The notes under the pieces: generated by a model
Databases searched by the model: none
What the model saw: only the letters and a program-made list of their open reading frames with translations
Told to the model about the DNA's origin: nothing
Source of the DNA: Flavobacteriales bacterium
GTDB taxonomy: Bacteria > Bacteroidota > Bacteroidia > Flavobacteriales_D > Crocinitomicaceae
NCBI GenBank assembly: GCA_947497485.1
Contig: CANMHB010000009.1
Span: 1-64,000, forward strand
Reading direction: 5' to 3'
Length of the DNA stretch: 64,000 bases
Translations under genes and position numbers: made by a program
Part shown: piece after piece, positions 1 through 64,000 of the stretch
Layout of the letters: each line of letters begins with the position of its first letter
How positions within the stretch are numbered: the first letter of the stretch is position 1

Positions 1-1
1 G

Positions 2-67
2 GTAGGTATTTATTTGTTCAGTGCAGGAGAAAATGTGCAACAGACATTTAAAGTGATTAAGGAATAA
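2..67 (+). CDS. C-terminal end of a T9SS-secreted protein (partial)
   Basis: The frame is open from the window edge to a TAA at 65-67 and ends in GIYLFSAGENVQQTFKVIKE. This is the usual last strand of a type A T9SS sorting domain: a G-x-Y-L segment, a short turn, then a K/V-rich end. Only 21 codons are visible, so the main body and function are unknown. The stop is followed within about 10 bases by the first attC-like site of the cassette array. The gene may therefore be the last gene before the array, or the content of a preceding cassette. Confidence 0.6.
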   Translation, partial: VGIYLFSAGENVQQTFKVIKE

Positions 68-73
68 GCCAGC

Positions 74-155
74 CCTTAACAGCGTGCAAGCGCCATAACC
101 CTGCCGCAGGCGCAACACAGGGTTACGAGCGCCTGCACGCAAACCGTTATGCGTA
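74..155 (+). repeat. attC-like recombination site 1
   Basis: Imperfect inverted repeat with integron attC architecture: an AAC-ending box (74-80), long arms (81-103 against 118-140, differing at only a few positions including a bulge), and a GTT-beginning box at 146. The right box GTTATGCGTA (146-155) is exactly complementary to TACGCATAAC at 752-761, the end of the next gene unit, as expected for a cassette that once circularised. The core bases deviate from GTTRRRY (T at the fifth position), so this is an attC-like site and not a textbook one. Confidence 0.65.
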
Positions 156-165
156 ATACCCCAGA

Positions 166-744
166 ATGACCGAGAAAGGAAAAAATATATTATATGTTGT
201 TGTAATATTGACACTTAGCTTCGTGTTATACAGGGAATATACCTATGTAATACCTTTTAATTATGATTGGTTCATGGGAGCAATTTTTTCAATTATTCCG
301 GTTGAATCTACATATTCTTGGACATGGATATTTTTACTTATTTCTGCAATACTTCTAACTCTGCCATTATTAAATAAACATCTTATTGGAATTTTAGGAT
401 TAATATTTCTGATATTGGTGATTTCAAAGCCAATCATAGTTAAAATAACTCCTAAGGAAAGTGCCATAGAATTTTTCCAACATCGCAAAAGTCAAATGAT
501 GAAAATTGTTTCAAAATATAAGGCAAAGGGAAATGTCAGAATAATGAATGATGAAATAAAAAATTTGGGTTTTGAGCAATTTCAAAAAGATGGAGACACT
601 TACATATTTATTGTTCACAGTATAATTGATAATAGCTATGGGTTTTGTTATGATGCAGATGACAACACTCCAACAATAATTCTTGGTGCTTCAACGACTT
701 TTGATAAGTTAGAATTTAAATGGTACTATTTTACAACAACATGA
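166..744 (+). CDS. Hypothetical membrane protein, cassette gene
   Basis: 192 aa, unrecognised. Three hydrophobic helices are visible at about residues 8-22, 50-68 and 72-92. A soluble C-terminal domain of about 100 residues follows; it is charged and then beta-rich, and contains YGFCYDADDNTPTIILG. A short N-terminal membrane module with a cytoplasmic or periplasmic tail is the best description. It is the only gene between two attC-like sites (146 and 752-761) and has codon use as AT-rich as the rest of the array. The ATG at 166 is 12 bases after the cassette boundary box, a typical spacing for cassette genes. No function can be assigned. Confidence 0.6.
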   Translation: MTEKGKNILYVVVILTLSFVLYREYTYVIPFNYDWFMGAIFSIIPVESTYSWTWIFLLISAILLTLPLLNKHLIGILGLIFLILVISKPIIVKITPKESAIEFFQHRKSQMMKIVSKYKAKGNVRIMNDEIKNLGFEQFQKDGDTYIFIVHSIIDNSYGFCYDADDNTPTIILGASTTFDKLEFKWYYFTTT

Positions 745-751
745 AATGACA

Positions 752-890
752 TACGCATAACAGTGCCTCAAACGCCAGCCCAAAATCATGCTTCGAAACA
801 ACGATAAATTTGAAAGAAAATAACTTTAACTTCGGAAGAACAATTTATTTAAAGAGTTGGGCAGAGCGCCTAGGCACAAAACGTTATGGG
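752..890 (+). repeat. attC-like recombination site 2 (long form)
   Basis: Left box TACGCATAAC (752-761), right box GTTATGGGA (883-891). Inner arms at 762-785 and 858-882 pair imperfectly: GTGCCT/AGGCAC, CGC/GCG and GCCCAA/TTGGGC. The arms enclose an AT-rich centre of about 70 bases, giving a site of about 139 bp. The left box matches the start of the cassette that it closes (146-155), and the right box opens the next cassette. Confidence 0.65.
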
Positions 891-1046
891 AAAGTTAAAC
901 AGACAAAGCGGTTCAAGGCAGGCTGACCACCTAAAGTGACAGATAAAAAAGTGGAGACAAGAAATCCAAATTAAAAAACAGCGAGGAATCTGAAAATCGA
1001 TAAGAGTAGGAATAAAATTTATAATAGAACAAAATGAAAAATTTAT
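883..1046 (+). repeat. Cassette leader repeat, copy A
   Basis: About 160 bases running from the GTTATGGG boundary to just past the ATG of the gene at 1034. They are repeated with only scattered differences and small indels at 47238-47398, upstream of a different small secreted protein. Shared blocks include GCGGTTCA, GGCTGACCACCTAAAGTGAC, AGTGGAGACAAGAAA, AATCTGAAAATC and ATAAGAGT. The similarity stops inside the signal-peptide codons. It is best read as a conserved 5' leader or promoter unit carried by cassettes. Confidence 0.7.
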
Positions 1047-1420
1047 TGGTATTAGCAACGATGTTGCTAACGTTTGGTTTTGCGAAGGCACAAAATTCTG
1101 GGTCACTTAATGTAATAACACTGAACGGAACTTGGGATTTATATGATAATTCAACTGGAACAATTGAAAAAACACCTGATCAAAGTATGACCATTATGAC
1201 CTTTGATAATAATAAATTTGTAGTGCAAGGTGTTTCACCCGGCGATAAGTATTGGATTGGTTTAGGCGAATTAAAAGGCAACGAAGGCTACTTTGACTAC
1301 CGCTTCCAAGACGGTCGTTCAGGTCAAACAACTTTTCGTGTCGACAAAAATGGAAATTTGGACGCACGAAGCTTAAGTTTTACAGTGGATTATAAGTACT
1401 TAGCTAAGAAAAGAAACTAG
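1034..1420 (+). CDS. Small secreted protein, cassette gene
   Basis: 128 aa with a clear signal peptide (MKNLLVLATMLLTFGFAKAQ, cleavage near residue 20). The mature part is rich in predicted beta strands and G/D/N turns (LNGTWDLYDNS, DKYWIGLGELKGN). This suggests a small beta-barrel or lipocalin-like fold, but I do not recognise a family. It sits alone between attC-like sites 2 and 3. Its leader (883-1046) is duplicated ahead of the secreted protein at 47386, although the two proteins are unrelated beyond the signal peptide. Likely periplasmic or extracellular; role unknown. Confidence 0.65.
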   Translation: MKNLLVLATMLLTFGFAKAQNSGSLNVITLNGTWDLYDNSTGTIEKTPDQSMTIMTFDNNKFVVQGVSPGDKYWIGLGELKGNEGYFDYRFQDGRSGQTTFRVDKNGNLDARSLSFTVDYKYLAKKRN

Positions 1421-1434
1421 TTATATTTTAACCA

Positions 1435-1492
1435 TCCCATAACAGCTTATAAGCGCAACCTTCTGGTATGCGCTTACAAGCAAAACGTTAGC
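1435..1492 (+). repeat. attC-like recombination site 3 (short form)
   Basis: Left box TCCCATAAC (1435-1443) is the exact complement of GTTATGGGA (883-891), the start of the cassette that it closes. Arms GCTTATAAGCGCA and TGCGCTTACAAGC pair with one mismatch around a small loop. The right box GTTAGC is at 1487-1492. The site length of about 58-60 bp and its geometry are very close to classical integron attC sites. Confidence 0.7.
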
Positions 1493-1511
1493 AAAGATAC
1501 CTACAACGAAA

Positions 1512-1904
1512 ATGAACCTAGACATAACCACCTACAATAATCAACAACCGGATCCATTCAACGAAATTTGTGATTTACTTTCCTTGACAATTTCAAACGA
1601 ATTGATAGAATCAGAAAGTAAAATTTGGCACGCGCACCCTGTATGGTTTTTGGATGGAAACCCGATTGTTGGATATAGCAAACAGAAAAATGGAATGAGG
1701 CTTATGTTTTGGAGCGGTGCAGACTTTGACGAAGAAAATTTAACTATTCGAGGTGAGAAATTTAAAGATGCTTCTATTTTTTATAACAATGTTTCGGAAA
1801 TCGATATAGTCGAATTAATTAATTGGCTTAAAAAAGCAAGAGAAATTCAATGGGATTATAAAAATATTATCAAAAGGAAAGGTAAACTTGAAAGGCTAAA
1901 ATAA
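1512..1904 (+). CDS. DUF1801-like (YdhG family) protein, cassette gene
   Basis: 130 aa. The central part (IWHAHPVWFLDGNPIVGYSK, then a basic turn and LMFWSGADF) follows the DUF1801/YdhG pattern: a W-H/Y-P segment, a G-hydrophobic-F/Y-K strand and an L-x-F-x-x-G strand. These are small cytoplasmic proteins of unknown biochemical role. The C-terminus (LKKAREIQWDYKNIIKRKGK) is a basic helix. It is the first gene of the third cassette (boundary GTTAGC at 1487) and is followed after one base by the DUF2200 gene, so the two are co-transcribed. Confidence 0.7.
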   Translation: MNLDITTYNNQQPDPFNEICDLLSLTISNELIESESKIWHAHPVWFLDGNPIVGYSKQKNGMRLMFWSGADFDEENLTIRGEKFKDASIFYNNVSEIDIVELINWLKKAREIQWDYKNIIKRKGKLERLK

Positions 1905-1905
1905 A

Positions 1906-2271
1906 ATGAATACAACTCCTAAACATAATGATAAAATTGCTAAACTGACTTTTTCCAAAGTTTATCCTCTGTATATATCAAAAATTCAAAAAAAAGGAAG
2001 AACAATCGAGGAGTTGCATCAAGTAATTCAATGGCTTACCTCTTTTGATGACAATAAAATGCAGGAACTAATTGATGCCAATGTGACTTTTGAAGTTTTT
2101 TTCGAACAAGCCAAATTAAATCCAAATGCAAACTTAATCAAAGGAGTAATTTGTGGTTACAGAATTGAAGAAATTGAAAATAGGCTAACACAAAAAGTTC
2201 GATACCTAGACAAACTGGTGGACGAATTAGCACAAGGGAAAAAGATGGAGAAAATTCTGAGATCACTATAA
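1906..2271 (+). CDS. DUF2200 family protein
   Basis: 121 aa, matching the DUF2200 family over its full length. Visible signatures are HNDKIAKLTFSKVYPLYISK, GRTIEELHQVIQWLT, NPNANLIKGVICGYR, then IEENR-like and QKVRYLDKLVDELAQGKKME. These are small helical cytoplasmic proteins of unknown function that are often found on mobile cassettes in Gram-negative bacteria. The ATG follows the DUF1801 stop by one base. No closing attC-like box complementary to GTTAGCAAAG is visible after the stop, so the right end of this cassette is eroded or lies in non-cassette sequence. Confidence 0.85.
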   Translation: MNTTPKHNDKIAKLTFSKVYPLYISKIQKKGRTIEELHQVIQWLTSFDDNKMQELIDANVTFEVFFEQAKLNPNANLIKGVICGYRIEEIENRLTQKVRYLDKLVDELAQGKKMEKILRSL

Positions 2272-2358
2272 TAACCTTTAACATTGGGTAGGATTTTCCT
2301 TACAGTTAAACCCTTCAAATTCAGCTAAAATAATCTGATCTTTACAAATGTAAAAACA

Positions 2359-4269
2359 TTACCTAAACACCTTGTAAATCAAAGCGGTTTTTGCAGGAAG
2401 AGTAAGAGCACTGCTTAGTTTACTATCCTGATTTGTAAAAACATCCCGAAGGATACTTTTACCGGAAAGTATTTCATCAAAGCGATTCAATTTTATGGTT
2501 TCCTCTTTAATAGAATTATTGATGATGATCATCAGTGAGTCCGATTCATTGTATCTGAAATAGACGTAAACATTGTTCTCTGGGACAAATTGCTTCATTT
2601 TTCCCGAATGAATGACAGGTTGGTTTTTGCGCCAGTTCAATAATTGCTTGGTAAATTGGAAATAAGATTCCTCTTGCTCCGTTCTGCCCTTCATGCCACG
2701 TAGATTGCTAACATCACCATTCGAAAAGAAGGCATTGTGATCGTCCAACGTTCCCCAACCACCGGGGAAATCTTGCCGGATATCGGCATCTCCCACTTCT
2801 TTCTTTCCTTTCATTCCGATTTCACTTCCATAATAAATTTGTGGAATTCCGCGTGTAGTCGCAATCAACGTCAATGCTAATTTATAATCCGCTAGAGATG
2901 GACAATATTCGTTGAAGCGTTGCGTATCGTGGTTTTCCATGAACACCAATAATTTGTTAGGATCTCTGTAAAGAAAATCATTGACAAAATTCTCGTAAAC
3001 CCTGACCATGCCTTTGTCCCAACCTTGCTCCGGTTCTTTGAAAGCTTGCATAATCGCATCGTGCAAGGTGAAATCCATCACACTCGGAAGTTCACTATTG
3101 TAAGAGTCAAGCGAACCAATCGGACTATCTTTTTGCCAATAGGAAATCAAGGCCTGATCGTGCATCCAGATTTCTCCCACCATGTTCAGATTTGGATACT
3201 CCTCCATGATTTTTTTTGTCCAAGTGGCAATTGCCTCTTTGTCGTTATAGGAATACGTGTCCACACGAAGCCCATCTAATTCCGCAAATTCGATCCACCA
3301 AATCGTGTTTTGGATCAAATAGTTCAACACCAATGGATTTGCTTGATTGATATCGGGCATGCTCGTATCGAACCAACCATCTTCAGAGGCGCTTTTATCT
3401 TTCTTGCTTTTGTATGGATCCATTTGGGTGCTCGTTCGGTAACTGGAACGCGTAAAAGAAGGATATTGATGTATCCACGTTTTTGTTGGTAAATCTTTGA
3501 TCATCCAATGCTTGCTCGACCAATGGTTCGGAACCTCATCTTTGATAACTTTCAATCCTTTGCGGTGTGCTTCTTGAACAAGAAATTGAAAGGTATAATT
3601 GTCACCATAGCGTGGATCAACCTTATACAAATTAGATTGCGCATACCCGTGATACGAATACGCTTCTTCGTTGTCTTCAAGCAACGGCGTTGACCAAATG
3701 GTCGTAGCGCCTAATTCTTTGATGTAATCCAAATGCTCAATAATACCGCTTATATCACCGCCGTGTCGCCCATTCGGATTGGAATGATCAGCTTTTTCTG
3801 CTGTCTCCGGATGTGTATCACCACCGGGATATAAATTAGCAAAACGATCGGGCATTAAGAGGTAAATGACATCAGCGGAGGTGAAACTAGTTCTCTGAGC
3901 TGATTCGTATTTTCTTTCTTTTAACTCAAAATCATAAGTTGCAACAAGCTTGTTTTTATCCTTCAAATAAATCGGATATTTCCCGGAATTTCGATTAGCT
4001 GTTTCAATCGTTACAAACAAGTAATTTGGGTTTTCCGTTTTTATGATTCCAACGATTGGAAGACCTGGACTTTCAACTTGAAAACGGGCAATGTTTTCTC
4101 CGTGCATTAAAACTTCAACCTGGTGATGCTTCATTCCTGCCCACCAATTCATGGGTTCAACGTGCTCTAGTTTGAAGTTTTTTTGGGCAACAATTCCTGA
4201 AACCAGGGCTAAATAAAGATTAATCCACAAAAAGAGTTTTCCTGCTTTTTCCATTTGATAAAATTTCAA
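2359..4269 (-). CDS. GH13 cyclomaltodextrinase/neopullulanase-type alpha-glucan hydrolase
   Basis: 636 aa, exported. The signal peptide ends near residue 29 (SGIVAQ). A Cyc-maltodext_N beta domain spans about 30-118, followed by a GH13 barrel. Likely catalytic residues are Asp337 (GLRVDTYSY, nucleophile), Glu366 (NMVGEIW, acid/base) and Asp448 (MENHDTQRF). Region I reads DEVPNH where DVVPNH/DMVLNH is usual, as in SusA-type enzymes. A short beta C-terminal domain follows. It should cleave maltooligosaccharides or cyclodextrins in the periplasm. The start overlaps the CotH gene by 50 bases; an internal ATG at 4254 would still leave a good signal peptide. It is the last gene of the alpha-glucan operon. 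Confidence 0.88.
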   Translation of the reverse strand: MKFYQMEKAGKLFLWINLYLALVSGIVAQKNFKLEHVEPMNWWAGMKHHQVEVLMHGENIARFQVESPGLPIVGIIKTENPNYLFVTIETANRNSGKYPIYLKDKNKLVATYDFELKERKYESAQRTSFTSADVIYLLMPDRFANLYPGGDTHPETAEKADHSNPNGRHGGDISGIIEHLDYIKELGATTIWSTPLLEDNEEAYSYHGYAQSNLYKVDPRYGDNYTFQFLVQEAHRKGLKVIKDEVPNHWSSKHWMIKDLPTKTWIHQYPSFTRSSYRTSTQMDPYKSKKDKSASEDGWFDTSMPDINQANPLVLNYLIQNTIWWIEFAELDGLRVDTYSYNDKEAIATWTKKIMEEYPNLNMVGEIWMHDQALISYWQKDSPIGSLDSYNSELPSVMDFTLHDAIMQAFKEPEQGWDKGMVRVYENFVNDFLYRDPNKLLVFMENHDTQRFNEYCPSLADYKLALTLIATTRGIPQIYYGSEIGMKGKKEVGDADIRQDFPGGWGTLDDHNAFFSNGDVSNLRGMKGRTEQEESYFQFTKQLLNWRKNQPVIHSGKMKQFVPENNVYVYFRYNESDSLMIIINNSIKEETIKLNRFDEILSGKSILRDVFTNQDSKLSSALTLPAKTALIYKVFR

Positions 4270-5623
4270 TGATAAATTGATTTGACTCTGGTTTCGCTGT
4301 AATTGGTCGACCTAGTAAATCATATTTTGCAACTACATAAACCGGTAGTTCATTTTCTTCTATTGACAATTGACACGGATTCTCCAATCCCTGAAAAGGT
4401 TGAACTTGAGACAAAGCACTTTGTAAACGAATAGCTAAATAATCAGAAATACTCATGGTAACATGAGCACCAAAAGCGTTCGTTATCGATGAATCGAAAT
4501 CGGAATTTGTGAAACCATAATCCAATTCCTTGTAAAGATCTTCGTAAGCAGCTTGCGAGATTAAAGACTTTTTAATTTGTAATTCCTGAAGCCAGTTTTG
4601 GTTGAAAATAGTGGTCAAAGCTTCATTCATGTAATGATTGAATTGATCTTTAAAATAGGGAATCTCAAACAATTTTTGAATGAGCGGCCGATTTCCAAAA
4701 TGCCAATTATTGATATTCCGAACGGACCAGTTTTCGTTGAACCAATCAATTCCGAAGGTGTTGTCCATATCATATTCGATGAACACAAATTTTCCATCAG
4801 ATGGACGTTGATAGAGGTAATAATTGTTTTTATTGCCTGCATAACCATCCCAGTGACCAATCAAAATTTCATGAACAAGCGTTTTCAAGTAACGATCAAC
4901 ATCAAAAACTTGCTGAATGGCGCATGGAAAATCTGTAGCATTTGAGTTATTCAAAACTTCAATGAAATGAATCAAACCTGAATAATCATTCAGCGATTGG
5001 TTTGTTTTTAGTTCATAGGTTTCATAATAAAGTTGAGGGTTTGCTCCTAAATATGTCAAATCCGAACCCCACGAACATTTGAAAAGATTACCCGAAAAAT
5101 TTGCTATAAATCGATCTTTAATAAATTCATCATCGATTGCTTCGTTATTGAGATAAAGTCCTTTGTATTCATTGTTTATGTATAGTCGGACGAAGCTGTT
5201 TCTCGAAACTGTCAAATCAGCTGATTTTAATATCTGAGTGCTCAACCAAGCTCGCAATTGGGATGGATCGTTGTGATTTCCAACCAAATTCATGTTGTCC
5301 AATCCCTTGAATTTCTGTCCCGGAATAAAATCATTGAAATCAATACTGAACGATTTTTTACCGGCCCCACGTGAAGTATTTCCTCTGACTCGAAAACCAA
5401 TTTGTTGGATGGTATCCAGATATAAAGAACTTTGATAGCGAAACGACGCTAAAAATTCATGATCGCTATAAAGACTATCACCAAGTAACAATTGAAGTTG
5501 ATCATTTGGCAAATCGACATAAATTGAGGCAACTTCATTTTGAAGGAATGCCTCATTGTCCATTGGATGAACTTCCTGTCCAACTAATTTTGGAATAAAA
5601 ATCAGAAAGAATATCCAACGCAT
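4220..5623 (-). CDS. CotH-kinase-fold secreted protein
   Basis: 467 aa with a signal peptide (to about residue 15). CotH motifs are clear: FRVRGNTSR-x4-KKSFSI (about 77-94), YKGLYLNNEAIDDEFIKDRF (153-172), HWDGYAGNKNNYYLY (257-271) and FVFIEYDMDNTFG (279-291). CotH proteins are atypical protein kinases, known from Bacillus spore coat and often secreted in Bacteroidota. The last 45 residues (YDLLGRPI...SNGKSRKTLFVD) look like a shortened T9SS-style tail. It sits between the two GH13 genes and abuts the one upstream (5623 is shared by stop and start), so it is translated with the glucan-degrading enzymes. Whether it phosphorylates them or a glycan is unknown. Confidence 0.8.
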   Translation of the reverse strand: MRWIFFLIFIPKLVGQEVHPMDNEAFLQNEVASIYVDLPNDQLQLLLGDSLYSDHEFLASFRYQSSLYLDTIQQIGFRVRGNTSRGAGKKSFSIDFNDFIPGQKFKGLDNMNLVGNHNDPSQLRAWLSTQILKSADLTVSRNSFVRLYINNEYKGLYLNNEAIDDEFIKDRFIANFSGNLFKCSWGSDLTYLGANPQLYYETYELKTNQSLNDYSGLIHFIEVLNNSNATDFPCAIQQVFDVDRYLKTLVHEILIGHWDGYAGNKNNYYLYQRPSDGKFVFIEYDMDNTFGIDWFNENWSVRNINNWHFGNRPLIQKLFEIPYFKDQFNHYMNEALTTIFNQNWLQELQIKKSLISQAAYEDLYKELDYGFTNSDFDSSITNAFGAHVTMSISDYLAIRLQSALSQVQPFQGLENPCQLSIEENELPVYVVAKYDLLGRPITAKPESNQFIIEILSNGKSRKTLFVD

Positions 5624-8400
5624 TATTTTACAACATTCAATTGCGCCGTTTGAAAATAATTTCCTTGTTGAATAATCACTGAATAAATTCCAGATGGGAA
5701 ACTTTCAACATTTACTTGCTCAATATTTTCACCTACAAAACACAACGATTTTTTACTCCACAACACTTTTCCAGATTGATCAATAATCTGAATGAAGGCA
5801 GCAGCATTTGATTTTCCTTCAAATTTCAATTTAACTAATTCTGAAGTTGGGTTAGGATAAACCAAAAGAGATGTCTCATCATGAATTAGTTCATTAAGGG
5901 AAACTGGAGCATCGGCTATTTGGGGCTGATCTAATTTCGCATCAGTATAAACGCGATATTCTCCAGGCGTCATGTTTAAAACAGCGTTGACATCAGCTAC
6001 CACAATACTATCTCCTGTGAAATATTCATACCAAGTACCTGTGTGTTGAAATGAAGGTGTTGCATCTTGGTTGTAAACACTAAAATTGGTTAAAACAACT
6101 GCATTCATTGAAGGGTCATTCAACTTCATTCGCTTAACAGCACCTGAAAGCATGTAGTTAAAATCTAAGGTTCGGAATGTGGAATAGTTATTTCTTAAAT
6201 TGATCATTGCAGAATACACATCGTATAGTTGTTTGCGACGTGCCTGTCCAAAATAGTTCCATAAAATCGGTTTATTACATACGCGACAAGGATCATCTAT
6301 CGAAATGTCGTAACCCAATTCACCAAATTGCCAAATCATGCGAGGTCCAGGTTGAGACAAGAAAATAACTGCAGCAGTTTGCATGCGACCTAATGCAGTG
6401 TACCACTCTTTTGTATTGTGATTTGGGTTGGCAGAATTACCATAATTGAGATTCTTGAACATTAAACGCTCCTCGTCATGGCTTTCCATGTATGAAATCA
6501 GGTGTGGAACTGTCCATGTGCGAGAAGAATAGATTCCATTACTTATGTTTGATGTTGATGTATAGCCCATTGTCGCTTCATTGTATGCATAGTTTAGATT
6601 TCCCCAAAGCATCATGCCATATTCAGCCAATTGCTTTTCCTCGGCATTATCACACCAATGTTCTAAAATCACATATGCATTTTGTTTAAAATTCCAAATC
6701 GTATCGGCCATTCGTTTGATGATTGCAATTCGATCATCGCTGTATCCATTTCCATTGTTTATAAAACCTTTTGTGTAATCAAAACGAAATCCATCAATGT
6801 GAAATTCTTCTAGCCAATAGCGATTTACGCGATCGATGTAATCTTTGGTTGCTTGGCGCGTATGGTCAAAATCGTAACCCCAGCAGTATGGTTCGTGGGG
6901 ACAAACCGCGTTGAACCAAGGATTATTCGCTGCCGGACGGTTATTCGCTGCATCCCAATACATGTTTACCATCGGATTTTGTCCAAATGCATGATTTAAA
7001 ACCATATCTACAATCACCGCAATTCCTCGTCCGTGACAAGAATCAACAAATTCTTTAAATTTTGCCGGTGTCCCATAGTATTTATCCAATGCCATATGAA
7101 AAGACGGATTATATCCCCAACTCTCATTATTTTCAAATTCTCCCGGAGGCATCACGTGAATGGCGTTAATCCCTAATTTATCTAAATAATTCAGAGTATC
7201 TATAAGGGTTTGGTAATTTCTCTTTTGAACAAAATCCCGAACAAGCAATTCATAAATTACAAGGTCTTTGTTCTCTGGAGCAACAAAACCATCATTTTGC
7301 CAATTAAACGTAGTAGCTCCTGGTTGCATAACTGTAACAAATCCAGTTGTTAGTCCTGTAGGATATGGATGTGGATCTGGATAAGTAAGTGCTCCAATAG
7401 CGCCATCATTATTTTTATCCAAAATCAATGGACTTAATGGGTCTGCTAATTTCAAATCACCATCAATAAAATATTGATATCCATAGCGTTGCCCAGGAAC
7501 TAAACCTCCGATTTCTAGCCACCAGGTGGTTGAGTCAGAGGAAAGATTCATATGATATTCAGCCGATGGCACCCAAGAATTAAAGTCTCCAATAACATAA
7601 ATATGTTCCTTTTCAGGTGCATAAAGACGAAGTAAGACAGTTGAATCATTCAAATAATTTATTCCATTTTTAGTATTCAATGGAGGATCAACAATATTTA
7701 AACCCGGATTGACCGTATAATAAACGCTATCCAAAACTGTATCTGTTCCATTCGATGCCACAAGCTTTAACTGATGTGTCCCTGTGGAAGTTGCTGTTAA
7801 AGGATAATTTAGCTCGGTTACATTTTGGTTTGATGCTAATTGCAGACCATCTTCAAACAATGTAAGTGTAGCTAATTGGCTTGACTGGACATTAACATTC
7901 AATGACTGTCCAAGATCTAGAATCGTAGCGTTGTTCGTAGGATTGAAAAACTGAGCTTGAAGACTACTATTTGATTGTACTAAATCATAGTATATGTCTG
8001 ATCCATCCGCCTCTCTGCCAACAACTGAACCATTCGAAGTTCTAAAAACAAAAGCCAATTTCAATACCGTCACATTTGATGGCACACCATAAAATTGGTC
8101 GATATCAATGGTTATTTGATGTTTATTATTTCCAATATATGTCATAGCGACATCAGGATCGGCAGCGCCCCAAGTTCCTTGAACATATTGCCAATTTGTA
8201 GGTGAAGTACTTGTTGTGGTAATAAGACCTGTATGACAATAAATTTGAAATTGATTGACCAATGCCGCATTTCCTTGAGATGCATCATAGGTAATTGTTA
8301 CAACATCATTCACTGTGGGAAAAGCAGGAGTAACCTGCAATGTTTGCGCAAAAACAAAGACAGGGAATAATCCTAATATTACTAATTTCAATCCTTTCAT
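5623..8400 (-). CDS. Large T9SS-secreted GH13 alpha-amylase
   Basis: 925 aa. Signal peptide (1-18), N-terminal Ig-like/starch-binding region (20-235), CBM48-like domain (about 250-345, with VIGDFNSWVPSAEYHM), then a GH13 catalytic barrel. Likely catalytic residues are Asp541 (GFRFDYTKGF), Glu580 (VILEHW) and Asp642 (MESHDEERL); region I is DMVLNH near 465. A short beta domain and a T9SS sorting tail (VYPNPTSELVKLKF to the end, about the last 75 residues) complete it. This is an extracellular or surface-bound enzyme for starch or glycogen. A strong hairpin lies just upstream of its ATG, so its expression probably depends on read-through from the binding-protein gene. Confidence 0.92.
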   Translation of the reverse strand: MKGLKLVILGLFPVFVFAQTLQVTPAFPTVNDVVTITYDASQGNAALVNQFQIYCHTGLITTTSTSPTNWQYVQGTWGAADPDVAMTYIGNNKHQITIDIDQFYGVPSNVTVLKLAFVFRTSNGSVVGREADGSDIYYDLVQSNSSLQAQFFNPTNNATILDLGQSLNVNVQSSQLATLTLFEDGLQLASNQNVTELNYPLTATSTGTHQLKLVASNGTDTVLDSVYYTVNPGLNIVDPPLNTKNGINYLNDSTVLLRLYAPEKEHIYVIGDFNSWVPSAEYHMNLSSDSTTWWLEIGGLVPGQRYGYQYFIDGDLKLADPLSPLILDKNNDGAIGALTYPDPHPYPTGLTTGFVTVMQPGATTFNWQNDGFVAPENKDLVIYELLVRDFVQKRNYQTLIDTLNYLDKLGINAIHVMPPGEFENNESWGYNPSFHMALDKYYGTPAKFKEFVDSCHGRGIAVIVDMVLNHAFGQNPMVNMYWDAANNRPAANNPWFNAVCPHEPYCWGYDFDHTRQATKDYIDRVNRYWLEEFHIDGFRFDYTKGFINNGNGYSDDRIAIIKRMADTIWNFKQNAYVILEHWCDNAEEKQLAEYGMMLWGNLNYAYNEATMGYTSTSNISNGIYSSRTWTVPHLISYMESHDEERLMFKNLNYGNSANPNHNTKEWYTALGRMQTAAVIFLSQPGPRMIWQFGELGYDISIDDPCRVCNKPILWNYFGQARRKQLYDVYSAMINLRNNYSTFRTLDFNYMLSGAVKRMKLNDPSMNAVVLTNFSVYNQDATPSFQHTGTWYEYFTGDSIVVADVNAVLNMTPGEYRVYTDAKLDQPQIADAPVSLNELIHDETSLLVYPNPTSELVKLKFEGKSNAAAFIQIIDQSGKVLWSKKSLCFVGENIEQVNVESFPSGIYSVIIQQGNYFQTAQLNVVK

Positions 8401-8410
8401 AATTATTAAA

Positions 8411-8447
8411 TTAGAAAAAAAAAGCCTAAGTACAATACTTAGGCTTT
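8411..8447 (-). terminator. Intra-operon terminator/attenuator
   Basis: Perfect 12-bp stem AAAGCCTAAGTA/TACTTAGGCTTT (8421-8432 with 8436-8447) with a CAA loop. On the minus strand a T-run follows (A-rich 8411-8420 on plus). It lies after the stop of the binding-protein gene (8464) and 11-20 bases before the ATG of the GH13 gene (8400), so it would reduce but not abolish transcription into the enzymes. Confidence 0.85.
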
Positions 8448-8463
8448 AGTTAACTCAAAAAAC

Positions 8464-9630
8464 TTACTTTTTAATCAACTTACCTGTTCCCGAGCGATTA
8501 CCCGAAATCAATTGATAGATGTAAGTACCAGCTTTCAACTCAGAAATATTCAATGTTGAACTATTACTTCTCATAACAACTTTACCAGCAAGATCACGAA
8601 TAATTACTTCAAATTCTTTCACATCTGAAACAAATGAAATAATATCCTCAGCAGGAACTGGATAAACTGAAGCGTTAAATTTCTCAAGATTGTTAATTCC
8701 TAATCCTGGAGCAACTGAACCACCAAAACTATATTGACCAGTATAACGATTGAAAGAAATTGTATCATATGTTCCAGCAGCAACAGGAATATCAGAACCC
8801 CCTAAGAAAGCTGTATCAGCTGGGAAGTCTGTTCCTCCACCCCAGTTTGTTGCCCAACCACCATTCGCTCTGAATTTCAATACTCCATCAGCAATGGTAT
8901 AGTTATACAAATAATGCGTAATTCCTCCATCCGTGGAAGTCATTGGTACATCAACAGACCAATCATAAGGAGGAACTGCACTTCCGATGATTCCAACAGG
9001 AACCTGAGCAAAGTTATATGCTAATGTGTTTTTGTTGAAAGAAATATTGTAATACCCAACCGTTAGAGGGATATCCGAAGATGCTGGCACTTCCGATGCT
9101 GTTCCACTTGGAAATGCTGATCCACCCCAAAGCGTTGTTGAAGGAGCTGTTCGTTTAATTAATACGTTAGGCTCACCAAAAAAGAAATCGGTTTTAAAAT
9201 AATCTACCCCGTCTAATGTAGCTAATGGCTCAACAGCATTATAACTATTAAACCCACCTGTGAATCCGATTTCATTAAAACCAGTACTCGCTGCAGTAAA
9301 TGAATATTCCAGCGTTGTTGTATTAAAAGAAACATCATAAGTTCCAGCTACACCTGGGATATCGTTTCCGAAACCGCCTAACTCAGCCGTTCCTGAAGGA
9401 AAACCAGCACCACCCCAATTAGTAGCCCAATCACTATCAAGTCTAAATTTAATACCACCATTCGTTGTAATAACAACCCCTGTAGCATCCCACTGAACGC
9501 CATCAGAAGATGTCATCGGGATATCTGGGTCTGTGCCCCAATTTGTAAATTGCCCAACAATTCCCATGGTTTGAGCATAAGAAAGCGTCGCAAATGCAAA
9601 CGCAGAAATTAATGTAAACAGTTTTTTCAT
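8464..9630 (-). CDS. SusE/SusF-like secreted starch-binding protein with T9SS tail
   Basis: 388 aa with signal peptide (MKKLFTLISAFAFATLSYAQ). Three repeats of about 100 residues each combine an opening strand (GIVGQFTNWGTDPDIPM; GFTGGFNSYNAVEPL; GIIGSAVPPYDWSVDVPM) with a middle segment related to KFRxxxxWATNWGG and a closing TYDxISFN strand. This is the SusE/SusF starch-binding layout. The last 70 residues (VYPVPAEDIISF to GKLIKK) are a T9SS sorting domain, so it is a surface protein. It is the first gene of the alpha-glucan operon, with its own promoter facing that of zwf. The terminator behind it suggests much higher levels of this protein than of the enzymes. Confidence 0.8.
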   Translation of the reverse strand: MKKLFTLISAFAFATLSYAQTMGIVGQFTNWGTDPDIPMTSSDGVQWDATGVVITTNGGIKFRLDSDWATNWGGAGFPSGTAELGGFGNDIPGVAGTYDVSFNTTTLEYSFTAASTGFNEIGFTGGFNSYNAVEPLATLDGVDYFKTDFFFGEPNVLIKRTAPSTTLWGGSAFPSGTASEVPASSDIPLTVGYYNISFNKNTLAYNFAQVPVGIIGSAVPPYDWSVDVPMTSTDGGITHYLYNYTIADGVLKFRANGGWATNWGGGTDFPADTAFLGGSDIPVAAGTYDTISFNRYTGQYSFGGSVAPGLGINNLEKFNASVYPVPAEDIISFVSDVKEFEVIIRDLAGKVVMRSNSSTLNISELKAGTYIYQLISGNRSGTGKLIKK

Positions 9631-9645
9631 AATTAATGGTTTTAG

Positions 9646-9666
9646 TTACTTAGTGTCAATATGACG
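9646..9666 (+). promoter_or_regulatory. Operator-like repeat, copy 1
   Basis: TTACTTAGTGTCAATATGACG, 16 bases upstream of the binding-protein ATG, shares the TACTTAGTGT core and a TGAC at the same offset with the copy at 9785-9806. It lies just downstream of the minus-strand promoter candidate at 9669-9698. Confidence 0.4.
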
Positions 9667-9668
9667 TT

Positions 9669-9698
9669 CAAAAGTATTACTTTTTTTCAATATCCAAA
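9669..9698 (-). promoter_or_regulatory. Putative promoter of the alpha-glucan operon
   Basis: On the minus strand, TTTG (9698-9695) precedes TACTTTTG (9676-9669) by 18 bases. This fits the Bacteroidota pattern TTTG plus TAnnTTTG, with a spacer slightly shorter than the usual 19-21. It points toward the gene starting at 9630. Confidence 0.5.
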
Positions 9699-9770
9699 AA
9701 AATATTTAGAAAATTTAATTTTTGTTTTTCAAAAAAGTATTCAATATTGCATCAAATTTTACATCGAAAA

Positions 9771-9802
9771 TTTGGAATTTACACCTACTTAGTGTATTTT
9801 TG
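9771..9802 (+). promoter_or_regulatory. Putative zwf promoter
   Basis: TTTG (9771-9774), a 20-base spacer, then TATTTTTG (9795-9802): a full match to the Bacteroidota housekeeping promoter. Transcription would start near 9809, leaving a very short leader before the ATG at 9818. The box overlaps operator-like repeat copy 2. Confidence 0.65.
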
Positions 9803-9806
9803 ACAC
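9785..9806 (+). promoter_or_regulatory. Operator-like repeat, copy 2
   Basis: CTACTTAGTG followed by TATTTTTGACAC covers the -7 box of zwf. It repeats the core of 9646-9660 and is flanked by small GTGT/ACAC inverted elements. A regulator bound here could control the Entner-Doudoroff and starch operons together; no such regulator is encoded nearby. Confidence 0.4.
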
Positions 9807-9817
9807 AAACTTAATTA

Positions 9818-11302
9818 ATGCAAACAAAAAAGAAATCAAAACACACAGAAGTTTTCGAACCATTTAACATCATCGTTTTTGGTGGTGATGGTGATCTCGC
9901 ATTGAGAAAAATTTATCCAGCACTATTTCATCGACAAATTGATGGTCAATTATTATGCGAATACAATATCGTTGCAATTACTCGAAAAAACCCAAAAGAT
10001 TCATCATTTTTTGATGACTTAACTAAATTCTTGAAGGAAAGTACAAATGAACTTGATATAGACAAAGATATTCATGAGTTCTCATCCAAAATTCAGTTGA
10101 TTGAAGCACCTGAGGCATCCGTTGAAGGCTATAAAAACTTAAGCGAATACGCCTCAAAATACCCAAATTATCAAAATATTTTCTACTTCTCGACTCCGTC
10201 TTCTGCTTTCGGTCCTATTTCAAAAGCACTAAAAGAATCCGGCTTGGTAAACAAAAAAAGTAAGGTTGTACTTGAAAAACCATTGGGCTATAGCTTGGAA
10301 TCATCAAAAAGCATTAACGAAGAGATTACGAAAACATTTACCGAACAACAAATCTATCGAATCGACCACTACCTTGGAAAAGAGACGGTTCAAAACCTTA
10401 TGGTCTTGCGTTTTGCAAACAATCTATTTGAGCGCGCTTGGGACTCAGAGCACATAGACAATATTCAAATTACGGTATCAGAAAGTTTGGGCGTTGAAAA
10501 AAGAGCTTCCTACTATGATAACAGCGGAGCGTTACTCGATATGGTTCAAAATCACTTGTTGCAACTACTTTGTTTGGTAGCAATGGAACCTCCTCATACA
10601 CTTGAAGCAGAAGAAGTGAGAAATGAAAAACTGAAGGTTCTTCGAGCTTTGCGTTTATTTAACAAGAAAACTGTTCAATCGGATACGGTAAAGGGTCAGT
10701 ATACCCGCGGTTTTGCTAACGGAAAAGAAGTTCAATCCTATTTAGAAGACATCGAAAAATTTAATTCCAAAACAGAAACTTTTGTCGCGATAAAAACTTA
10801 TGTCGACAACTGGAGATGGAAAGAAGTGCCATTCTACTTGCGAACTGGAAAACGTATGTTGAAACGCTATTCTGAAATTGTGATTAACTTCAAGGAAGTT
10901 CGACATAACATATTTCCTTCGAAAGAAAAATTGAATAACAATAAGTTAATCATTCGCTTGCAACCTGAAGAACGAATCGAACTTGTTCAGATGACGAAAA
11001 TCCCAGGGCCAGGTGGATATCGTTACAAACCAATTGCTCTGAAATTAGATTACTTAGATTCCTTCAAAGAACGATTTCCTGAAGCTTACGAACGCCTTAT
11101 CATTGATGTCATTCGTGGAAACCAAACCTTGTTTATGAGTCAAAATGAACTTGACGCTGCATGGACTTGGATTGAATCAATCACTTCAAATTGGAAAGCT
11201 AGTGGTCAGACAAATATTCTCTACGAAGCTGGAACTTGGGGTCCTGGTGATGATATTTTAGATGAAGGGAGCACGTGGATCACAAAAACTTGGAAAGAAT
11301 AA
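9818..11302 (+). CDS. zwf: Glucose-6-phosphate 1-dehydrogenase
   Basis: 494 aa, the normal length. It oxidises glucose 6-phosphate to 6-phosphogluconolactone with NADP, the first step of the Entner-Doudoroff and oxidative pentose routes. Visible are the nucleotide-binding motif VFGGDGDLALRKIYPALF (usual form G-A-S-G-D-L), VLEKPLGYSLE, and the active-site signature RIDHYLGKETVQNLMVLRFAN containing the catalytic His. The ATG at 9818 fits the promoter at 9771-9802. It is the first of four overlapping or tightly spaced genes, zwf-pgl-edd-eda. Confidence 0.95.
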   Translation: MQTKKKSKHTEVFEPFNIIVFGGDGDLALRKIYPALFHRQIDGQLLCEYNIVAITRKNPKDSSFFDDLTKFLKESTNELDIDKDIHEFSSKIQLIEAPEASVEGYKNLSEYASKYPNYQNIFYFSTPSSAFGPISKALKESGLVNKKSKVVLEKPLGYSLESSKSINEEITKTFTEQQIYRIDHYLGKETVQNLMVLRFANNLFERAWDSEHIDNIQITVSESLGVEKRASYYDNSGALLDMVQNHLLQLLCLVAMEPPHTLEAEEVRNEKLKVLRALRLFNKKTVQSDTVKGQYTRGFANGKEVQSYLEDIEKFNSKTETFVAIKTYVDNWRWKEVPFYLRTGKRMLKRYSEIVINFKEVRHNIFPSKEKLNNNKLIIRLQPEERIELVQMTKIPGPGGYRYKPIALKLDYLDSFKERFPEAYERLIIDVIRGNQTLFMSQNELDAAWTWIESITSNWKASGQTNILYEAGTWGPGDDILDEGSTWITKTWKE

Positions 11303-11955
11303 TGCTGGTTTTTGAGAATAAACAACTTTTGGAAGATGCCCTGTGTGAGCAAATTAAATCAGATCTTGAGTCTGCAATCAGCCTATATGGTTCTGCTTTC
11401 TTATTGGTTTCAGGAGGATCAACACCAAAAGCGCTTTATGAAAAATTGAATAAATCGGGACTCGATTGGTCAAAAATTACGGTGAGCTTGGTTGATGAGC
11501 GTTTTGTTGATAATACGAGTGCATTCTCGAATGAAAAATTGGTTCGTGAATCATTGCTTGCCAATATGAGCGAGATGAATTTTATCCCAATGGTGTTCGA
11601 TGATTCCAATGAATCAAAAAATTTGGAATTGGCTACAAAAGCATTCGAAAAATTAAACCGATTGGATGTTGTTATTCTCGGAATGGGAGATGATGGGCAT
11701 ACGGCTTCGATTTTCCCAAATGATGAAGAATCTGAACGCGCATTGGAAACGAGTGACAAACTTTGTAGCACAAAAGCTCCTAATGTTCCATTTAATCGAA
11801 TTAGTTGTTCTGCTCAATTTCTTAAATCAGCTAACAAAACCTATCTTTTCTTTACTGGAGAAAATAAATTAAATGTATTCCAAGAGGCTAAATCAAAAAA
11901 TTATCCAATAGCTCATTTTTCAGAACATATTACCGAACTTTATTATACGAATTAA
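11302..11955 (+). CDS. pgl: 6-phosphogluconolactonase
   Basis: 217 aa from the ATG at 11302, which overlaps the zwf stop as TAATG; a longer reading from 11275 is possible but less likely. It hydrolyses 6-phosphogluconolactone to 6-phosphogluconate. DevB/SOL-type motifs are present: LLVSGGSTPKALYEKL, SLVDERFV, and VVILGMGDDGHTASIFPND with the catalytic G-M-G-x-D-G-H-T-A-S stretch. The start overlap implies translational coupling to zwf. Confidence 0.93.
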   Translation: MLVFENKQLLEDALCEQIKSDLESAISLYGSAFLLVSGGSTPKALYEKLNKSGLDWSKITVSLVDERFVDNTSAFSNEKLVRESLLANMSEMNFIPMVFDDSNESKNLELATKAFEKLNRLDVVILGMGDDGHTASIFPNDEESERALETSDKLCSTKAPNVPFNRISCSAQFLKSANKTYLFFTGENKLNVFQEAKSKNYPIAHFSEHITELYYTN

Positions 11956-11960
11956 TAGAA

Positions 11961-13754
11961 ATGAATCAACGAATTATTGAAATAACTCAGCGCATTGTAG
12001 AGCGAAGTAAACCTTCAAGGACTCAATATTTAAAAGATATGAAAGCCGCGAGTGAAGAAGGAGTTACTCGTAAAAATTTACATTGTGGTAATTTGGCTCA
12101 TGCTTTTGCAGGTTGCTCTTCACACGAAAAAACAGAATTGGCCGAAAATGCAACGCCAAATCTTGGAATCATTTCGGCATACAACGATATGCTTTCGGCA
12201 CATAAAACGTATGAAAATTATCCTGAAAAACTGAGAGCTTTTGCAATCAAGCACGGAGCTGTTGCTCAAGTTGCGGGCTGTGTGCCTGCCATGTGTGATG
12301 GTGTAACCCAAGGTCAAGTTGGAATGGAGCTTTCGCTTTTCAGTCGGGATGTGATTGCAATTTCTACGACTATTGGATTGACCCACAACATGTTCGACGC
12401 TGGACTTTACCTAGGAATTTGTGATAAAATTATTCCAGGATTAATGATGGGCGCGCTGCGTTTTGGTCATTTACCTGCTGTTTTTGTTCCCGGGGGACCC
12501 ATGCCATCGGGAATCAGCAATGAAGAAAAAGCCCGAATCAGACAGGAATTTGCGGAAGGTAAAATCGGACGAGCAGAATTACTGAAAGGAGAATCAGATT
12601 CATATCATTCTCCCGGAACTTGTACCTTTTACGGAACAGCCAACAGCAATCAGATGCTGATGGAAATCATGGGCCTACAATTGCCTGGTTCAAGTTTTGT
12701 AAATCCAGGAACTGAATTACGAGAATTATTGAATGAGGAGGCGGTTAAAGTCGCTCGAAACAATTCATTGAAAGGCTTTGCGTATTCACTAGCTAATTTG
12801 TTCGATGAAAAAACAGTCGTAAATGGAATCATTGGTTTACTTGCAACTGGAGGATCAACCAATCATACAATTCATCTAATTGCAATTGCACGAGCTGCAG
12901 GAATAATCATTAATTGGGAAGATATGTCAGACTTATCCGATGTTATTCCTTTATTAACCCGCATGTATCCGAATGGCGCTGCTGATGTAAATCACTTCCA
13001 TGCTTCGGGAGGGATGGCATTTGTGATTCGGACCTTACTCGAAAATGGTTTATTGCATCAAGATGTGCGAACGATTTTAGGAGTAGGTCTGGATAAATAT
13101 ACACAAGAGCCAAAAATCAGAAATCACGAACTTAGTTGGGAAGAAGGTCCGACAGAGAGTTTAAATACGTCAATCATTCGCCCGGTTAATGAGCCTTTTT
13201 CAAAAGATGGCGGAATCAAAATATTAAAAGGAAATATTGGCCGATCAGTCATTAAAACAGCAGCGGTTTCGGAAGAACATTTAATGATTGAAGCTCCAGC
13301 TATTGTTTTTGATGAACAGCAGGATTTAATTTCAGCTTTCAAACGCGGTGAATTAGAAAAGGATTTTGTAGCAGTTCTTCCGTTTCAAGGACCAAAACAA
13401 AATGGAATGCCTGAATTACATCAGTTAACCCCTACTCTCACGGTTTTACAAAAACGAGGTTTCAAAGTGGCTTTGGTTACTGATGGGAGAATGTCTGGTG
13501 CCTCAGGCAAAGTACCTGCGGCGATTCACATGGTCCCGGAAGCGAAAGATGGTGGCGTTATCGGAAAAATTCAAACGGGTGATTTAATTCGATTGGATGC
13601 AAAAACCGGTGAATTAAACTGTATTAGTTCTGATTTAAATAGCAGACCAGGAAGAACGAAAGAAATGAATCAACAAGGATTCGGAAGAGAATTATTTAAT
13701 AACCTTCGTAATCAAGTTACATCGAGTGAAGAAGGCGCATCATTTATTTTATAA
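11961..13754 (+). CDS. edd: Phosphogluconate dehydratase
   Basis: 597 aa, the expected length for 6-phosphogluconate dehydratase of the IlvD/Edd family. It converts 6-phosphogluconate to 2-keto-3-deoxy-6-phosphogluconate and uses an Fe-S cluster. Family features include [86 protein letters not shown] and [18 protein letters not shown]. It starts 5 bases after pgl and is followed 3 bases later by eda. Together they form the committed Entner-Doudoroff pair. Confidence 0.95.
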
Positions 13755-13757
13755 ACT

Positions 13758-14321
13758 ATGATTCAAAACGGAATACACTCCATTTTAAAAAACAATCCTG
13801 TAATACCAGTTGCAACAATCAATAACGCCGGAGATATTGACAATCAAATCAAGAAAATTCAATCGGCAGGTATAAAATGTATTGAAGTGACTTTGCGCAC
13901 GGACTTTGCTCTTGAGGCACTAAGAATTCTTAAATCGCAGAACATTCCCGATTTCAGTGTTGGTGTTGGTACGGTAATTCATCCAGATCAAATAAACAAA
14001 GTAAAAGATATCGGAGTTGATTTCATTGTTTCCCCAGGTTTAACACCAAAATTAGCACAGCATTTAAAACAAGCAGATATTGCGTTTATTCCGGGAGTTT
14101 CTACCGTAAGTGATATCATGAAAGGTTTGGAAGAAGGATTCACTTTTTTTAAATTTTTCCCTGCAAATTTATTTGGTGGAATCAATGCCTTAAAAACCTA
14201 TGGTCAACTTTTTCCGCAAGTTACTTTTTGTCCAACCGGTGGAATTTCAGAACAAACATTCAAAGATTATTTAGAAGAACCAAATATTATTTCAGTTGGC
14301 GGATCTTGGATGTTGAAGTGA
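13758..14321 (+). CDS. eda: KDPG/KHG aldolase
   Basis: 187 aa, somewhat shorter than the usual 200-215 but complete in its motifs. It cleaves 2-keto-3-deoxy-6-phosphogluconate to pyruvate and glyceraldehyde 3-phosphate. Visible are CIEVTLRTDFALEALR (with the catalytic Glu), VGVGTVIHPDQINK, FIVSPGLTPKLAQH, FIPGVSTVSDIMKGLEEG, FFKFFPANLFGG (Schiff-base Lys) and FCPTGGISEQT. It completes the Entner-Doudoroff operon. Confidence 0.94.
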   Translation: MIQNGIHSILKNNPVIPVATINNAGDIDNQIKKIQSAGIKCIEVTLRTDFALEALRILKSQNIPDFSVGVGTVIHPDQINKVKDIGVDFIVSPGLTPKLAQHLKQADIAFIPGVSTVSDIMKGLEEGFTFFKFFPANLFGGINALKTYGQLFPQVTFCPTGGISEQTFKDYLEEPNIISVGGSWMLK

Positions 14322-14371
14322 ACTAAATTTTCCTTCTAATATTTAACTATCTCCGTTTTTTGAAAGACCAT

Positions 14372-14491
14372 TTATTTTATAATGGTTATCATCCCATTGG
14401 AACTTTCAGTTAAATTATCCTTGTATTCAATTATAAAATAATAAGACCCAACTGGCATTTTTTCATTGTTTAAGGTAAATCCTTTTTCGAA
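14372..14491 (-). pseudogene. Remnant of a CHU_C-type gliding-associated C-terminal domain
   Basis: On the minus strand a 40-codon open stretch, bounded upstream by a TAG, reads FEKGFTLNNEKMPVGSYYFI followed by IEYKDN and NGMITIIK, then a stop. This is the end of the CHU_C (gliding motility-associated C-terminal, type B T9SS) domain, with its usual LPVGTYYYIIE segment. No start and no upstream domain are present, so it is a decayed gene tail left in the 250-base gap between eda and the glycan-binding protein gene. Confidence 0.6.
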
Positions 14492-14520
14492 CTATGTATT
14501 TCAAATTATTATTAAATAGA

Positions 14521-14542
14521 AAAAGGGGACTACTCCCCTTTT
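14521..14542 (-). terminator. Bidirectional-looking terminator
   Basis: Perfect 9-bp stem AAAAGGGGA/TCCCCTTTT (14521-14529 with 14534-14542) and a 4-base loop, 27 bases after the stop of the 659-aa gene. A/T runs on both sides mean that it can also stop transcription coming from eda. Confidence 0.85.
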
Positions 14543-14568
14543 CCGATTGATCACTAAGCTGATTAAAA

Positions 14569-16548
14569 CTATTCTTTAATCATTGTTTTGAATATTTTTC
14601 CATTCTCTGATTCTAGACTAATTAAGTAGATTCCCGCAGGCACACTTGCAATATCCAAGGAATATTGTTTAGAACCAATGTATTTGGACAATATCTCAGA
14701 ACCATTCATATTTGAGATTGTAACTCTGTTCAAAATAGTTTCTGACGAAATGTTTATAAAATTTGTAGAAGGGTTAGGGTAGATACTAGCATCTAATCCA
14801 ATTTCATCAATTCCAGATAAACAAGCATCACAACTCGCAAAACATACCACAGGTAAAACGGCATCTGCAGAAACTTCATAATAACGGTTAACAAAACCAT
14901 CATTTATTGTATCTGTACAAGATTCTCCTCCGTTGAATTCTTCAAAAGCATTCCAACCATCAATTGTATATTTGTATTGAATTGGTCCAACAGCAATAGG
15001 TAAAGTTACCTCCCAAATTCCATTTCCAGCATTTGTCATTGGGTTACAAGTTCCACACCAACCGTTGAAATCGCCGTTTAAATAAACACCTTGGGCAATT
15101 GTTCCATTATATGTAGACATATCAACTTTAAAAGTAATATTTGGATCTGCAACAACAACAGGTTGTGTTTTTTCATAGATAAATCTCCACCAACCTACTC
15201 CAAAATTAATATCTGCCGTAAGTGTATTATTATTGTTTGACAATGCGATGATATATGTAATTGAGGATGGCGCATTTGCTGGATTAGACAATTCTCCAGC
15301 GTTATTTACTTTTGCCAAACCAATATGAGCACCTACACCAATTGTTGTTAATTCACCTGTTGCAGAATTATAACTGTACGTGTAAGGCGCATTCGTAGTT
15401 CCATCATGCGGAGCAACAGGCGCACCACATCCTTCTGGATTAGCACCTTGCCATGCTTCTAACCAAGTACTACCATCCATATAGTGTGTCATTGTTCCAT
15501 TCAATTCAAATTTAATTGAGTCGTCGAACAAACAAGCTCTTGTCGTTACATCTGCTAATGAATTTGACCACCAAGATCCATTTCCTTGTCCAGGACCAAC
15601 CGCTAGAGAACCTGCGTCAGACTTCAACTTCCAAGTACCTACCAATTCAGGAGAAACAGATAAACAAGGGTCACAACTATTGAAACAAACCGTAGGTAAT
15701 GTAACATCTGAATTAAATTGTAAGTATCTGTTAAAATAATTATCGTTTATTGGATCTATACAAGATTCTCCTCCCGTAAATTCTTCTTGGGCATTCCAAC
15801 CATCAATTGTGAATTTATATTCAATGCTACCTGAAGGTATTGGTAATGTTGTTTGCCAAATTCCATTTCCCATATCAGTCATTGGGTTACAACTTCCACA
15901 CCAACCATTAAAAGATCCATTTACAAAAACACCTGTAGTGATAGGTCCTGTGTAGTTTGACATATTAACCTTAAAAGTTACATTTGGATTAGCCATAACC
16001 CAAATACTTGATTTAACATATGTATAATGCCACCATCCAACGCCAAAATTGATATCAACATTCATTGTATCCGTATTGGCTGAAAAATTTACCAAGTAGG
16101 TAATTGAACTTGGAGCACCTGCTGGACTAGTCAATTCTCCACCATTATAGACTTTTGCCAAACCTAAATGTGCACCAACACCATTAACTGTTAACTCTCC
16201 TGTTCCACTGTTATAGCTGTAAGTATACGGCGCATTTGTAACTCCGTCATGCGGGGCAACTGGGGTTCCGCAACCAGCGGCATTAGCTCCTTGCCATGTT
16301 TCAATCCAAGTTGAACCATCCATATAATGAGTCATTGCACCACCTGCGGCAAAAGTAATTGAGTCATCGAACAAGCATGATCGAGTCGCAACATCAGCCA
16401 TTGAAGTGGAATACCACGATCCATCATTTTGATTTGGACCAACTTTCAAAGCTCCAGCTATTGGAGCCAATCTCCATGTTCCTTCAATTTGGGAAAAACC
16501 AACAACTGACAGGAATAAGAAAAGAATAAAAAAGTACTGTTTTTTCAT
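14569..16548 (-). CDS. T9SS-secreted protein with tandem glycan-binding-like modules
   Basis: 659 aa. After the signal peptide (1-19) come two copies of a unit of about 270 residues. Each opens with an unnamed beta domain (GTWRLAP... / GTWKLKS..., containing LFDDSI, MTHYMDGSTW and APYTYSYNS). Each closes with a CBM20/48-like domain (ITFKVDMSTYNG, VYLNGDFNGWCGTCNPM, YKYTIDGWNAFEEFNGGESC). A type A T9SS tail (IYPNPSTNFINIS to the end) anchors or secretes it. It lies downstream of the GH16 and GH3 genes, so beta-glucan binding is the best guess. It has its own promoter at 16570-16601 and a terminator behind it. Confidence 0.75.
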   Translation of the reverse strand: MKKQYFFILFLFLSVVGFSQIEGTWRLAPIAGALKVGPNQNDGSWYSTSMADVATRSCLFDDSITFAAGGAMTHYMDGSTWIETWQGANAAGCGTPVAPHDGVTNAPYTYSYNSGTGELTVNGVGAHLGLAKVYNGGELTSPAGAPSSITYLVNFSANTDTMNVDINFGVGWWHYTYVKSSIWVMANPNVTFKVNMSNYTGPITTGVFVNGSFNGWCGSCNPMTDMGNGIWQTTLPIPSGSIEYKFTIDGWNAQEEFTGGESCIDPINDNYFNRYLQFNSDVTLPTVCFNSCDPCLSVSPELVGTWKLKSDAGSLAVGPGQGNGSWWSNSLADVTTRACLFDDSIKFELNGTMTHYMDGSTWLEAWQGANPEGCGAPVAPHDGTTNAPYTYSYNSATGELTTIGVGAHIGLAKVNNAGELSNPANAPSSITYIIALSNNNNTLTADINFGVGWWRFIYEKTQPVVVADPNITFKVDMSTYNGTIAQGVYLNGDFNGWCGTCNPMTNAGNGIWEVTLPIAVGPIQYKYTIDGWNAFEEFNGGESCTDTINDGFVNRYYEVSADAVLPVVCFASCDACLSGIDEIGLDASIYPNPSTNFINISSETILNRVTISNMNGSEILSKYIGSKQYSLDIASVPAGIYLISLESENGKIFKTMIKE

Positions 16549-16569
16549 AGTTTAAAGATTAATTGAGGT

Positions 16570-16601
16570 TAAATATAGTATTTATTACAATAAGTAACAA
16601 A
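16570..16601 (-). promoter_or_regulatory. Putative promoter of the tandem glycan-binding gene
   Basis: On the minus strand, TTTG (16601-16598), a 20-base spacer, then TATATTTA (16577-16570), one mismatch from TAnnTTTG. It ends 21 bases before the ATG at 16548, so the gene can be transcribed independently of the upstream operon. Confidence 0.5.
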
Positions 16602-16613
16602 TTTTTTAAAAAA

Positions 16614-18935
16614 TTATTCATTTTTATAATCAAATTTCTTCTCCAGATTTCCTATGCGAATTGAAAAAGATCCATCCTCCACAACAAAATCTCCATCTTT
16701 TCCAACGAATTTCAAATCACTTTTATTCAAATAAAACTTAAGTGATGCAACGCCGTTTGCGGGAATTGAAATTTTATGAAATCGCTTTAATGTCTTTCCA
16801 CAAGGGATTAAACTTGCATAATTATCCGAAAGGTATAATTGAACGGTTTCTTTACAAGGAATATCACTTTTGTTTGATAGCTCAATTGAAACTTCAATCG
16901 AATCTTTACCGGTTAACACCTCTTTATTTATGTTCAATTTATCATATTTAACATTGCTGTAATTTAATCCAAATCCAAAATCCCACTCTGGATTATAAGC
17001 ATTGAATTTTCCGCTTTTCGCTCTATCAACACTAACAGGATGATCATAAAATTCTATTACACCATCATATTTCGGATAAGTATATGGTAACTTTCCACTA
17101 AAATTTTTCTCTCCATAAAGCAATTCTACCAATGCCTCTGCACCATAATCTCCAGGTAAATAACATTGAACAATAGCTGATACATCATCAACAATATCGT
17201 GAATTATTCTTGGGCGTGCTTCTAGTAAAACAAGAATTACTTTCTTTTTCTCCAACGAGGCAATCCTCGCTAGCTCCATTTGTTCATCTGATAAATTCAA
17301 TGACAAAATATCACCAGGTTTTTCGGTTGAAGGAAGTTCCCCAAGACAAAGCACCACGACATCAGACATTTTCACTTTTTGTTTGTAGTCTTCTAAGTTT
17401 TTAAATCGTGTCTTCTCAAAATCATTTTCAAGATATAATTCTGCGCCCGGTGAATAAAGGCAATTTGAATTTCCAAGTTTTTGTTCAAAAGCCTCACGGA
17501 TATTTAAACAATTTTTCGTGTTAAATGCAGTATCTAACCCCTGCCATGTGTGCGTCCAAGCTCCATTTAAATAAATTAAATTATTGGCTGTAGGTCCTGC
17601 AATTAAAACTTTTTCATTCGTTTTAAGAGGCAAAGCATTACCTTCATTTTTCAAAAGGGTAATTGATTCCAATGCCGCTTCTTTTGATTTCTCCTTAAAT
17701 TCATTACCTCCAAATTTGGAATATTGATTCATTTCCGGAAGTGGTTGTTCAAACAAATTCAATTGAGATTTCACAAATAAAATTCTTCTAACCGCATCAT
17801 TTAATCTTTCTTCAGAAATTTTACCACTTTGAACAGCCTTGATCATTATTTCGCAATATTCTTTGTATTGCGGGCTGAGTGGAACCATACTCATATCAAC
17901 ACCTGCATTAAATGCTTGAACATATGCTTCTTCCAAGGTCGCTGAAGTATGATGAACCGTATTCAGCATGATAAAATCTTCCCAGTCAGATACTGCAAAA
18001 CCTTCAAATCCCCAATTATTTTTTAGTGTTTTCGTGATTAATTTATGATTCAAATGTCCTGGAATTCCATTTACAGCACCGCTGTTAATCATAACTGTTA
18101 AAGCTCCATGTTCAACTGCTTTTTTAAATGTTGGTAGATAAAGCTCCTTCATATATTTTTCAGGAATCCATGCTGGCGTTCGATCTCTTCCACTTAATGA
18201 TCCGCTATATCCTACAAAATGTTTCATACAGGATGCAACATGATATTGATCGATCGTTTTGCCGCCTTGATAACCATCAATAATTGCAGCACCCATAACT
18301 GAAGCCAAATAAGGATCCTCTCCAAGCGTTTCAAAAGTTCTTGACCACAAAGGTTGTCTAGCTATATCTAAAACAGGAGAGAAATTCCAAGGAATTCCTG
18401 AAGCTCGCGTTTCGTAAGCGGTAATTTCTCCAAATTCCTTTGCTAAAGACGGATTCCAGGTTGCTGCCAAACCAATTTCTTGCGGAAATAACGTCGCACC
18501 CATTGTGTAATTTATCCCATGAATAGCATCAATACCATAAATGACTGGTGTTTTTGTTTTACCGCTTAAATAAGGTTTATGAATCGCTTCTAATATCCCT
18601 TTCCATTCAGCAAGTGAGAATGTATGATAACCAACATTTAAAACGGATCCAACATGATATTTGTAAATGACCTCATTCAATTTACTTGTGTCAACCTCTG
18701 CTGGATTAATTGCAACACCTTTATCGTCGGTTTTTAGAATAACATCCAAGGTAACTTGACAGGTTTGACCAACCTTTTCAGCCAACGACATCTTTTCAAT
18801 CTGCGCGTTTATTCGATCATAAATTGGCGATTTTCGTGTAGCCGAAATATATTCAGTGTTCTTGCAAGATAGCGCTATCAATAAGATTGTAAAAGCAAAA
18901 ACAAAATTTAGTTTTAAACCAGGTTTTCTATTCAT
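16614..18935 (-). CDS. GH3 beta-glucosidase lipoprotein
   Basis: 773 aa with a lipoprotein signal peptide (LLIALSCKN, Cys24). The GH3 N-domain carries the substrate-binding KHF (about 238-240) and GRDRTPAW. The nucleophile is Asp317 in FAVSDWEDF. The C-domain and an FnIII-like domain (from about 660) complete a BglX-type enzyme of normal length. It should release glucose from beta-1,3/1,6-gluco-oligosaccharides in the periplasm, downstream of the GH16 endo-enzyme. It starts 15 bases after the GH16 stop, in the same operon. Confidence 0.93.
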   Translation of the reverse strand: MNRKPGLKLNFVFAFTILLIALSCKNTEYISATRKSPIYDRINAQIEKMSLAEKVGQTCQVTLDVILKTDDKGVAINPAEVDTSKLNEVIYKYHVGSVLNVGYHTFSLAEWKGILEAIHKPYLSGKTKTPVIYGIDAIHGINYTMGATLFPQEIGLAATWNPSLAKEFGEITAYETRASGIPWNFSPVLDIARQPLWSRTFETLGEDPYLASVMGAAIIDGYQGGKTIDQYHVASCMKHFVGYSGSLSGRDRTPAWIPEKYMKELYLPTFKKAVEHGALTVMINSGAVNGIPGHLNHKLITKTLKNNWGFEGFAVSDWEDFIMLNTVHHTSATLEEAYVQAFNAGVDMSMVPLSPQYKEYCEIMIKAVQSGKISEERLNDAVRRILFVKSQLNLFEQPLPEMNQYSKFGGNEFKEKSKEAALESITLLKNEGNALPLKTNEKVLIAGPTANNLIYLNGAWTHTWQGLDTAFNTKNCLNIREAFEQKLGNSNCLYSPGAELYLENDFEKTRFKNLEDYKQKVKMSDVVVLCLGELPSTEKPGDILSLNLSDEQMELARIASLEKKKVILVLLEARPRIIHDIVDDVSAIVQCYLPGDYGAEALVELLYGEKNFSGKLPYTYPKYDGVIEFYDHPVSVDRAKSGKFNAYNPEWDFGFGLNYSNVKYDKLNINKEVLTGKDSIEVSIELSNKSDIPCKETVQLYLSDNYASLIPCGKTLKRFHKISIPANGVASLKFYLNKSDLKFVGKDGDFVVEDGSFSIRIGNLEKKFDYKNE

Positions 18936-18949
18936 CTCACCTCCAATTC

Positions 18950-20041
18950 TTACTGAAATACACGAACGTAATCTACATACATTTTTTGAGGAAACACAGT
19001 TGTTCCATCAGGGCTTCCTGGCCAATTTCCACCGACAGCTAAGTTGAATATCAAAAAGAAATTGTTGTGGAATGCACTCATGTTTGCAGGTGTAATATCA
19101 ACCGTATTGTAAGGAACATTATCTAATAACCATGTAATTGAATTTTGATTCCAAACAATGGAAAACACGTGAAATTCATCTGCAAATCTTCCAGAAGAAA
19201 GCACTTTACTATTTCCAAATTGAGCATGCGATCCATTTTCGTTCCAATGCACCGTTCCGTGAACCGTTCGATCATTTGCACCCGCCCCACCAATCATTTC
19301 CATGATATCTATTTCACCACAAGTCGGCCAACTAACTGAACTGATATTATCACCTAACATCCAAAATGCTGGCCATATACCTTGTCCATATGGCAAAGCA
19401 GCACGAATATCAATTCGTCCATATTTCCAAGATTTAATTCCTTGGGTCTTTAAACGAGTGGACGTATAATTTTGAGCATTGAATTGTTCTTCTTTTGCTG
19501 TGATTTCTAAATATCCATTATTCACAGAATGATTCTGATTGGTATAATACTGAAGTTCATTATTTCCCCATCCACCACTACCAGTTCCTATATCGAATGT
19601 CCAATCTGACGATAATGTTGTTCCATTGAATTCATCATCCCAAACTAACGAATAATTAGCGTATGTAAGTGGCGAGGTATAACCAGTCGTTGGCGCACCA
19701 GAGGAACCGCTTGTAACATTTACAACAACCGTATCCGTTTTAGAAATGTAATCCGTGTATGACGTATTGGCTTGCGTTCGCACAATGTAGGTTCCTGAAA
19801 CAGAACATGTAAAACTAGCACTTCCGTTTGTTGTTTCGATGACAGTAGAATCAGCTCCACGGATGAACGTAACTGTGTAGAAATTTGCATTTTCAGCAGT
19901 TGCTTGCACATCGATTACAGAACCATTAACATTGATTGCCGTAACTAGATTTGTTGGCAAAACCACTGATGCTGGGGGATTTGGTTTTTCACAAGAAAAA
20001 AATCCAATTACGAGAAGAAATATTAAATTCATTTTACCCAT
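18950..20041 (-). CDS. GH16 laminarinase-type endoglucanase lipoprotein
   Basis: 363 aa. Lipobox GFFSC (Cys17). An N-terminal Ig/PKD-like domain spans about 30-112, followed by a GH16 domain. The catalytic signature is EIDIME (Glu243 nucleophile, Asp245, Glu248 acid/base), supported by WDDEFNGTTLSSDW, GRIDIRAALPYGQGIWPAFW, and the C-terminal FPQKMYVDYVRVFQ. These are endo-beta-1,3(4)-glucanases that act on laminarin-like glucans, here on the cell surface. It lies between the glycan-binding lipoprotein and the GH3 gene. Confidence 0.93.
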   Translation of the reverse strand: MGKMNLIFLLVIGFFSCEKPNPPASVVLPTNLVTAINVNGSVIDVQATAENANFYTVTFIRGADSTVIETTNGSASFTCSVSGTYIVRTQANTSYTDYISKTDTVVVNVTSGSSGAPTTGYTSPLTYANYSLVWDDEFNGTTLSSDWTFDIGTGSGGWGNNELQYYTNQNHSVNNGYLEITAKEEQFNAQNYTSTRLKTQGIKSWKYGRIDIRAALPYGQGIWPAFWMLGDNISSVSWPTCGEIDIMEMIGGAGANDRTVHGTVHWNENGSHAQFGNSKVLSSGRFADEFHVFSIVWNQNSITWLLDNVPYNTVDITPANMSAFHNNFFLIFNLAVGGNWPGSPDGTTVFPQKMYVDYVRVFQ

Positions 20042-20051
20042 GGTCGTTAAT

Positions 20052-20903
20052 TTATAAACTTTTTAATTTAAGATACCAAAGCAATCCGCCCGCATGATGC
20101 TTGTATTGAAGGGATAACGTTGAATCAGTAATGCCAATAATTTTATATGTTTTAATCCCTGTATAAAATCCAATAAACGAATTATTCGAAGTAGTGATTG
20201 TAGTATCAGTACCTTCAAGTAAATTCCAAGATTCGTCTATTTGATTGCTGTAGGGAGCTGTAAAGTCACCTAAATTTTGATAAGAACCAGGAAATGATGC
20301 AGCTAATGAATTGTGAATATATACATTTCCATTATTTATCATATCGAATTTAAATCCATTTAAATGAAAAACGTATTGATCGTCATACAAACCACAACCA
20401 GCTTTTTCGTTTGCTCCAGCCGCCCACCATTCAGGCACATTTCCAAGTGCACTTATTGGATCAGGCCCCACACCAAAATGTCCAGCTGAAACAGAATCGA
20501 TTACCCACGTTTTAAAACCTGGACCATTAATTCCCCCTGTTAGCATGGTATAAATTGGATTATTTAAAAGTCCTAAGTTATCTTGATCAATCGTAACTTG
20601 TTGAGAGGTACTTTTACTACCACCAGAAGCGTATACCGTTAGTTTAACCGTATAGGTTCCTGCATAAGGATAAGGACAAGAAACCGATGAACCTTTTGCT
20701 GAAGTTCCGTTACCAAAATCCCAAACGCACTGAATATTCGCATTATTAGCCGTAAACTGAATAATATTTGCATTATCTGCAGAAGGCACATAGGTAAACG
20801 ATGCATCTGCTAGTGTTGGAGCAGGTCCTAATTTGGGATCTTCTTTCTTACATGAAAAAATCAGTAATAAAAGACCTATTGAAAAAATGAGTTTCGTTTT
20901 CAT
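20052..20903 (-). CDS. PKD-containing surface glycan-binding lipoprotein
   Basis: 283 aa with lipobox IFSCKK (Cys18). A PKD domain (about 36-108; WDFGNGTSAKGS, YPYAGTYTVKLTV) is followed by a C-terminal domain of about 170 residues containing KTWVIDS, AGCGLYDDQYVF and ITDSTLSLQYKH. This layout is typical of surface glycan-binding proteins encoded just after SusD in laminarin loci. It should bind beta-glucan and assist SusCD uptake. It is 11 bases after the GH16 start side and 11 bases from SusD. Confidence 0.82.
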   Translation of the reverse strand: MKTKLIFSIGLLLLIFSCKKEDPKLGPAPTLADASFTYVPSADNANIIQFTANNANIQCVWDFGNGTSAKGSSVSCPYPYAGTYTVKLTVYASGGSKSTSQQVTIDQDNLGLLNNPIYTMLTGGINGPGFKTWVIDSVSAGHFGVGPDPISALGNVPEWWAAGANEKAGCGLYDDQYVFHLNGFKFDMINNGNVYIHNSLAASFPGSYQNLGDFTAPYSNQIDESWNLLEGTDTTITTSNNSFIGFYTGIKTYKIIGITDSTLSLQYKHHAGGLLWYLKLKSL

Positions 20904-20913
20904 ATTCTAACTT

Positions 20914-22374
20914 TTAATAACCTGGATTTTGAGACCAATTTCCACCTGCTAAATCAATTTCAACTTGAGGAATTGGGAATAATTCATGCTTACCTGGAAC
21001 AAAACCTTGAATGAAATCAGCGGCTTGACCCGTTCGAACTAAATCAAAAAATCGCAAACCCTCACCTGAAAGTTCATAGCGTCTTTCTTTATATATTTTA
21101 TCTATTGAGTTGACTGATATTCCTGGAATTCCTGCTCGCGTTCTAACTTGATTCACCAAAATCTGAGCTTGTGAAGAATTACCGAGTTGATAGTGAGCTT
21201 CAGCTGCCATCAATAAAACATCTGCATACCGCATAACGCGGTAGTTTACAGGACTAGTCAAATCATTATCAGGTAAACCTATTTCTCCTTGTCGTTTGAT
21301 ATACTTGTTATTATAAAATCCTGTATGACCACCTGCTCCAATTGCATAAGTAATGGATGAGGCGTTAGGTTGCGCTGCGATAAAAGCGTCAATATCTAAA
21401 ACTGTTGCAGCCCTTCTTGGATCAATTGGACTAAATGCATCATATAATTCTTGCGTTGGAAGATTGTAACTATTTCCATCACCATAAACTGGTCCGTTGT
21501 ACTGTCTAATACCTTGAAAACCAACTGCCGCATTTCCTTCCAAACAAATTAAACAACCATAGCTTCCGCCTTCTAAGCCTGTATATTGAACATCAAATAC
21601 AGTTTCACTGTTATTTTCATTTGCTACCGAAAATAAGTCATTGTAGTTTGGAATTAAACTATAACTCCCAGAATTTATAACTTCATCGAAAGTTGAAGCG
21701 GCCTCTGAAAACTTATTTTGATATAAATAAACCTTACCAAGAAATGCAAGTGCAGCACCTTTTGTAGCTCTTCCTTTTTGTGATGCAATTGGATTTAATA
21801 CTTGCGAAGCTTCGGAAAAATCTTTTTCAATTTGAGCATAAACTTCAGCTTTTGGTGATCGTGGAATTTGCAAAGCTTCTTCGATTCCAATGCGTTTGTC
21901 AATAATCAATGGAACATCGCCAAAATACTTTACCAATTCAAAATAGTAATAAGCACGTAAGAATTTTGCCTCAGCTATTATATGATCTTTCCCCACAAAG
22001 TCAATATTATCTTTATGTTCAAGAATATAATTAGCGCGAGTTATTCCCGTATAGTTCCAACGCAAAACATTTCTTAATTCATTGTTTACCCCTCCATGCG
22101 TCATGTTATCTATTTGATGCAGGCCTTGGGAGTCGTTCACACTCTCTCCACCTGCAATTGCATTATCTGAGGCTATTTCCCCAAGCCATAGCGTCATAAA
22201 TGAGCCTTGTAGCATATCATATGCACCGGTTAGCGCGCGATCATAATCCTCTGGTGATTGGAAAAAATTCTCCACATCTTGGGAATAAGGCGGATCAACC
22301 GATAAAAATTTCTCACAACCTGAAAGAAATGCGAACCAAACGAGCAAGAAACTAATTAAACCTATTTTTCTCAT
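20914..22374 (-). CDS. SusD/RagB-family glycan-binding lipoprotein
   Basis: 486 aa. Lipobox LSGCEKFL, SusD-like N-terminal region with TPR-like repeats, and the C-terminal SusD signature (RYADVLLMAAEAHYQLGNSS, INQVRTRAG, IYKERRYELSGEGLRFFDLVR). SusD proteins form the lid of the SusC transporter at the cell surface and capture oligosaccharides. It is separated from susC by 4 bases. The rest of the operon (GH16, GH3) makes beta-1,3-glucan the likely substrate. Confidence 0.95.
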   Translation of the reverse strand: MRKIGLISFLLVWFAFLSGCEKFLSVDPPYSQDVENFFQSPEDYDRALTGAYDMLQGSFMTLWLGEIASDNAIAGGESVNDSQGLHQIDNMTHGGVNNELRNVLRWNYTGITRANYILEHKDNIDFVGKDHIIAEAKFLRAYYYFELVKYFGDVPLIIDKRIGIEEALQIPRSPKAEVYAQIEKDFSEASQVLNPIASQKGRATKGAALAFLGKVYLYQNKFSEAASTFDEVINSGSYSLIPNYNDLFSVANENNSETVFDVQYTGLEGGSYGCLICLEGNAAVGFQGIRQYNGPVYGDGNSYNLPTQELYDAFSPIDPRRAATVLDIDAFIAAQPNASSITYAIGAGGHTGFYNNKYIKRQGEIGLPDNDLTSPVNYRVMRYADVLLMAAEAHYQLGNSSQAQILVNQVRTRAGIPGISVNSIDKIYKERRYELSGEGLRFFDLVRTGQAADFIQGFVPGKHELFPIPQVEIDLAGGNWSQNPGY

Positions 22375-22378
22375 AATC

Positions 22379-25300
22379 TTAAAATTTTAATTGGACTCCA
22401 CCCATGATGTTTTTAGCTTGCGGATAAAATCCATAATCCACCCCAGCAGACAATGCATTGGAAGAACTAATATCTGGATCGAACCCTTGATATTTTGTAA
22501 ATGTCAACAAATTGTTTCCAGCTAAATAGAAACGAAGCGATTCAACTTTAATTTTCTTCAAGATTTTTGCTGGAATTGTATAACCAATCTGGATGTTTTT
22601 TAATCGCGCAAAAGATCCGTCTTCCACATAATAGGATGAAAAAATATTGTTACGCGTTGCCTCAGTTGTTAAGCGTGGGTGCTCATTTGTTGATCCTGGT
22701 CCTGTCCAACGATCAATTACATAACCAAGCTGATTCGCATATGGCTGTTGACGCTCAAAATTTCTAATGATTTCTTGACCAATTGCAGAATAGACCATTC
22801 CTGAAACATCAAATCCTTTGTATTTTAAATTGAATGAAAAGCCAAAAGTAAAATCAGGTATTGGTGAACCCAAATTCGTTTTATCTGAATCGTCATTAAA
22901 ATTGATGACACCATCACCATTTTGGTCAACGAAAATCAAATCTCCTGGTTGAGCTCCTTCTTGCACAACAGCAGCATTATCAATTTCCTCTTGCGTTTGA
23001 TAAACACCAGCTGTTTCATATCCGAAGAAATAGCCAATTTCATATCCTTCTTGAAAACGTGTTGCAACGTCTCCCCCAACGCTGAAGGCAGCGCCTGGAA
23101 TGTAATCTATTCCTGTTGGAACTTTGGTTACTTTATTCGAAAGCGTAGTCACATTAAAATTAACATCAGCTGAAAAATCTTTGAATTTCTTCAAGTGATA
23201 AGCTAATTCAAACTCTAATCCTTTATTGGAAACGTTACCAGCATTGATAATTGGCGGATATCCTCCAGGACCATATGAACCAAGAATAGCTGTAACATCT
23301 GGTTGGAATAAAAGATCAAACGTGTTTTTAATAAAATAGTTTGTCGTGAAATCAAGTCTCTTCCAAAATGTTAAATCCAAACCAACATTTAATTGACGCG
23401 TTGTTTCCCATTTCAAATCAGGATTGGATGGACGACCAATCGCAACGCCTTGTGTAATCAAATCATCAAAGACATATACTCCTTCGCCATTCAATAATCC
23501 ACGATAGGCAAAGTTTGGAATTTGATCGTTTCCTGAAATACCATAACTCAAGCGAATTTTTGCATAATCAATAAACTTGATTTTATAAAATGACTCGTCA
23601 GATAAAATCCATCCAGCTGAAAATGTAGGGAAAAATCCATAACGGCTATTCGGCCCGAATTTACTTGAGCCATCACGTCTCAAAATTGTTGAAAACAAAT
23701 ACCTGTCTTTCAAGCTGTATTCAGCTCTAAGGAAGGCAGAAACTAAACGCTCTTTGAATTCCCAAGAATTTACGTTATTCAGGTAACCACCCTGTGCTGT
23801 ATTTGCTGAAATATCCGCGTAATCCACAGAGTTATTTGGAATTCCAAAAGCAGTTCCATTCAGCGAGTTACCTTTTCTTTGAAAAATCGATGCGCCAGCA
23901 GTTCCTTTTATTTTATGAATGGAATCAAATGTTCGTTCATAATTGAAATAACTTTCATACGTCAAATCAACAAATGTTGAACGCTCTTCATAAACTGCTG
24001 CTCCTCTTTCAATTTCTGTTCCAGTGGCAATTTCAACCGTTGGAGACTCTAATTCTTCGTTAAGGGCTGTATTTGCATACTTTCCATCACCATACCAAAC
24101 AAGTGGAGAAAAGACTTTCCCGTCAACTATTGCCGCATTGTAGTTGATTCGATTTGTAAAAGACAAATGATCATTGAAATTATATATGAATTCCTCTTTT
24201 CCTACGACCTTGTTTGCTATATTCCAATTGTATTGATTTTGCATTTGAGCAATTGGGTTAATGATGTCACTAACCTCTTCCATGTATGAAAATTGTCCGT
24301 TTGGTTTTTTAATCGGAACCGTCGGAAATGCATTGATCGTATTATATAAAACCGATCCTATTCCATTTTCAGGAAGTGTACTTCGTGAATCATTTGAATA
24401 AAGAAGAACGGAATTCAATTTTAACTTTGAAGATAAATCTGTGCTAAAATTCAAACGAGCGTTATACCTAGAAAAATTTGCTTTTGGTCCACCAACGATT
24501 CCATCTTGCGTTAAATAACCCAAACCAATGGAGTATCTCGTATTCAAAGTTCCACCATTGATACTTAAATTATGGCTATGCATTGGTGCTGATTGAAAAA
24601 CAGAGTCTTGCCATGATGTTCCATCTCCTAAATTTGTATTATTGAAAGGCATTGTCTGCCCTCCCAACCCAAACATTTCATTTTTAATAATCGCATATTC
24701 CGTCGCATTCAATAAATCCAGTTTTCGAGATGTTTGTTGCATTCCATAAAAACCATTATATTCGATTTGTGGCTTACTATTTAAACTGCCTTTCTTCGTT
24801 TCAACGATAATGACACCATTTGCAGCACGAACACCATAAATACCAGCCGTAGCATCCTTTAAGACATTTATCGATTTTATATCAGATGGATTCAACGCAT
24901 TCAGACCTTCAGAATCGTAAACAATACCATCCACTAAAATAAGTGGGTCGTTGTCTCCAAATGTGGAAAGTCCTCGAATACGAATGTTAGAAGAACCTCC
25001 CGGGGAACCTGAGTTTGTTGAAATATTCACACCAGCAACTTGACCTTGCAGGGCTTGATCAACTCGGGAAATATTTAATTTTTCTATATTCTCCCCATTA
25101 ATTTTCGAATTTGCACCAGTGAATTCTTTGCTTTTAGCTGAACCGTACCCAACCACAACGACCTCTTGGTTCTCTTTTAATGCATCTTTTAAAGTAACAT
25201 CTAATTTCTTACTTCCGTTTAAAGCAATTTCTTGTTTTTCAAAACCTATTAAATTGAAAATTAAGATTGAATTATTGATATCTGTAACTTCGATTTCATA

Positions 25301-25474
25301 AAATCCATCAGAGTCAGTCGTTGTTCCGATATTCTGGCCTTTAATTTGAACCTTGACAAGTGGAATACCGATATTCATTTCGTTCTTCACAAACCCATTA
25401 ACCCGCTCTTTTTGAGCATTTATGATGTTTATCGTCAATATAAAAATGAAAAATACAAGTGATTTTTTTACCAT
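22379..25474 (-). CDS. SusC/RagA-family TonB-dependent receptor
   Basis: 1031 aa. Signal peptide, carboxypeptidase-D-like domain (KERVNGFVKNEMNIGIPLVK, about 25-105), TonB-box region VVVVGYGSAKSKEFTG, plug domain (QVAGVNISTNSGSPGGSSNI, IRGLSTFGDNDPLILVDGIV) and a long barrel ending in aromatic F (GGVQLKF). It imports oligosaccharides across the outer membrane with SusD. It is the first gene of the laminarin-type operon. The 126-base upstream gap holds a strong palindrome and a 19-base motif shared with the region upstream of the Nudix-type regulator. Confidence 0.96.
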   Translation of the reverse strand: MVKKSLVFFIFILTINIINAQKERVNGFVKNEMNIGIPLVKVQIKGQNIGTTTDSDGFYEIEVTDINNSILIFNLIGFEKQEIALNGSKKLDVTLKDALKENQEVVVVGYGSAKSKEFTGANSKINGENIEKLNISRVDQALQGQVAGVNISTNSGSPGGSSNIRIRGLSTFGDNDPLILVDGIVYDSEGLNALNPSDIKSINVLKDATAGIYGVRAANGVIIVETKKGSLNSKPQIEYNGFYGMQQTSRKLDLLNATEYAIIKNEMFGLGGQTMPFNNTNLGDGTSWQDSVFQSAPMHSHNLSINGGTLNTRYSIGLGYLTQDGIVGGPKANFSRYNARLNFSTDLSSKLKLNSVLLYSNDSRSTLPENGIGSVLYNTINAFPTVPIKKPNGQFSYMEEVSDIINPIAQMQNQYNWNIANKVVGKEEFIYNFNDHLSFTNRINYNAAIVDGKVFSPLVWYGDGKYANTALNEELESPTVEIATGTEIERGAAVYEERSTFVDLTYESYFNYERTFDSIHKIKGTAGASIFQRKGNSLNGTAFGIPNNSVDYADISANTAQGGYLNNVNSWEFKERLVSAFLRAEYSLKDRYLFSTILRRDGSSKFGPNSRYGFFPTFSAGWILSDESFYKIKFIDYAKIRLSYGISGNDQIPNFAYRGLLNGEGVYVFDDLITQGVAIGRPSNPDLKWETTRQLNVGLDLTFWKRLDFTTNYFIKNTFDLLFQPDVTAILGSYGPGGYPPIINAGNVSNKGLEFELAYHLKKFKDFSADVNFNVTTLSNKVTKVPTGIDYIPGAAFSVGGDVATRFQEGYEIGYFFGYETAGVYQTQEEIDNAAVVQEGAQPGDLIFVDQNGDGVINFNDDSDKTNLGSPIPDFTFGFSFNLKYKGFDVSGMVYSAIGQEIIRNFERQQPYANQLGYVIDRWTGPGSTNEHPRLTTEATRNNIFSSYYVEDGSFARLKNIQIGYTIPAKILKKIKVESLRFYLAGNNLLTFTKYQGFDPDISSSNALSAGVDYGFYPQAKNIMGGVQLKF

Positions 25475-25510
25475 TTAGCGTTAGTTTATGTTGGTAAATT
25501 TATAAAAATT

Positions 25511-25534
25511 ATTTAATTATTGTAATTTTAACAA
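25511..25534 (-). promoter_or_regulatory. Shared 19-base motif upstream of susC
   Basis: On the minus strand it reads TTGT, one variable base, then AAAATTACAATAATTAAAT. The same 19 bases, with the TTGT in place, occur on the plus strand at 26346-26369, upstream of the regulator gene. An exact match of this length in two short intergenic regions of one locus is unlikely to be chance even in AT-rich DNA. Confidence 0.5.
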
Positions 25535-25543
25535 TAAGTATTT

Positions 25544-25567
25544 AACAATTAGCAGCTGCTATTGTTC
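25544..25567. promoter_or_regulatory. Palindromic operator candidate upstream of susC
   Basis: A perfect 12-base palindrome TAGCAGCTGCTA, with outer arms AACAA/TTGTT offset by one base. It is the only GC-rich stretch in an otherwise A/T intergenic region, 70-90 bases before the susC ATG. No T-run follows on either side, which argues against a terminator. It is a good site for the dimeric Nudix-type regulator encoded next door. Confidence 0.5.
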
Positions 25568-25600
25568 TTTTTGAATTAATACTAAGTAAAATTCTCAGCA

Positions 25601-26296
25601 TTACATCTTAAACCGAGACTCGCCCAAGAGCGTAAGTTTGTCAAATGTTTTTTTATCGAATGAAAATAGTTTTGCCGGTCTGTGTTTAACGTTTTGCTGT
25701 TTTTCTTCGTGAGCGACTAACGGAATATTTTTGATCTTTTTACGAAAATTTGCCTTATCCATTTCGAGTTGGTAAGCATATTCAAAAAGTTTTTGCATTT
25801 CATTTAATGTAAACCGTTCCGGAAGTAAATCAAAACAAATAGGTTCGTTCTGTAGTTTTTGTTTCAACACATTAAATGTTGAATTCAAAATGTGATTGTG
25901 ATCAAATGCTAATTTCGGTATTTCATGCAATGGAACCCAACTCACTTCCTCTGCCCATGATGAAGCTTTAACCTCAAAATCCTCAATTTTAATCAAAGCA
26001 AAATAACTGATTGTTATTACACGACCTTCTGGATGCCTATTTGGATTTCCAAATGTTTCCGACTGGTGCATTTCAACATTTTTCAAACCTGTGAGTTCAA
26101 AAAGAACTCTTTCCGCAGCTTGAGGCAGATCTTCATCAGGATAAACCAAATCACCAGGTACCGCCCAAAAGTTTTCAAATGGTTTTACAGAACGCTTAAT
26201 CAATAACGCTTTTATTTTTTCGTTTGAATAACCGAAAATAATACAGTCAACAGAAAAGGCTGATGAGAAAAAGTCAGTAAAATCAATTCGATACAT
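25601..26296 (-). CDS. Nudix-type transcriptional regulator (NrtR/AraR-like)
   Basis: 231 aa. An N-terminal Nudix fold (about 10-150) is joined to a C-terminal winged-helix region (about 160-231; LPERFTLNEMQKLFEYAYQL, NFRKKIKNI). The Nudix box reads GDLVYPDEDLPQAAERVLFE then LTGL. Relative to R-E-U-x-E-E, two catalytic glutamates are replaced (Val and Leu), so hydrolase activity is probably lost. This fits the NrtR-related sugar-responsive repressors of Bacteroidota (AraR-like), which use the dead Nudix pocket to sense a ligand. The position just upstream of susC makes it the likely local regulator of the glucan locus. Confidence 0.82.
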   Translation of the reverse strand: MYRIDFTDFFSSAFSVDCIIFGYSNEKIKALLIKRSVKPFENFWAVPGDLVYPDEDLPQAAERVLFELTGLKNVEMHQSETFGNPNRHPEGRVITISYFALIKIEDFEVKASSWAEEVSWVPLHEIPKLAFDHNHILNSTFNVLKQKLQNEPICFDLLPERFTLNEMQKLFEYAYQLEMDKANFRKKIKNIPLVAHEEKQQNVKHRPAKLFSFDKKTFDKLTLLGESRFKM

Positions 26297-26345
26297 TTAG
26301 TAATTTATTCAATAAATACACAACAAATTTACTTAATATTAATAT

Positions 26346-26369
26346 TTGTAAAAATTACAATAATTAAAT
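26346..26369 (+). promoter_or_regulatory. Shared 19-base motif upstream of the Nudix regulator
   Basis: TTGT, one base, then AAAATTACAATAATTAAAT, identical over 19 bases to the minus-strand copy at 25511-25534. It lies 50-73 bases upstream of the regulator ATG (26296), in the opposite orientation relative to its gene. This is consistent with binding by one protein that controls both genes. Confidence 0.5.
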
Positions 26370-26444
26370 TAAAATTTGAAAATAGTAAAAATTTGAAATG
26401 TAATGGACTAATTTTTAAAAAATCATTTGTCAAACAAGTAATTC

Positions 26445-26897
26445 TTATTGTTTCTTCACGAGTTCCAAGGCATGTTGAATATGTCCTTCCGGATTGAGAA
26501 GGGAATTGAAAATTCCTTTGACCTTTTTGTCTTTTCCAATAATATAAGTAACTCGACCGGGGATTAAACCAAATAAATTTCCGGGTACTCCAAATTGTTT
26601 CCGAACTGATTTTTGTTGATCTGAAAGAAGTATAAATGGCAAACGATGCTTTTGAGCGAATTCACTGTGTTTTTGTTCTGAATCAGATGAAATTCCAATG
26701 ACTTCGCAACCTAAATCTTTAAATTCTTCAAAGCGATCTCGGAAGGAACAGGCTTCTTTTGTACAACCTGGTGTATCATCTTTTGGATAAAAATAGATTA
26801 CAAGTGTCTTTTTTCCGAGAGAATCCGAAATATTGAAGGGCTGTCCAAATTGATTTGGTAAGGTAAATATTGGACAATTGTCTCCTATTTGAATCAT
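26445..26897 (-). CDS. bcp: Peroxiredoxin (BCP/PrxQ type)
   Basis: 150 aa, normal length. A thioredoxin-fold thiol peroxidase that reduces hydroperoxides in the cytoplasm. The motif VIYFYPKDDTPGCTKEACSF carries the peroxidatic Cys and, five residues on, the resolving Cys of the PrxQ class. GVPGNLFGLIPGRVTYII and the C-terminal HIQHALE helix also match. The ATG overlaps the photolyase stop by 4 bases, so the two form a DNA-damage/oxidative-stress pair. Confidence 0.95.
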   Translation of the reverse strand: MIQIGDNCPIFTLPNQFGQPFNISDSLGKKTLVIYFYPKDDTPGCTKEACSFRDRFEEFKDLGCEVIGISSDSEQKHSEFAQKHRLPFILLSDQQKSVRKQFGVPGNLFGLIPGRVTYIIGKDKKVKGIFNSLLNPEGHIQHALELVKKQ

Positions 26898-28201
26898 AAT
26901 TCTTGTTTTAAGGCCAATTTAAATCGCTCTAAAATACGTTCACGAGCATATGTGTGTTCAATTATTGGTTCTTGATAATCATCAGTTCCAAATTCTGGGA
27001 TCCATTTTTTAATATAGTCAAATTTCTTATCAAATTTCTCCTGTTGTGCAGTCGGATTAAACACTCGGAAATAAGGCGCAGCGTCACAACCACAGCCTGC
27101 AGCCCATTGCCATCCACCAATATTACTTGCCAACTCAAAATCCATAAGTTTCTCCGCAAAGTAAGCTTCACCCAAACGCCAATCAATTAGCAAATGCTTG
27201 GTCAAGAAACTTGCAACAACCATTCGAACGCGATTATGCATGAAACCTGTTTGATTCAATTCTCGCATACCTGCATCAACGAGCGGATAACCCGTTTTAC
27301 CATCACACCACGCTTGAAAATGTGTTTCATTCTTTTCCCAAACAATGTTGTCATAAGCTGATTTAAATGATGAATGAACAGTATTTGGAAAATGATAAAT
27401 AATCATTTGATAAAAATCCCGCCAAATTAATTCATTTAGGAAAGTCTCATTTAATTTAGCAGCTTTTCTTGCTAATTCTCGAATGCTGATAGTTCCGAAT
27501 CGAAGATGAACACCTAGTTTTGAAGTTCCATTTATCGAAGGAAAATTCCGTCTTTCACTATAGTTTTTAATCAATTCATCTGTTGTAATTTCTTTTGGGA
27601 ATGAAAATAATTGTTTTTCTTCAAATCCCATTTCTTTTAGTGTTGGTATTTCAGATGGTTTAACCCTTGAATTTAAATTCTCAAAGTATTTTTCAATCGG
27701 ATAAGATGAAAGGTAAAAATCATTTAATTTGGATTTCCACTTTCGAGAATAAGGTGTAAAAATGGTGTAGGGCAAACCATCGTCTTTCATAACCTCGCTT
27801 TTTTCAAAAATCACATGGTCTTTGGCTCCTTGAAAATCAACATTTTTAGCTTTCAGTAATTCAAACATTTTCTTGTCGCGTTCCAGGGCATAAGGTTCGT
27901 AATCACGATTCGTAAATACGGCATTAAATACAAATTCAACCGCAATTTTTGGAATAACTTCCAACGGATTTCCATAAAAAACCCACAAGTCAGAACCCAA
28001 TTTCTGGTAAGCTTCTTTTAGTTTTTTGATGTATTGATAAATGAACAAAACGCGTTGATCGTTTTTAGGAAGTGAATCCAAAATATTTCGATCAAAAATG
28101 AAAATTGGCTGAACTTCCCTTCCAGATTTCAAGGCTTTAAACAAACCTGCATTGTCGTTTATTCGTAAATCTCGGCGATGCCAGAAAAGAACTTTACTCA
28201 T
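26894..28201 (-). CDS. Deoxyribodipyrimidine photolyase / cryptochrome family
   Basis: 435 aa. The N-terminal photolyase alpha/beta domain (VLFWHRRDLRINDNAGL) binds an antenna cofactor. The C-terminal FAD domain has NELIWRDFYQMIIYHFP, WCDGKTGYPLVDAGMRELNQ, THGFMHNRVRMVVASFLTKH-like sequence and GGWQWAAGCGCDAAPYFRVF. It repairs cyclobutane pyrimidine dimers using blue light, although assignment as a CPD photolyase and not a cryptochrome rests on sequence pattern only. Its neighbour in the same operon is a peroxiredoxin, and a carotenoid operon follows at 30.4-34 kb. Confidence 0.92.
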   Translation of the reverse strand: MSKVLFWHRRDLRINDNAGLFKALKSGREVQPIFIFDRNILDSLPKNDQRVLFIYQYIKKLKEAYQKLGSDLWVFYGNPLEVIPKIAVEFVFNAVFTNRDYEPYALERDKKMFELLKAKNVDFQGAKDHVIFEKSEVMKDDGLPYTIFTPYSRKWKSKLNDFYLSSYPIEKYFENLNSRVKPSEIPTLKEMGFEEKQLFSFPKEITTDELIKNYSERRNFPSINGTSKLGVHLRFGTISIRELARKAAKLNETFLNELIWRDFYQMIIYHFPNTVHSSFKSAYDNIVWEKNETHFQAWCDGKTGYPLVDAGMRELNQTGFMHNRVRMVVASFLTKHLLIDWRLGEAYFAEKLMDFELASNIGGWQWAAGCGCDAAPYFRVFNPTAQQEKFDKKFDYIKKWIPEFGTDDYQEPIIEHTYARERILERFKLALKQEL

Positions 28202-28308
28202 TCAATTGAAAACAAGTTATTTCAGTTTTTGTTTTTGGCTAACACCCATTTCAATTTAAAATTGCAAATTGAAACTATTCTAAATTAATTCCACCGTATC
28301 TTTGTACC

Positions 28309-30096
28309 ATGCATTTACTTTTAAAATTAAATGCGCTCGTTAATATTTATTTAACTGGGCTTCAGCAAAAATTATCTCGACGGCAGTTTATGATGCTTTC
28401 AAGTGTCCTAGTAGGACTCAGTTCGGGAATCGTTGCTGTATTGCTAAAATTATTTGTCCATTACATTTTTGAATTTGCGACGCACAACAAACTAAGTAAT
28501 TTTCGATTTTTTTATTTACTACTGCCAGCTATTGGCATTTTCTCATCACTATATATAATCAAACGATTTTTTGGAAATAAACTTCAAAAGGGACTTGCCC
28601 AAATTCATTATGCACTTGCAAAACGATCTAGTTTCCTACCAAGAAGAAACATGTTTGATCAATTTCTGACAAGCTCTGTGACAGTTGGTTTGGGTGGTTC
28701 AACTGGGCTAGAAGCGCCAATTGTTATTACAGGTGCGGCATTTGGTTCGAACTACGCAAAGTCCTACGGCCTGAACTACAAGGAACGAACCTTGTTACTT
28801 GCCTGTGGAATAGCGGCTGGAATTGCGGCTGCTTTTAATGCACCAATTGCCGGAGTGCTTTTTGCCCTGGAAGTTCTTCTTGTGGATATCGGGATTAGTG
28901 CTTTTACTTTGCTAATCATTTCTGCAGCAACGGGAGCACTTGTTTCTAAGATAGTTTTAAATCAGGGCATTTTGCTCAATTTCATCATCACTGAATCTTT
29001 TAATTTTTGGAACATACCTTTTTATTTATTATTAGGTATTTTATCCGGGTTACTCGCCGTTTATCATAGTCGCGTTTATTCACGCGTTGAGCGCATTTTT
29101 TCTATTAAAATAAAATCCGGGACTATCAGATGGATAAGCGCTTCAATGTGTTTGATAATTCTTATTTCAGTATTTCCTCCTCTTTTTGGGGAGGGATACC
29201 AAAGTATTAAAACATTAACTACGAATAATCCGAGCGATCTACTTCACAATTCGATCCTTTTATTTTTTGGGAATAATGAAATTTTACTTTTAGCTTTTAT
29301 TGGACTACTCGTATTTTTTAAATCCATAGCGACAGGCATAACAATTGGTGGAGGTGGAAATGGTGGTAACTTTGCTCCTTCCCTATTCATCGGTGCTTAT
29401 TTAGGTTATTTTATGGCGCGAATTATCAACCTATTTAAAACAGAAGACCTACCTCAAACCAACTTCATGATGGTCGGAATGGCAGGAATTTTAAGCGGCC
29501 TGTACCATGCGCCACTTACGGCAATATTTTTAATCGCAGAAATTACTGGCGGCTACGGTTTAATGATTCCGTTGATGTTAGTATCATCAATTAGCTTCGT
29601 TATTTCGCGATATTTTGAGCCTTTCCCTATGGATTCAAAACGATTAGCTCAAAAAGGCGAAGCATTTACAAGTGATCGAGAACAAAATGTTCTTACGGGA
29701 ATTAAATTAAGTGAATTTATCGAACGTGATTTCGAAAAACTAAGCCCTGATTTAACCTTAAGGGAATTAGTTCAAATTGTGGCACATTCAAAACGCAACG
29801 TATTTCCTGTTGTTGACAAAAATGATCGTTTTTTAGGAATTGTTTTATTGGATGATATCCGTGAAATAATGTTCAATATAGGTATGTATGATCGATCAAA
29901 AGTCTTGGATCTGATGCGTAACCCACTTGAAATCATTCAAATAAATGACAGCATGGCAAATGTAATGAATGCATTTGATGAAACTGAGGCTTGGATTTTA
30001 CCCGTATTGAACAACGAACTATATGAAGGTTTTGTAACTAAATCAACCTTGTTTACGGGATATCGAAAACGACTTAAAGAAATCAATTTGGATTAA
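28309..30096 (+). CDS. ClC-family chloride transporter with CBS domains
   Basis: 595 aa. A ClC core of about 10-12 membrane helices (residues 20-440) carries the three ion-pathway motifs: GGSTGLEAPI (with the gating Glu of the GxExP site), the second helix cluster, and GGGGNGGNFAPSLFIGA (the GxFxP site). Two CBS domains follow (about 465-590; KRNVFPVVDKNDRFLGIVLL and AWILPVLNNELYEGFV), which usually sense adenine nucleotides. Whether it is a channel or a Cl-/H+ antiporter cannot be read from the sequence. It is divergent from the photolyase gene and is a single-gene unit. Confidence 0.93.
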   Translation: MHLLLKLNALVNIYLTGLQQKLSRRQFMMLSSVLVGLSSGIVAVLLKLFVHYIFEFATHNKLSNFRFFYLLLPAIGIFSSLYIIKRFFGNKLQKGLAQIHYALAKRSSFLPRRNMFDQFLTSSVTVGLGGSTGLEAPIVITGAAFGSNYAKSYGLNYKERTLLLACGIAAGIAAAFNAPIAGVLFALEVLLVDIGISAFTLLIISAATGALVSKIVLNQGILLNFIITESFNFWNIPFYLLLGILSGLLAVYHSRVYSRVERIFSIKIKSGTIRWISASMCLIILISVFPPLFGEGYQSIKTLTTNNPSDLLHNSILLFFGNNEILLLAFIGLLVFFKSIATGITIGGGGNGGNFAPSLFIGAYLGYFMARIINLFKTEDLPQTNFMMVGMAGILSGLYHAPLTAIFLIAEITGGYGLMIPLMLVSSISFVISRYFEPFPMDSKRLAQKGEAFTSDREQNVLTGIKLSEFIERDFEKLSPDLTLRELVQIVAHSKRNVFPVVDKNDRFLGIVLLDDIREIMFNIGMYDRSKVLDLMRNPLEIIQINDSMANVMNAFDETEAWILPVLNNELYEGFVTKSTLFTGYRKRLKEINLD

Positions 30097-30372
30097 GTTT
30101 TTAATTGCCAACGATACAAACAAAATTAACTTATACAAAAATCAATATTTTTCCTATTAAACTTCGCAACTGTTAGCTCTTAATTAATAATTGCTAATTG
30201 CAAACAATTCTAAAGTCATTCAATCAAAACTTTCCAAACTAATTAAATTCGAGCTATTTATTGCTAGATAGCACGTATCATTCTCAACTTTAAATTGATT
30301 TCAAACTCATCATTACTAATGCAGAAAGTTTTGTTCGCAATTATCTAACTGGCAATTATAGAATCTATATTT
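30097..30372. other. Convergent intergenic region, no gene seen
   Basis: 276 bases between the converging ClC and queD genes. AT-rich, with stops in all frames, no strong hairpin with a T-run, and no similarity to the repeats found elsewhere in the window. I see nothing definable here. Confidence 0.5.
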
Positions 30373-30780
30373 TCAACTCTCTCCATCACATTCAACCACA
30401 TTATTCTCCGTTTCCCAAAGTTTAACAGTTAGTTTGTATTTTTGATCCAATCGTCCTCGAAGCAATCTCCACGAAACCAAAGCGATATTTTCAGCCGTCG
30501 GATTAAGATTTTCAAATTCTTTGCAATCCAAATTTAAATTTCTGTGATCAAATCGATCCGTTATTTCTTCTTTAATAAAGTCTTTCAGGATCTTCAAATC
30601 GATTACATAACCTGTCTCATGATCAATTTGTCCTTCTAGCCAAACTTCCAATACATAATTATGTCCGTGATAATTTGGGTTGCTGCATTTACCAAAGACT
30701 TCAAAATTTCTTTCATCTGACCAATCCTCACGATGAAGCCGATGCGCAGCATTGAAAGTTGCTCTTCTACAAACTTTCAT
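30373..30780 (-). CDS. queD: 6-pyruvoyltetrahydropterin/6-carboxytetrahydropterin synthase family
   Basis: 135 aa. The PTPS/QueD fold is shown by FNAAHRLH, GKCSNPNYHGHNYVLEV (catalytic Cys and zinc His residues) and DHRNLNLD with NPTAENIA. QueD makes 6-carboxy-tetrahydropterin for queuosine; PTPS homologs make pterins. It overlaps the idi gene by 14 bases at the end of the sigma-crtI-crtB-idi operon, so it is co-expressed with carotenoid synthesis. No other queuosine gene is in the window. The pterin could also serve another purpose, such as a photolyase/cryptochrome cofactor (inference). Confidence 0.85.
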   Translation of the reverse strand: MKVCRRATFNAAHRLHREDWSDERNFEVFGKCSNPNYHGHNYVLEVWLEGQIDHETGYVIDLKILKDFIKEEITDRFDHRNLNLDCKEFENLNPTAENIALVSWRLLRGRLDQKYKLTVKLWETENNVVECDGES

Positions 30781-31306
30781 GCGTAATTGATTTCAAGATT
30801 TTGTCTGCATGTTCCTGAACTAATATTCGGAACCAAGCGGTATATTTTTCTGGGTTTTCTAGCATTTCAGCTCGAATTGTTTCCAAAGTCATCCATTGAA
30901 ATGCACTTACTTCCTCCAGATTTAAATGCGGAGTTTCATCTGAAAATCCAATCAAAACGTGATCAAGTTCATACTCCGTTAGACCATTATCCAAATCTGC
31001 TTTGTATATAAAGGAAAAACTTTGATTCAACTCACAGTTAAATCCCATTTCTTCATAGAGTCTCCTTTGTCCTGCCTCCAAAATAGATTCAGCTGGAAAA
31101 GGATGACTGCAACAAGTATTCGTCCATAATCCTTCCGAATGATATTTTCCAAAAGCTCTTCGCTGTAATAACAGTTCTCCATGTGAATTAAAAATTAAAA
31201 CAGAGAAAGCACGATGTAATAAGCCTTTTTCGTGAGCCTCGAGCTTCTCCATCAAGCCAATTTCCTGATCAAGCTCGTCGACTAATACTACATTTTGTTG
31301 AATCAT
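30767..31306 (-). CDS. idi: Isopentenyl-diphosphate delta-isomerase (type I)
   Basis: 179 aa, normal length. Interconverts IPP and DMAPP, the C5 units for carotenoids and quinones. Type I (Nudix-fold) features: LLHRAFSVLIFNSHGELLLQ, WTNTCCSHPFPAES (catalytic Cys), RLYEEMGFNCEL, YELDHVLIG and the C-terminal FTxW-type segment YTAWFRILV. It directly follows crtB (shared base 31306), placing precursor supply in the carotenoid operon. Confidence 0.94.
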   Translation of the reverse strand: MIQQNVVLVDELDQEIGLMEKLEAHEKGLLHRAFSVLIFNSHGELLLQRRAFGKYHSEGLWTNTCCSHPFPAESILEAGQRRLYEEMGFNCELNQSFSFIYKADLDNGLTEYELDHVLIGFSDETPHLNLEEVSAFQWMTLETIRAEMLENPEKYTAWFRILVQEHADKILKSITHESL

Positions 31307-32142
31307 TATAACAAATTAAGGTTATGACGCAAAAACGAAGTTAATAAAATCCTGAATTTTCTTCGATTCGGAATGCGCACGCGCTCAGTTAAGATTATTT
31401 CTGCAGATGTTTCTTTAATTTTCTTGAATAATTTGAAGTAGTATTTATAAGCCATGTAAACACCAAAACGCGCTTTGTGAGGCAACATTTTAATTCCTTC
31501 TAAGCCCAATTGAAAATCAATTTCTATATCTGCCTCAATTTCTTTTTTCACAGTTGCATTGAACTCGTCCATATTGATTCCAGGAAAATAGGTTCTGCCT
31601 AATTCCTGATAATCTGCTTTCAAATCACGTAAAAAATTAATTTTTTGAAAGGCTGAGCCGAGTTTCATAGCAAACGGCTTCAAACGATCATACTCACGAT
31701 CATCACCTTCAACAAAAATCTTTAAACACATCAAACCAACGACTTCTGCAGAACCCAAAATGTATTTTTCATAAAGTAATTTGTCATAGGCTTGTTTGTT
31801 CAAATCCATCTCCATCGAATTGAGAAACGTTTCAATTAATTCATGGGGAATATTATACTTGTTTACTACCCACTGGCATGAATTTAAAATTGGATTCAAA
31901 GATATTCCGTCAGCAATTGCTTTGTATGTTTCAACTTTGAAGTCGGCAAGTAAACGCTCCTTGTCAAAACCATGAAACGAATCAACGATTTCATCTGCAA
32001 AACGAACAAAACCATAAATCGAATAAATGGGTTTATGCAAATCTTTATGCAAAAAGCTGATTCCCAGAGAAAATGAGGTACTGTAACGTTTTGTTGTTAA
32101 TCTGCTCATCTCCTGACTTATGTCATCGAATAATTGCTTCAT
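31306..32142 (-). CDS. crtB: Phytoene synthase
   Basis: 278 aa. Head-to-head prenyl synthase of the squalene/phytoene family, joining two geranylgeranyl diphosphates to phytoene. Two aspartate-rich substrate/Mg sites are visible: FVRFADEIVD (about 45-54) and LRDLKADYQELGRTYFP (about 172-188). It lies 3 bases after crtI and overlaps idi by one base. With crtI it gives the core pathway to lycopene-type carotenoids; no cyclase or hydroxylase gene is in the window. Confidence 0.94.
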   Translation of the reverse strand: MKQLFDDISQEMSRLTTKRYSTSFSLGISFLHKDLHKPIYSIYGFVRFADEIVDSFHGFDKERLLADFKVETYKAIADGISLNPILNSCQWVVNKYNIPHELIETFLNSMEMDLNKQAYDKLLYEKYILGSAEVVGLMCLKIFVEGDDREYDRLKPFAMKLGSAFQKINFLRDLKADYQELGRTYFPGINMDEFNATVKKEIEADIEIDFQLGLEGIKMLPHKARFGVYMAYKYYFKLFKKIKETSAEIILTERVRIPNRRKFRILLTSFLRHNLNLL

Positions 32143-32145
32143 AGT

Positions 32146-33618
32146 TTAATGTTTTAGCGTTTTAATAATTTCATTTGCCACGACCTCACCTGAAATAATT
32201 GATGGAGGAACGCCTGGGCCTGGCACTGTTAGCTGACCCGTATAGTAGAAATTGTCTAGGTTTTTATTTTTTAAACTTGGTTTTAAGATTGCCGTTTGAC
32301 GGAGTGTGTTTGCCAAGCCATATGCATTTCCTTTGAAAGCGTGATAATCCTTTTTAAAATCAGAAATACTGAAACTACGTTTATATACAATATTTTCCTT
32401 AATATCATTACCGGTAATTGTCTTTAAACGATCTAATAATAATTCGAAATACTTATCACGAATTTCTTCTTGATCTTTCAAATCTGGCGCAATTGGAATC
32501 AAGAAAAATAAATTCTCATAACCCTCAGGCGCGACGCTCGAATCCGTTAGTGATGGAACACTTAAGTAAAATAAAGGGGCTGTTGGCCATTGCGGGTCTT
32601 TGTAAATTTCTTTTCCATGAACTTCCAAAGATTCGTCAAAAAACAAGTTGTGATGCTGTAGATTGCTAACTCGCTTATTTATTCCAACATAATACAGCAA
32701 ACAAGACGGAGCCATAGTCCGCTTATTCCAATATTTCTCCGAATAATTCGCATGTCCATTCAACAGCTTTGAATCAGTATGCTGATAGTCCGCACCTGAA
32801 ATAAAAAAATCTGATTCGAATTCACCCTTCTCGGTTTTAGCTGAAAGAATTTGCTTGTTCTCATAATTGAATCCAGTTACCTCGTGATCTGTCAGTATTT
32901 TAACACCTTGTTCCTTTGCAATTTTTTCAAAAGCTTCAATGAATTTGTGCATTCCTCCCATTGGATACCACGTTCCGAGCGAAATATCAGCATAATTCAT
33001 CAAGGAATAAAGCGCTGGCGTTTCGTTTGGCATTGCGCCTAAAAACAATACTGGGAATTCAAGTAGCGAAAGAATTTTTGGATGTTTGAAATACTTTCGG
33101 ATGTATTTTGAAAAGGATGATAGAATATGCATGTTTAATAATCCCTTCAAAACACGAGAATCTGCAAATTCCATCAAACTCAAACTTGGTTTAAAAACCA
33201 AATCTTGCATGCCAACTTCGTATTTATATTTTGCATCCTTTAAAAATGCTTTGAGTTTTTGAGAACTTCCAGGCTCAAGTGATTCGAACCATGACTCGAG
33301 TTCAGTCATACTTGCTGGGACATCAGTGTGCGAATGATCAGGCCAATACACGCGATATGAAGGATCCAATCGTTTTAACTCGTAAAAATCAGAAGCTGTA
33401 TAGCCGAATTGATTGTAAAAACGCTCGAATACATCTGGCATCCAATACCAACTTGGGCCCATATCGAAAACAAAACCATCTTTGTGGAATTGTCTTGCAC
33501 GTCCACCTGTTGTCGTGTTCTTCTCTAAAATTGTTACGTCAAACCCTTCTTTCGCTAGGAAAGCAGAAGCTGATAAACCAGAGATTCCGGCGCCTAAAAT
33601 AGTAACGCGTTTTTTCAT
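32146..33618 (-). CDS. crtI: Phytoene desaturase
   Basis: 490 aa. FAD-dependent desaturase of the CrtI family. The N-terminal dinucleotide-binding motif is ILGAGISGLSASAFLAKEGF with the acidic VTILEKN, and the C-terminal CrtI signature is FYYTGQLTVPGPGVPPSIIS. It introduces double bonds into phytoene, probably yielding lycopene. The ATG overlaps the stop of the ECF sigma factor gene as TAATG, so translation is coupled to the regulator. Confidence 0.95.
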   Translation of the reverse strand: MKKRVTILGAGISGLSASAFLAKEGFDVTILEKNTTTGGRARQFHKDGFVFDMGPSWYWMPDVFERFYNQFGYTASDFYELKRLDPSYRVYWPDHSHTDVPASMTELESWFESLEPGSSQKLKAFLKDAKYKYEVGMQDLVFKPSLSLMEFADSRVLKGLLNMHILSSFSKYIRKYFKHPKILSLLEFPVLFLGAMPNETPALYSLMNYADISLGTWYPMGGMHKFIEAFEKIAKEQGVKILTDHEVTGFNYENKQILSAKTEKGEFESDFFISGADYQHTDSKLLNGHANYSEKYWNKRTMAPSCLLYYVGINKRVSNLQHHNLFFDESLEVHGKEIYKDPQWPTAPLFYLSVPSLTDSSVAPEGYENLFFLIPIAPDLKDQEEIRDKYFELLLDRLKTITGNDIKENIVYKRSFSISDFKKDYHAFKGNAYGLANTLRQTAILKPSLKNKNLDNFYYTGQLTVPGPGVPPSIISGEVVANEIIKTLKH

Positions 33619-34130
33619 TAATTCGCCGAAAAATTATAATCTGGTAGAGCATCTATCAACTTTTTTCGTGCGATGAAGATACGACTTTTAACAGTACCAA
33701 TTGGAATATCTAATTTATCAGCAATTTCTTTATACTTATAACCAGCAAAATGCATTTCAAAAGGAGCGCGATATTCGTCACCCAAAAGACTTATTTTACG
33801 ATTAATATCCTTCACAGATATTTTTTCTATTGGCGACTCTTCAAAACTAGCCGTATTCAAGGTCAAAAAAGAATCTTTTGAGTTATCAAAAATAGTCCCT
33901 GATTTAACCTTTCTGCGATACTGATTAATGAAAATGTTTCGCATAATCGTAAAAACCCAAGCCTTAAAGTTGGTTTGAGGCGTATAATAACTTCTGTAAG
34001 TTATTGCTTTTAACATCGTTTCCTGAGTTAAATCACGCGCATCTTCGCGATTTCGTGTAAAGCTCATTGCAAAAGATTGAAGGTTATTTTCAATTCCAAC
34101 TAATGCATCATTAAATTCAAGTGTTGACAT
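33618..34130 (-). CDS. ECF sigma factor heading the carotenoid operon
   Basis: 170 aa. Region 2 (AMSFTRNREDARDLTQETMLKA, FKAWVFTIMRNIFINQYRR) and region 4 (RAPFEMHFAGYKYKEIADKL, IPIGTVKSRIFIARKKLIDA) are complete, with the short linker usual for ECF sigma factors. No anti-sigma gene is adjacent. It is translationally coupled to crtI (TAATG), a direct link between a sigma factor and pigment synthesis, in principle like CarQ in Myxococcus though not the same gene order. The upstream 190 bases hold paired TGTTTAAC/GTTAAACA elements. Confidence 0.92.
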   Translation of the reverse strand: MSTLEFNDALVGIENNLQSFAMSFTRNREDARDLTQETMLKAITYRSYYTPQTNFKAWVFTIMRNIFINQYRRKVKSGTIFDNSKDSFLTLNTASFEESPIEKISVKDINRKISLLGDEYRAPFEMHFAGYKYKEIADKLDIPIGTVKSRIFIARKKLIDALPDYNFSAN

Positions 34131-34142
34131 AAAAAGTAGTTT

Positions 34143-34208
34143 TGTTTAACATTTGACTCTATAAAGTTAAACATTTTTTGTTTAATGTTTTACATTATTT
34201 GTTAAACA
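34143..34208. promoter_or_regulatory. Two inverted-repeat operators upstream of the sigma-crt operon
   Basis: Four copies of an 8-base element form two dyads: TGTTTAAC (34143-34150) with GTTAAACA (34166-34173), and TGTTTAAT (34179-34186) with GTTAAACA (34201-34208). The gaps within the dyads are 15 and 14 bases. They occupy the region 13-78 bases before the sigma factor ATG. The repeated geometry suggests cooperative binding of a dimeric regulator; its identity is not in this window. Confidence 0.6.
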
Positions 34209-34324
34209 ATTTTAAAAATATTTTAATCAATATCCTGAAAATCAACCCCAATAGGAAATCAAGCATAAAATAACACCGAAAAAAAATTTCGATTATTATA
34301 AATAAGAATTAAAAATTTATGTTT

Positions 34325-35167
34325 TTATGGATTGCAATGAGCGCAATATGTTGGATCTTCAAATTCTTTTTGATAAGGAAACTTTGTTAACTCTTCAAAA
34401 CCACAACTCGAGCAAATGGCCTTATGATAAAGCACTGAATTTGTAGGATAATTGCAACATTCACAAGGAAGTCCAGAAATCGATTCCTTAATAGAAAATC
34501 CTGGGGTTTGGCATTGAGGACAAATTTTTTGAATATTCTCAACTAATTTTTGTGTCGCAACCTCAATTATTTTCATTCTTGTTGGATTGAACATTGCTCG
34601 CATATCCGTTTCAACATATGCTGATCCGAAATTCTTTATTGAATAGTTAAAGTATTCAATTAAATCAGCTTCGTTTTGAATTCCTTTCTTGATAAAAGAA
34701 TGATCGTTTACAGCTTTTTTAAGAATCACTGCATGACTGGGAAATTGAACAGATTTGGCAAACTCCAACAATTCTGATTTAGTTTTGACGCTTCTTGCAT
34801 TAAAGTTTGTTTCTAAGCTTATTTCCCTTGCGACAATCTCCAAATTATTTTTCCGGTCAACCAGCATAACTAACTCGTCATCTGCATTTGCAAAATAAAG
34901 CGATGGATGCGGCCCAAAAGATCCCTCGCTTGCAACGGCCAAATCGCAATCATTCTTTTCCATTGCCGCTAAACATTTTTCGCGAATCGTTTGAACTGGA
35001 TCTTTCAATCGTTCAATTTCACCTGAAAACGTTCCAAAAGTGTCCGTGTCGAAGGTTGAATCATTAAAACATCTAACACCAAGTACTTTCTCTAGAATTG
35101 GAGAAATTACTTCTTCTTTCTTATGCTTTGTTGCGATGATTAACCTACGATTATTGAAAAGCTCCAT
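34325..35167 (-). CDS. DUF6671-type protein with C-terminal zinc ribbons
   Basis: 280 aa from the ATG at 35167; an extension to a TTG at 35185 is possible. The main domain (RLIIATKHKKEEVISPILEK, VRCFNDSTFDTDTFGTFSGE, DLAVASEGSFGPHPSLYF) matches a widespread conserved family of unknown function, DUF6671. The C-terminus has at least three C-x-x-C pairs (ICPQCQTPG, PCECCNYP, ICSSCGFEE, YCAHCNP), which suggest zinc ribbons. It closes the tetR-ABC-HlyD-TolC run, 20 bases after the TolC stop. This may be simple co-transcription and need not mean a transport role. Confidence 0.7.
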   Translation of the reverse strand: MELFNNRRLIIATKHKKEEVISPILEKVLGVRCFNDSTFDTDTFGTFSGEIERLKDPVQTIREKCLAAMEKNDCDLAVASEGSFGPHPSLYFANADDELVMLVDRKNNLEIVAREISLETNFNARSVKTKSELLEFAKSVQFPSHAVILKKAVNDHSFIKKGIQNEADLIEYFNYSIKNFGSAYVETDMRAMFNPTRMKIIEVATQKLVENIQKICPQCQTPGFSIKESISGLPCECCNYPTNSVLYHKAICSSCGFEELTKFPYQKEFEDPTYCAHCNP

Positions 35168-35187
35168 TCGACATAAAAAAGTCAATC

Positions 35188-36579
35188 TTAATTAAATAAT
35201 TGAGCCATAGCAAATTGCATGGTTAGAAATGCTTGTTGATTTTTTGCAATGCATTCAATAAACTTTAGTTTTGATTGAATGTAAGCGGTTTCACGTGCAT
35301 TGATTAGAAACAAGGAACTCTCTCCTATTTCAAACATCATAATTTCGGCATCCAAAAGTCTTTTCGTGTCATCTACCGTTTTGCGATATATTTCCAACTG
35401 GTTTACCGAATTTTGTAGATCAATAAAAGCATTTTGGATTTTAGAAAGCAAATAAGCTCGGTTGTTTTCAAAATTTAGTTTTTCATTTTGCAATTTAATT
35501 CCTGCTAATTGATAATCACCACGCTCCTTTCTAAGAAAAACGGGCATTTCAAAATTAACTCCCCATTTATAATTATTTACACTGAACTGATTGAATGGAT
35601 TGTAGTTAATTGGCTCAGTTAAAAAATTGTAATTAAGGTCTAATTTCGGTTTCAACTGCTCTTTTTTCAATCGCTGATCAATTTCCAAACCTTTAATTTT
35701 AAAATTGGTAATCTGAAGATACGGATGGTTGCTTAATGCCGAATCAATCATCGACTGAGCTAATTCCAATTGAATTTTAACTCCAACACTGTTACTTGAA
35801 ACTGGTTTAGTAAGGCTATCTAATTCCAATGGAGTTAAGTTTTCTTCCCAAAGAAAAGAAGCCAACTTGTTGCTGGTTCCTTGTTGCTCTACCTCAGCAC
35901 CGCGAAATAGCGCTTCCCGATTTTGAACTTGAATTTTTGCCTCCACACTATCAATAAAAGGCCTGTCTCCTAATATAGCTGATTGCTTAACCGCTTCAAA
36001 CCGAATTTTAGCTAACTCAAGGGCTTCAGCTAGAACAACTCTGGAATTATGGGCAAGAAACCAATTCCAATAGGAATAACCCGCTTCATATAAAAGTTCA
36101 TTCAATTGTAATTTTCTTTCATAAACGGTACTTTCTTGATAGACTTTTGCTTTAAATAATTCGGCCCTTCTTTCATCTATAAATAAACCTTTTCCTAAAG
36201 TAATGGATGCACCTCCATACCACAAACCTCCGCTCGGTGACTTGGCTTGATTATCAATATAAACGCCTCGATTATTTTCAAAACCAGTTTTAATTTCAAG
36301 TCCATACCAAGTTGGAATCTTGAGGCCGGCATCTAGCAAACTATAATATTGATAAGAATTATAGTATTTCTGGTCAAGCGAGTTATAAGCCTTCGGATCA
36401 AAACTTCCTTTCGCTTTCAGAACGCCTACACGACCAATTTCCAATTCCAAGTTAGCTTGTTTAGCCAACGGATGATTTTTAATGACAAGCTGATAAAATG
36501 TTTGATCCGAAAACGTTCGTTGTGCGGTAATTGGTACCGTTGAGACAAGAAGAAAGAAAATAACTAGTCTCCAAATCAT
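35188..36579 (-). CDS. TolC-like outer-membrane efflux protein
   Basis: 463 aa with a signal peptide (LLVSTVPITAQ, about residue 19). The outer membrane efflux protein pattern is two long heptad-rich helical regions (about 150-230 and 350-450) with short beta segments. It should form the outer-membrane duct for the HlyD/ABC partners encoded just upstream; its ATG overlaps the HlyD stop by 4 bases. Confidence 0.85.
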   Translation of the reverse strand: MIWRLVIFFLLVSTVPITAQRTFSDQTFYQLVIKNHPLAKQANLELEIGRVGVLKAKGSFDPKAYNSLDQKYYNSYQYYSLLDAGLKIPTWYGLEIKTGFENNRGVYIDNQAKSPSGGLWYGGASITLGKGLFIDERRAELFKAKVYQESTVYERKLQLNELLYEAGYSYWNWFLAHNSRVVLAEALELAKIRFEAVKQSAILGDRPFIDSVEAKIQVQNREALFRGAEVEQQGTSNKLASFLWEENLTPLELDSLTKPVSSNSVGVKIQLELAQSMIDSALSNHPYLQITNFKIKGLEIDQRLKKEQLKPKLDLNYNFLTEPINYNPFNQFSVNNYKWGVNFEMPVFLRKERGDYQLAGIKLQNEKLNFENNRAYLLSKIQNAFIDLQNSVNQLEIYRKTVDDTKRLLDAEIMMFEIGESSLFLINARETAYIQSKLKFIECIAKNQQAFLTMQFAMAQLFN

Positions 36580-37928
36580 TTCTTGGACTTTTTAACAGGT
36601 TCTTTTTCGCTTTTCTCATAAAAATCTGGCGGGAACCCATTTACTACTCGCCATAGTTCATAGCCGATTGGAACGTCATTTAAAAGAATCATGGATTTTG
36701 TACCACCACCAACGCGAAGTTGTTTCGGCCATTTGCGATCTTTTTTATCAGGAGCAATTAGAACCCGGAATGTGCCATCATCACTTGTAAAGTTGTCAAT
36801 AGCAAAAACTTCACCTCCGAAAGTTCCATAGCTGGTATTTGGCCATCCTGAAAAGACGATTGCCGGCCAACCGTCGAATTGAATTCGCACTTTTTGACCT
36901 TTTTGAACCAAAGGTAAGTCAACGGGACGAATATACATTTCAATAGCCATGTCGTATAGTGAAGGCATAATTGTGGCAATCGGTTCACCTTCCTTTATAG
37001 TTTCACCGATACCGCTAGATAATACTTTGGTAACAATTCCATCTTGTGGAGCTAAAATGTAATACATTCCATTTCGAATCGAATAGTTAGCCACTTGCGT
37101 TTGAAGTTTGGTCACATCCACTTCAGCATCATACATGCTTGAAAGGGCTTCAAATTTGTCTGATTCAGCTTTTGAAACTTCATCACGGTACTTAGCTTCT
37201 ACAGAATTGTACTCAACTTTGAGATCAATTAAATCATTCTTCGTTTGAAGCAATTTTTGTTGCGCGTTAATTAAATTGGCCTGAGCTCTTTGTAAACTTA
37301 GTTTTCGGGTTTCAAGATCCGTTTGAGACTTCACATCAGCTTTAACTAATTTCTCCATACGCTCATATTGGTCTTCTGCAACGCGATAATTTACCTGGGC
37401 TGTCTGAACCTCCATGCTGTCCGCCTTCAACTTAAGTCGAGCCTGTTGCAATTTAATTTTAGCTTGTTGAAGTTTAAGTCTTCCCGTTTCACTTAAAGCG
37501 TCAATCCGTGCGTCCAATGATTGAACCTTATCACTGTATGAAACGACAGAAAGTTCCTTGTTTTTCAACTGCCGTTGCGTTCGATTTACTAACTGAGGAT
37601 CAAAATAATCCTGCTTAATCTCAGAAATGTAAAGAATGGTGTCTCCTTTTTTAACTGGATCACCATCTTTCACAAACCACTTTTCAATTTTCCCCGAAAT
37701 AACGGTATTAATCGTTTGTGGTCGTTGTTCTGGACGTAAGGTTACAAGTTTCCCTTTTGATGAGATATTTTGTGTCCAAGGAAGTAACATTATGATTAAT
37801 ATTAATCCGAATAAGATGTAAATTGTTCGCAACATTAGCTTCGAGGTATTCTGAATTTCGACGCGCCGAATTGCACTAAAATCCTTTTTATTGGATGGAT
37901 ATCTATTTTGAGGTGATAAGTTTAACAT
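36576..37928 (-). CDS. HlyD-family membrane-fusion adaptor
   Basis: 450 aa. One N-terminal membrane helix (TIYILFGLILIIMLLPW, about 34-50). A split lipoyl/biotinyl-like domain follows (ISGKIEKWFVKDGDPVKKGD and later YYILAPQDGIVTKVL), flanking a long alpha-hairpin (about 130-275, rich in Q/K/L heptads), then beta-barrel sequence. Adaptors of this type join an inner-membrane ABC protein to a TolC duct. It lies 2 bases after the ABC gene and overlaps the TolC gene. Confidence 0.9.
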   Translation of the reverse strand: MLNLSPQNRYPSNKKDFSAIRRVEIQNTSKLMLRTIYILFGLILIIMLLPWTQNISSKGKLVTLRPEQRPQTINTVISGKIEKWFVKDGDPVKKGDTILYISEIKQDYFDPQLVNRTQRQLKNKELSVVSYSDKVQSLDARIDALSETGRLKLQQAKIKLQQARLKLKADSMEVQTAQVNYRVAEDQYERMEKLVKADVKSQTDLETRKLSLQRAQANLINAQQKLLQTKNDLIDLKVEYNSVEAKYRDEVSKAESDKFEALSSMYDAEVDVTKLQTQVANYSIRNGMYYILAPQDGIVTKVLSSGIGETIKEGEPIATIMPSLYDMAIEMYIRPVDLPLVQKGQKVRIQFDGWPAIVFSGWPNTSYGTFGGEVFAIDNFTSDDGTFRVLIAPDKKDRKWPKQLRVGGGTKSMILLNDVPIGYELWRVVNGFPPDFYEKSEKEPVKKSKK

Positions 37929-37930
37929 TA

Positions 37931-39613
37931 TTACCGTTTTTTAAATTCGTTGTAGTTTCCTTCAAAAATTATTTTTCCACCTTTTATCTCGATAATTCGA
38001 TCGGATATCTGATGAATTTCATCTTCAAAACTGGACATTATTATGGTTGACTTTCCAATGGAACGAATTGTTTGAGCTATGAAGCTGCTTTGTTCAGAAT
38101 TCATTCCTGAAGTTGGATCCTCCAGTAATAAGAGAGAAGGATTGGTTATAAATGCCCTAGCCAATAAAATTCGAGTCGCAATATCACTTGGCAAAACATT
38201 TCTTTCTGGATTAATAATGGCATTAAACTTATCATTAATTTGCTCAACAAATTCGCTAAACTCTAATTTCACTGCTAATTCTGCAACCTGCTTTAAATCT
38301 ATTCCTTCACGTCCAAAAGCTACATTATCGTAAATCGAAGAATTCACAAATTGATCTTGTATTAAAAAAGTACCAATTTCTTCGCGCAATGAGTTTTTAC
38401 TTATATTACTTATCGGAATATCGTTTATAGAAATATTTCCCTTTTGAAAGTCATAAATCCCAGAAATCAAACTAAATAAAACATTAACCGATAAACTTGA
38501 ATCAGAAACAAAACAAATTCGTTCATTTCGATTAACTTCAAAACTAACCTCATTTAAAACCGGAAATTGAAATTGGGCAAATTGATAAGAAACATTGGAA
38601 ACATGCACGTGAACACCATCATTTGGTTTCTCAAACTCTACTCCATTCATTTGCTCAATCGGTAAATCAGTAATTTGACCAATTTTTTCGATTGCAGTAA
38701 GAACATCATAAAAAATTTCGAGGTTCAAAATCAATTTCTCAACCGAATTTAAAACCAATAAAATGATAATTTCTGCGGCGACAAATTGACCAATGTTCAT
38801 TTGCTGATTAAGAACCAAAACGCCTCCAACAATTAATAATGCTAGCGCGATTATAACCTTAAAAAGTATTAAAAATCCATATTGTTGAACCAGGACTTTG
38901 AAGTGCTTCTCGCGGGCAGACAAATAATTATTAACGAACGTATTCGTTTGGTTTAGATTGAACAAACTAAAACCAGCCATTTTAAAACTGACTCTCGCTT
39001 GGGTAATTTCATCCAACCAGTTGGCAATTTTGTATTTGAAGGTTGACTCCTCCATACTAGTCTGAAATCCCTTTTTTGCCGTTGAACGTATTATGAACGC
39101 CAAGATTACAATCAAGAATAAGCCAAGAAAAATGAAAAAACTATGGTAAAAAGACAACAATAATAACCCGAAGAAAATTTGCAAAATCGCTGATGTTGAA
39201 TCAATTAAAATTTTTGATAATCCCTTCTGAATATTGATGGTATCAAAAAATCGATTGGTAATTTCTGGCGTATATCGCTTTAATAAAACCTCCATCTTCA
39301 TTTTTGGAATGCGCTCTGAAAATTCAAAAGCCGATCTTGTAAAAATACGTTGTTGCAAATTCTCAGTAATTCGAAGCTGATAGATGTTAAGCATACCCGA
39401 AAAACCGATCGCGACCACCACTAATCCGACTAATACAAACCAAGAAGTACTAACTTGACCGAGCTGGATGAAGTTTATAATCATCTGAATTCCGAGTGGA
39501 AAACCAAGGGCAAGAAGCCCGCTAAAAATTGCGAAAATGTAAACATTCCGAATTTCCTTTCGATCCGGAGCAAGAAGTGACCAAAAACGATTTATTACTG
39601 ATATTTTACTCAT
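37931..39613 (-). CDS. ABC half-transporter with degenerate nucleotide-binding site
   Basis: 560 aa. An exporter-type membrane domain with about 5-6 helices (20-300) is followed by an ABC domain (about 335-560). The Walker A position, where G-x-x-G-x-G-K-S/T is required, reads FVSDSSLSVNVLF, so the lysine and glycines are lost. The signature LSGGQ is replaced by LPSDI (before ATRILLARAF), and the H-loop His by Ser (TIIMSSFEDE). The Q-loop (FLIQDQF) and Walker B (SLLLLEDPTSG) persist. ATP hydrolysis by a homodimer therefore looks impossible. The frame is intact and the operon (tetR-ABC-HlyD-TolC) is tightly packed, so it is probably functional in another way. Confidence 0.9.
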   Translation of the reverse strand: MSKISVINRFWSLLAPDRKEIRNVYIFAIFSGLLALGFPLGIQMIINFIQLGQVSTSWFVLVGLVVVAIGFSGMLNIYQLRITENLQQRIFTRSAFEFSERIPKMKMEVLLKRYTPEITNRFFDTINIQKGLSKILIDSTSAILQIFFGLLLLSFYHSFFIFLGLFLIVILAFIIRSTAKKGFQTSMEESTFKYKIANWLDEITQARVSFKMAGFSLFNLNQTNTFVNNYLSAREKHFKVLVQQYGFLILFKVIIALALLIVGGVLVLNQQMNIGQFVAAEIIILLVLNSVEKLILNLEIFYDVLTAIEKIGQITDLPIEQMNGVEFEKPNDGVHVHVSNVSYQFAQFQFPVLNEVSFEVNRNERICFVSDSSLSVNVLFSLISGIYDFQKGNISINDIPISNISKNSLREEIGTFLIQDQFVNSSIYDNVAFGREGIDLKQVAELAVKLEFSEFVEQINDKFNAIINPERNVLPSDIATRILLARAFITNPSLLLLEDPTSGMNSEQSSFIAQTIRSIGKSTIIMSSFEDEIHQISDRIIEIKGGKIIFEGNYNEFKKR

Positions 39614-40286
39614 TCATCAATACTTTAAAAACTAAATCCATATAAAATTGCTCAACTTGATCTTGACCTTCCTTGAAATTGGTTAAACCGGGCAGGTGAG
39701 CTTCAAAAAAACGCTGCTGGTTACTCCCTTCTATGAGACTTGAAACAAGCATATTCGGATATGGATACTTAGGGTTTATTTCTTTTATAATCTCAACCAC
39801 ACGTTTAACAATGGATTTATAAACAGAAAACACACCCTCCTTGTTTTCTGCATCCACCTCTTTGGTCATCATGACTTTAATCGATTCATTCATTGCCAAT
39901 TTTTTCAACGGAACCTCAACTGAATTTATAGCCTCCGAATCCCCATCAGGAATTGAGGATAGAATATGAATTGCCTTAGTTAATCGTGCTCGCGGATCGG
40001 AAATATTTGCCGTTTCAAATACAAGTCGATATTCCACACAACACCAATACCAATTAATTAGATAAAATAGCAGCTTTTGTTTGCTTTCAAAATAGCGATA
40101 TATGGATGCCTCTGTGGAGTTTATTTCTATCGCTAATTTCTTAAAGGTGAAATGCTCAAAGCCCAACTCATCAATCAGATTGATGCTTTTGTAGATTATC
40201 CGTTCGCCCAGTTCAGAGGAATGTGGATCCTTCAAATAAAGCGAAGAGTTAACCTGAATTTTAAAATGGCTAAAGAATGATTTCAC
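39606..40286 (-). CDS. TetR-family regulator of the ABC/HlyD/TolC operon
   Basis: 226 aa. The N-terminal helix-turn-helix spans about 27-75 (INLIDELGFEHFTFKKLAIE, INSTEASIYRYFESKQKLLF), in which the usual A-x-x-x-G-V-S is altered but the Y-x-Y/H-F segment is kept. The C-terminal ligand domain is unrecognised. It overlaps the ABC gene by 8 bases and begins the operon. A 15-base palindrome 32 bases upstream is a likely autoregulatory operator. Confidence 0.85.
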   Translation of the reverse strand: MKSFFSHFKIQVNSSLYLKDPHSSELGERIIYKSINLIDELGFEHFTFKKLAIEINSTEASIYRYFESKQKLLFYLINWYWCCVEYRLVFETANISDPRARLTKAIHILSSIPDGDSEAINSVEVPLKKLAMNESIKVMMTKEVDAENKEGVFSVYKSIVKRVVEIIKEINPKYPYPNMLVSSLIEGSNQQRFFEAHLPGLTNFKEGQDQVEQFYMDLVFKVLMNE

Positions 40287-40317
40287 CTCTCAAATAGTTA
40301 ATTATCTATGCAAATAT

Positions 40318-40332
40318 AATAGTAATACTATC
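40318..40332. promoter_or_regulatory. Palindromic TetR operator candidate
   Basis: AATAGTAATACTATC: arms AATAGTA and TACTATC pair in six of seven positions around a central A. It lies 32-46 bases upstream of the tetR ATG at 40286, where an autorepressor would block its promoter. Confidence 0.5.
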
Positions 40333-40377
40333 ATTTATGTCTAGCAAATTAGATATTTAAGACATTTTAACACAAAA

Positions 40378-41319
40378 TTACTCAGGAAAAACGTTGTCCA
40401 ACATCGTTTTTACAATCGACTTCAAATCATATTCGTGCTTCCATCCCCAATCATTCTGAGCAGCAGAATCGTCGATTGAATTCGGCCAAGAATCCGCAAT
40501 TTCTTGTCGGAAATCAGGTTTATAATCAATTCTAAATGATGGCATTTGATTCTGAATTTCTGCTGATAAACTAGCTGGGGTAATACTCACGCCACCTAAA
40601 TTGTATGATGAGCGAACTTTTATTTGATTTTTAGGAGCATTCATTAATTCAATTGTTGCCCGGATAGCATCATCCATGAACATCATTGGAAGCCCTGTGT
40701 CTGAATTGAGAAAACACGTGTACTTACCTTCGGATTTAGCTTTGTAAAAGATATCAACTGCGTAATCTGTAGTTCCTCCACCTGGCAATGATTTGTAAGA
40801 GATTAATCCTGGATAACGAATGCTTCTTACGTCTACTCCAAACTTATTGTAATAGTATTCGCACCACCTTTCACCTGCTTGTTTCGAAATTCCATAAACC
40901 GTTGTTGGCTCCATAACCGTTGTTTGAGGAGTCATATCTGCAGGTGTAGTTGGTCCAAAAACAGCGATTGAACTTGGCCAGAAAATCTTCTTTATATGTC
41001 CTTCTTTGGCGAGGTCTAGAATCGTAAAAAGACCTTCCATATTTAATTTCCAGGCAAAATCAGGATTTTTTTCAGCTGTGGCAGAAAGCAAAGCTGCTAG
41101 TAAATAAACTTCATCAAAGCCTTTATAAATAATGTAATTTCTTACCGAATCTCTGTTTAATACATCCATTTGAACGTATGGCCCACCAACCAATAGTGGA
41201 GGACATTCATTCTTAATATCGGCTGCCACTACTTGTTGTTCACCATGTTTTTTTCTAAGAGCCAAGACTAGCTCCGTTCCGATTTGCCCACCGGCACCAA
41301 TAACTAAAATATTCGCCAT
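40378..41319 (-). CDS. L-threonine 3-dehydrogenase-like SDR (NAD-dependent epimerase family)
   Basis: 313 aa. Extended short-chain dehydrogenase: VIGAGGQIGTELVLALRKKH (NAD-binding), MDVLNRDSV, then the catalytic SSIAVFG and YGISKQAGE (Tyr-x-x-x-Lys), and the family-specific SIRYPGLIS and GGGTTDYAVDIFYKA. This pattern is that of the SDR-type L-threonine dehydrogenases of Flavobacteriia, which oxidise threonine to 2-amino-3-oxobutyrate. A nucleotide-sugar epimerase is less likely. It is a single gene, divergent from hmgA. Confidence 0.85.
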   Translation of the reverse strand: MANILVIGAGGQIGTELVLALRKKHGEQQVVAADIKNECPPLLVGGPYVQMDVLNRDSVRNYIIYKGFDEVYLLAALLSATAEKNPDFAWKLNMEGLFTILDLAKEGHIKKIFWPSSIAVFGPTTPADMTPQTTVMEPTTVYGISKQAGERWCEYYYNKFGVDVRSIRYPGLISYKSLPGGGTTDYAVDIFYKAKSEGKYTCFLNSDTGLPMMFMDDAIRATIELMNAPKNQIKVRSSYNLGGVSITPASLSAEIQNQMPSFRIDYKPDFRQEIADSWPNSIDDSAAQNDWGWKHEYDLKSIVKTMLDNVFPE

Positions 41320-41405
41320 GAATCTTAAAATGTAAAAGACAAATTTAAAATTATAGTCTCACTGACTTGTGAATTATTAAAAATTTCGCAATAAAAATAT
41401 GAAAG

Positions 41406-41419
41406 ATGATTAAAATCAT
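41406..41419. promoter_or_regulatory. Palindrome between tdh-like gene and hmgA
   Basis: ATGATTAAAATCAT, with perfect 6-base arms around AA, in the 249-base divergent gap. A TAAATTTG box (41443-41450, matching TAnnTTTG on plus) follows toward hmgA. A plausible operator/promoter pair, otherwise unsupported. Confidence 0.35.
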
Positions 41420-41568
41420 TTATTTTAGTAAAACCATTGTCATAAATTTGTATTCAAAATGTATTGGTATAATTTAAAACTCTTATTGAAGCAAATAACC
41501 AAGCGAAATCCTGAGTGACTTTCTCTTTCAATTCAATAGTGGTCTTTAAATTTTAAATTCAAAATAAT

Positions 41569-42726
41569 ATGCCTTTTTACCATAAACTAGGGGAAATTCC
41601 TCACAAACGACATACAGTTTTCAGACAAGCAAATGGTGCTTTATATCATGAGCAATTATTTGGAACCATTGGTTTTGATGGTATGTCGAGCCTGCTTTAT
41701 CACATTCAACCGCCAACGGTTGTCAAGGAAATTTTAGGTCAAAAGAACATCGCACCGGAAATTGCGCTTGAAAAAAACATGCGGATGCGATCCTTACAAG
41801 GATTCAATGTGATTCCAAAAGATGACTATTTAGAAAGTAGAACTCCTGTACTAGTGAATAATGACTGTTACATCGAATTGGCTTCACCTAGAAAATCTAT
41901 GAACGATTATTTCTACAAGAATGCAGACGCTGATGAAGTAATTTTTATTCACAAAGGTTCGGGTAAACTTAAAACCCAGTTAGGAAATATTGACTTTTCT
42001 TACGGAGACTATTTGGTCGTTCCACGCGGAATGATTTATCAAATGGAATTTAATTCAGAGGATAATCGTTTATTCATTGTTCAATCTTTTCATCCGATTT
42101 ACACGCCAAAAAGATACCGGAATTGGTTCGGTCAATTACTCGAGCATTCGCCTTTTTGTGAAAGAGACATTAGACCACCGCATGAATTAGAGACGCATGA
42201 TGTAGAAGGTGATTTTTTAATTAAAATCAAAAAGCAAGACGAATTATACGAATACGTTTATGCACATCATCCATTCAACGTTATTGGTTGGGATGGATTT
42301 AATTATCCGTATGCTTTCTCCATTCATGATTTCGAACCGATAACAGGCCGAGTTCATCAGCCACCTCCTATTCATCAGACATTTGAAACAAGTGCATTTG
42401 TAATTTGCTCTTTCGTTCCGAGATTATATGATTATCATCCGGATTCGATTCCTGCTCCATACAATCACAGCAATATCGATTCAGACGAGGTATTGTATTA
42501 CGTTGAAGGTGATTTCATGAGCCGAAACAATATTGATAAAGGTCAAATTACACTTCACCCCGCCGGAATTCCACATGGTCCTCACCCGGGAGCCTATGAG
42601 CGAAGTATTGGTAAAAAAGATACTGATGAACTTGCCGTAATGGTAGACACATTTAAACCATTGAAATTAACCAAGCAAGCACTTGGTATTGAAGTAGCGG
42701 ACTACGATAAGTCGTGGTTACATTAA
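41569..42726 (+). CDS. hmgA: Homogentisate 1,2-dioxygenase
   Basis: 385 aa. A cupin-fold Fe(II) ring-cleaving dioxygenase converting homogentisate to maleylacetoacetate in tyrosine/phenylalanine degradation. Recognisable stretches are MPFYHKLGEIPHKRHTVFRQ, VIFIHKGSGKLKTQLGNIDF, GDYLVVPRGMIYQME, DSDEVLYYVEGDF and the metal-site tail LHPAGIPHGPHPGAYE. It is the shorter (about 385 aa) form found in Bacteroidota. hppD follows after 23 bases in the same operon. Confidence 0.94.
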   Translation: MPFYHKLGEIPHKRHTVFRQANGALYHEQLFGTIGFDGMSSLLYHIQPPTVVKEILGQKNIAPEIALEKNMRMRSLQGFNVIPKDDYLESRTPVLVNNDCYIELASPRKSMNDYFYKNADADEVIFIHKGSGKLKTQLGNIDFSYGDYLVVPRGMIYQMEFNSEDNRLFIVQSFHPIYTPKRYRNWFGQLLEHSPFCERDIRPPHELETHDVEGDFLIKIKKQDELYEYVYAHHPFNVIGWDGFNYPYAFSIHDFEPITGRVHQPPPIHQTFETSAFVICSFVPRLYDYHPDSIPAPYNHSNIDSDEVLYYVEGDFMSRNNIDKGQITLHPAGIPHGPHPGAYERSIGKKDTDELAVMVDTFKPLKLTKQALGIEVADYDKSWLH

Positions 42727-42749
42727 TAAATCTTTAAAAAAATTAAAAA

Positions 42750-43922
42750 ATGTCAGAAGAAATAAAAAAATCAGTCTCAAATGTTGAATACGGACTTGAG
42801 AAAATATTTGAAGGTGCCGAAGATTTCCTTCCACTTTTAGGAACAGATTACGTTGAATTTTATGTTGGAAATGCGAAACAATCCGCGCATTTTTACAAAA
42901 CAGCATTCGGATTTCAATCACACGCATATGCAGGTTTGGAAACAGGTTTGAAGGATCGTGTTTCGTACGTTTTGAAACAAGATAAAATTCGCTTGGTTTT
43001 AACTACCGCTTTGAAAAGTGATTCTCCAATTGGAGAGCATGTTAAAAAACATGGTGACGGTGTTAAAGTTATTGCGCTATGGGTTGATGATGCGAAAAAA
43101 TCGTGGGAGGAAACCACAAAACGTGGAGCAAAATCTTTCATGGAACCGACAGTAGAAAAAGATGAAAACGGCGAAGTGGTTCGCGCTGGAATTTACACCT
43201 ATGGAGAAACCGTTCACATGTTTGTTGAGCGCAAAAATTACAACGGACCATTTTTACCAGGTTTCCAAAATTGGGAATCTGATTACAATCCTGCTCCGAC
43301 AGGTTTAAAATTCATCGACCACATGGTAGGAAATGTGGGATGGGGAGAAATGGACACGTGGGTAAAATGGTACGAAGATGTGATGGGATTCGTTAACTTC
43401 TTGTCTTTTGACGACAAACAAATTCATACAGAATATTCTGCCTTGATGTCGAAAGTAATGTCCAATGGAAACGGAAGAATTAAATTCCCAATCAACGAAC
43501 CGGCTGAAGGCAAGAAACGTTCTCAAATTGAAGAATATTTGGACTTCTACGAAGGACCGGGAGCTCAGCATATCGCCGTTGCAACAGACAATATCATTGA
43601 AACGGTTAAACAACTAAGAGCACGTGGCGTTGAGTTCCTTTCTGCTCCTCCAAAAACATACTACGACGAAATTCCAGGACGTCTTGGAGAACACATGAGT
43701 ATGATGAAAGAGGATATCAACGAATTGATGTCACTAGCCATTTTAGTAGATGCTGACGAAGAAGGTTATTTACTTCAAATATTCACCAAGCCAGTTGAAG
43801 ACCGCCCTACCCTTTTCTTTGAAATCATTCAGCGAATGGGAGCCAAAGGCTTTGGTGCCGGAAACTTCAAGGCGCTCTTCGAATCCATAGAAAGAGAGCA
43901 AGAAAAGCGAGGAACGCTTTAG
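42750..43922 (+). CDS. hppD: 4-hydroxyphenylpyruvate dioxygenase
   Basis: 390 aa. Makes homogentisate from 4-hydroxyphenylpyruvate, the step before HmgA. Two VOC repeats are present: DYVEFYVGNAKQSAHFYKTA and KFIDHMVGNVGWGEMDTWVK. The iron ligands fall in FIDHMVGNV (His), GAQHIAVATDN (His) and LFFEIIQRMGAKGFGAGNFK (Glu), and the conserved C-terminal helix ALFESIEREQEKRGTL is intact. Length and motifs are normal. Confidence 0.96.
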   Translation: MSEEIKKSVSNVEYGLEKIFEGAEDFLPLLGTDYVEFYVGNAKQSAHFYKTAFGFQSHAYAGLETGLKDRVSYVLKQDKIRLVLTTALKSDSPIGEHVKKHGDGVKVIALWVDDAKKSWEETTKRGAKSFMEPTVEKDENGEVVRAGIYTYGETVHMFVERKNYNGPFLPGFQNWESDYNPAPTGLKFIDHMVGNVGWGEMDTWVKWYEDVMGFVNFLSFDDKQIHTEYSALMSKVMSNGNGRIKFPINEPAEGKKRSQIEEYLDFYEGPGAQHIAVATDNIIETVKQLRARGVEFLSAPPKTYYDEIPGRLGEHMSMMKEDINELMSLAILVDADEEGYLLQIFTKPVEDRPTLFFEIIQRMGAKGFGAGNFKALFESIEREQEKRGTL

Positions 43923-43966
43923 TTAAAAAAACAAAAGTATAATAAAGTTAATTAAACGAATATTTA

Positions 43967-43974
43967 TATTTTTG
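43967..43974 (+). promoter_or_regulatory. TAnnTTTG box upstream of the graspetide operon
   Basis: TATTTTTG in the 152-base AT-rich gap after hppD, about 100 bases ahead of the precursor gene. No good TTTG lies 19-21 bases upstream, so only the -7 element is supported. Confidence 0.35.
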
Positions 43975-44074
43975 CTTTGTAAATTAGATTTTTTTAAACT
44001 AGAATTTCAGATTTAAAGATATTTTTATTTACGTCTTGACAAAAAATTAAATTAATTATAATTTTAAAATATTG

Positions 44075-44281
44075 ATGGAACCATTAATTCATACATTTTC
44101 TAAAAATAGAACCATGCCCAAGGAATTTATTGAAATGGAGGACAAAAATAACGTTTATTACGATCCAATAAAACAAACATCAGAATTACAAATGGGATCT
44201 TATAATACGGCTTCACTTCGCTCAACAAATGGCACTCAAGTAAAAAATGAAGCTGATCGGGTAATGGATGATCATGATTGA
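44075..44281 (+). CDS. Candidate graspetide precursor peptide
   Basis: 68 aa from the ATG at 44075; a TTG three bases earlier is in frame. No signal peptide. The N-terminal half looks like a leader (MEPLIHTFSKNRTMPKEFIE, then NNVYYDP). The C-terminal half has a block of hydroxyl residues (Ser42, Thr45, Ser47, Ser50, Thr51, Thr54) followed by Lys57 and a block of acids (Glu59, Asp61, Asp65, Asp66, Asp68). ATP-grasp ligases of graspetides join exactly such Ser/Thr/Lys side chains to Glu/Asp. It is the first gene of the operon, 18 bases before the TerB-like gene. No precursor family is recognised, so the call rests on size, layout and context. Confidence 0.65.
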   Translation: MEPLIHTFSKNRTMPKEFIEMEDKNNVYYDPIKQTSELQMGSYNTASLRSTNGTQVKNEADRVMDDHD

Positions 44282-44299
44282 TGTTAATTAATTTAAATT

Positions 44300-44731
44300 A
44301 TGAGTAACTTTTTTAAAAATTATCCTATTGTTGATGCAACTCGTGAAGATGCTCTTGCTTATGTAAGCATTCTCTTTTCAATTGCCGCTTGCGATGAATT
44401 AGATTCTAAAGAGGCTCAATCAATAAGATTGTTGGTCGAGAATAATGAATGGGATTTAAAAATATTTGAAGAAGCAAAGAATAATAAAAATTTTTCATTG
44501 GATACAATTTCTTTATCCTCAATATTGATTGAAGTTGGAGCGCCATACTTATTGAGAGATTTGTGTGCTATTGCCTATTTATCGAATGGTTTTTCGGATA
44601 ATGAAGAGTTTAAAATTAATTTAGTTAGGGAAAAGCTAGGTGTTTCGATAGATTTATACTTAAAAATTAAAAAATCTGTAATCAGTCATATCGAGTCGAT
44701 TAAAATTTGGTCTGAGGTAATTTCTGTTTAA
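44300..44731 (+). CDS. TerB-like helical protein in the graspetide operon
   Basis: 143 aa, fully helical in appearance. The order DALAYVSILFSIAACDELDS-K-E-A-Q, then a long middle, then LLRDLCAIAYLSNGFSDNEE and LGVSIDLYLKIKKSV resembles the TerB/DjlA fold. In that fold two helix pairs each carry an A-C/A-D/S-x-E acidic turn that can bind metal. I cannot assign a reaction. Between a precursor and its ATP-grasp ligase it could be a partner, chaperone or scaffold of the maturation enzyme. It is separated from the ATP-grasp gene by 2 bases. Confidence 0.6.
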   Translation: MSNFFKNYPIVDATREDALAYVSILFSIAACDELDSKEAQSIRLLVENNEWDLKIFEEAKNNKNFSLDTISLSSILIEVGAPYLLRDLCAIAYLSNGFSDNEEFKINLVREKLGVSIDLYLKIKKSVISHIESIKIWSEVISV

Positions 44732-44733
44732 TT

Positions 44734-45714
44734 TTGGGTAAAATTCTAATAGTTTCAAATATAATAGATCCGCATTCTGATGCTGTAATTAATGAAATTA
44801 TTAACAAAGATTCCATTTTTAGATTTAACACCGATGAACTGCTAAATGAATTTAGTTTAGAATTCTTTACGGATGAAAATATAAATTCGAGTAAATTGAT
44901 AAACCCAATCGGCAGATCACTAAATATAGAAGAAGTATCAACTATTTACTACCGACGTCCTGAACAGCCCAAAATAAATATTTCTTCACCTTTCAATAAA
45001 GTTTTAATAAGTGAGGCTTGGTCTAGTTTTTTTCATTTATTATATAGTAATTATAATAAACAATGGTTGGGGCATCCTCATCTTGATAAGTATGCGTCTT
45101 CGAGGGTTGTTCAATTAAATACCGCTAATAAAGTTGGATGGAAAATTCCCCCAACTTTAATTTCTAAAGATCCAAAAAAAATTAGGCAATTTTCCAATCA
45201 GCATAAAGTTTTAGCAATAAAACCATTAGGAGAAAAAGGTTCGGAAATTGATGGTCAATGGACTCCATATTTTACATCTTTAGTAAACTCTGATGAAATT
45301 ATTGCAAAGTCCGACAATGAAATTGGTGCGACATACAACTATCTTCAAGCTTATATCGAAAAAAATAATGAATGGCGCATAACCGTAATAGGAGATGAAG
45401 TGTTCCCATGCGTTATTTATTCTCAGGAAAATGAAGACAGTAAAATTGACTGGCGTACCGCTCATTTCAATTCAGTACGACATGAAAAAGCAGAAATTTC
45501 AAATAAATTCAAAAACCAACTTATTCAATACTTAAATTACCTTAAGATTCCTTTTGGAGCATTTGATTTTATATTAACACCTGAAAATGAATTTGTTTTT
45601 CTTGAATGTAATCCAAATGGTCAATGGTTATGGATAGAGGATTTAACAGGATTTAAAATATCAAAATCTATTGCGAATTGGTTAGAAAAAATGAATAATG
45701 AAAGAACTTCCTGA
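44734..45714 (+). CDS. ATP-grasp peptide ligase of graspetide (MvdC/MvdD) type
   Basis: 326 aa from a TTG start at 44734, 2 bases after the TerB-like stop. No ATG lies near, and the fold begins at once with GKILIVSN. Features of microviridin-type ligases are visible: YYRRPEQP, DKYASSRVVQL, VLAIKPLGEKGS (ATP Lys), LQAYIEKNNEWRITVIGDEV, GAFDFILTPENEFVFLECNP and NGQWLWIEDLTG (Mg/ATP acids and the hallmark N-x-N-G-Q-W). Such enzymes phosphorylate an Asp or Glu side chain and close ester or amide macrocycles on a leader-bound peptide. Only one ligase is present. It overlaps the next gene by 17 bases. Confidence 0.88.
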   Translation: MGKILIVSNIIDPHSDAVINEIINKDSIFRFNTDELLNEFSLEFFTDENINSSKLINPIGRSLNIEEVSTIYYRRPEQPKINISSPFNKVLISEAWSSFFHLLYSNYNKQWLGHPHLDKYASSRVVQLNTANKVGWKIPPTLISKDPKKIRQFSNQHKVLAIKPLGEKGSEIDGQWTPYFTSLVNSDEIIAKSDNEIGATYNYLQAYIEKNNEWRITVIGDEVFPCVIYSQENEDSKIDWRTAHFNSVRHEKAEISNKFKNQLIQYLNYLKIPFGAFDFILTPENEFVFLECNPNGQWLWIEDLTGFKISKSIANWLEKMNNERTS

Positions 45715-46699
45715 CATTATAAAATGTAATAGAAATAATTTTTTATTCAAAAAAGTACGCAAAGATGACATTCATTTAATTTGGGAATCTGCACCTTTAG
45801 AAGAATTGTTCAAAGTACTAGGACGAGACTGCCTGAATGTTAATGATCTGGCTGATACTATGCAATTGGATTGGACTATTTGGTATTTTTCAATTGACGA
45901 AAAAGGACATTCATATGGATTGCTAAGAGTTGTTCCCGAAATGGATCTAACATACAGTTTGCATGGAATCGGATGGATCCAAAAAAATAAGTATCCCAGA
46001 GTTTTCGTTTTGTCATGGTATGCTTTTCACCATTACTTATTCAATAAAGGAATTGATGTATTAAGAACCTATTGTGACTCATCGAATATAAATGCCATTA
46101 GATTTGACATTAAAACAGGCTATGTTTACGAATATTGCATGCCAGCATTAGTAAATAACAAAATAATACTTCATCTTAAACTTGTTAAAGAGAACTTTTA
46201 TCTGTTATTGGCAAGAAAATCATTTTATTTTGAATTAGAATCATATTCTTTTAATTTTTTGCCAAATGTAGAAGTTGTAAAGGGTTTAGCTAAAACTAAT
46301 ATATCAAAGAAAATTTCCTTTAATATTCAAGTTCTTGACAATGAAAAAGAAAGCCTATTTAAGAAACAATTTTACGATTCAATTTTTATTCATTTCACTT
46401 ACTTGATTCCACCTCCTATTTTTTATTCGATTAAATTGAATAATAAGACTATTTGTTATTTATTAATTTCTGTAATAAACGACTTTAAGAAAATTATTAT
46501 TTTTAATTCTTCAAATTTATCACTAGATATTTATCTTGATTTTATTGAATTCTTAAGATTGAAATTTACTTTAAAATCAAAAGATGTAATTATTATGGAA
46601 GATCACTTACATTCGAAACCATTGAAAGATTCTTTATCTATAAATTTTAAATTTGCAGGCAGTCATATGAATCCACAAGGTAATTATTGGATCGTTTAG
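45698..46699 (+). CDS. GNAT-like protein of the graspetide operon
   Basis: 333 aa, no signal peptide or membrane helix. The N-terminal half (about 14-160) has the feel of a GNAT acetyltransferase: a hydrophobic beta core (GLLRVVPEMDLTYSLHGIGW), a long helix (VFVLSWYAFHHYLFNKGI) and a cysteine-aspartate-serine-x-N-x-x-A segment (TYCDSSNINAIRFDIKTGYV) like the N-x-x-S/A-x-x-x-x-x-K-x-G-F end of GNATs. The second half may be a diverged copy. Microviridin clusters also encode a GNAT that acetylates the peptide, which supports the reading. It is markedly AT-rich and ends the operon. Confidence 0.5.
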   Translation: MKELPDIIKCNRNNFLFKKVRKDDIHLIWESAPLEELFKVLGRDCLNVNDLADTMQLDWTIWYFSIDEKGHSYGLLRVVPEMDLTYSLHGIGWIQKNKYPRVFVLSWYAFHHYLFNKGIDVLRTYCDSSNINAIRFDIKTGYVYEYCMPALVNNKIILHLKLVKENFYLLLARKSFYFELESYSFNFLPNVEVVKGLAKTNISKKISFNIQVLDNEKESLFKKQFYDSIFIHFTYLIPPPIFYSIKLNNKTICYLLISVINDFKKIIIFNSSNLSLDIYLDFIEFLRLKFTLKSKDVIIMEDHLHSKPLKDSLSINFKFAGSHMNPQGNYWIV

Positions 46700-46776
46700 A
46701 TAATTAGAGTTAACTCGAATTACTATTGCTTTCGAAACTTAGATTAAATGCTAAGAATATTTTTCCTAGTCTTTGA

Positions 46777-47145
46777 GTCAGATCATCGAGCAAAAAGGAT
46801 CGCAAGGTAACAATTAGTATTAAAATCATTGAAATGCTTCGTGAATATTACAAAGCTTACAAACCAAAAACGTGGTTGTTTGAAGGTCAATTTCCAAATA
46901 CACGCTATTCTGAAAAAAGTCTAGAAAATGTTTTAAAACAAAGCTTGAATAAAGCTAAAATTTCAAAGAAAGTAAGTTTACATTGGTTGCGCCATAGTTA
47001 TGCCACACACTTGCTGGAAAATGGCACAGATTTACGCTACATTCAAGAATTATTAGGTCACTCAAGTTCTAGGACGACGGAAATTTATACACACGTGAGT
47101 ACACGGAATTTACAACAAATTCGTTCCCCATTTGATGATTTATAA
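46777..47145 (+). pseudogene. 5'-truncated tyrosine recombinase (integrase C-terminus)
   Basis: The frame opens directly after a TGA at 46774-46776 and reads [20 protein letters not shown], then the catalytic core [40 protein letters not shown], and the end [11 protein letters not shown]. The His-x-x-Arg, His/Gly-His and nucleophile Tyr of the tyrosine-recombinase box 2 are intact. The arm-binding domain and the first catalytic Arg region are missing, and no start fits. It is XerD/integrase-like; the extra helix that marks classical IntI is absent. It sits just downstream of the graspetide operon and upstream of cassette leader copy B. Confidence 0.85.
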
Positions 47146-47237
47146 AAAGTTTTTCTATTTTTATAAAACCTTCATCAATGAGGCATAGCGAACAATTGTA
47201 TGTTGTGTTTCAGAAAATTTATGAGGGTTATAAGTAA
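47146..47237 (+). other. attI-like candidate between recombinase and cassette leader
   Basis: 92 bases from the recombinase stop to the GTTATGGGC boundary at 47238. It contains GCATAGCGAACAATTGTATG with a central ACAATTGT palindrome and ends in GGGTTATAAGTAA before the boundary. If the recombinase was an integron-type integrase, this is where its primary site would lie. Only position and the boundary sequence support this. Confidence 0.35.
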
Positions 47238-47398
47238 GTTATGGGCAAGTTTAAAACAACATAGCGGTTCAATACAGGCTGACCACCTAAAGTGACAAAA
47301 AAAGTGGAGACAAGAAAACCACTCTAAAAACAGGGAGTAATCTGAAAATCCATAAGAGTTAGAACGAAATTTAAAAAATAACAAAATGAAAAAGTTAA
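47238..47398 (+). repeat. Cassette leader repeat, copy B
   Basis: Starts at GTTATGGGC and ends just past the ATG of the gene at 47386. It is closely similar to 883-1046 with small indels (shared GGCTGACCACCTAAAGTGAC, AGTGGAGACAAGAAA, AATCTGAAAATC). Both copies begin at the same boundary sequence and both lead into a signal-peptide gene, but the coding regions are unrelated. No CCCATAAC box closes this unit downstream. Confidence 0.7.
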
Positions 47399-47805
47399 CA
47401 ATCATTTTAATAATGGCTTTTCAAGTAATTAAAGCTTTAAGTCAAGTCCCAGCACCTTATTATAATCTGCATGATGCATGCGAAACAAATTCAGAGAAAT
47501 GTTGGAAATTAGGTTTATGTTGGAATGAAGAATTGATGGATTATTCTTCGATTCATGAATCCGAAATGTTATTCAGTTATTTTCCACAGAAAAATCCTCT
47601 ATGTATAGATAGCACCACTTATAAATTGACGCCTTCAGATCGAGATGGTGAATTTGCAATCTGGCAATATAAAAATGCCAACATCAGTATTCAAGTGAGA
47701 ATGCGACAGGTAGAATCACTTTTTGGTTATCAGCTTTTTGATGTCAGGTTAAAAAACACGCTAGTGAATGATTGTCAACCATTAACTTTTGTTTGGGAAT
47801 ATTGA
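47386..47805 (+). CDS. Small secreted protein behind cassette leader B
   Basis: 139 aa with a signal peptide (MKKLTIILIMAFQVIKALSQ). The mature part has several cysteines (ACETNSEKCWKLGLCW, PLCIDS, VNDCQPL), which suggest disulfides, and ends in aromatic strands. I do not recognise a family. Its leader is the repeated element at 47238-47398, and a terminator follows at 47855-47876, so it is a single-gene unit within the accessory island. The parallel with the cassette gene at 1034 suggests that both arrived by the same mobilisation route. Confidence 0.65.
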   Translation: MKKLTIILIMAFQVIKALSQVPAPYYNLHDACETNSEKCWKLGLCWNEELMDYSSIHESEMLFSYFPQKNPLCIDSTTYKLTPSDRDGEFAIWQYKNANISIQVRMRQVESLFGYQLFDVRLKNTLVNDCQPLTFVWEY

Positions 47806-47854
47806 AACCAAAAGTTAACAACATTAAAACTTAAAAAATCCTCAAATCAAAATC

Positions 47855-47876
47855 GAGGAGTAGACTTCTCTTTTTT
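47855..47876 (+). terminator. Rho-independent terminator
   Basis: GAGGAG/CTTCTC stem (one G-T pair) with TAGA loop, directly followed by six Ts (47871-47876). It lies 50 bases after the stop of the secreted-protein gene and before the DUF262 pair, whose start is at 48094. The rest of this 288-base gap is AT-rich without further structure. Confidence 0.75.
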
Positions 47877-48093
47877 ATAATTTGTAATATGAAATTAATT
47901 TTCTTAGATTGAACGTTTTTCACATAAGTAGATACCCTATAAGAATTAACATAAAAACAAAAATCAACCGTAAATCCAAATTATCTCTTTAATATGGTTT
48001 TAACAAAATAAAAGTTAGACTGCAACTAAAAACTATAAAGCAACTCATAATAGCTCACTTAATACCGATATTCGCAATATTATAAAATTAGAA

Positions 48094-49419
48094 ATGGAGG
48101 AGATCATTATAGAAAGTCTTACGTTGAAAGAATTGTTTGAGAAACAACACGCACTTGTTATACCTGAATATCAAAGACCCTATGTATGGACACCAAACGA
48201 AATAAACAAACTTTTAGCACAAATCAAACAACATCATAACAGAACCGACGAAAAGCCCTTGTTCTACTTAGGAAGTATTGTATTTTATCAAAACTCTAAA
48301 AATGAATTGGAAATTATAGACGGTCAACAACGTCTTACGAGTTTGCAAATATTATCACTAATCCATTCAAAGTCTGATTTTGGTATAAAATACAACCACC
48401 CTATTTCATTGAAAAATATCAAGGATAATTATAATTATTATTCAACCAACGACTTTGAAGTCTTTGAATTGGACAACATTAATGTAACTATTGTAGTTGT
48501 TGACAATGAAGATTTAGCATATAGTTTCTTTGAAACATTAAATACTGGTGGTAAACGTCTTTCTGGTACGGATATATTAAAGGCACACCACCTTAGAAGC
48601 ATAACAAAGTTTTCAGATCGAAATAAATTCGCTTATAACTGGGAGGAAAAACAAAAGAATTTAGAAGCAGTAAATAAACTTTTAGTAAAGGCTCGTCGGA
48701 TTAATTATATAAAGCCAAACAATATACCAGATAAATTTGCAAGTATAGAAAACTGGAAAGTTGTCTTAACCGAAGAATTTGCAGAAAATATTGGTAGAGA
48801 AAAGAAAGATGTAGGTTTCTCCTTAGTTGAAATTGAAGAGAACACACATCGCATTATTTCAGCGAAATACTCAATTAGACAACCTTTAAACGAAGGAAAA
48901 AATTACATCAATTATCTAATGAGTTTTACTAACTATTATAACGAAATTTTTGAAACAAAAGATAGAAAGGACTTCTATTCAAATTTTAACAATGTAATGA
49001 TTGATCAAATTGATGGAACTGTGGATTTGAGAAGTTTTTATCAATTATGTCTTATATGCTTTGCCGATGTGTTCGGTAAAAACAATCTTTTAGAATTTTC
49101 ACTTTGGATATTCAGACACATTTTTAGTTTACGATTAAACGAACAAAGCCGCATTTATGAGCCAACTGTAAGAAATCATATTGATAACACAAAAATTATA
49201 GAACGCATACTTCATGCTTACAACTATGAGGAAATCATTTCTTATTTGAAAACGTATAGAACTACCGAAATTAAAATTAATGGAAGTCAAGTAAAGCAAA
49301 GATTTTTTAATAAGTGTTGTGATTTTTTTTCATTAAATAATCCAAATGAAGAGAATTTTGATGAAATGCTTAAAATTAAATTTGAGGAAATTGTAAGAAA
49401 GTACAGAGATGAAATTTGA
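48094..49419 (+). CDS. DUF262 protein (GmrSD-like, no HNH)
   Basis: 441 aa. The N-terminal DUF262 domain (about 5-140) has the ParB/Srx-like motifs VIPEYQRPYVW, FYLGSIVFY and IIDGQQRLTSLQ. This domain binds and hydrolyses nucleotides in GmrS-type proteins (DGQQR). The C-terminal 250 residues are helical, with no H-N-H or DUF1524 nuclease motif. It overlaps the next gene by 11 bases, and that gene carries both DUF262 and a nuclease. A two-subunit modification-dependent restriction or other anti-phage system is the most likely role (inference from the GmrSD, BrxU and SspE families). Confidence 0.85.
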   Translation: MEEIIIESLTLKELFEKQHALVIPEYQRPYVWTPNEINKLLAQIKQHHNRTDEKPLFYLGSIVFYQNSKNELEIIDGQQRLTSLQILSLIHSKSDFGIKYNHPISLKNIKDNYNYYSTNDFEVFELDNINVTIVVVDNEDLAYSFFETLNTGGKRLSGTDILKAHHLRSITKFSDRNKFAYNWEEKQKNLEAVNKLLVKARRINYIKPNNIPDKFASIENWKVVLTEEFAENIGREKKDVGFSLVEIEENTHRIISAKYSIRQPLNEGKNYINYLMSFTNYYNEIFETKDRKDFYSNFNNVMIDQIDGTVDLRSFYQLCLICFADVFGKNNLLEFSLWIFRHIFSLRLNEQSRIYEPTVRNHIDNTKIIERILHAYNYEEIISYLKTYRTTEIKINGSQVKQRFFNKCCDFFSLNNPNEENFDEMLKIKFEEIVRKYRDEI

Positions 49420-51346
49420 AACTTACAAAAAAACGATTAAAGATATCGTTCAAGACAACTATGAGTTTATTATTCCTGTTTATCAACGAGCTTATGTTTG
49501 GGATGATGAAGAAATTAAAAAGTTATTAGGTGACCTATTTAATACGTTTAAAATCAGAAATTCTGAAAATGTAAATTACTTTATAGGGAACACTTATGTA
49601 ATTAGGTCATCAAATGAACTTCGAGAAAATCAATTTGAATTGATAGATGGGCAACAACGTTTTACTACATTTTGGCTGATTGCTTACGCTTTCAAGATAT
49701 TAAATATCGAAACGGAAATAACAGACTATTTGGAAATATCTTATCCCAATAGACCAAAAGATATTCGTTTTGATTTTGACATTCGAATCGAAGTCGCGCA
49801 TTACTTAAAAGGATTACTAGACAATAGTTCATACTTGAAATATTCAGATGTTAGTGGAAAGGAGTTTTTAAAATATATCTCTAAAGCTGTTGAAACAATA
49901 AAACACTTTATAACATCGGAAATCAAGGATAATCAGCGCACGGATTTTGGAAATTACATCTACAGAAACGTACAATTTGTTTTTAATGTCGCTCCAAAAA
50001 ATACAGATTTGAATTCTTTGTTTACTGCATTAGGGACATCAGGCATACAACTTCAACAATCTGATATTTTAAAAGCTCGATTACTTGAAAAGCTGAATAA
50101 AGGTTCACGAATTAAATATTCAAAAATTTGGGAAGCCTGTGAAGACATGAGCAACTATTTTGAAAAAAATGTTGCTGACGTTTTTAATATTGAAAGATCA
50201 ACCATCAAACCAATAGATTTTAAATTTTTCGATGAAGCTTATTTTGGAATAAATGACGAATCAAAATTATCTGAAAAAAATGCTCATGCAAAAACAATAT
50301 CTGAAATTGTAAACGAGCAAGAAATTGTTGTCAAAATTGATTCAACAAGCTTAGACAAAAGTTCTAAATGCCGTTCCATAATCTCCTTTAATATTTTGTT
50401 ATTACACACCTACCGAATATTCAACTTACAAAAAGATCGCGATAAATTTGAACATAACATAGATTCCAAAAATTTACTCTCAACAATAAAACTTGATACA
50501 TTTCGAACTTCTGAAGAAACTGGGTACTTTTTTGAATTATTATGGAAGGTTCGTTACACATTCGACAAACACGTTGTTAAATGGCGATTTGAAGAAGATA
50601 ATGACAATGATGAAAAGTTACTATTGACAGATATATCGACAAGCAGAAGTAACGAGAAAAACTATTTTTCGAGGACTAATTTACCTTATTCACCTCTTCA
50701 AATGCTTCAATCTGTTTTGTATTTCACAGGTGGATTTACACAACAATACTGGTTGACACCCTTTCTTTATTTCTTACTCGAAACAGAAAATCATAACGAA
50801 AAACTGATACTTGAAGAATTAGAAAAAATTGACAATTTAATGTTGCCGGGAGATAAAAAAGAAATTTCTTTGGAGCTGATGACGCGAGAGAAACGAAATG
50901 AAAAAATTGAGTTAAAAGTTTTAAATATTTTATTAGAACCCAATGGAACCGGTTTTAATCATTATTGGTTCTACAAATTAGAATATTTACTTTGGAAAAA
51001 ATGGGACAAAAACGACTTTAAAGTAAAACATTTCCGAATAACCTCTAAGAATTCCATAGAGCACGTTTTTCCACAAATCCATGAATTTGGGAGCCAATTA
51101 ACCGACTCTGAGTTCGATTGGCTTAACAGCTTTGGTAATTTAGGATTGCTTTCTGTAGGAGAAAATTCGTCATACAATAATCAAGATGTTAAGAAGAAGA
51201 AAGTTGATTTCGATCATAAATTAACGTATGATTCATTAAAACTAGCACTAATATATTCCTCAAATGATATAGATTATTGGGGAATTGAAAACATCAAAAA
51301 ACACCAAGAAGAAATGATCGAAACGTTAAAAAACCATTACAAGTAA
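49409..51346 (+). CDS. DUF262-DUF1524 putative nuclease
   Basis: 645 aa. DUF262 domain (about 8-130: IIPVYQRAYVWDDEEIKKLL, YFIGNTYVI, LIDGQQRFTTFW), a long helical middle, and a C-terminal DUF1524 domain with the HNH-type core NSIEHVFPQ (about 549-557) and WLNSFGNLGLLSVGENSSYN (about 570-590). This is the architecture of GmrSD, BrxU and SspE, in which NTP hydrolysis drives cleavage of modified or foreign DNA. It pairs with the nuclease-less DUF262 gene just upstream. Confidence 0.88.
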   Translation: MKFETYKKTIKDIVQDNYEFIIPVYQRAYVWDDEEIKKLLGDLFNTFKIRNSENVNYFIGNTYVIRSSNELRENQFELIDGQQRFTTFWLIAYAFKILNIETEITDYLEISYPNRPKDIRFDFDIRIEVAHYLKGLLDNSSYLKYSDVSGKEFLKYISKAVETIKHFITSEIKDNQRTDFGNYIYRNVQFVFNVAPKNTDLNSLFTALGTSGIQLQQSDILKARLLEKLNKGSRIKYSKIWEACEDMSNYFEKNVADVFNIERSTIKPIDFKFFDEAYFGINDESKLSEKNAHAKTISEIVNEQEIVVKIDSTSLDKSSKCRSIISFNILLLHTYRIFNLQKDRDKFEHNIDSKNLLSTIKLDTFRTSEETGYFFELLWKVRYTFDKHVVKWRFEEDNDNDEKLLLTDISTSRSNEKNYFSRTNLPYSPLQMLQSVLYFTGGFTQQYWLTPFLYFLLETENHNEKLILEELEKIDNLMLPGDKKEISLELMTREKRNEKIELKVLNILLEPNGTGFNHYWFYKLEYLLWKKWDKNDFKVKHFRITSKNSIEHVFPQIHEFGSQLTDSEFDWLNSFGNLGLLSVGENSSYNNQDVKKKKVDFDHKLTYDSLKLALIYSSNDIDYWGIENIKKHQEEMIETLKNHYK

Positions 51347-51402
51347 GAATAAAAGTAATGGAGGAACTAAAGACTAAATCGAATACCGTTGTCTCAAACC
51401 CC

Positions 51403-52263
51403 TTACAACCCCAATTCCTTCTCCCAATACTCATTCAACAAAACAATCAATTTTCGTGACATATTGTTAAAAAAGCGCTTGGTGCGGTAACCGCCAATCC
51501 AGTTGATTCCGCGTATGGCATTGGTGATAAAAATCTCATCGGCTGCCAGTAAGTTTTGAGGAAGAATCGCACATTCATAAACTTTGATTCCGTGACTTAT
51601 TGCCAAATTGATAATTTGCATTCGCATGGTTCCGGCCAAACAGCCTTCATCTAATCCTGGTGTGTAAAGCACGCCATTACTCACAACAAAAACATTGCAA
51701 CTGGAAGTTTCTAAAATATTGCCACGATCATTACTCAAAAAAACATCGTCTAATCCCTTTTCCTTGGCTGAAAGCGCCGCCATTACGTAGGTGAGGCCTG
51801 CCTTGGTTTTATAATTCGAAAGGAAATTCTTTTGAAGTTTGATGTCTTGATAAATATCAACCTCCAATCCTTTTGCATTCAATTCGAAATGATTGACTTC
51901 ATAAGGATAAACTTCAATATAAAACGAAGATTCGTTGGAGTCTGGTAAATAAGCTCCGCCTGTAACTCGGTCAAGGGACATTCGACATCTCCCTCCCTCC
52001 TCGATCTCAGATTTTTTAATCAACTCCGTTATTTTATCCCGAAAAAACTCAGTTGTATAATAGGAAGGAGTGCGCATCTTAATGACTTTCGCTCCATCCA
52101 ACATACGTTTTATGTGATTTTCCAGATTTAACGGTTGTCCACCCATAATTCGGATGCTTTCAAAAACACCATCACCATATAAATGTCCTCTGTTCCCTGG
52201 ATGAATTGTTGGGGAGTCATTTGGTAAAATTGTACCGTTATTATTTACGTATAAAACTGCCAT
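51403..52263 (-). CDS. Class IV aminotransferase (PabC/IlvE-like)
   Basis: 286 aa, PLP-dependent fold type IV. Visible are YGDGVFESIRIMGGQPLNLE, NYKTKAGLTYVMAALSAKEK (internal-aldimine Lys), DRGNILETSSCNVFVV, LDEGCLAGTMRMQII and ADEIFITNAIRGINWIGGYR. These proteins are aminodeoxychorismate lyases (folate), branched-chain aminotransferases or D-amino-acid aminotransferases. The short length and absence of branched-chain markers favour the PabC-like group, without certainty. The rhomboid gene lies 2 bases upstream. Confidence 0.88.
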   Translation of the reverse strand: MAVLYVNNNGTILPNDSPTIHPGNRGHLYGDGVFESIRIMGGQPLNLENHIKRMLDGAKVIKMRTPSYYTTEFFRDKITELIKKSEIEEGGRCRMSLDRVTGGAYLPDSNESSFYIEVYPYEVNHFELNAKGLEVDIYQDIKLQKNFLSNYKTKAGLTYVMAALSAKEKGLDDVFLSNDRGNILETSSCNVFVVSNGVLYTPGLDEGCLAGTMRMQIINLAISHGIKVYECAILPQNLLAADEIFITNAIRGINWIGGYRTKRFFNNMSRKLIVLLNEYWEKELGL

Positions 52264-52265
52264 TT

Positions 52266-52877
52266 TTAAAAAATCAAATCTATAAACTGTTTTCCTTTAT
52301 CCAAATTTAATAAGAGGCAATAAATAATTCCAAAAATTGCACCTCCAATATGTGCATCATGGGCAATTCCGGTTCCACCTCTTCGCATTGCAAAATATTC
52401 AATCAATAAATAAATTGGTCCGAAAAGAAATGCTGGAATAGGAATAGGAATGAACATTAGCATCAGGCTCATTGTAGGATTCCAAATAATACAAGCAAAA
52501 ATTATAGCCGAAACCGCACCCGACGCACCCAAACTTCGATAAGAAGGATTATCTTGATTTTTAAAATAAACAATTAATCCCGCAAAAATTCCTCCAATAA
52601 AATAGATGATACAAAAATGCAATATGCCTTGAAAATCCCCATATTCAGTTCGTAATTGCCTTTCAAAAATTTCACCTAGGGAGAAAAGCGAAATCATATT
52701 GAAAGCTAAATGCATAATATCCGAATGTATTAGAATATGCGAAACAAATCGATAATATTGCCTGTCCTGTTTAACTAAATAGGGAATAAACAACATTTTT
52801 TCTTTCATTTCAAAATTCTGATTTGCTTGCCATGAGATAGCAATTGTTAAAATCAAAATCAAGAATATTAAACTCAT
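52266..52877 (-). CDS. Rhomboid-family intramembrane serine protease
   Basis: 203 aa, six membrane helices. The rhomboid catalytic pair is present: Ser in SLGASGAVSAIIF and His in AHIGGAIFGIIY. The helix-2 HxxxN motif (HLAFNM) and the L1-loop region are also present. It cleaves membrane helices within the inner membrane; substrates unknown. It is transcribed with the class IV aminotransferase. Confidence 0.9.
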   Translation of the reverse strand: MSLIFLILILTIAISWQANQNFEMKEKMLFIPYLVKQDRQYYRFVSHILIHSDIMHLAFNMISLFSLGEIFERQLRTEYGDFQGILHFCIIYFIGGIFAGLIVYFKNQDNPSYRSLGASGAVSAIIFACIIWNPTMSLMLMFIPIPIPAFLFGPIYLLIEYFAMRRGGTGIAHDAHIGGAIFGIIYCLLLNLDKGKQFIDLIF

Positions 52878-52935
52878 GCGTCGAAAAATGATTAAATTCG
52901 ATAGATAAAGTGCTAAAGTTAAAAAGTTTCAGATT

Positions 52936-54513
52936 TTGAAAAGTGTAATATATCTTTTTTTTATGATTTTGTTTTTTGCGAGTTGTTCGACGAAATCTAC
53001 AAAAGCAAAAAACGCATTCTTAAAAGATAAATCCTTAACCGAAAAAGAAAAACTAGCAAAAATAATTGAAGCCGATTATCTTAAATCACTTGGTTTTAAG
53101 GAAAATGAAATCACCTGGATACGAACTTTTTACCTACAAAATGATTTGAAACGTTTGTTTTCCAATGACTCAACATTGAATGAATCAGGTTCCGAAATGC
53201 AAGTCGAAATGGATCGAAGCATTGCTTACGGAATTCCAAAAATCCGTATCCATCAGTACAAAACTAAAAAGCTTCATCCATTGGAAAAAGAAGTTGTTTT
53301 GATGTATAATTTCGGTCGAATGATTTCAGATTTAAATGTTGGTTTTTTTGATTTTGAAAATAAAAAACTGAAAGATGAGATTCCATCAAATTTAGAATTC
53401 GTAAAACTTTTAGAAAAATCCAAAGATTCAACTTTCTCTCGAATTTTCTTATCCCAAGGACCAGCTGATACGAATTATCGATTTTTAGCATCTAATATTT
53501 TCAACTATGCTACCAATCACAAAATTGATACTTGTGAATTCAACATTTCTGAAAAATCCAAACCAGAAAAGATTTTTGAAGGGGCTCGAAAATCGCTTTT
53601 GTCAAAGGGTTGGATAACCGAAAAATCAGATAGTTTAGCTATTTTAGAACAACTCAAACTTTTTCAAATAGAGAATGGCTTATCCGGTGATCGTAGATTA
53701 AATACAAATACGATATATGCGCTCAATGAAAGCACCTATGAAAAACTTTTGCGAGCAGCTTTGTCTCTTGATCGATTTCGGTCCGCTGAGAAAAAACCTA
53801 AAAAATTCGTTCGGGTTAATATTCCCGAATTCAAATTATACTTCTACGCGGATGATACGCTGAGAAATATTCACCGAATTATCGTTGGAAAACAACAAAA
53901 TCAAACACCTCAATTGGAGTCTAAAATCTCGAAAATTATCGTTAATCCCTATTGGAAAGTACCATCTTCCATCGCGAACAATGAAATTTTGCCTGCGGTC
54001 AGAAGAAACAGAGGGTATTTGGCTAAAAATCATTACAAGATATACAAAGGAGAAGATCAAGAAGTTGATCCTTCAACAGTAAATTGGAGTGGTCGCAGTT
54101 CGATGCCATACACGGTTATTCAGCAACCAGGCGCACACAATAGCCTAGGGGTAATTAAATTTGAATTTCACAATTCATATAGTGTTTATGTGCATGACAC
54201 GCCAAATAAAAATCTTTTTAATACAGTTTTTAGAAGTTACTCACATGGATGCATGCGATGCGACAAGCCCATAGAGTTAGCGAAATCAATTTTAACCTTT
54301 GACAGCATTCCCCGTAAAGCCAATCCATTTCGTGCCGATACGTTGGATAGCCTTCTTGCAAAACCAGATAATTTGCCCATTCCTTTGATAGAGCAAATAC
54401 CCATTTACGTGGTTTACGAAACAGTGGCTGCAGAAAAAGAAAACCTCATTTTTCACCTTGACCTTTATCGCAGGGAAGAGGAACTTGTGAAAATTCTAAA
54501 AGGGAAAAAATAA
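52936..54513 (+). CDS. L,D-transpeptidase (YcbB-like) lipoprotein
   Basis: 525 aa from a TTG start at 52936. Starting there gives a proper lipoprotein signal (MKSVIYLFFMILFFASCSTK); the next ATG (52963) would lose its basic n-region. A putative peptidoglycan-binding segment lies at about 200-270 (LKLFQIENGLSGDRRLNTNT, IYALN). The YkuD catalytic domain follows with VHDTPNKNLF and the active-site stretch RSYSHGCMRCDKPIELA (nucleophile Cys). It forms 3-3 cross-links or attaches proteins to peptidoglycan in the periplasm. Confidence 0.88.
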   Translation: MKSVIYLFFMILFFASCSTKSTKAKNAFLKDKSLTEKEKLAKIIEADYLKSLGFKENEITWIRTFYLQNDLKRLFSNDSTLNESGSEMQVEMDRSIAYGIPKIRIHQYKTKKLHPLEKEVVLMYNFGRMISDLNVGFFDFENKKLKDEIPSNLEFVKLLEKSKDSTFSRIFLSQGPADTNYRFLASNIFNYATNHKIDTCEFNISEKSKPEKIFEGARKSLLSKGWITEKSDSLAILEQLKLFQIENGLSGDRRLNTNTIYALNESTYEKLLRAALSLDRFRSAEKKPKKFVRVNIPEFKLYFYADDTLRNIHRIIVGKQQNQTPQLESKISKIIVNPYWKVPSSIANNEILPAVRRNRGYLAKNHYKIYKGEDQEVDPSTVNWSGRSSMPYTVIQQPGAHNSLGVIKFEFHNSYSVYVHDTPNKNLFNTVFRSYSHGCMRCDKPIELAKSILTFDSIPRKANPFRADTLDSLLAKPDNLPIPLIEQIPIYVVYETVAAEKENLIFHLDLYRREEELVKILKGKK

Positions 54514-54539
54514 ATCTCTAACTTTGAAAAAAAATCAAA

Positions 54540-55184
54540 ATGATTGTTTCTCCTTCAGTTCTTTCCTGTGACTTTGGCAACATTGAACGCGATGTTAAAA
54601 TGCTTCATTCTTCCGATGCACAATGGATTCATATTGATGTAATGGATGGCGTTTTTGTACCGAATATTTCTTTTGGTTTTCCTGTTCTGGATGTAATCAG
54701 AAAACATACAAACAAGGTTTTGGATGTTCATTTAATGATTCAAAATCCAGACAATTATATTTTAGACTTTAAGAAATATGGAGCCGATATCCTTACTGTT
54801 CATTATGAAGCTTGTACTCATTTGCATCGGACAATTCATGCAATAAAGGAGTCAGGAATGCAAGCAGGGGTTGCTTTAAATCCGCATACACCTGTTCAAC
54901 TTCTTGAGGAAGTTATTTCGGATTTAGATTTGGTTTTAATTATGTCTGTTAACCCTGGTTTCGGCGGACAAAAATTTATCCCTTCAAGTGTTCAAAAAGT
55001 TTCAAAATTGGCAAATTTGATTTCCCAAAAAAATTCGAAAGCGATCATAGAAGTGGATGGCGGTGTTAATCTGGAAACAGGACTTTTATTAAAAAATGCA
55101 GGTGTTCAAGCATTAGTTGCTGGAAGTTTTGTTTTCGGTTCGGAAAACCCCGTGGAAACAATTTCACAATTAAAGCATATTTAG
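54540..55184 (+). CDS. rpe: Ribulose-phosphate 3-epimerase
   Basis: 214 aa, a TIM-barrel epimerase interconverting ribulose 5-phosphate and xylulose 5-phosphate in the pentose phosphate pathway. Typical motifs: SPSVLSCDFGNIERDVKML, WIHIDVMDGVFVPNISFG, VLDVHLMIQNPDNYI, VMSVNPGFGGQKFIPSS-like and IIEVDGGVNLETG. It starts 26 bases after the transpeptidase stop. Length normal. Confidence 0.96.
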   Translation: MIVSPSVLSCDFGNIERDVKMLHSSDAQWIHIDVMDGVFVPNISFGFPVLDVIRKHTNKVLDVHLMIQNPDNYILDFKKYGADILTVHYEACTHLHRTIHAIKESGMQAGVALNPHTPVQLLEEVISDLDLVLIMSVNPGFGGQKFIPSSVQKVSKLANLISQKNSKAIIEVDGGVNLETGLLLKNAGVQALVAGSFVFGSENPVETISQLKHI

Positions 55185-55221
55185 CAAGTAACTAATCGCA
55201 TTTAATTGCGTTAAATCAAAC

Positions 55222-56331
55222 ATGAAGTATTTAGTTCATATTCTGTTTTTGTTTTTTCTTAACAGCTTTTTGACTTATGGTCAATCTGAACTTGAGGAAA
55301 AAGAAATTGTTTTAAATCGGACCCTTCTTGATTTAAGAGCAGCTAAAACAGATGCAGAAATCGAAAAACAAAATCGAATCTTTAAAAAAGAGATGGAAGC
55401 TTTTTTGAAACTAGATGGGGTGTTTAAATATCAATTCAAACATTTAAAAACCGTTGCTGTTCTCGATAGTCCGGATCAACTTGTAAGAATAATCAATTGG
55501 AATTTAGAATATACGGATATGTCATACTCTTTCTGTGCTTTTGTAATGCGCTGGGACGAAGACAAGGAAAAAGTGAAAATTACGGAACTAGTTGACAATT
55601 TAGATCCGTATTCTCCAAAACCGGAAGGTACTATAGATCCGAAAGATTGGTATGGTTGTCTTTATTATAAGATTGTTCCATTCGAAAGAAATAACAAAAC
55701 TGAGTATCTACTTTTGGGTTGGGATGGTGCTACAACTGGAAGCAATTTCAAATTTATCGATGTACTCGTGCTTAATGGCAATGGTTTAAAATTGGGAAGT
55801 CCCGTTTTCAAAGGAAAGAGCAAGGTATCGAAACGCGTAATTTTTGAGTATTCTGAAAAATCCGTTATGGCATTAAATTTTGAGGATAAACGAGAACGAA
55901 TTGTGTTTGATCATTTATCTCCTGAATCTCAATCTTTGGCGGGAATTACATCCTATTACGTTCCAGATATGTCGTATGACTCCTACAACTACGCAGATGA
56001 ATTATGGGTACTTAATGAGGATGTTATTGCTCTGAATAGCGACGACAATAATGACAAGAGGGAATTTTATGCGGTAAATGAGAAAACTGGAAAAATTGAA
56101 AAGCATAAGCTAAATAATTCATGGATTGACCCAACAGATGAGAATAATTCCACCGATGCAAAACATGTGGCACGAACACCTGAAAGTGAGGCTCAACGCA
56201 TTGCACAAGAAAAAGAAGAATTATTAATGCCAAAAGTTAAAAAGAAAAGTCGCAGAGATCGTCGTAATCCTTCAGGTCTATCGGTAACAACAGGAAAATA
56301 TAAAAGCAAAAAACGCAAAAAATTCGACTGA
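55222..56331 (+). CDS. Secreted protein of unknown function
   Basis: 369 aa with a signal peptide (MKYLVHILFLFFLNSFLTYG). An alpha-helical start (to about 70) is followed by beta-rich sequence with FCAFVMRWDEDKEKVKITEL, DWYGCLYYKIVPFERNNKTE and YLLLGWDGATTGSNFKFIDV. The C-terminus is strongly basic (PKVKKKSRRDRRNPSG, YKSKKRKKFD). I recognise a conserved Bacteroidota hypothetical pattern but no named domain. Its stop overlaps the start of the CvfB-like gene by one base. Function unknown. Confidence 0.75.
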   Translation: MKYLVHILFLFFLNSFLTYGQSELEEKEIVLNRTLLDLRAAKTDAEIEKQNRIFKKEMEAFLKLDGVFKYQFKHLKTVAVLDSPDQLVRIINWNLEYTDMSYSFCAFVMRWDEDKEKVKITELVDNLDPYSPKPEGTIDPKDWYGCLYYKIVPFERNNKTEYLLLGWDGATTGSNFKFIDVLVLNGNGLKLGSPVFKGKSKVSKRVIFEYSEKSVMALNFEDKRERIVFDHLSPESQSLAGITSYYVPDMSYDSYNYADELWVLNEDVIALNSDDNNDKREFYAVNEKTGKIEKHKLNNSWIDPTDENNSTDAKHVARTPESEAQRIAQEKEELLMPKVKKKSRRDRRNPSGLSVTTGKYKSKKRKKFD

Positions 56332-57152
56332 TGCAATTAGGAAGAATTAATCGCCTGACAATTGCTCGTCTTACCGCCCCTGGAGCCTATCTTTTTGATT
56401 TACAAGGGAACGAAGTTCTTTTACCCAAAAAGTACTTACTTCCCGAGCACATTGAAGGTGCAGAAGTTTCCGTTTTTGTGTTCAAAGACTCTGAAAATCG
56501 AATTGTTGCTACAACCGAAATTCCGCACATTTTACTCGGAGATTTTACCTATCTGAAAGTAATTCACAACAACCCTTTTGGCACCTTCGTCGACTGGGGT
56601 TTAGATAAAGACTTGATGGTTCCCTATGGAGAACAAACCCATAAGCTTGAAGAAGGAGAAATTTACCTTTTTACTTTGCGTTATGACAATGCTACTGACA
56701 GGCTTTTTGGAAGTATGCGCGTCAACAAGCTATTGGAACCATGTATAGAGGACATTGCCAATAAGGAAGTTGATTTATTAATTTGTGAGCCAACCAAACT
56801 TGGTAGAAATGTAATTGTAAATAACCGATATGCAGGGTTGATTTTTCAAAATGAATTGACAAAAAGCATTTCACGTGGTGAAAGGTTAAAAGGATACGTG
56901 CGAACAGTTCGAACCGACGGGAAACTGGATATCTCCTTGGAACCCACCTCCTTTGAAAAATACGATCAAGCAACTGAGAAAATATATGCGCTATTGAAAT
57001 CGAATCCACGATTAGAGTTTTCTGATAAATCAGATCCTGAAGAAATTAGAAAACATTTAGGGATGAGCAAAAAAACATTTAAGCAGGCTATCGGAAAGTT
57101 ATTTCGTTGGAAAAAAATTTCAATTTTCCCAAATCACATTGAGTTAAAATAA
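56331..57152 (+). CDS. CvfB-like S1-domain RNA-binding protein
   Basis: 273 aa. Tandem S1-type OB folds are seen: MQLGRINRLTIARLTAPGAY, GDFTYLKVIHNNPFGTFVDW with GLDKDLMVPYGEQ, and RGERLKGYVRTVRTDGKLDI with SLEP. A C-terminal winged helix (LGMSKKTFKQAIGKLFRWKK) closes it. This is the CvfB/YitL arrangement, associated with RNA binding and virulence-factor control in Firmicutes; the role in Bacteroidota is not established. The ATG overlaps the preceding stop. Confidence 0.85.
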   Translation: MQLGRINRLTIARLTAPGAYLFDLQGNEVLLPKKYLLPEHIEGAEVSVFVFKDSENRIVATTEIPHILLGDFTYLKVIHNNPFGTFVDWGLDKDLMVPYGEQTHKLEEGEIYLFTLRYDNATDRLFGSMRVNKLLEPCIEDIANKEVDLLICEPTKLGRNVIVNNRYAGLIFQNELTKSISRGERLKGYVRTVRTDGKLDISLEPTSFEKYDQATEKIYALLKSNPRLEFSDKSDPEEIRKHLGMSKKTFKQAIGKLFRWKKISIFPNHIELK

Positions 57153-57169
57153 TAGAGAATTGTTAAAAT

Positions 57170-57583
57170 TTGTTTGGAGAAGAATCTACTTCAAATTTTA
57201 TTTTACCTTTAATCAGAATTTCATTCATTTTGGAGGACTATAAAGAAAATAAAAGAGAATTAGATAAAGAGTTAGAGCGGTTTGTTACCCTTCTAAATCA
57301 ACTATTACCGCATTATCATACTCTTTTAAAGAAAAAAGATTTATCTCCAGATGAACTACAAAGACTCGGAGATATCGAGCATTATCTTTTAGGAGTGAAC
57401 GCTAAAATTTTAGACATCAAAGGTAAATTAGAACAAGATCTTTTTGGTCAATCTCTTCACACCTATTATAAATTAAAGGATAGTGCAAAAAAAGGAGATG
57501 TTAAAGCAAAGGTAAAGCTGGAAAAAATGCGCGATGGCTTTATTGAAGCATTAAACGCTGGAGACATCATCAACTTTAACTAA
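57170..57583 (+). CDS. Small helical protein of unknown function
   Basis: Up to 137 aa, starting at a TTG (57170); another TTG at about 57230 is also possible, and no ATG exists in the first 100 codons. Highly charged and helical, with coiled-coil-like heptads (NKRELDKELERFVTLLNQLL, LKKKDLSPDELQRLGDIEHY). The end AKKGDVKAKVKLEKMRDGFI is basic. No family recognised. It follows the CvfB-like gene by 17 bases and is probably co-transcribed. The start is uncertain. Confidence 0.5.
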   Translation: MFGEESTSNFILPLIRISFILEDYKENKRELDKELERFVTLLNQLLPHYHTLLKKKDLSPDELQRLGDIEHYLLGVNAKILDIKGKLEQDLFGQSLHTYYKLKDSAKKGDVKAKVKLEKMRDGFIEALNAGDIINFN

Positions 57584-57634
57584 TTCTAATGTTAGAAAAT
57601 AAAAATACACTTCTTTAAGATTGTGAAAGTCCAT

Positions 57635-57666
57635 AAAAAATGGGGAATATCCTAAGAAACTCCCCA
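57635..57666 (-). terminator. katG terminator
   Basis: TGGGGA (57641-57646) pairs with TCCCCA (57661-57666). On the minus strand the stem is followed by six Ts (57640-57635). It is 24 bases after the katG stop. A separate perfect palindrome GAAATTTATAAATTTC lies at 57672-57687, immediately after the stop. Confidence 0.75.
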
Positions 57667-57689
57667 CCTTTGAAATTTATAAATTTCAA

Positions 57690-60059
<2,370 letters not shown>

Positions 60060-60168
60060 CTAAAGCGACGAATGATTATTGTATTTTTCAATAAGTTCAT
60101 TGAAAATTTCTATGGTCGTTATTAAAACTGTAAAATCACAGTTCAACATTTTACTTACTTTTGTTAAT

Positions 60169-61410
60169 ATGATTCCTTTTTCACCTCCTCGCATTGACCA
60201 ACGTGTGTTAGATGAAGTAAATGCCGCTCTATTAAGTGGCTGGATAACGACTGGTCCAAGAACAAAATTGTTTGAACAGAAAATTTCAGATTATTGTAGT
60301 TGTAAAAAAACCGTTGCTGTAAATTCTTGGACTGCAGGGATGGAGGTGATGCTTCGTTGGTGGGGAATTGGCGAAGGAGACGAGGTAATAATTCCAGTTT
60401 ATACCTACTGCGCAAGTGCAAATGTTGTGATTCATACTGGAGCGAAACCAATCATGGTTGATATCGGTGAGGAAGATTTTAATATCTCGATTTCAAAAAT
60501 TCGTGAAGCAATAACTCCTCGAACAAAAGTTATTATGCCTGTTGATATTTCTGGATTCCCATGCGATTACGACTCAATTTATAAGTTGGTTGAAGAATTT
60601 AAAGGGGAATTTATCCCGAAAAATGAAAAACAGAAGAAACTTGGAAGAATTCTTATCGCAGCGGATGCAGCGCATAGTTTTGGTGCAATCTATAACAATA
60701 AAAAGTCAGGTGCTTTAGCTGATGTTACCTGTTTCTCGTTTCATGCTGTTAAAAATTTAACAACAGCTGAAGGTGGTACAGTTTGCTTTAATCTACCAGA
60801 AGGATTTGATCACGAAGAAATCTATAAAGAATTCTGCATCAAAATATTACATGGCCAGTCAAAAGATGCTTTGGCAAAAACGCAAAAAGGAGCTTGGAGG
60901 TATGATGTTCTAGAACCCGGCTACAAATGCAATATGACCGACATTCAAGCTGCAATTGGCTTAGTTGAATTGGAACGCTACGGAGATAATTTAACACGAA
61001 GAAAATCAATATTTGAGGCTTATGATAACGCTTTTAATAATGAGAAGTGGGCTATTACTCCTAAATACTCAGCTAAGAATCGAGAAACATGTTATCACCT
61101 CTATTTATTGCGAATTGCAGATGTTTCTGAGGAACAACGAGATGCAATCATTCAAGAGATATTTGAACAAGATGTCGCAGTTAACGTTCATTTCCAACCT
61201 CTTCCGCTTTTAACCGCCTACAAATCTTTGGGCTACTCCATCGAAGATTATCCCGTAGCTTATTTAAAATATGCCTCTGAAATTTCACTACCCGTATACT
61301 TTAACCTTAGCGATGAACAAGTTAGTATGGTAATCGCCGCCGTTAAAAATGCAATTAAAAAAGTTCTGGGGAACGCAGAAAAAGAGTTCCAAAGCATACA
61401 TTCAAATTGA
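60169..61410 (+). CDS. DegT/DnrJ/EryC1/StrS-family sugar aminotransferase
   Basis: 413 aa from the ATG at 60169. The domain begins at once with MIPFSPPRIDQRVLDEVNAA; a longer frame from 60079 adds 30 unrelated residues. PLP-dependent nucleotide-sugar aminotransferase: SGWITTGPRTKLFE, VNSWTAGMEVMLRWWGIGEG, EVIIPVYTYCASANVV, AADAAHSFGA and CFSFHAVKNLTTAEGG (Schiff-base Lys). The role is likely in surface polysaccharide or LPS synthesis, though no partner genes are adjacent. A TACTTTTG box (60156-60163) ends 5 bases before the ATG, which would give a leaderless transcript if used. Confidence 0.9.
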   Translation: MIPFSPPRIDQRVLDEVNAALLSGWITTGPRTKLFEQKISDYCSCKKTVAVNSWTAGMEVMLRWWGIGEGDEVIIPVYTYCASANVVIHTGAKPIMVDIGEEDFNISISKIREAITPRTKVIMPVDISGFPCDYDSIYKLVEEFKGEFIPKNEKQKKLGRILIAADAAHSFGAIYNNKKSGALADVTCFSFHAVKNLTTAEGGTVCFNLPEGFDHEEIYKEFCIKILHGQSKDALAKTQKGAWRYDVLEPGYKCNMTDIQAAIGLVELERYGDNLTRRKSIFEAYDNAFNNEKWAITPKYSAKNRETCYHLYLLRIADVSEEQRDAIIQEIFEQDVAVNVHFQPLPLLTAYKSLGYSIEDYPVAYLKYASEISLPVYFNLSDEQVSMVIAAVKNAIKKVLGNAEKEFQSIHSN

Positions 61411-61448
61411 GGTTTATCATCACACCTCCCTCCTATTACAAAAAAAAA

Positions 61449-61470
61449 GGCTGCCTCTTTTGAGACAGCC
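61449..61470 (-). terminator. Terminator of the S8 protease gene
   Basis: Stem GGCTGCCTC/GAGACAGCC (one mismatch) around TTTT. On the minus strand it is followed by a T-run (A-rich 61439-61448 on plus). It lies 28 bases after the protease stop at 61498 and between convergent genes. Confidence 0.8.
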
Positions 61471-61497
61471 GATTCATCAAGTAAAATCTAAATCGAA

Positions 61498-63585
61498 TTA
61501 TTGAACAATTAGTTTTGCTGTATGCATTTGATTTTGAAAATCGATTATTTGAATTTGATACATTCCACTTGTAAGATCAGTTAAATTTATTTGAATCATT
61601 TCATTAAGCTCTTCACTCATAATTGTTTGACCATTGGCGTTCAGAACATTTAGAACTTTTGCGTTGCCATTCCATTTAACTGTTGTATGATCTACAGCTG
61701 GGTTTGGATATACAATCATTTCGAAAGCTTCTAATTCTGTTTGATTGGCTGTTTGATTTTCTATTGTGTTATCCGCACCAATGAATCCCAAAGCGTTGTC
61801 ATTGTTGTAAAGTGGAGGTAGTGGATTTGAAGTTGTTGTAGTATCTGTTCCACTGTTATTTGAACTATCGTCTCCAGTATTAGAGCTATTTCCTTCGTTA
61901 TTGTCTCCGCTATTCGTTGTTGTATCAGTAAGTGTTGCAACTGTGAATGATTTTCCTACTGCACATCCGCTCGCTGTTTGTAAGTTTAAAAAGTATTCTC
62001 CACCTGCTAATCCGAAGATATCCTCTGTCGTTGCTCCGTTGCTCCAAGTGTAGCTTAATACGCTGTCTCCTGTAAAAGTAATGTCAATGCTTCCGTCATT
62101 TGCTCCTACTGCTGATTCATTTGTGATTGTTGGAATTAAAGAAAGTGATGGGTAGCTTAATGTTACTGTTAATGAATCCATTCTACAGTTATTTGAATCT
62201 GCAACAACTACAGAGTAAGTACCTTCAGATAGTCCTTCGATTACAGAAGTTGTATCTCCGTTGTTCCAAACGATACTGTATGGTGCATTTCCTCCTGTTA
62301 TGTCTATTGTAATTGATCCAGCATTTGGGTCGCAACCAGGGTTAACAAATGAGGTAAGTACTAATTTTTTATAATCTCTTGCCATTTCAACTGCTGCTGC
62401 TGCATTCAATCTTCCTGCTCCTAATAATCCTGCATAATTAGGATTCAAAGAATCAATGTTTAGAGCTGTTGATTTCAATATGTATTCAATGTCATCATTC
62501 TTTAAGCATGGATTCGCTGCCATCATCAAAGCTACTGTTCCTGATACGAAAGGAGCTGCAAAGGAAGATCCGTTTCCAAGAGAATAAAACCCAGGTGCAG
62601 TGCTTAATGGAACGTCATAACCAGGTGCACACAAATCAACAGATGCGTTATGCTGATGTGTAGTGGACGGGTTACCAATCGTTTTCTCATGGTTGTCGTT
62701 TTGTCCGATGCTTGTTACTGCAAAAACATTTTGATATGCTGCAGGATAAACTAAATTAGACGCAGATCCACATGTTGTTCCATTTCCTGCTGATGCCACA
62801 ATGAACGTTCCGTTATTATAAATTTCATTTAATGCTGTTTGAACATATGGGTTAAATGAACAACCTGAAGCCCAACTTAGGTTAACTACTTTACATCCAG
62901 CGTATGATGCAGCCAAAACATCATTGAAGTTCATTCGATATAATCCCAATGAAGTGTTGTATCCAATTGAACTTTTTCCGATTCCATTATTTGTATTACC
63001 ACCAGCAATAATTGCTACAGCTGTACCATGTGTTTTAGTTGCTGTGTTTGTTGCATCATAATAGTTGAATTTACCTGCTAGTTCCTCATGCTCTGAATAA
63101 AAATTTTGATCAGAAACACCGATTCTTACTTCAGAATTTCCGTGTGTAATATCCCATGCAGCATTCGCGTTTATTAAATCTAATGCATAATCAGTTCCAA
63201 ATGCAACCGTGTAATCATTCGGCATATCCAATGTTTCATAAACAGGTGCTTTCTCTACACGCTTAACTAAATTTGCTTTCGCCTTAAGATCGCTTATCAA
63301 AGTGTTTTGATCACAATCACATGTAAGTTCGATAACTTGTTTTAATTCTGAATTTCTTGAATTTGATAATGGACGATCAACACCTTTGATGTTATGTCTT
63401 GAAATTAATTCATTCATTGCCGGATTAACAGAAACTAAATTTCCTCTATTATTAATCGCTGGAACAGAATTATTGTTTTCGAATGATACCCAAACTTTTG
63501 ATTCGTTGTTTTGTGCAAATGCAATTGAACTAATAATTGTCATTCCTGTTAAGATGATTGCTTTGAAGTTTGTTTTTGCGTTCAT
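61498..63585 (-). CDS. T9SS-secreted subtilisin-like (S8) protease with SprB repeats
   Basis: 695 aa from the ATG at 63585, which gives a normal signal peptide (MNAKTNFKAIILTGMTIISS then IAFAQ). A short propeptide is followed by the S8 domain with the triad Asp (RIGVSDQNFYS), His (TKTHGTAVAIIAGG) and Ser (LGNGSSFAAPFVSGTVAL). After about residue 420 come one or two SprB-type repeats (GSITIDITGGNAPYSIVWNN, LSEGTYSVVVADSNNCRMDS), a Ser/Asn/Thr/Asp-rich linker, and a type A T9SS tail (VYPNPAVDHTTVKW to the end). An extracellular protease. Confidence 0.93.
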   Translation of the reverse strand: MNAKTNFKAIILTGMTIISSIAFAQNNESKVWVSFENNNSVPAINNRGNLVSVNPAMNELISRHNIKGVDRPLSNSRNSELKQVIELTCDCDQNTLISDLKAKANLVKRVEKAPVYETLDMPNDYTVAFGTDYALDLINANAAWDITHGNSEVRIGVSDQNFYSEHEELAGKFNYYDATNTATKTHGTAVAIIAGGNTNNGIGKSSIGYNTSLGLYRMNFNDVLAASYAGCKVVNLSWASGCSFNPYVQTALNEIYNNGTFIVASAGNGTTCGSASNLVYPAAYQNVFAVTSIGQNDNHEKTIGNPSTTHQHNASVDLCAPGYDVPLSTAPGFYSLGNGSSFAAPFVSGTVALMMAANPCLKNDDIEYILKSTALNIDSLNPNYAGLLGAGRLNAAAAVEMARDYKKLVLTSFVNPGCDPNAGSITIDITGGNAPYSIVWNNGDTTSVIEGLSEGTYSVVVADSNNCRMDSLTVTLSYPSLSLIPTITNESAVGANDGSIDITFTGDSVLSYTWSNGATTEDIFGLAGGEYFLNLQTASGCAVGKSFTVATLTDTTTNSGDNNEGNSSNTGDDSSNNSGTDTTTTSNPLPPLYNNDNALGFIGADNTIENQTANQTELEAFEMIVYPNPAVDHTTVKWNGNAKVLNVLNANGQTIMSEELNEMIQINLTDLTSGMYQIQIIDFQNQMHTAKLIVQ

Positions 63586-63761
63586 GGCGTTTTGTTTTTG
63601 TTTTATAAGACAAAGGAATATCCATTTCAAAAACTATATGACCACTTTATATTATAGCGAATTAAAAATACATAGTCACACTCGTAATCAAATAAGTGCT
63701 ATCATAAATCACACTAAGTGTTACTACTTAGGAAGCCTTTTTTTCACGTTTTTATTCGTCT

Positions 63762-63791
63762 TTTGATAGACTTTAAAAAAGTGTAATTTTA
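63762..63791 (+). promoter_or_regulatory. Putative promoter of the PhoD-like gene
   Basis: TTTG (63762-63765), 18-base spacer, TAATTTTA (63784-63791, one mismatch from TAnnTTTG), ending 14 bases before the ATG at 63806. Confidence 0.45.
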
Positions 63792-63805
63792 TAAAAGCTT
63801 ATTAC

Positions 63806-64000
63806 ATGAAATATCTATTTGTATTCTTTCTTACACAGTCGATAGCTGTAGCCCAGGATATAAAAATCGCTTTTGGTTCATGTGGGCATCAGGACCAAAC
63901 GTTATCAATTTTTCAGAATATTAAAGAACAGCATCCAGATTACTTCATTTTTCTCGGGGATAATGTTTACGCTGATACCCGCGACACAAATAAGATGAAG
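63806..64000 (+). CDS. PhoD-like metallophosphatase (5' part, runs off the window)
   Basis: The frame from ATG 63806 is open to the end of the window (65 codons): signal peptide MKYLFVFFLTQSIAVAQ, then KIAFGSCGHQ and HPDYFIFLGDNVYADTRD. A FGSC-x-x-Q segment followed by GDN-x-YAD is the opening of alkaline phosphatase D (PhoD) family enzymes, secreted metal-dependent phosphodi/monoesterases. The rest of the catalytic domain lies beyond the window. Confidence 0.8.
   Translation, partial: MKYLFVFFLTQSIAVAQDIKIAFGSCGHQDQTLSIFQNIKEQHPDYFIFLGDNVYADTRDTNKMK

Follow-up and report, generated by a model that had tools for sequence, protein, structure and literature searches.

A probable graspetide cluster from a Bacteroidota bacterium with a TerB-fold protein encoded beside the ATP-grasp ligase

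The four genes and their products

Within the window, that is, the whole stretch of 64,000 nucleotides that was analysed, a four-gene cluster of a Bacteroidota bacterium probably gives rise to a ring-linked peptide. All four frames lie on the plus strand, as an earlier note on this DNA had stated, and encode (i) a graspetide precursor of 68 residues counted from its ATG (44075–44281), (ii) a TerB-fold protein of 143 residues, here called type A, which is a candidate synthetase partner (44300–44731), (iii) a graspetide ATP-grasp ligase (synthetase) of 326 residues with a TTG start (44734–45714), and (iv) a GNAT-fold, acetyltransferase-like protein of 333 residues (45698–46699). The peptide gene is separated by 18 nt from the TerB-like gene, the ligase TTG lies 2 nt past the TerB-like stop, and the ligase and GNAT-like genes overlap by 17 nt. 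The order peptide, TerB, ligase, fourth gene recurs in locus L002 of a Flavobacteriales MAG, where a 65-residue peptide homologue sits at the same place, and in locus L047; a clear homologue of the fourth gene is found in L002 only, and that of L047 could not be aligned to the window’s by BLAST (best E 1.4). In all three of these type-A clusters the TerB stop is followed within 2 to 7 nt by the TTG at which the ligase begins (44734 in the window, 6001 in L002 and 5989 in L047), which suggests coupled translation of the ligase. Promoter and terminator scans of the window gave no excess over shuffled sequence; a Bacteroidota-type promoter pattern had no match before the peptide gene and one at the TerB–ligase joint (the window has 9 matches, where 4.7 are expected). 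None of the four genes matched an exporter or protease in Pfam or NCBIfam, in line with what had been said of the operon before.

The precursor combines a leader, MEPLIHTF (P-h-h-x2-h), and a YDPIKQ motif with a core that holds Thr45, Thr51, Thr54 and Lys57 followed by Glu59, Asp61, Asp65 and Asp66; the residues listed in the earlier note (Ser/Thr at 42–54, Lys57, acids at 59–68) are all correct. Two-sequence BLASTP aligns the peptide with its L002 counterpart at 32 identical positions out of 67 (E=8e-21), and the core residues named above are common to both, whereas Ser42, Ser47 and Ser50 are not shared. Since the homologue sits at the same place in L002, the peptide frame is more than a chance one. 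Iterated profile searches among the small ORFs of the retrieved loci gathered a precursor family of 46 ORFs (44 without two duplicate loci; 41 distinct), which is represented in 44 of the 45 ligase-group loci defined below, is absent only from L039, and has no member elsewhere in the fetched loci at E 1e-3. Conservation of the frame next to homologous ligases, which had been set beforehand as a test, is thus borne out, and one correction to the earlier note is that the peptide is not unique: it belongs to a family spread through Bacteroidota.

Leader, Y[DN]..Q and DD occur together in 39 of the 41 distinct peptides and in 5 of the 5804 remaining small ORFs from these loci, a contrast which describes the family rather than tests it, as the family was collected by similarity. 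The DD near the C-terminus is found in 41/41, the leader pattern is missing in L047, and Y..Q is missing in L028. MEPLIHTF, encoded beside the ligase, conforms to Phhx(1,2)h, and P-h-h-x-h is given in the main text of PMC8939145 as a signature of graspetide leaders. When loosened, the leader pattern occurs in 40/41 distinct family peptides and also in 1409/5804 other ORFs, and is therefore weak evidence on its own. The window precursor has no Pfam or NCBIfam match at E 1, and no cut-off is reached when it is scanned with five family members against Pfam or with six against NCBIfam; among the peptides scanned, only those of L033 and L047 give a weak score in the leader region with TIGR04186, a model named for a putative ATP-grasp-modified RiPP.

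The ligase contains the MvdD-type pre-ATP-grasp domain PF21068 (30.2 bits, cut-off 27), which assigns it to the graspetide ligases, as well as glutathione-synthetase (GSH-S) and RimK ATP-grasp domains above the Pfam cut-offs. Its four best NCBIfam models are TIGR04187, MvdC, MvdD and grasp-with-SPASM, all below their curated cut-offs: TIGR04187, the best, reaches 217 bits against 350, which does not place the ligase in that subfamily, and the others reach 159 of 425 (MvdC), 154 of 475 (MvdD) and 91 of 230 bits (TIGR04192). The closest PDB match is CdnC (7mgv, E=3.3e-37), a chryseoviridin ligase. The NPNGQWLW end motif noticed before is present. D239-W240-R241, K163, E291 and N293 are invariant in an alignment of the window ligase with 36 relatives at 41–64% identity (37 sequences). 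According to the main text of PMC13097080 a DFR motif is important in a graspetide ligase; we read DWR as its probable counterpart and K163, E291 and N293 as putative ATP-site residues, so that a D-(F/W)-R motif and the ATP site would both be in place. At E<=0.001 the ligase matches only itself in its own genome and 535 proteins overall; among the 120 matches listed are at least 15 full-length relatives at 59–64% and at least one at 55%. The earlier reading of the locus as a graspetide cluster is supported, and that the cluster would make a graspetide is, judged from sequence, close to certain.

The labels given before to the two remaining proteins fare differently by sequence and by fold. For the 143-residue protein the sequence gives weak support (Pfam TerB, PF05099: 14.7 of 24.4 bits, E=0.039, below the cut-off), and at the level of predicted fold it matches the TerB/COG3793 proteins (2ou3; PG1108, 2h5n). 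Likewise, the fourth protein has no GNAT match in Pfam, and its residues 2–177 align to GNATs by predicted fold. The CoA loop of GNATs reads (R/Q)xxGx(G/A); the window protein has, as read by eye, QKNKYP before helix 101–116, and the proteins P0126–P0129 lack the CoA-loop glycines as well.

TerB genes beside related ligases

The ligase group considered here is our own choice from the tree and unites the window’s 12-row set with a 43-row Bacteroidota set, both starred, the joining of which the tree leaves unresolved. Counts were taken from 83 loci after three duplicates had been dropped, leaving out six with less than 700 nt upstream. A TerB-like gene lies at most 725 nt upstream of the ligase on the same strand in 21 of 43 group loci (19 whole or split genes and two fragments) versus 0 of 34 other loci. 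Among the 34 are L063 and L073, partial Bacteroidales ligases that are off the tree and may belong to the group; moving them changes the counts to 21/45 versus 0/32. Depending on this placement, Fisher’s test gives P of 2.8e-7 or 1e-6 under an assumption of independent loci that is untrue here, seven type-B loci being near copies; about 11 lineages remain, which is our reading of the tree for the TerB-bearing loci. What had appeared as an unexpected oddity of one locus hence recurs in about half of a ligase group. The gene is on the ligase strand and directly upstream in every case; in the window, L002 and L047 the two genes are 2–7 nt apart. Together with the genes, their order and their conservation, this association is established by sequence and fold comparison.

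On the 45-row tree the TerB label changes 5 times, versus about 14 times for shuffled labels. Near the drawn (midpoint) root, TerB is present in the window, L002, L047, L006, L084 and L031 and not in L083, a distribution compatible either with an early association that was later lost in places or with recruitment on several occasions; the tree cannot choose between them because of long branches, those of L047, the window and L002 among them. No whole TerB gene is found in 24 of the 43 group loci (nothing detected in 22, fragments in L008 and L080), which keep the ligase and, except for L039, the precursor; TerB is therefore not strictly needed across the group. As background, 24 genomes (about 69 Mb) hold 43 Pfam TerB matches, a figure to which selection contributes, as 13 of the 24 were chosen for a TerB seen by a ligase and that copy is counted in 9 of the 13 (positions compared by hand). 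Six loci from the phylum search that by look hold other graspetide kinds (L095–L100) contain neither TerB nor a precursor-family member at E 1e-3; this accords with a tie of TerB and precursor to the group, without contributing a further positive case.

Taken unmodified, the Pfam TerB model scores above its cut-off for the proteins encoded next to the ligase in L012, L014, L016, L029 and L035, stays below it for those of the window, L002, L006 and L084 and for P0002 and P0003, and has no match in the L047 protein. The three TerB types show little likeness to one another (hhalign probabilities 25, 49 and 8%), although with some profiles weak matches to the other types arise (E 3.5e-4 to 7e-3). 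At E 1e-5 the type-A profile finds 3 of 395 class genomes, namely its own and two with weak matches (1.6e-7, 1.7e-7), in the 1.5-kb flanks of which no ligase was found. No TerB–ligase fusion was seen by eye among the ligase matches listed. TerC, TerD and other Ter genes are absent from the scanned neighbour genes of the window (35191–40286 and 44075–51343) and of the loci.

Several smaller observations concern the neighbourhoods of these ligases. Type-B TerB fragments lie in L008 (352–525) and L080 (5589–5738) where relatives carry the whole gene, and in L008 a PD-(D/E)XK-like ORF (59–568, below the Pfam cut-off) overlaps the site of the fragment. L014 carries a tandem pair of TerB genes before the precursor (4861–5725) and, by coordinates, a third, stop-bearing match just upstream. 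PD-(D/E)XK nuclease-like genes beside group ligases form two clusters (L008, L009, L010, L063, L073; and L017, L025, L032, L036); of L008, L010 and L036, which were scanned, only L036 passes the PDDEXK_4 cut-off. In L083, from a same-genus genome, the ligase is accompanied by genes with a weak, below-cut-off likeness to uracil-DNA glycosylase and for a pyroglutamyl-peptidase-like protein (353–1453 and 2786–3355). The cluster of L047, from Burkholderiales, is preceded by a weak vWA-domain match (below cut-off) and followed by a RyR-domain protein (3899–5134 and 8234–10072), flanks reminiscent of Ter-type conflict neighbourhoods.

Genomic setting and spread

G+C content is 34–40% in the 4 kb before 44 kb, 26–32% from 44 to 51 kb and 32–37% in the following 2 kb. 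The low-G+C interval holds the operon, a recombinase fragment and two GmrSD-type genes. The fragment, directly after the operon (46834–47145), is a C-terminal piece of 103 residues of a tyrosine recombinase resembling XerC/XerD or integron integrases; the two adjacent GmrSD/DUF262-type genes (48094–51346) both contain GmrSD_N, the second also GmrSD_C, and are likely a type IV restriction pair. HppD-like (42750–43922) and aminotransferase-like (51403–52263) genes flank the region, and each occurs in most of 41 same-genus genomes. Where positions were compared in these genomes, the flanking genes are not side by side, and a clean empty site was not found; four relatives, those with the most similar HppD of 37 others matching, part from the window at 43915–43921 and continue with other genes. 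On the minus strand, opposite to the operon and about 4 kb or more away, are OEP, HlyD-like, ABC transporter and TetR genes (35188–40286), of which the first three kinds (35188–39613) are the nearest exporter-like genes among those scanned and could possibly export the peptide.

The ligase has no other carrier among 200 family genomes at E<=1e-60, relatives in 5 of 399 order genomes (its own included) at 1e-40, and a close relative in its own genome only of 395 in the phylum search. An identical 400-base probe is common to a locus from a same-family genome and a Crocinitomix MAG (L085 and L031), which probably places the window in Crocinitomicaceae. The operon was likely acquired by transfer. 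Viral contigs yielded no relative of the ligase alignment or the GNAT-like protein, phage records none of the TerB-like protein, and plasmids only ligases below 60% identity (56 records, 35 of them from Streptomyces); there is thus no sign of a phage- or plasmid-borne cluster in these searches. At E 0.01, none of the TerB-like, ligase and GNAT-like proteins had a PADLOC match.

Interpretation and relation to known systems

Microviridin clusters carry a GNAT, and TxKxPSD is the microviridin core motif. The window cluster resembles the microviridin/chryseoviridin systems (MvdC/MvdD, CdnC) in its ligase homology to CdnC, in the MvdD pre-ATP-grasp domain and, as regards microviridin, in having a GNAT-fold protein. 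It differs in that its genome has one ligase, rather than the pair MvdC and MvdD, which stays below the cut-offs of both and is not an equivalog of either; TerB is present; and the precursor lacks TxKxPSD. The rosaritide cluster MirA/MirB/MirC, according to the main text of PMC13097080, is similar as a small cluster that joins a graspetide ligase to a conserved neighbouring partner protein, and MirB is labelled TIGR04187, the best model of the window ligase, which is below its cut-off. In that cluster, however, the partner MirC is a SurA-like protein with a PpiC isomerase annotation, and its N-domain bears a weak resemblance to an RRE, whereas the candidate partner in the window is TerB, and a peptidase-containing transporter is present and the core is unlike that of the window precursor. 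The same text describes the first demonstration, in 2026, of partner-dependent graspetide synthesis: MirC is required by MirB for ring formation and copurifies with it. The branch 5 grasp-with-SPASM loci described in the main text of PMC8939145 are likewise Bacteroidota graspetide loci with a small auxiliary, the LPL protein, proposed there as a PqqD-like helper. They differ from the window, where TIGR04192 stays at the score given above, none of the four operon genes matches a radical SAM family, and the Phhx(1,2)h motif, absent from branch 5 precursors, occurs in the leader. Compared with TerB/COG3793 proteins, which share its fold, the window protein is distinct in the position of its gene between those of a RiPP precursor and the cognate ligase, in falling below the Pfam cut-off, and in having no Ter genes among its scanned neighbours.

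The reading that we consider somewhat probable is that of a graspetide (ATP-grasp RiPP) cluster in which TerB is a dedicated partner of the ligase, the GNAT-fold protein acts last, and leader removal and export are provided elsewhere. As to the chemistry, the sites of ring formation and the part played by TerB, we infer the following. The ligase would bind the precursor leader and phosphorylate some of the carboxylate side chains of Glu59, Asp61, Asp65 and Asp66, close to the C-terminus, which would then be joined to Thr45, Thr51 and Thr54 (possibly Lys57) to give up to three rings with loss of one water each. The TerB-fold protein would be co-translated with the ligase and would hold or present the precursor or stabilise the ligase, much as MirC, a protein unrelated to it, serves MirB. 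The GNAT-fold protein might be a tailoring acetyltransferase or, as its CoA loop is degenerate, a binding protein, and genes outside the operon would remove the leader and export the product. The position and strand of TerB, its coupling and its group specificity are best explained by a direct role in synthesis, which is reasonably probable, a confidence tempered by the absence of TerB from over half of the group.

Three other accounts have to be weighed. It is rather unlikely that the cluster makes a graspetide and TerB serves self-protection or signalling, sensing the peptide, a metal or a nucleotide-like signal as proposed for Ter stress and phage-response systems. PMC7824862 describes TerB as a ligand-binding, possibly signal-sensing part of such systems, and the GmrSD genes just downstream of the operon, the weak vWA match (below cut-off) and RyR-domain gene around the L047 cluster, and the half of the group devoid of TerB would all suit this role; against it stand the constant position directly upstream on the ligase strand, only 2–7 nt away in the window, L002 and L047, and the lack of TerC, TerD or any other Ter gene among the neighbours scanned. 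A passenger role, with TerB a small gene that has been captured time and again at a variable site and has nothing to do with the peptide, could explain its divergent types, losses and fragments, and PD-(D/E)XK nuclease-like and other genes also recur near these ligases. We nevertheless find it quite improbable in view of the fixed place and strand, the 0/34 other versus 21/43 group loci, about 11 lineages, 5 label changes versus about 14 on shuffling, and a background that is low (43 Pfam TerB matches in 24 genomes, about 69 Mb) despite 13 of the 24 being TerB-selected. Finally, a RimK-type ligase that adds an amino acid or other group and forms no rings, leaving a conjugated peptide as the product, would agree with the RimK and GSH-S domains above cut-off; this is very improbable given that the best NCBIfam models are ribosomal-peptide maturases (TIGR04187, MvdC, MvdD, grasp-with-SPASM), the solved relatives are CdnC and other graspetide-type ligases, and the peptide has a donor–acceptor layout and the published leader signature.

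As a partner candidate in about 11 lineages, second to MirC and unrelated to it, TerB could account for ligases that seem inactive when expressed alone and would make some 45 loci accessible to expression. What the TerB fold does at the molecular level, which is unclear, would become testable in a two-protein assay, for which the TerB-less members are built-in controls. More tentatively, TerB domains may constitute a general class of peptide-handling modules for graspetide synthetases: stand-alone leader-binding or chaperone subunits, the counterpart of PqqD/RRE and MirC, which a set of ligases from Bacteroidota, with at least one from Burkholderiales, would have recruited. TerB would in that case have a definite biochemical function beyond the tellurite and phage-response operons.

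The kind of cluster is known, and the pairing with TerB is its new part: we did not find the pairing of TerB with a graspetide ligase, seen in some twenty other clusters, in searchable papers. No paper on graspetides with TerB or tellurite was found in the searchable literature, and supplements and subscription papers, including the 2020–2021 genome-mining surveys, may hold an entry. The main text of PMC8939145 mentions neither TerB nor tellurite and its Table 1 lists no TerB, and that of PMC13097080 contains neither ‘tellurit’ nor TerB. Among the matches listed, searches for TerB with RiPP and for tellurite resistance with ribosomally synthesized gave only unrelated titles, and a looser search gave no ‘tellurite resistance’. 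Co-mention of TerB and ATP-grasp does occur in the searchable literature and includes work on jumbo phages.
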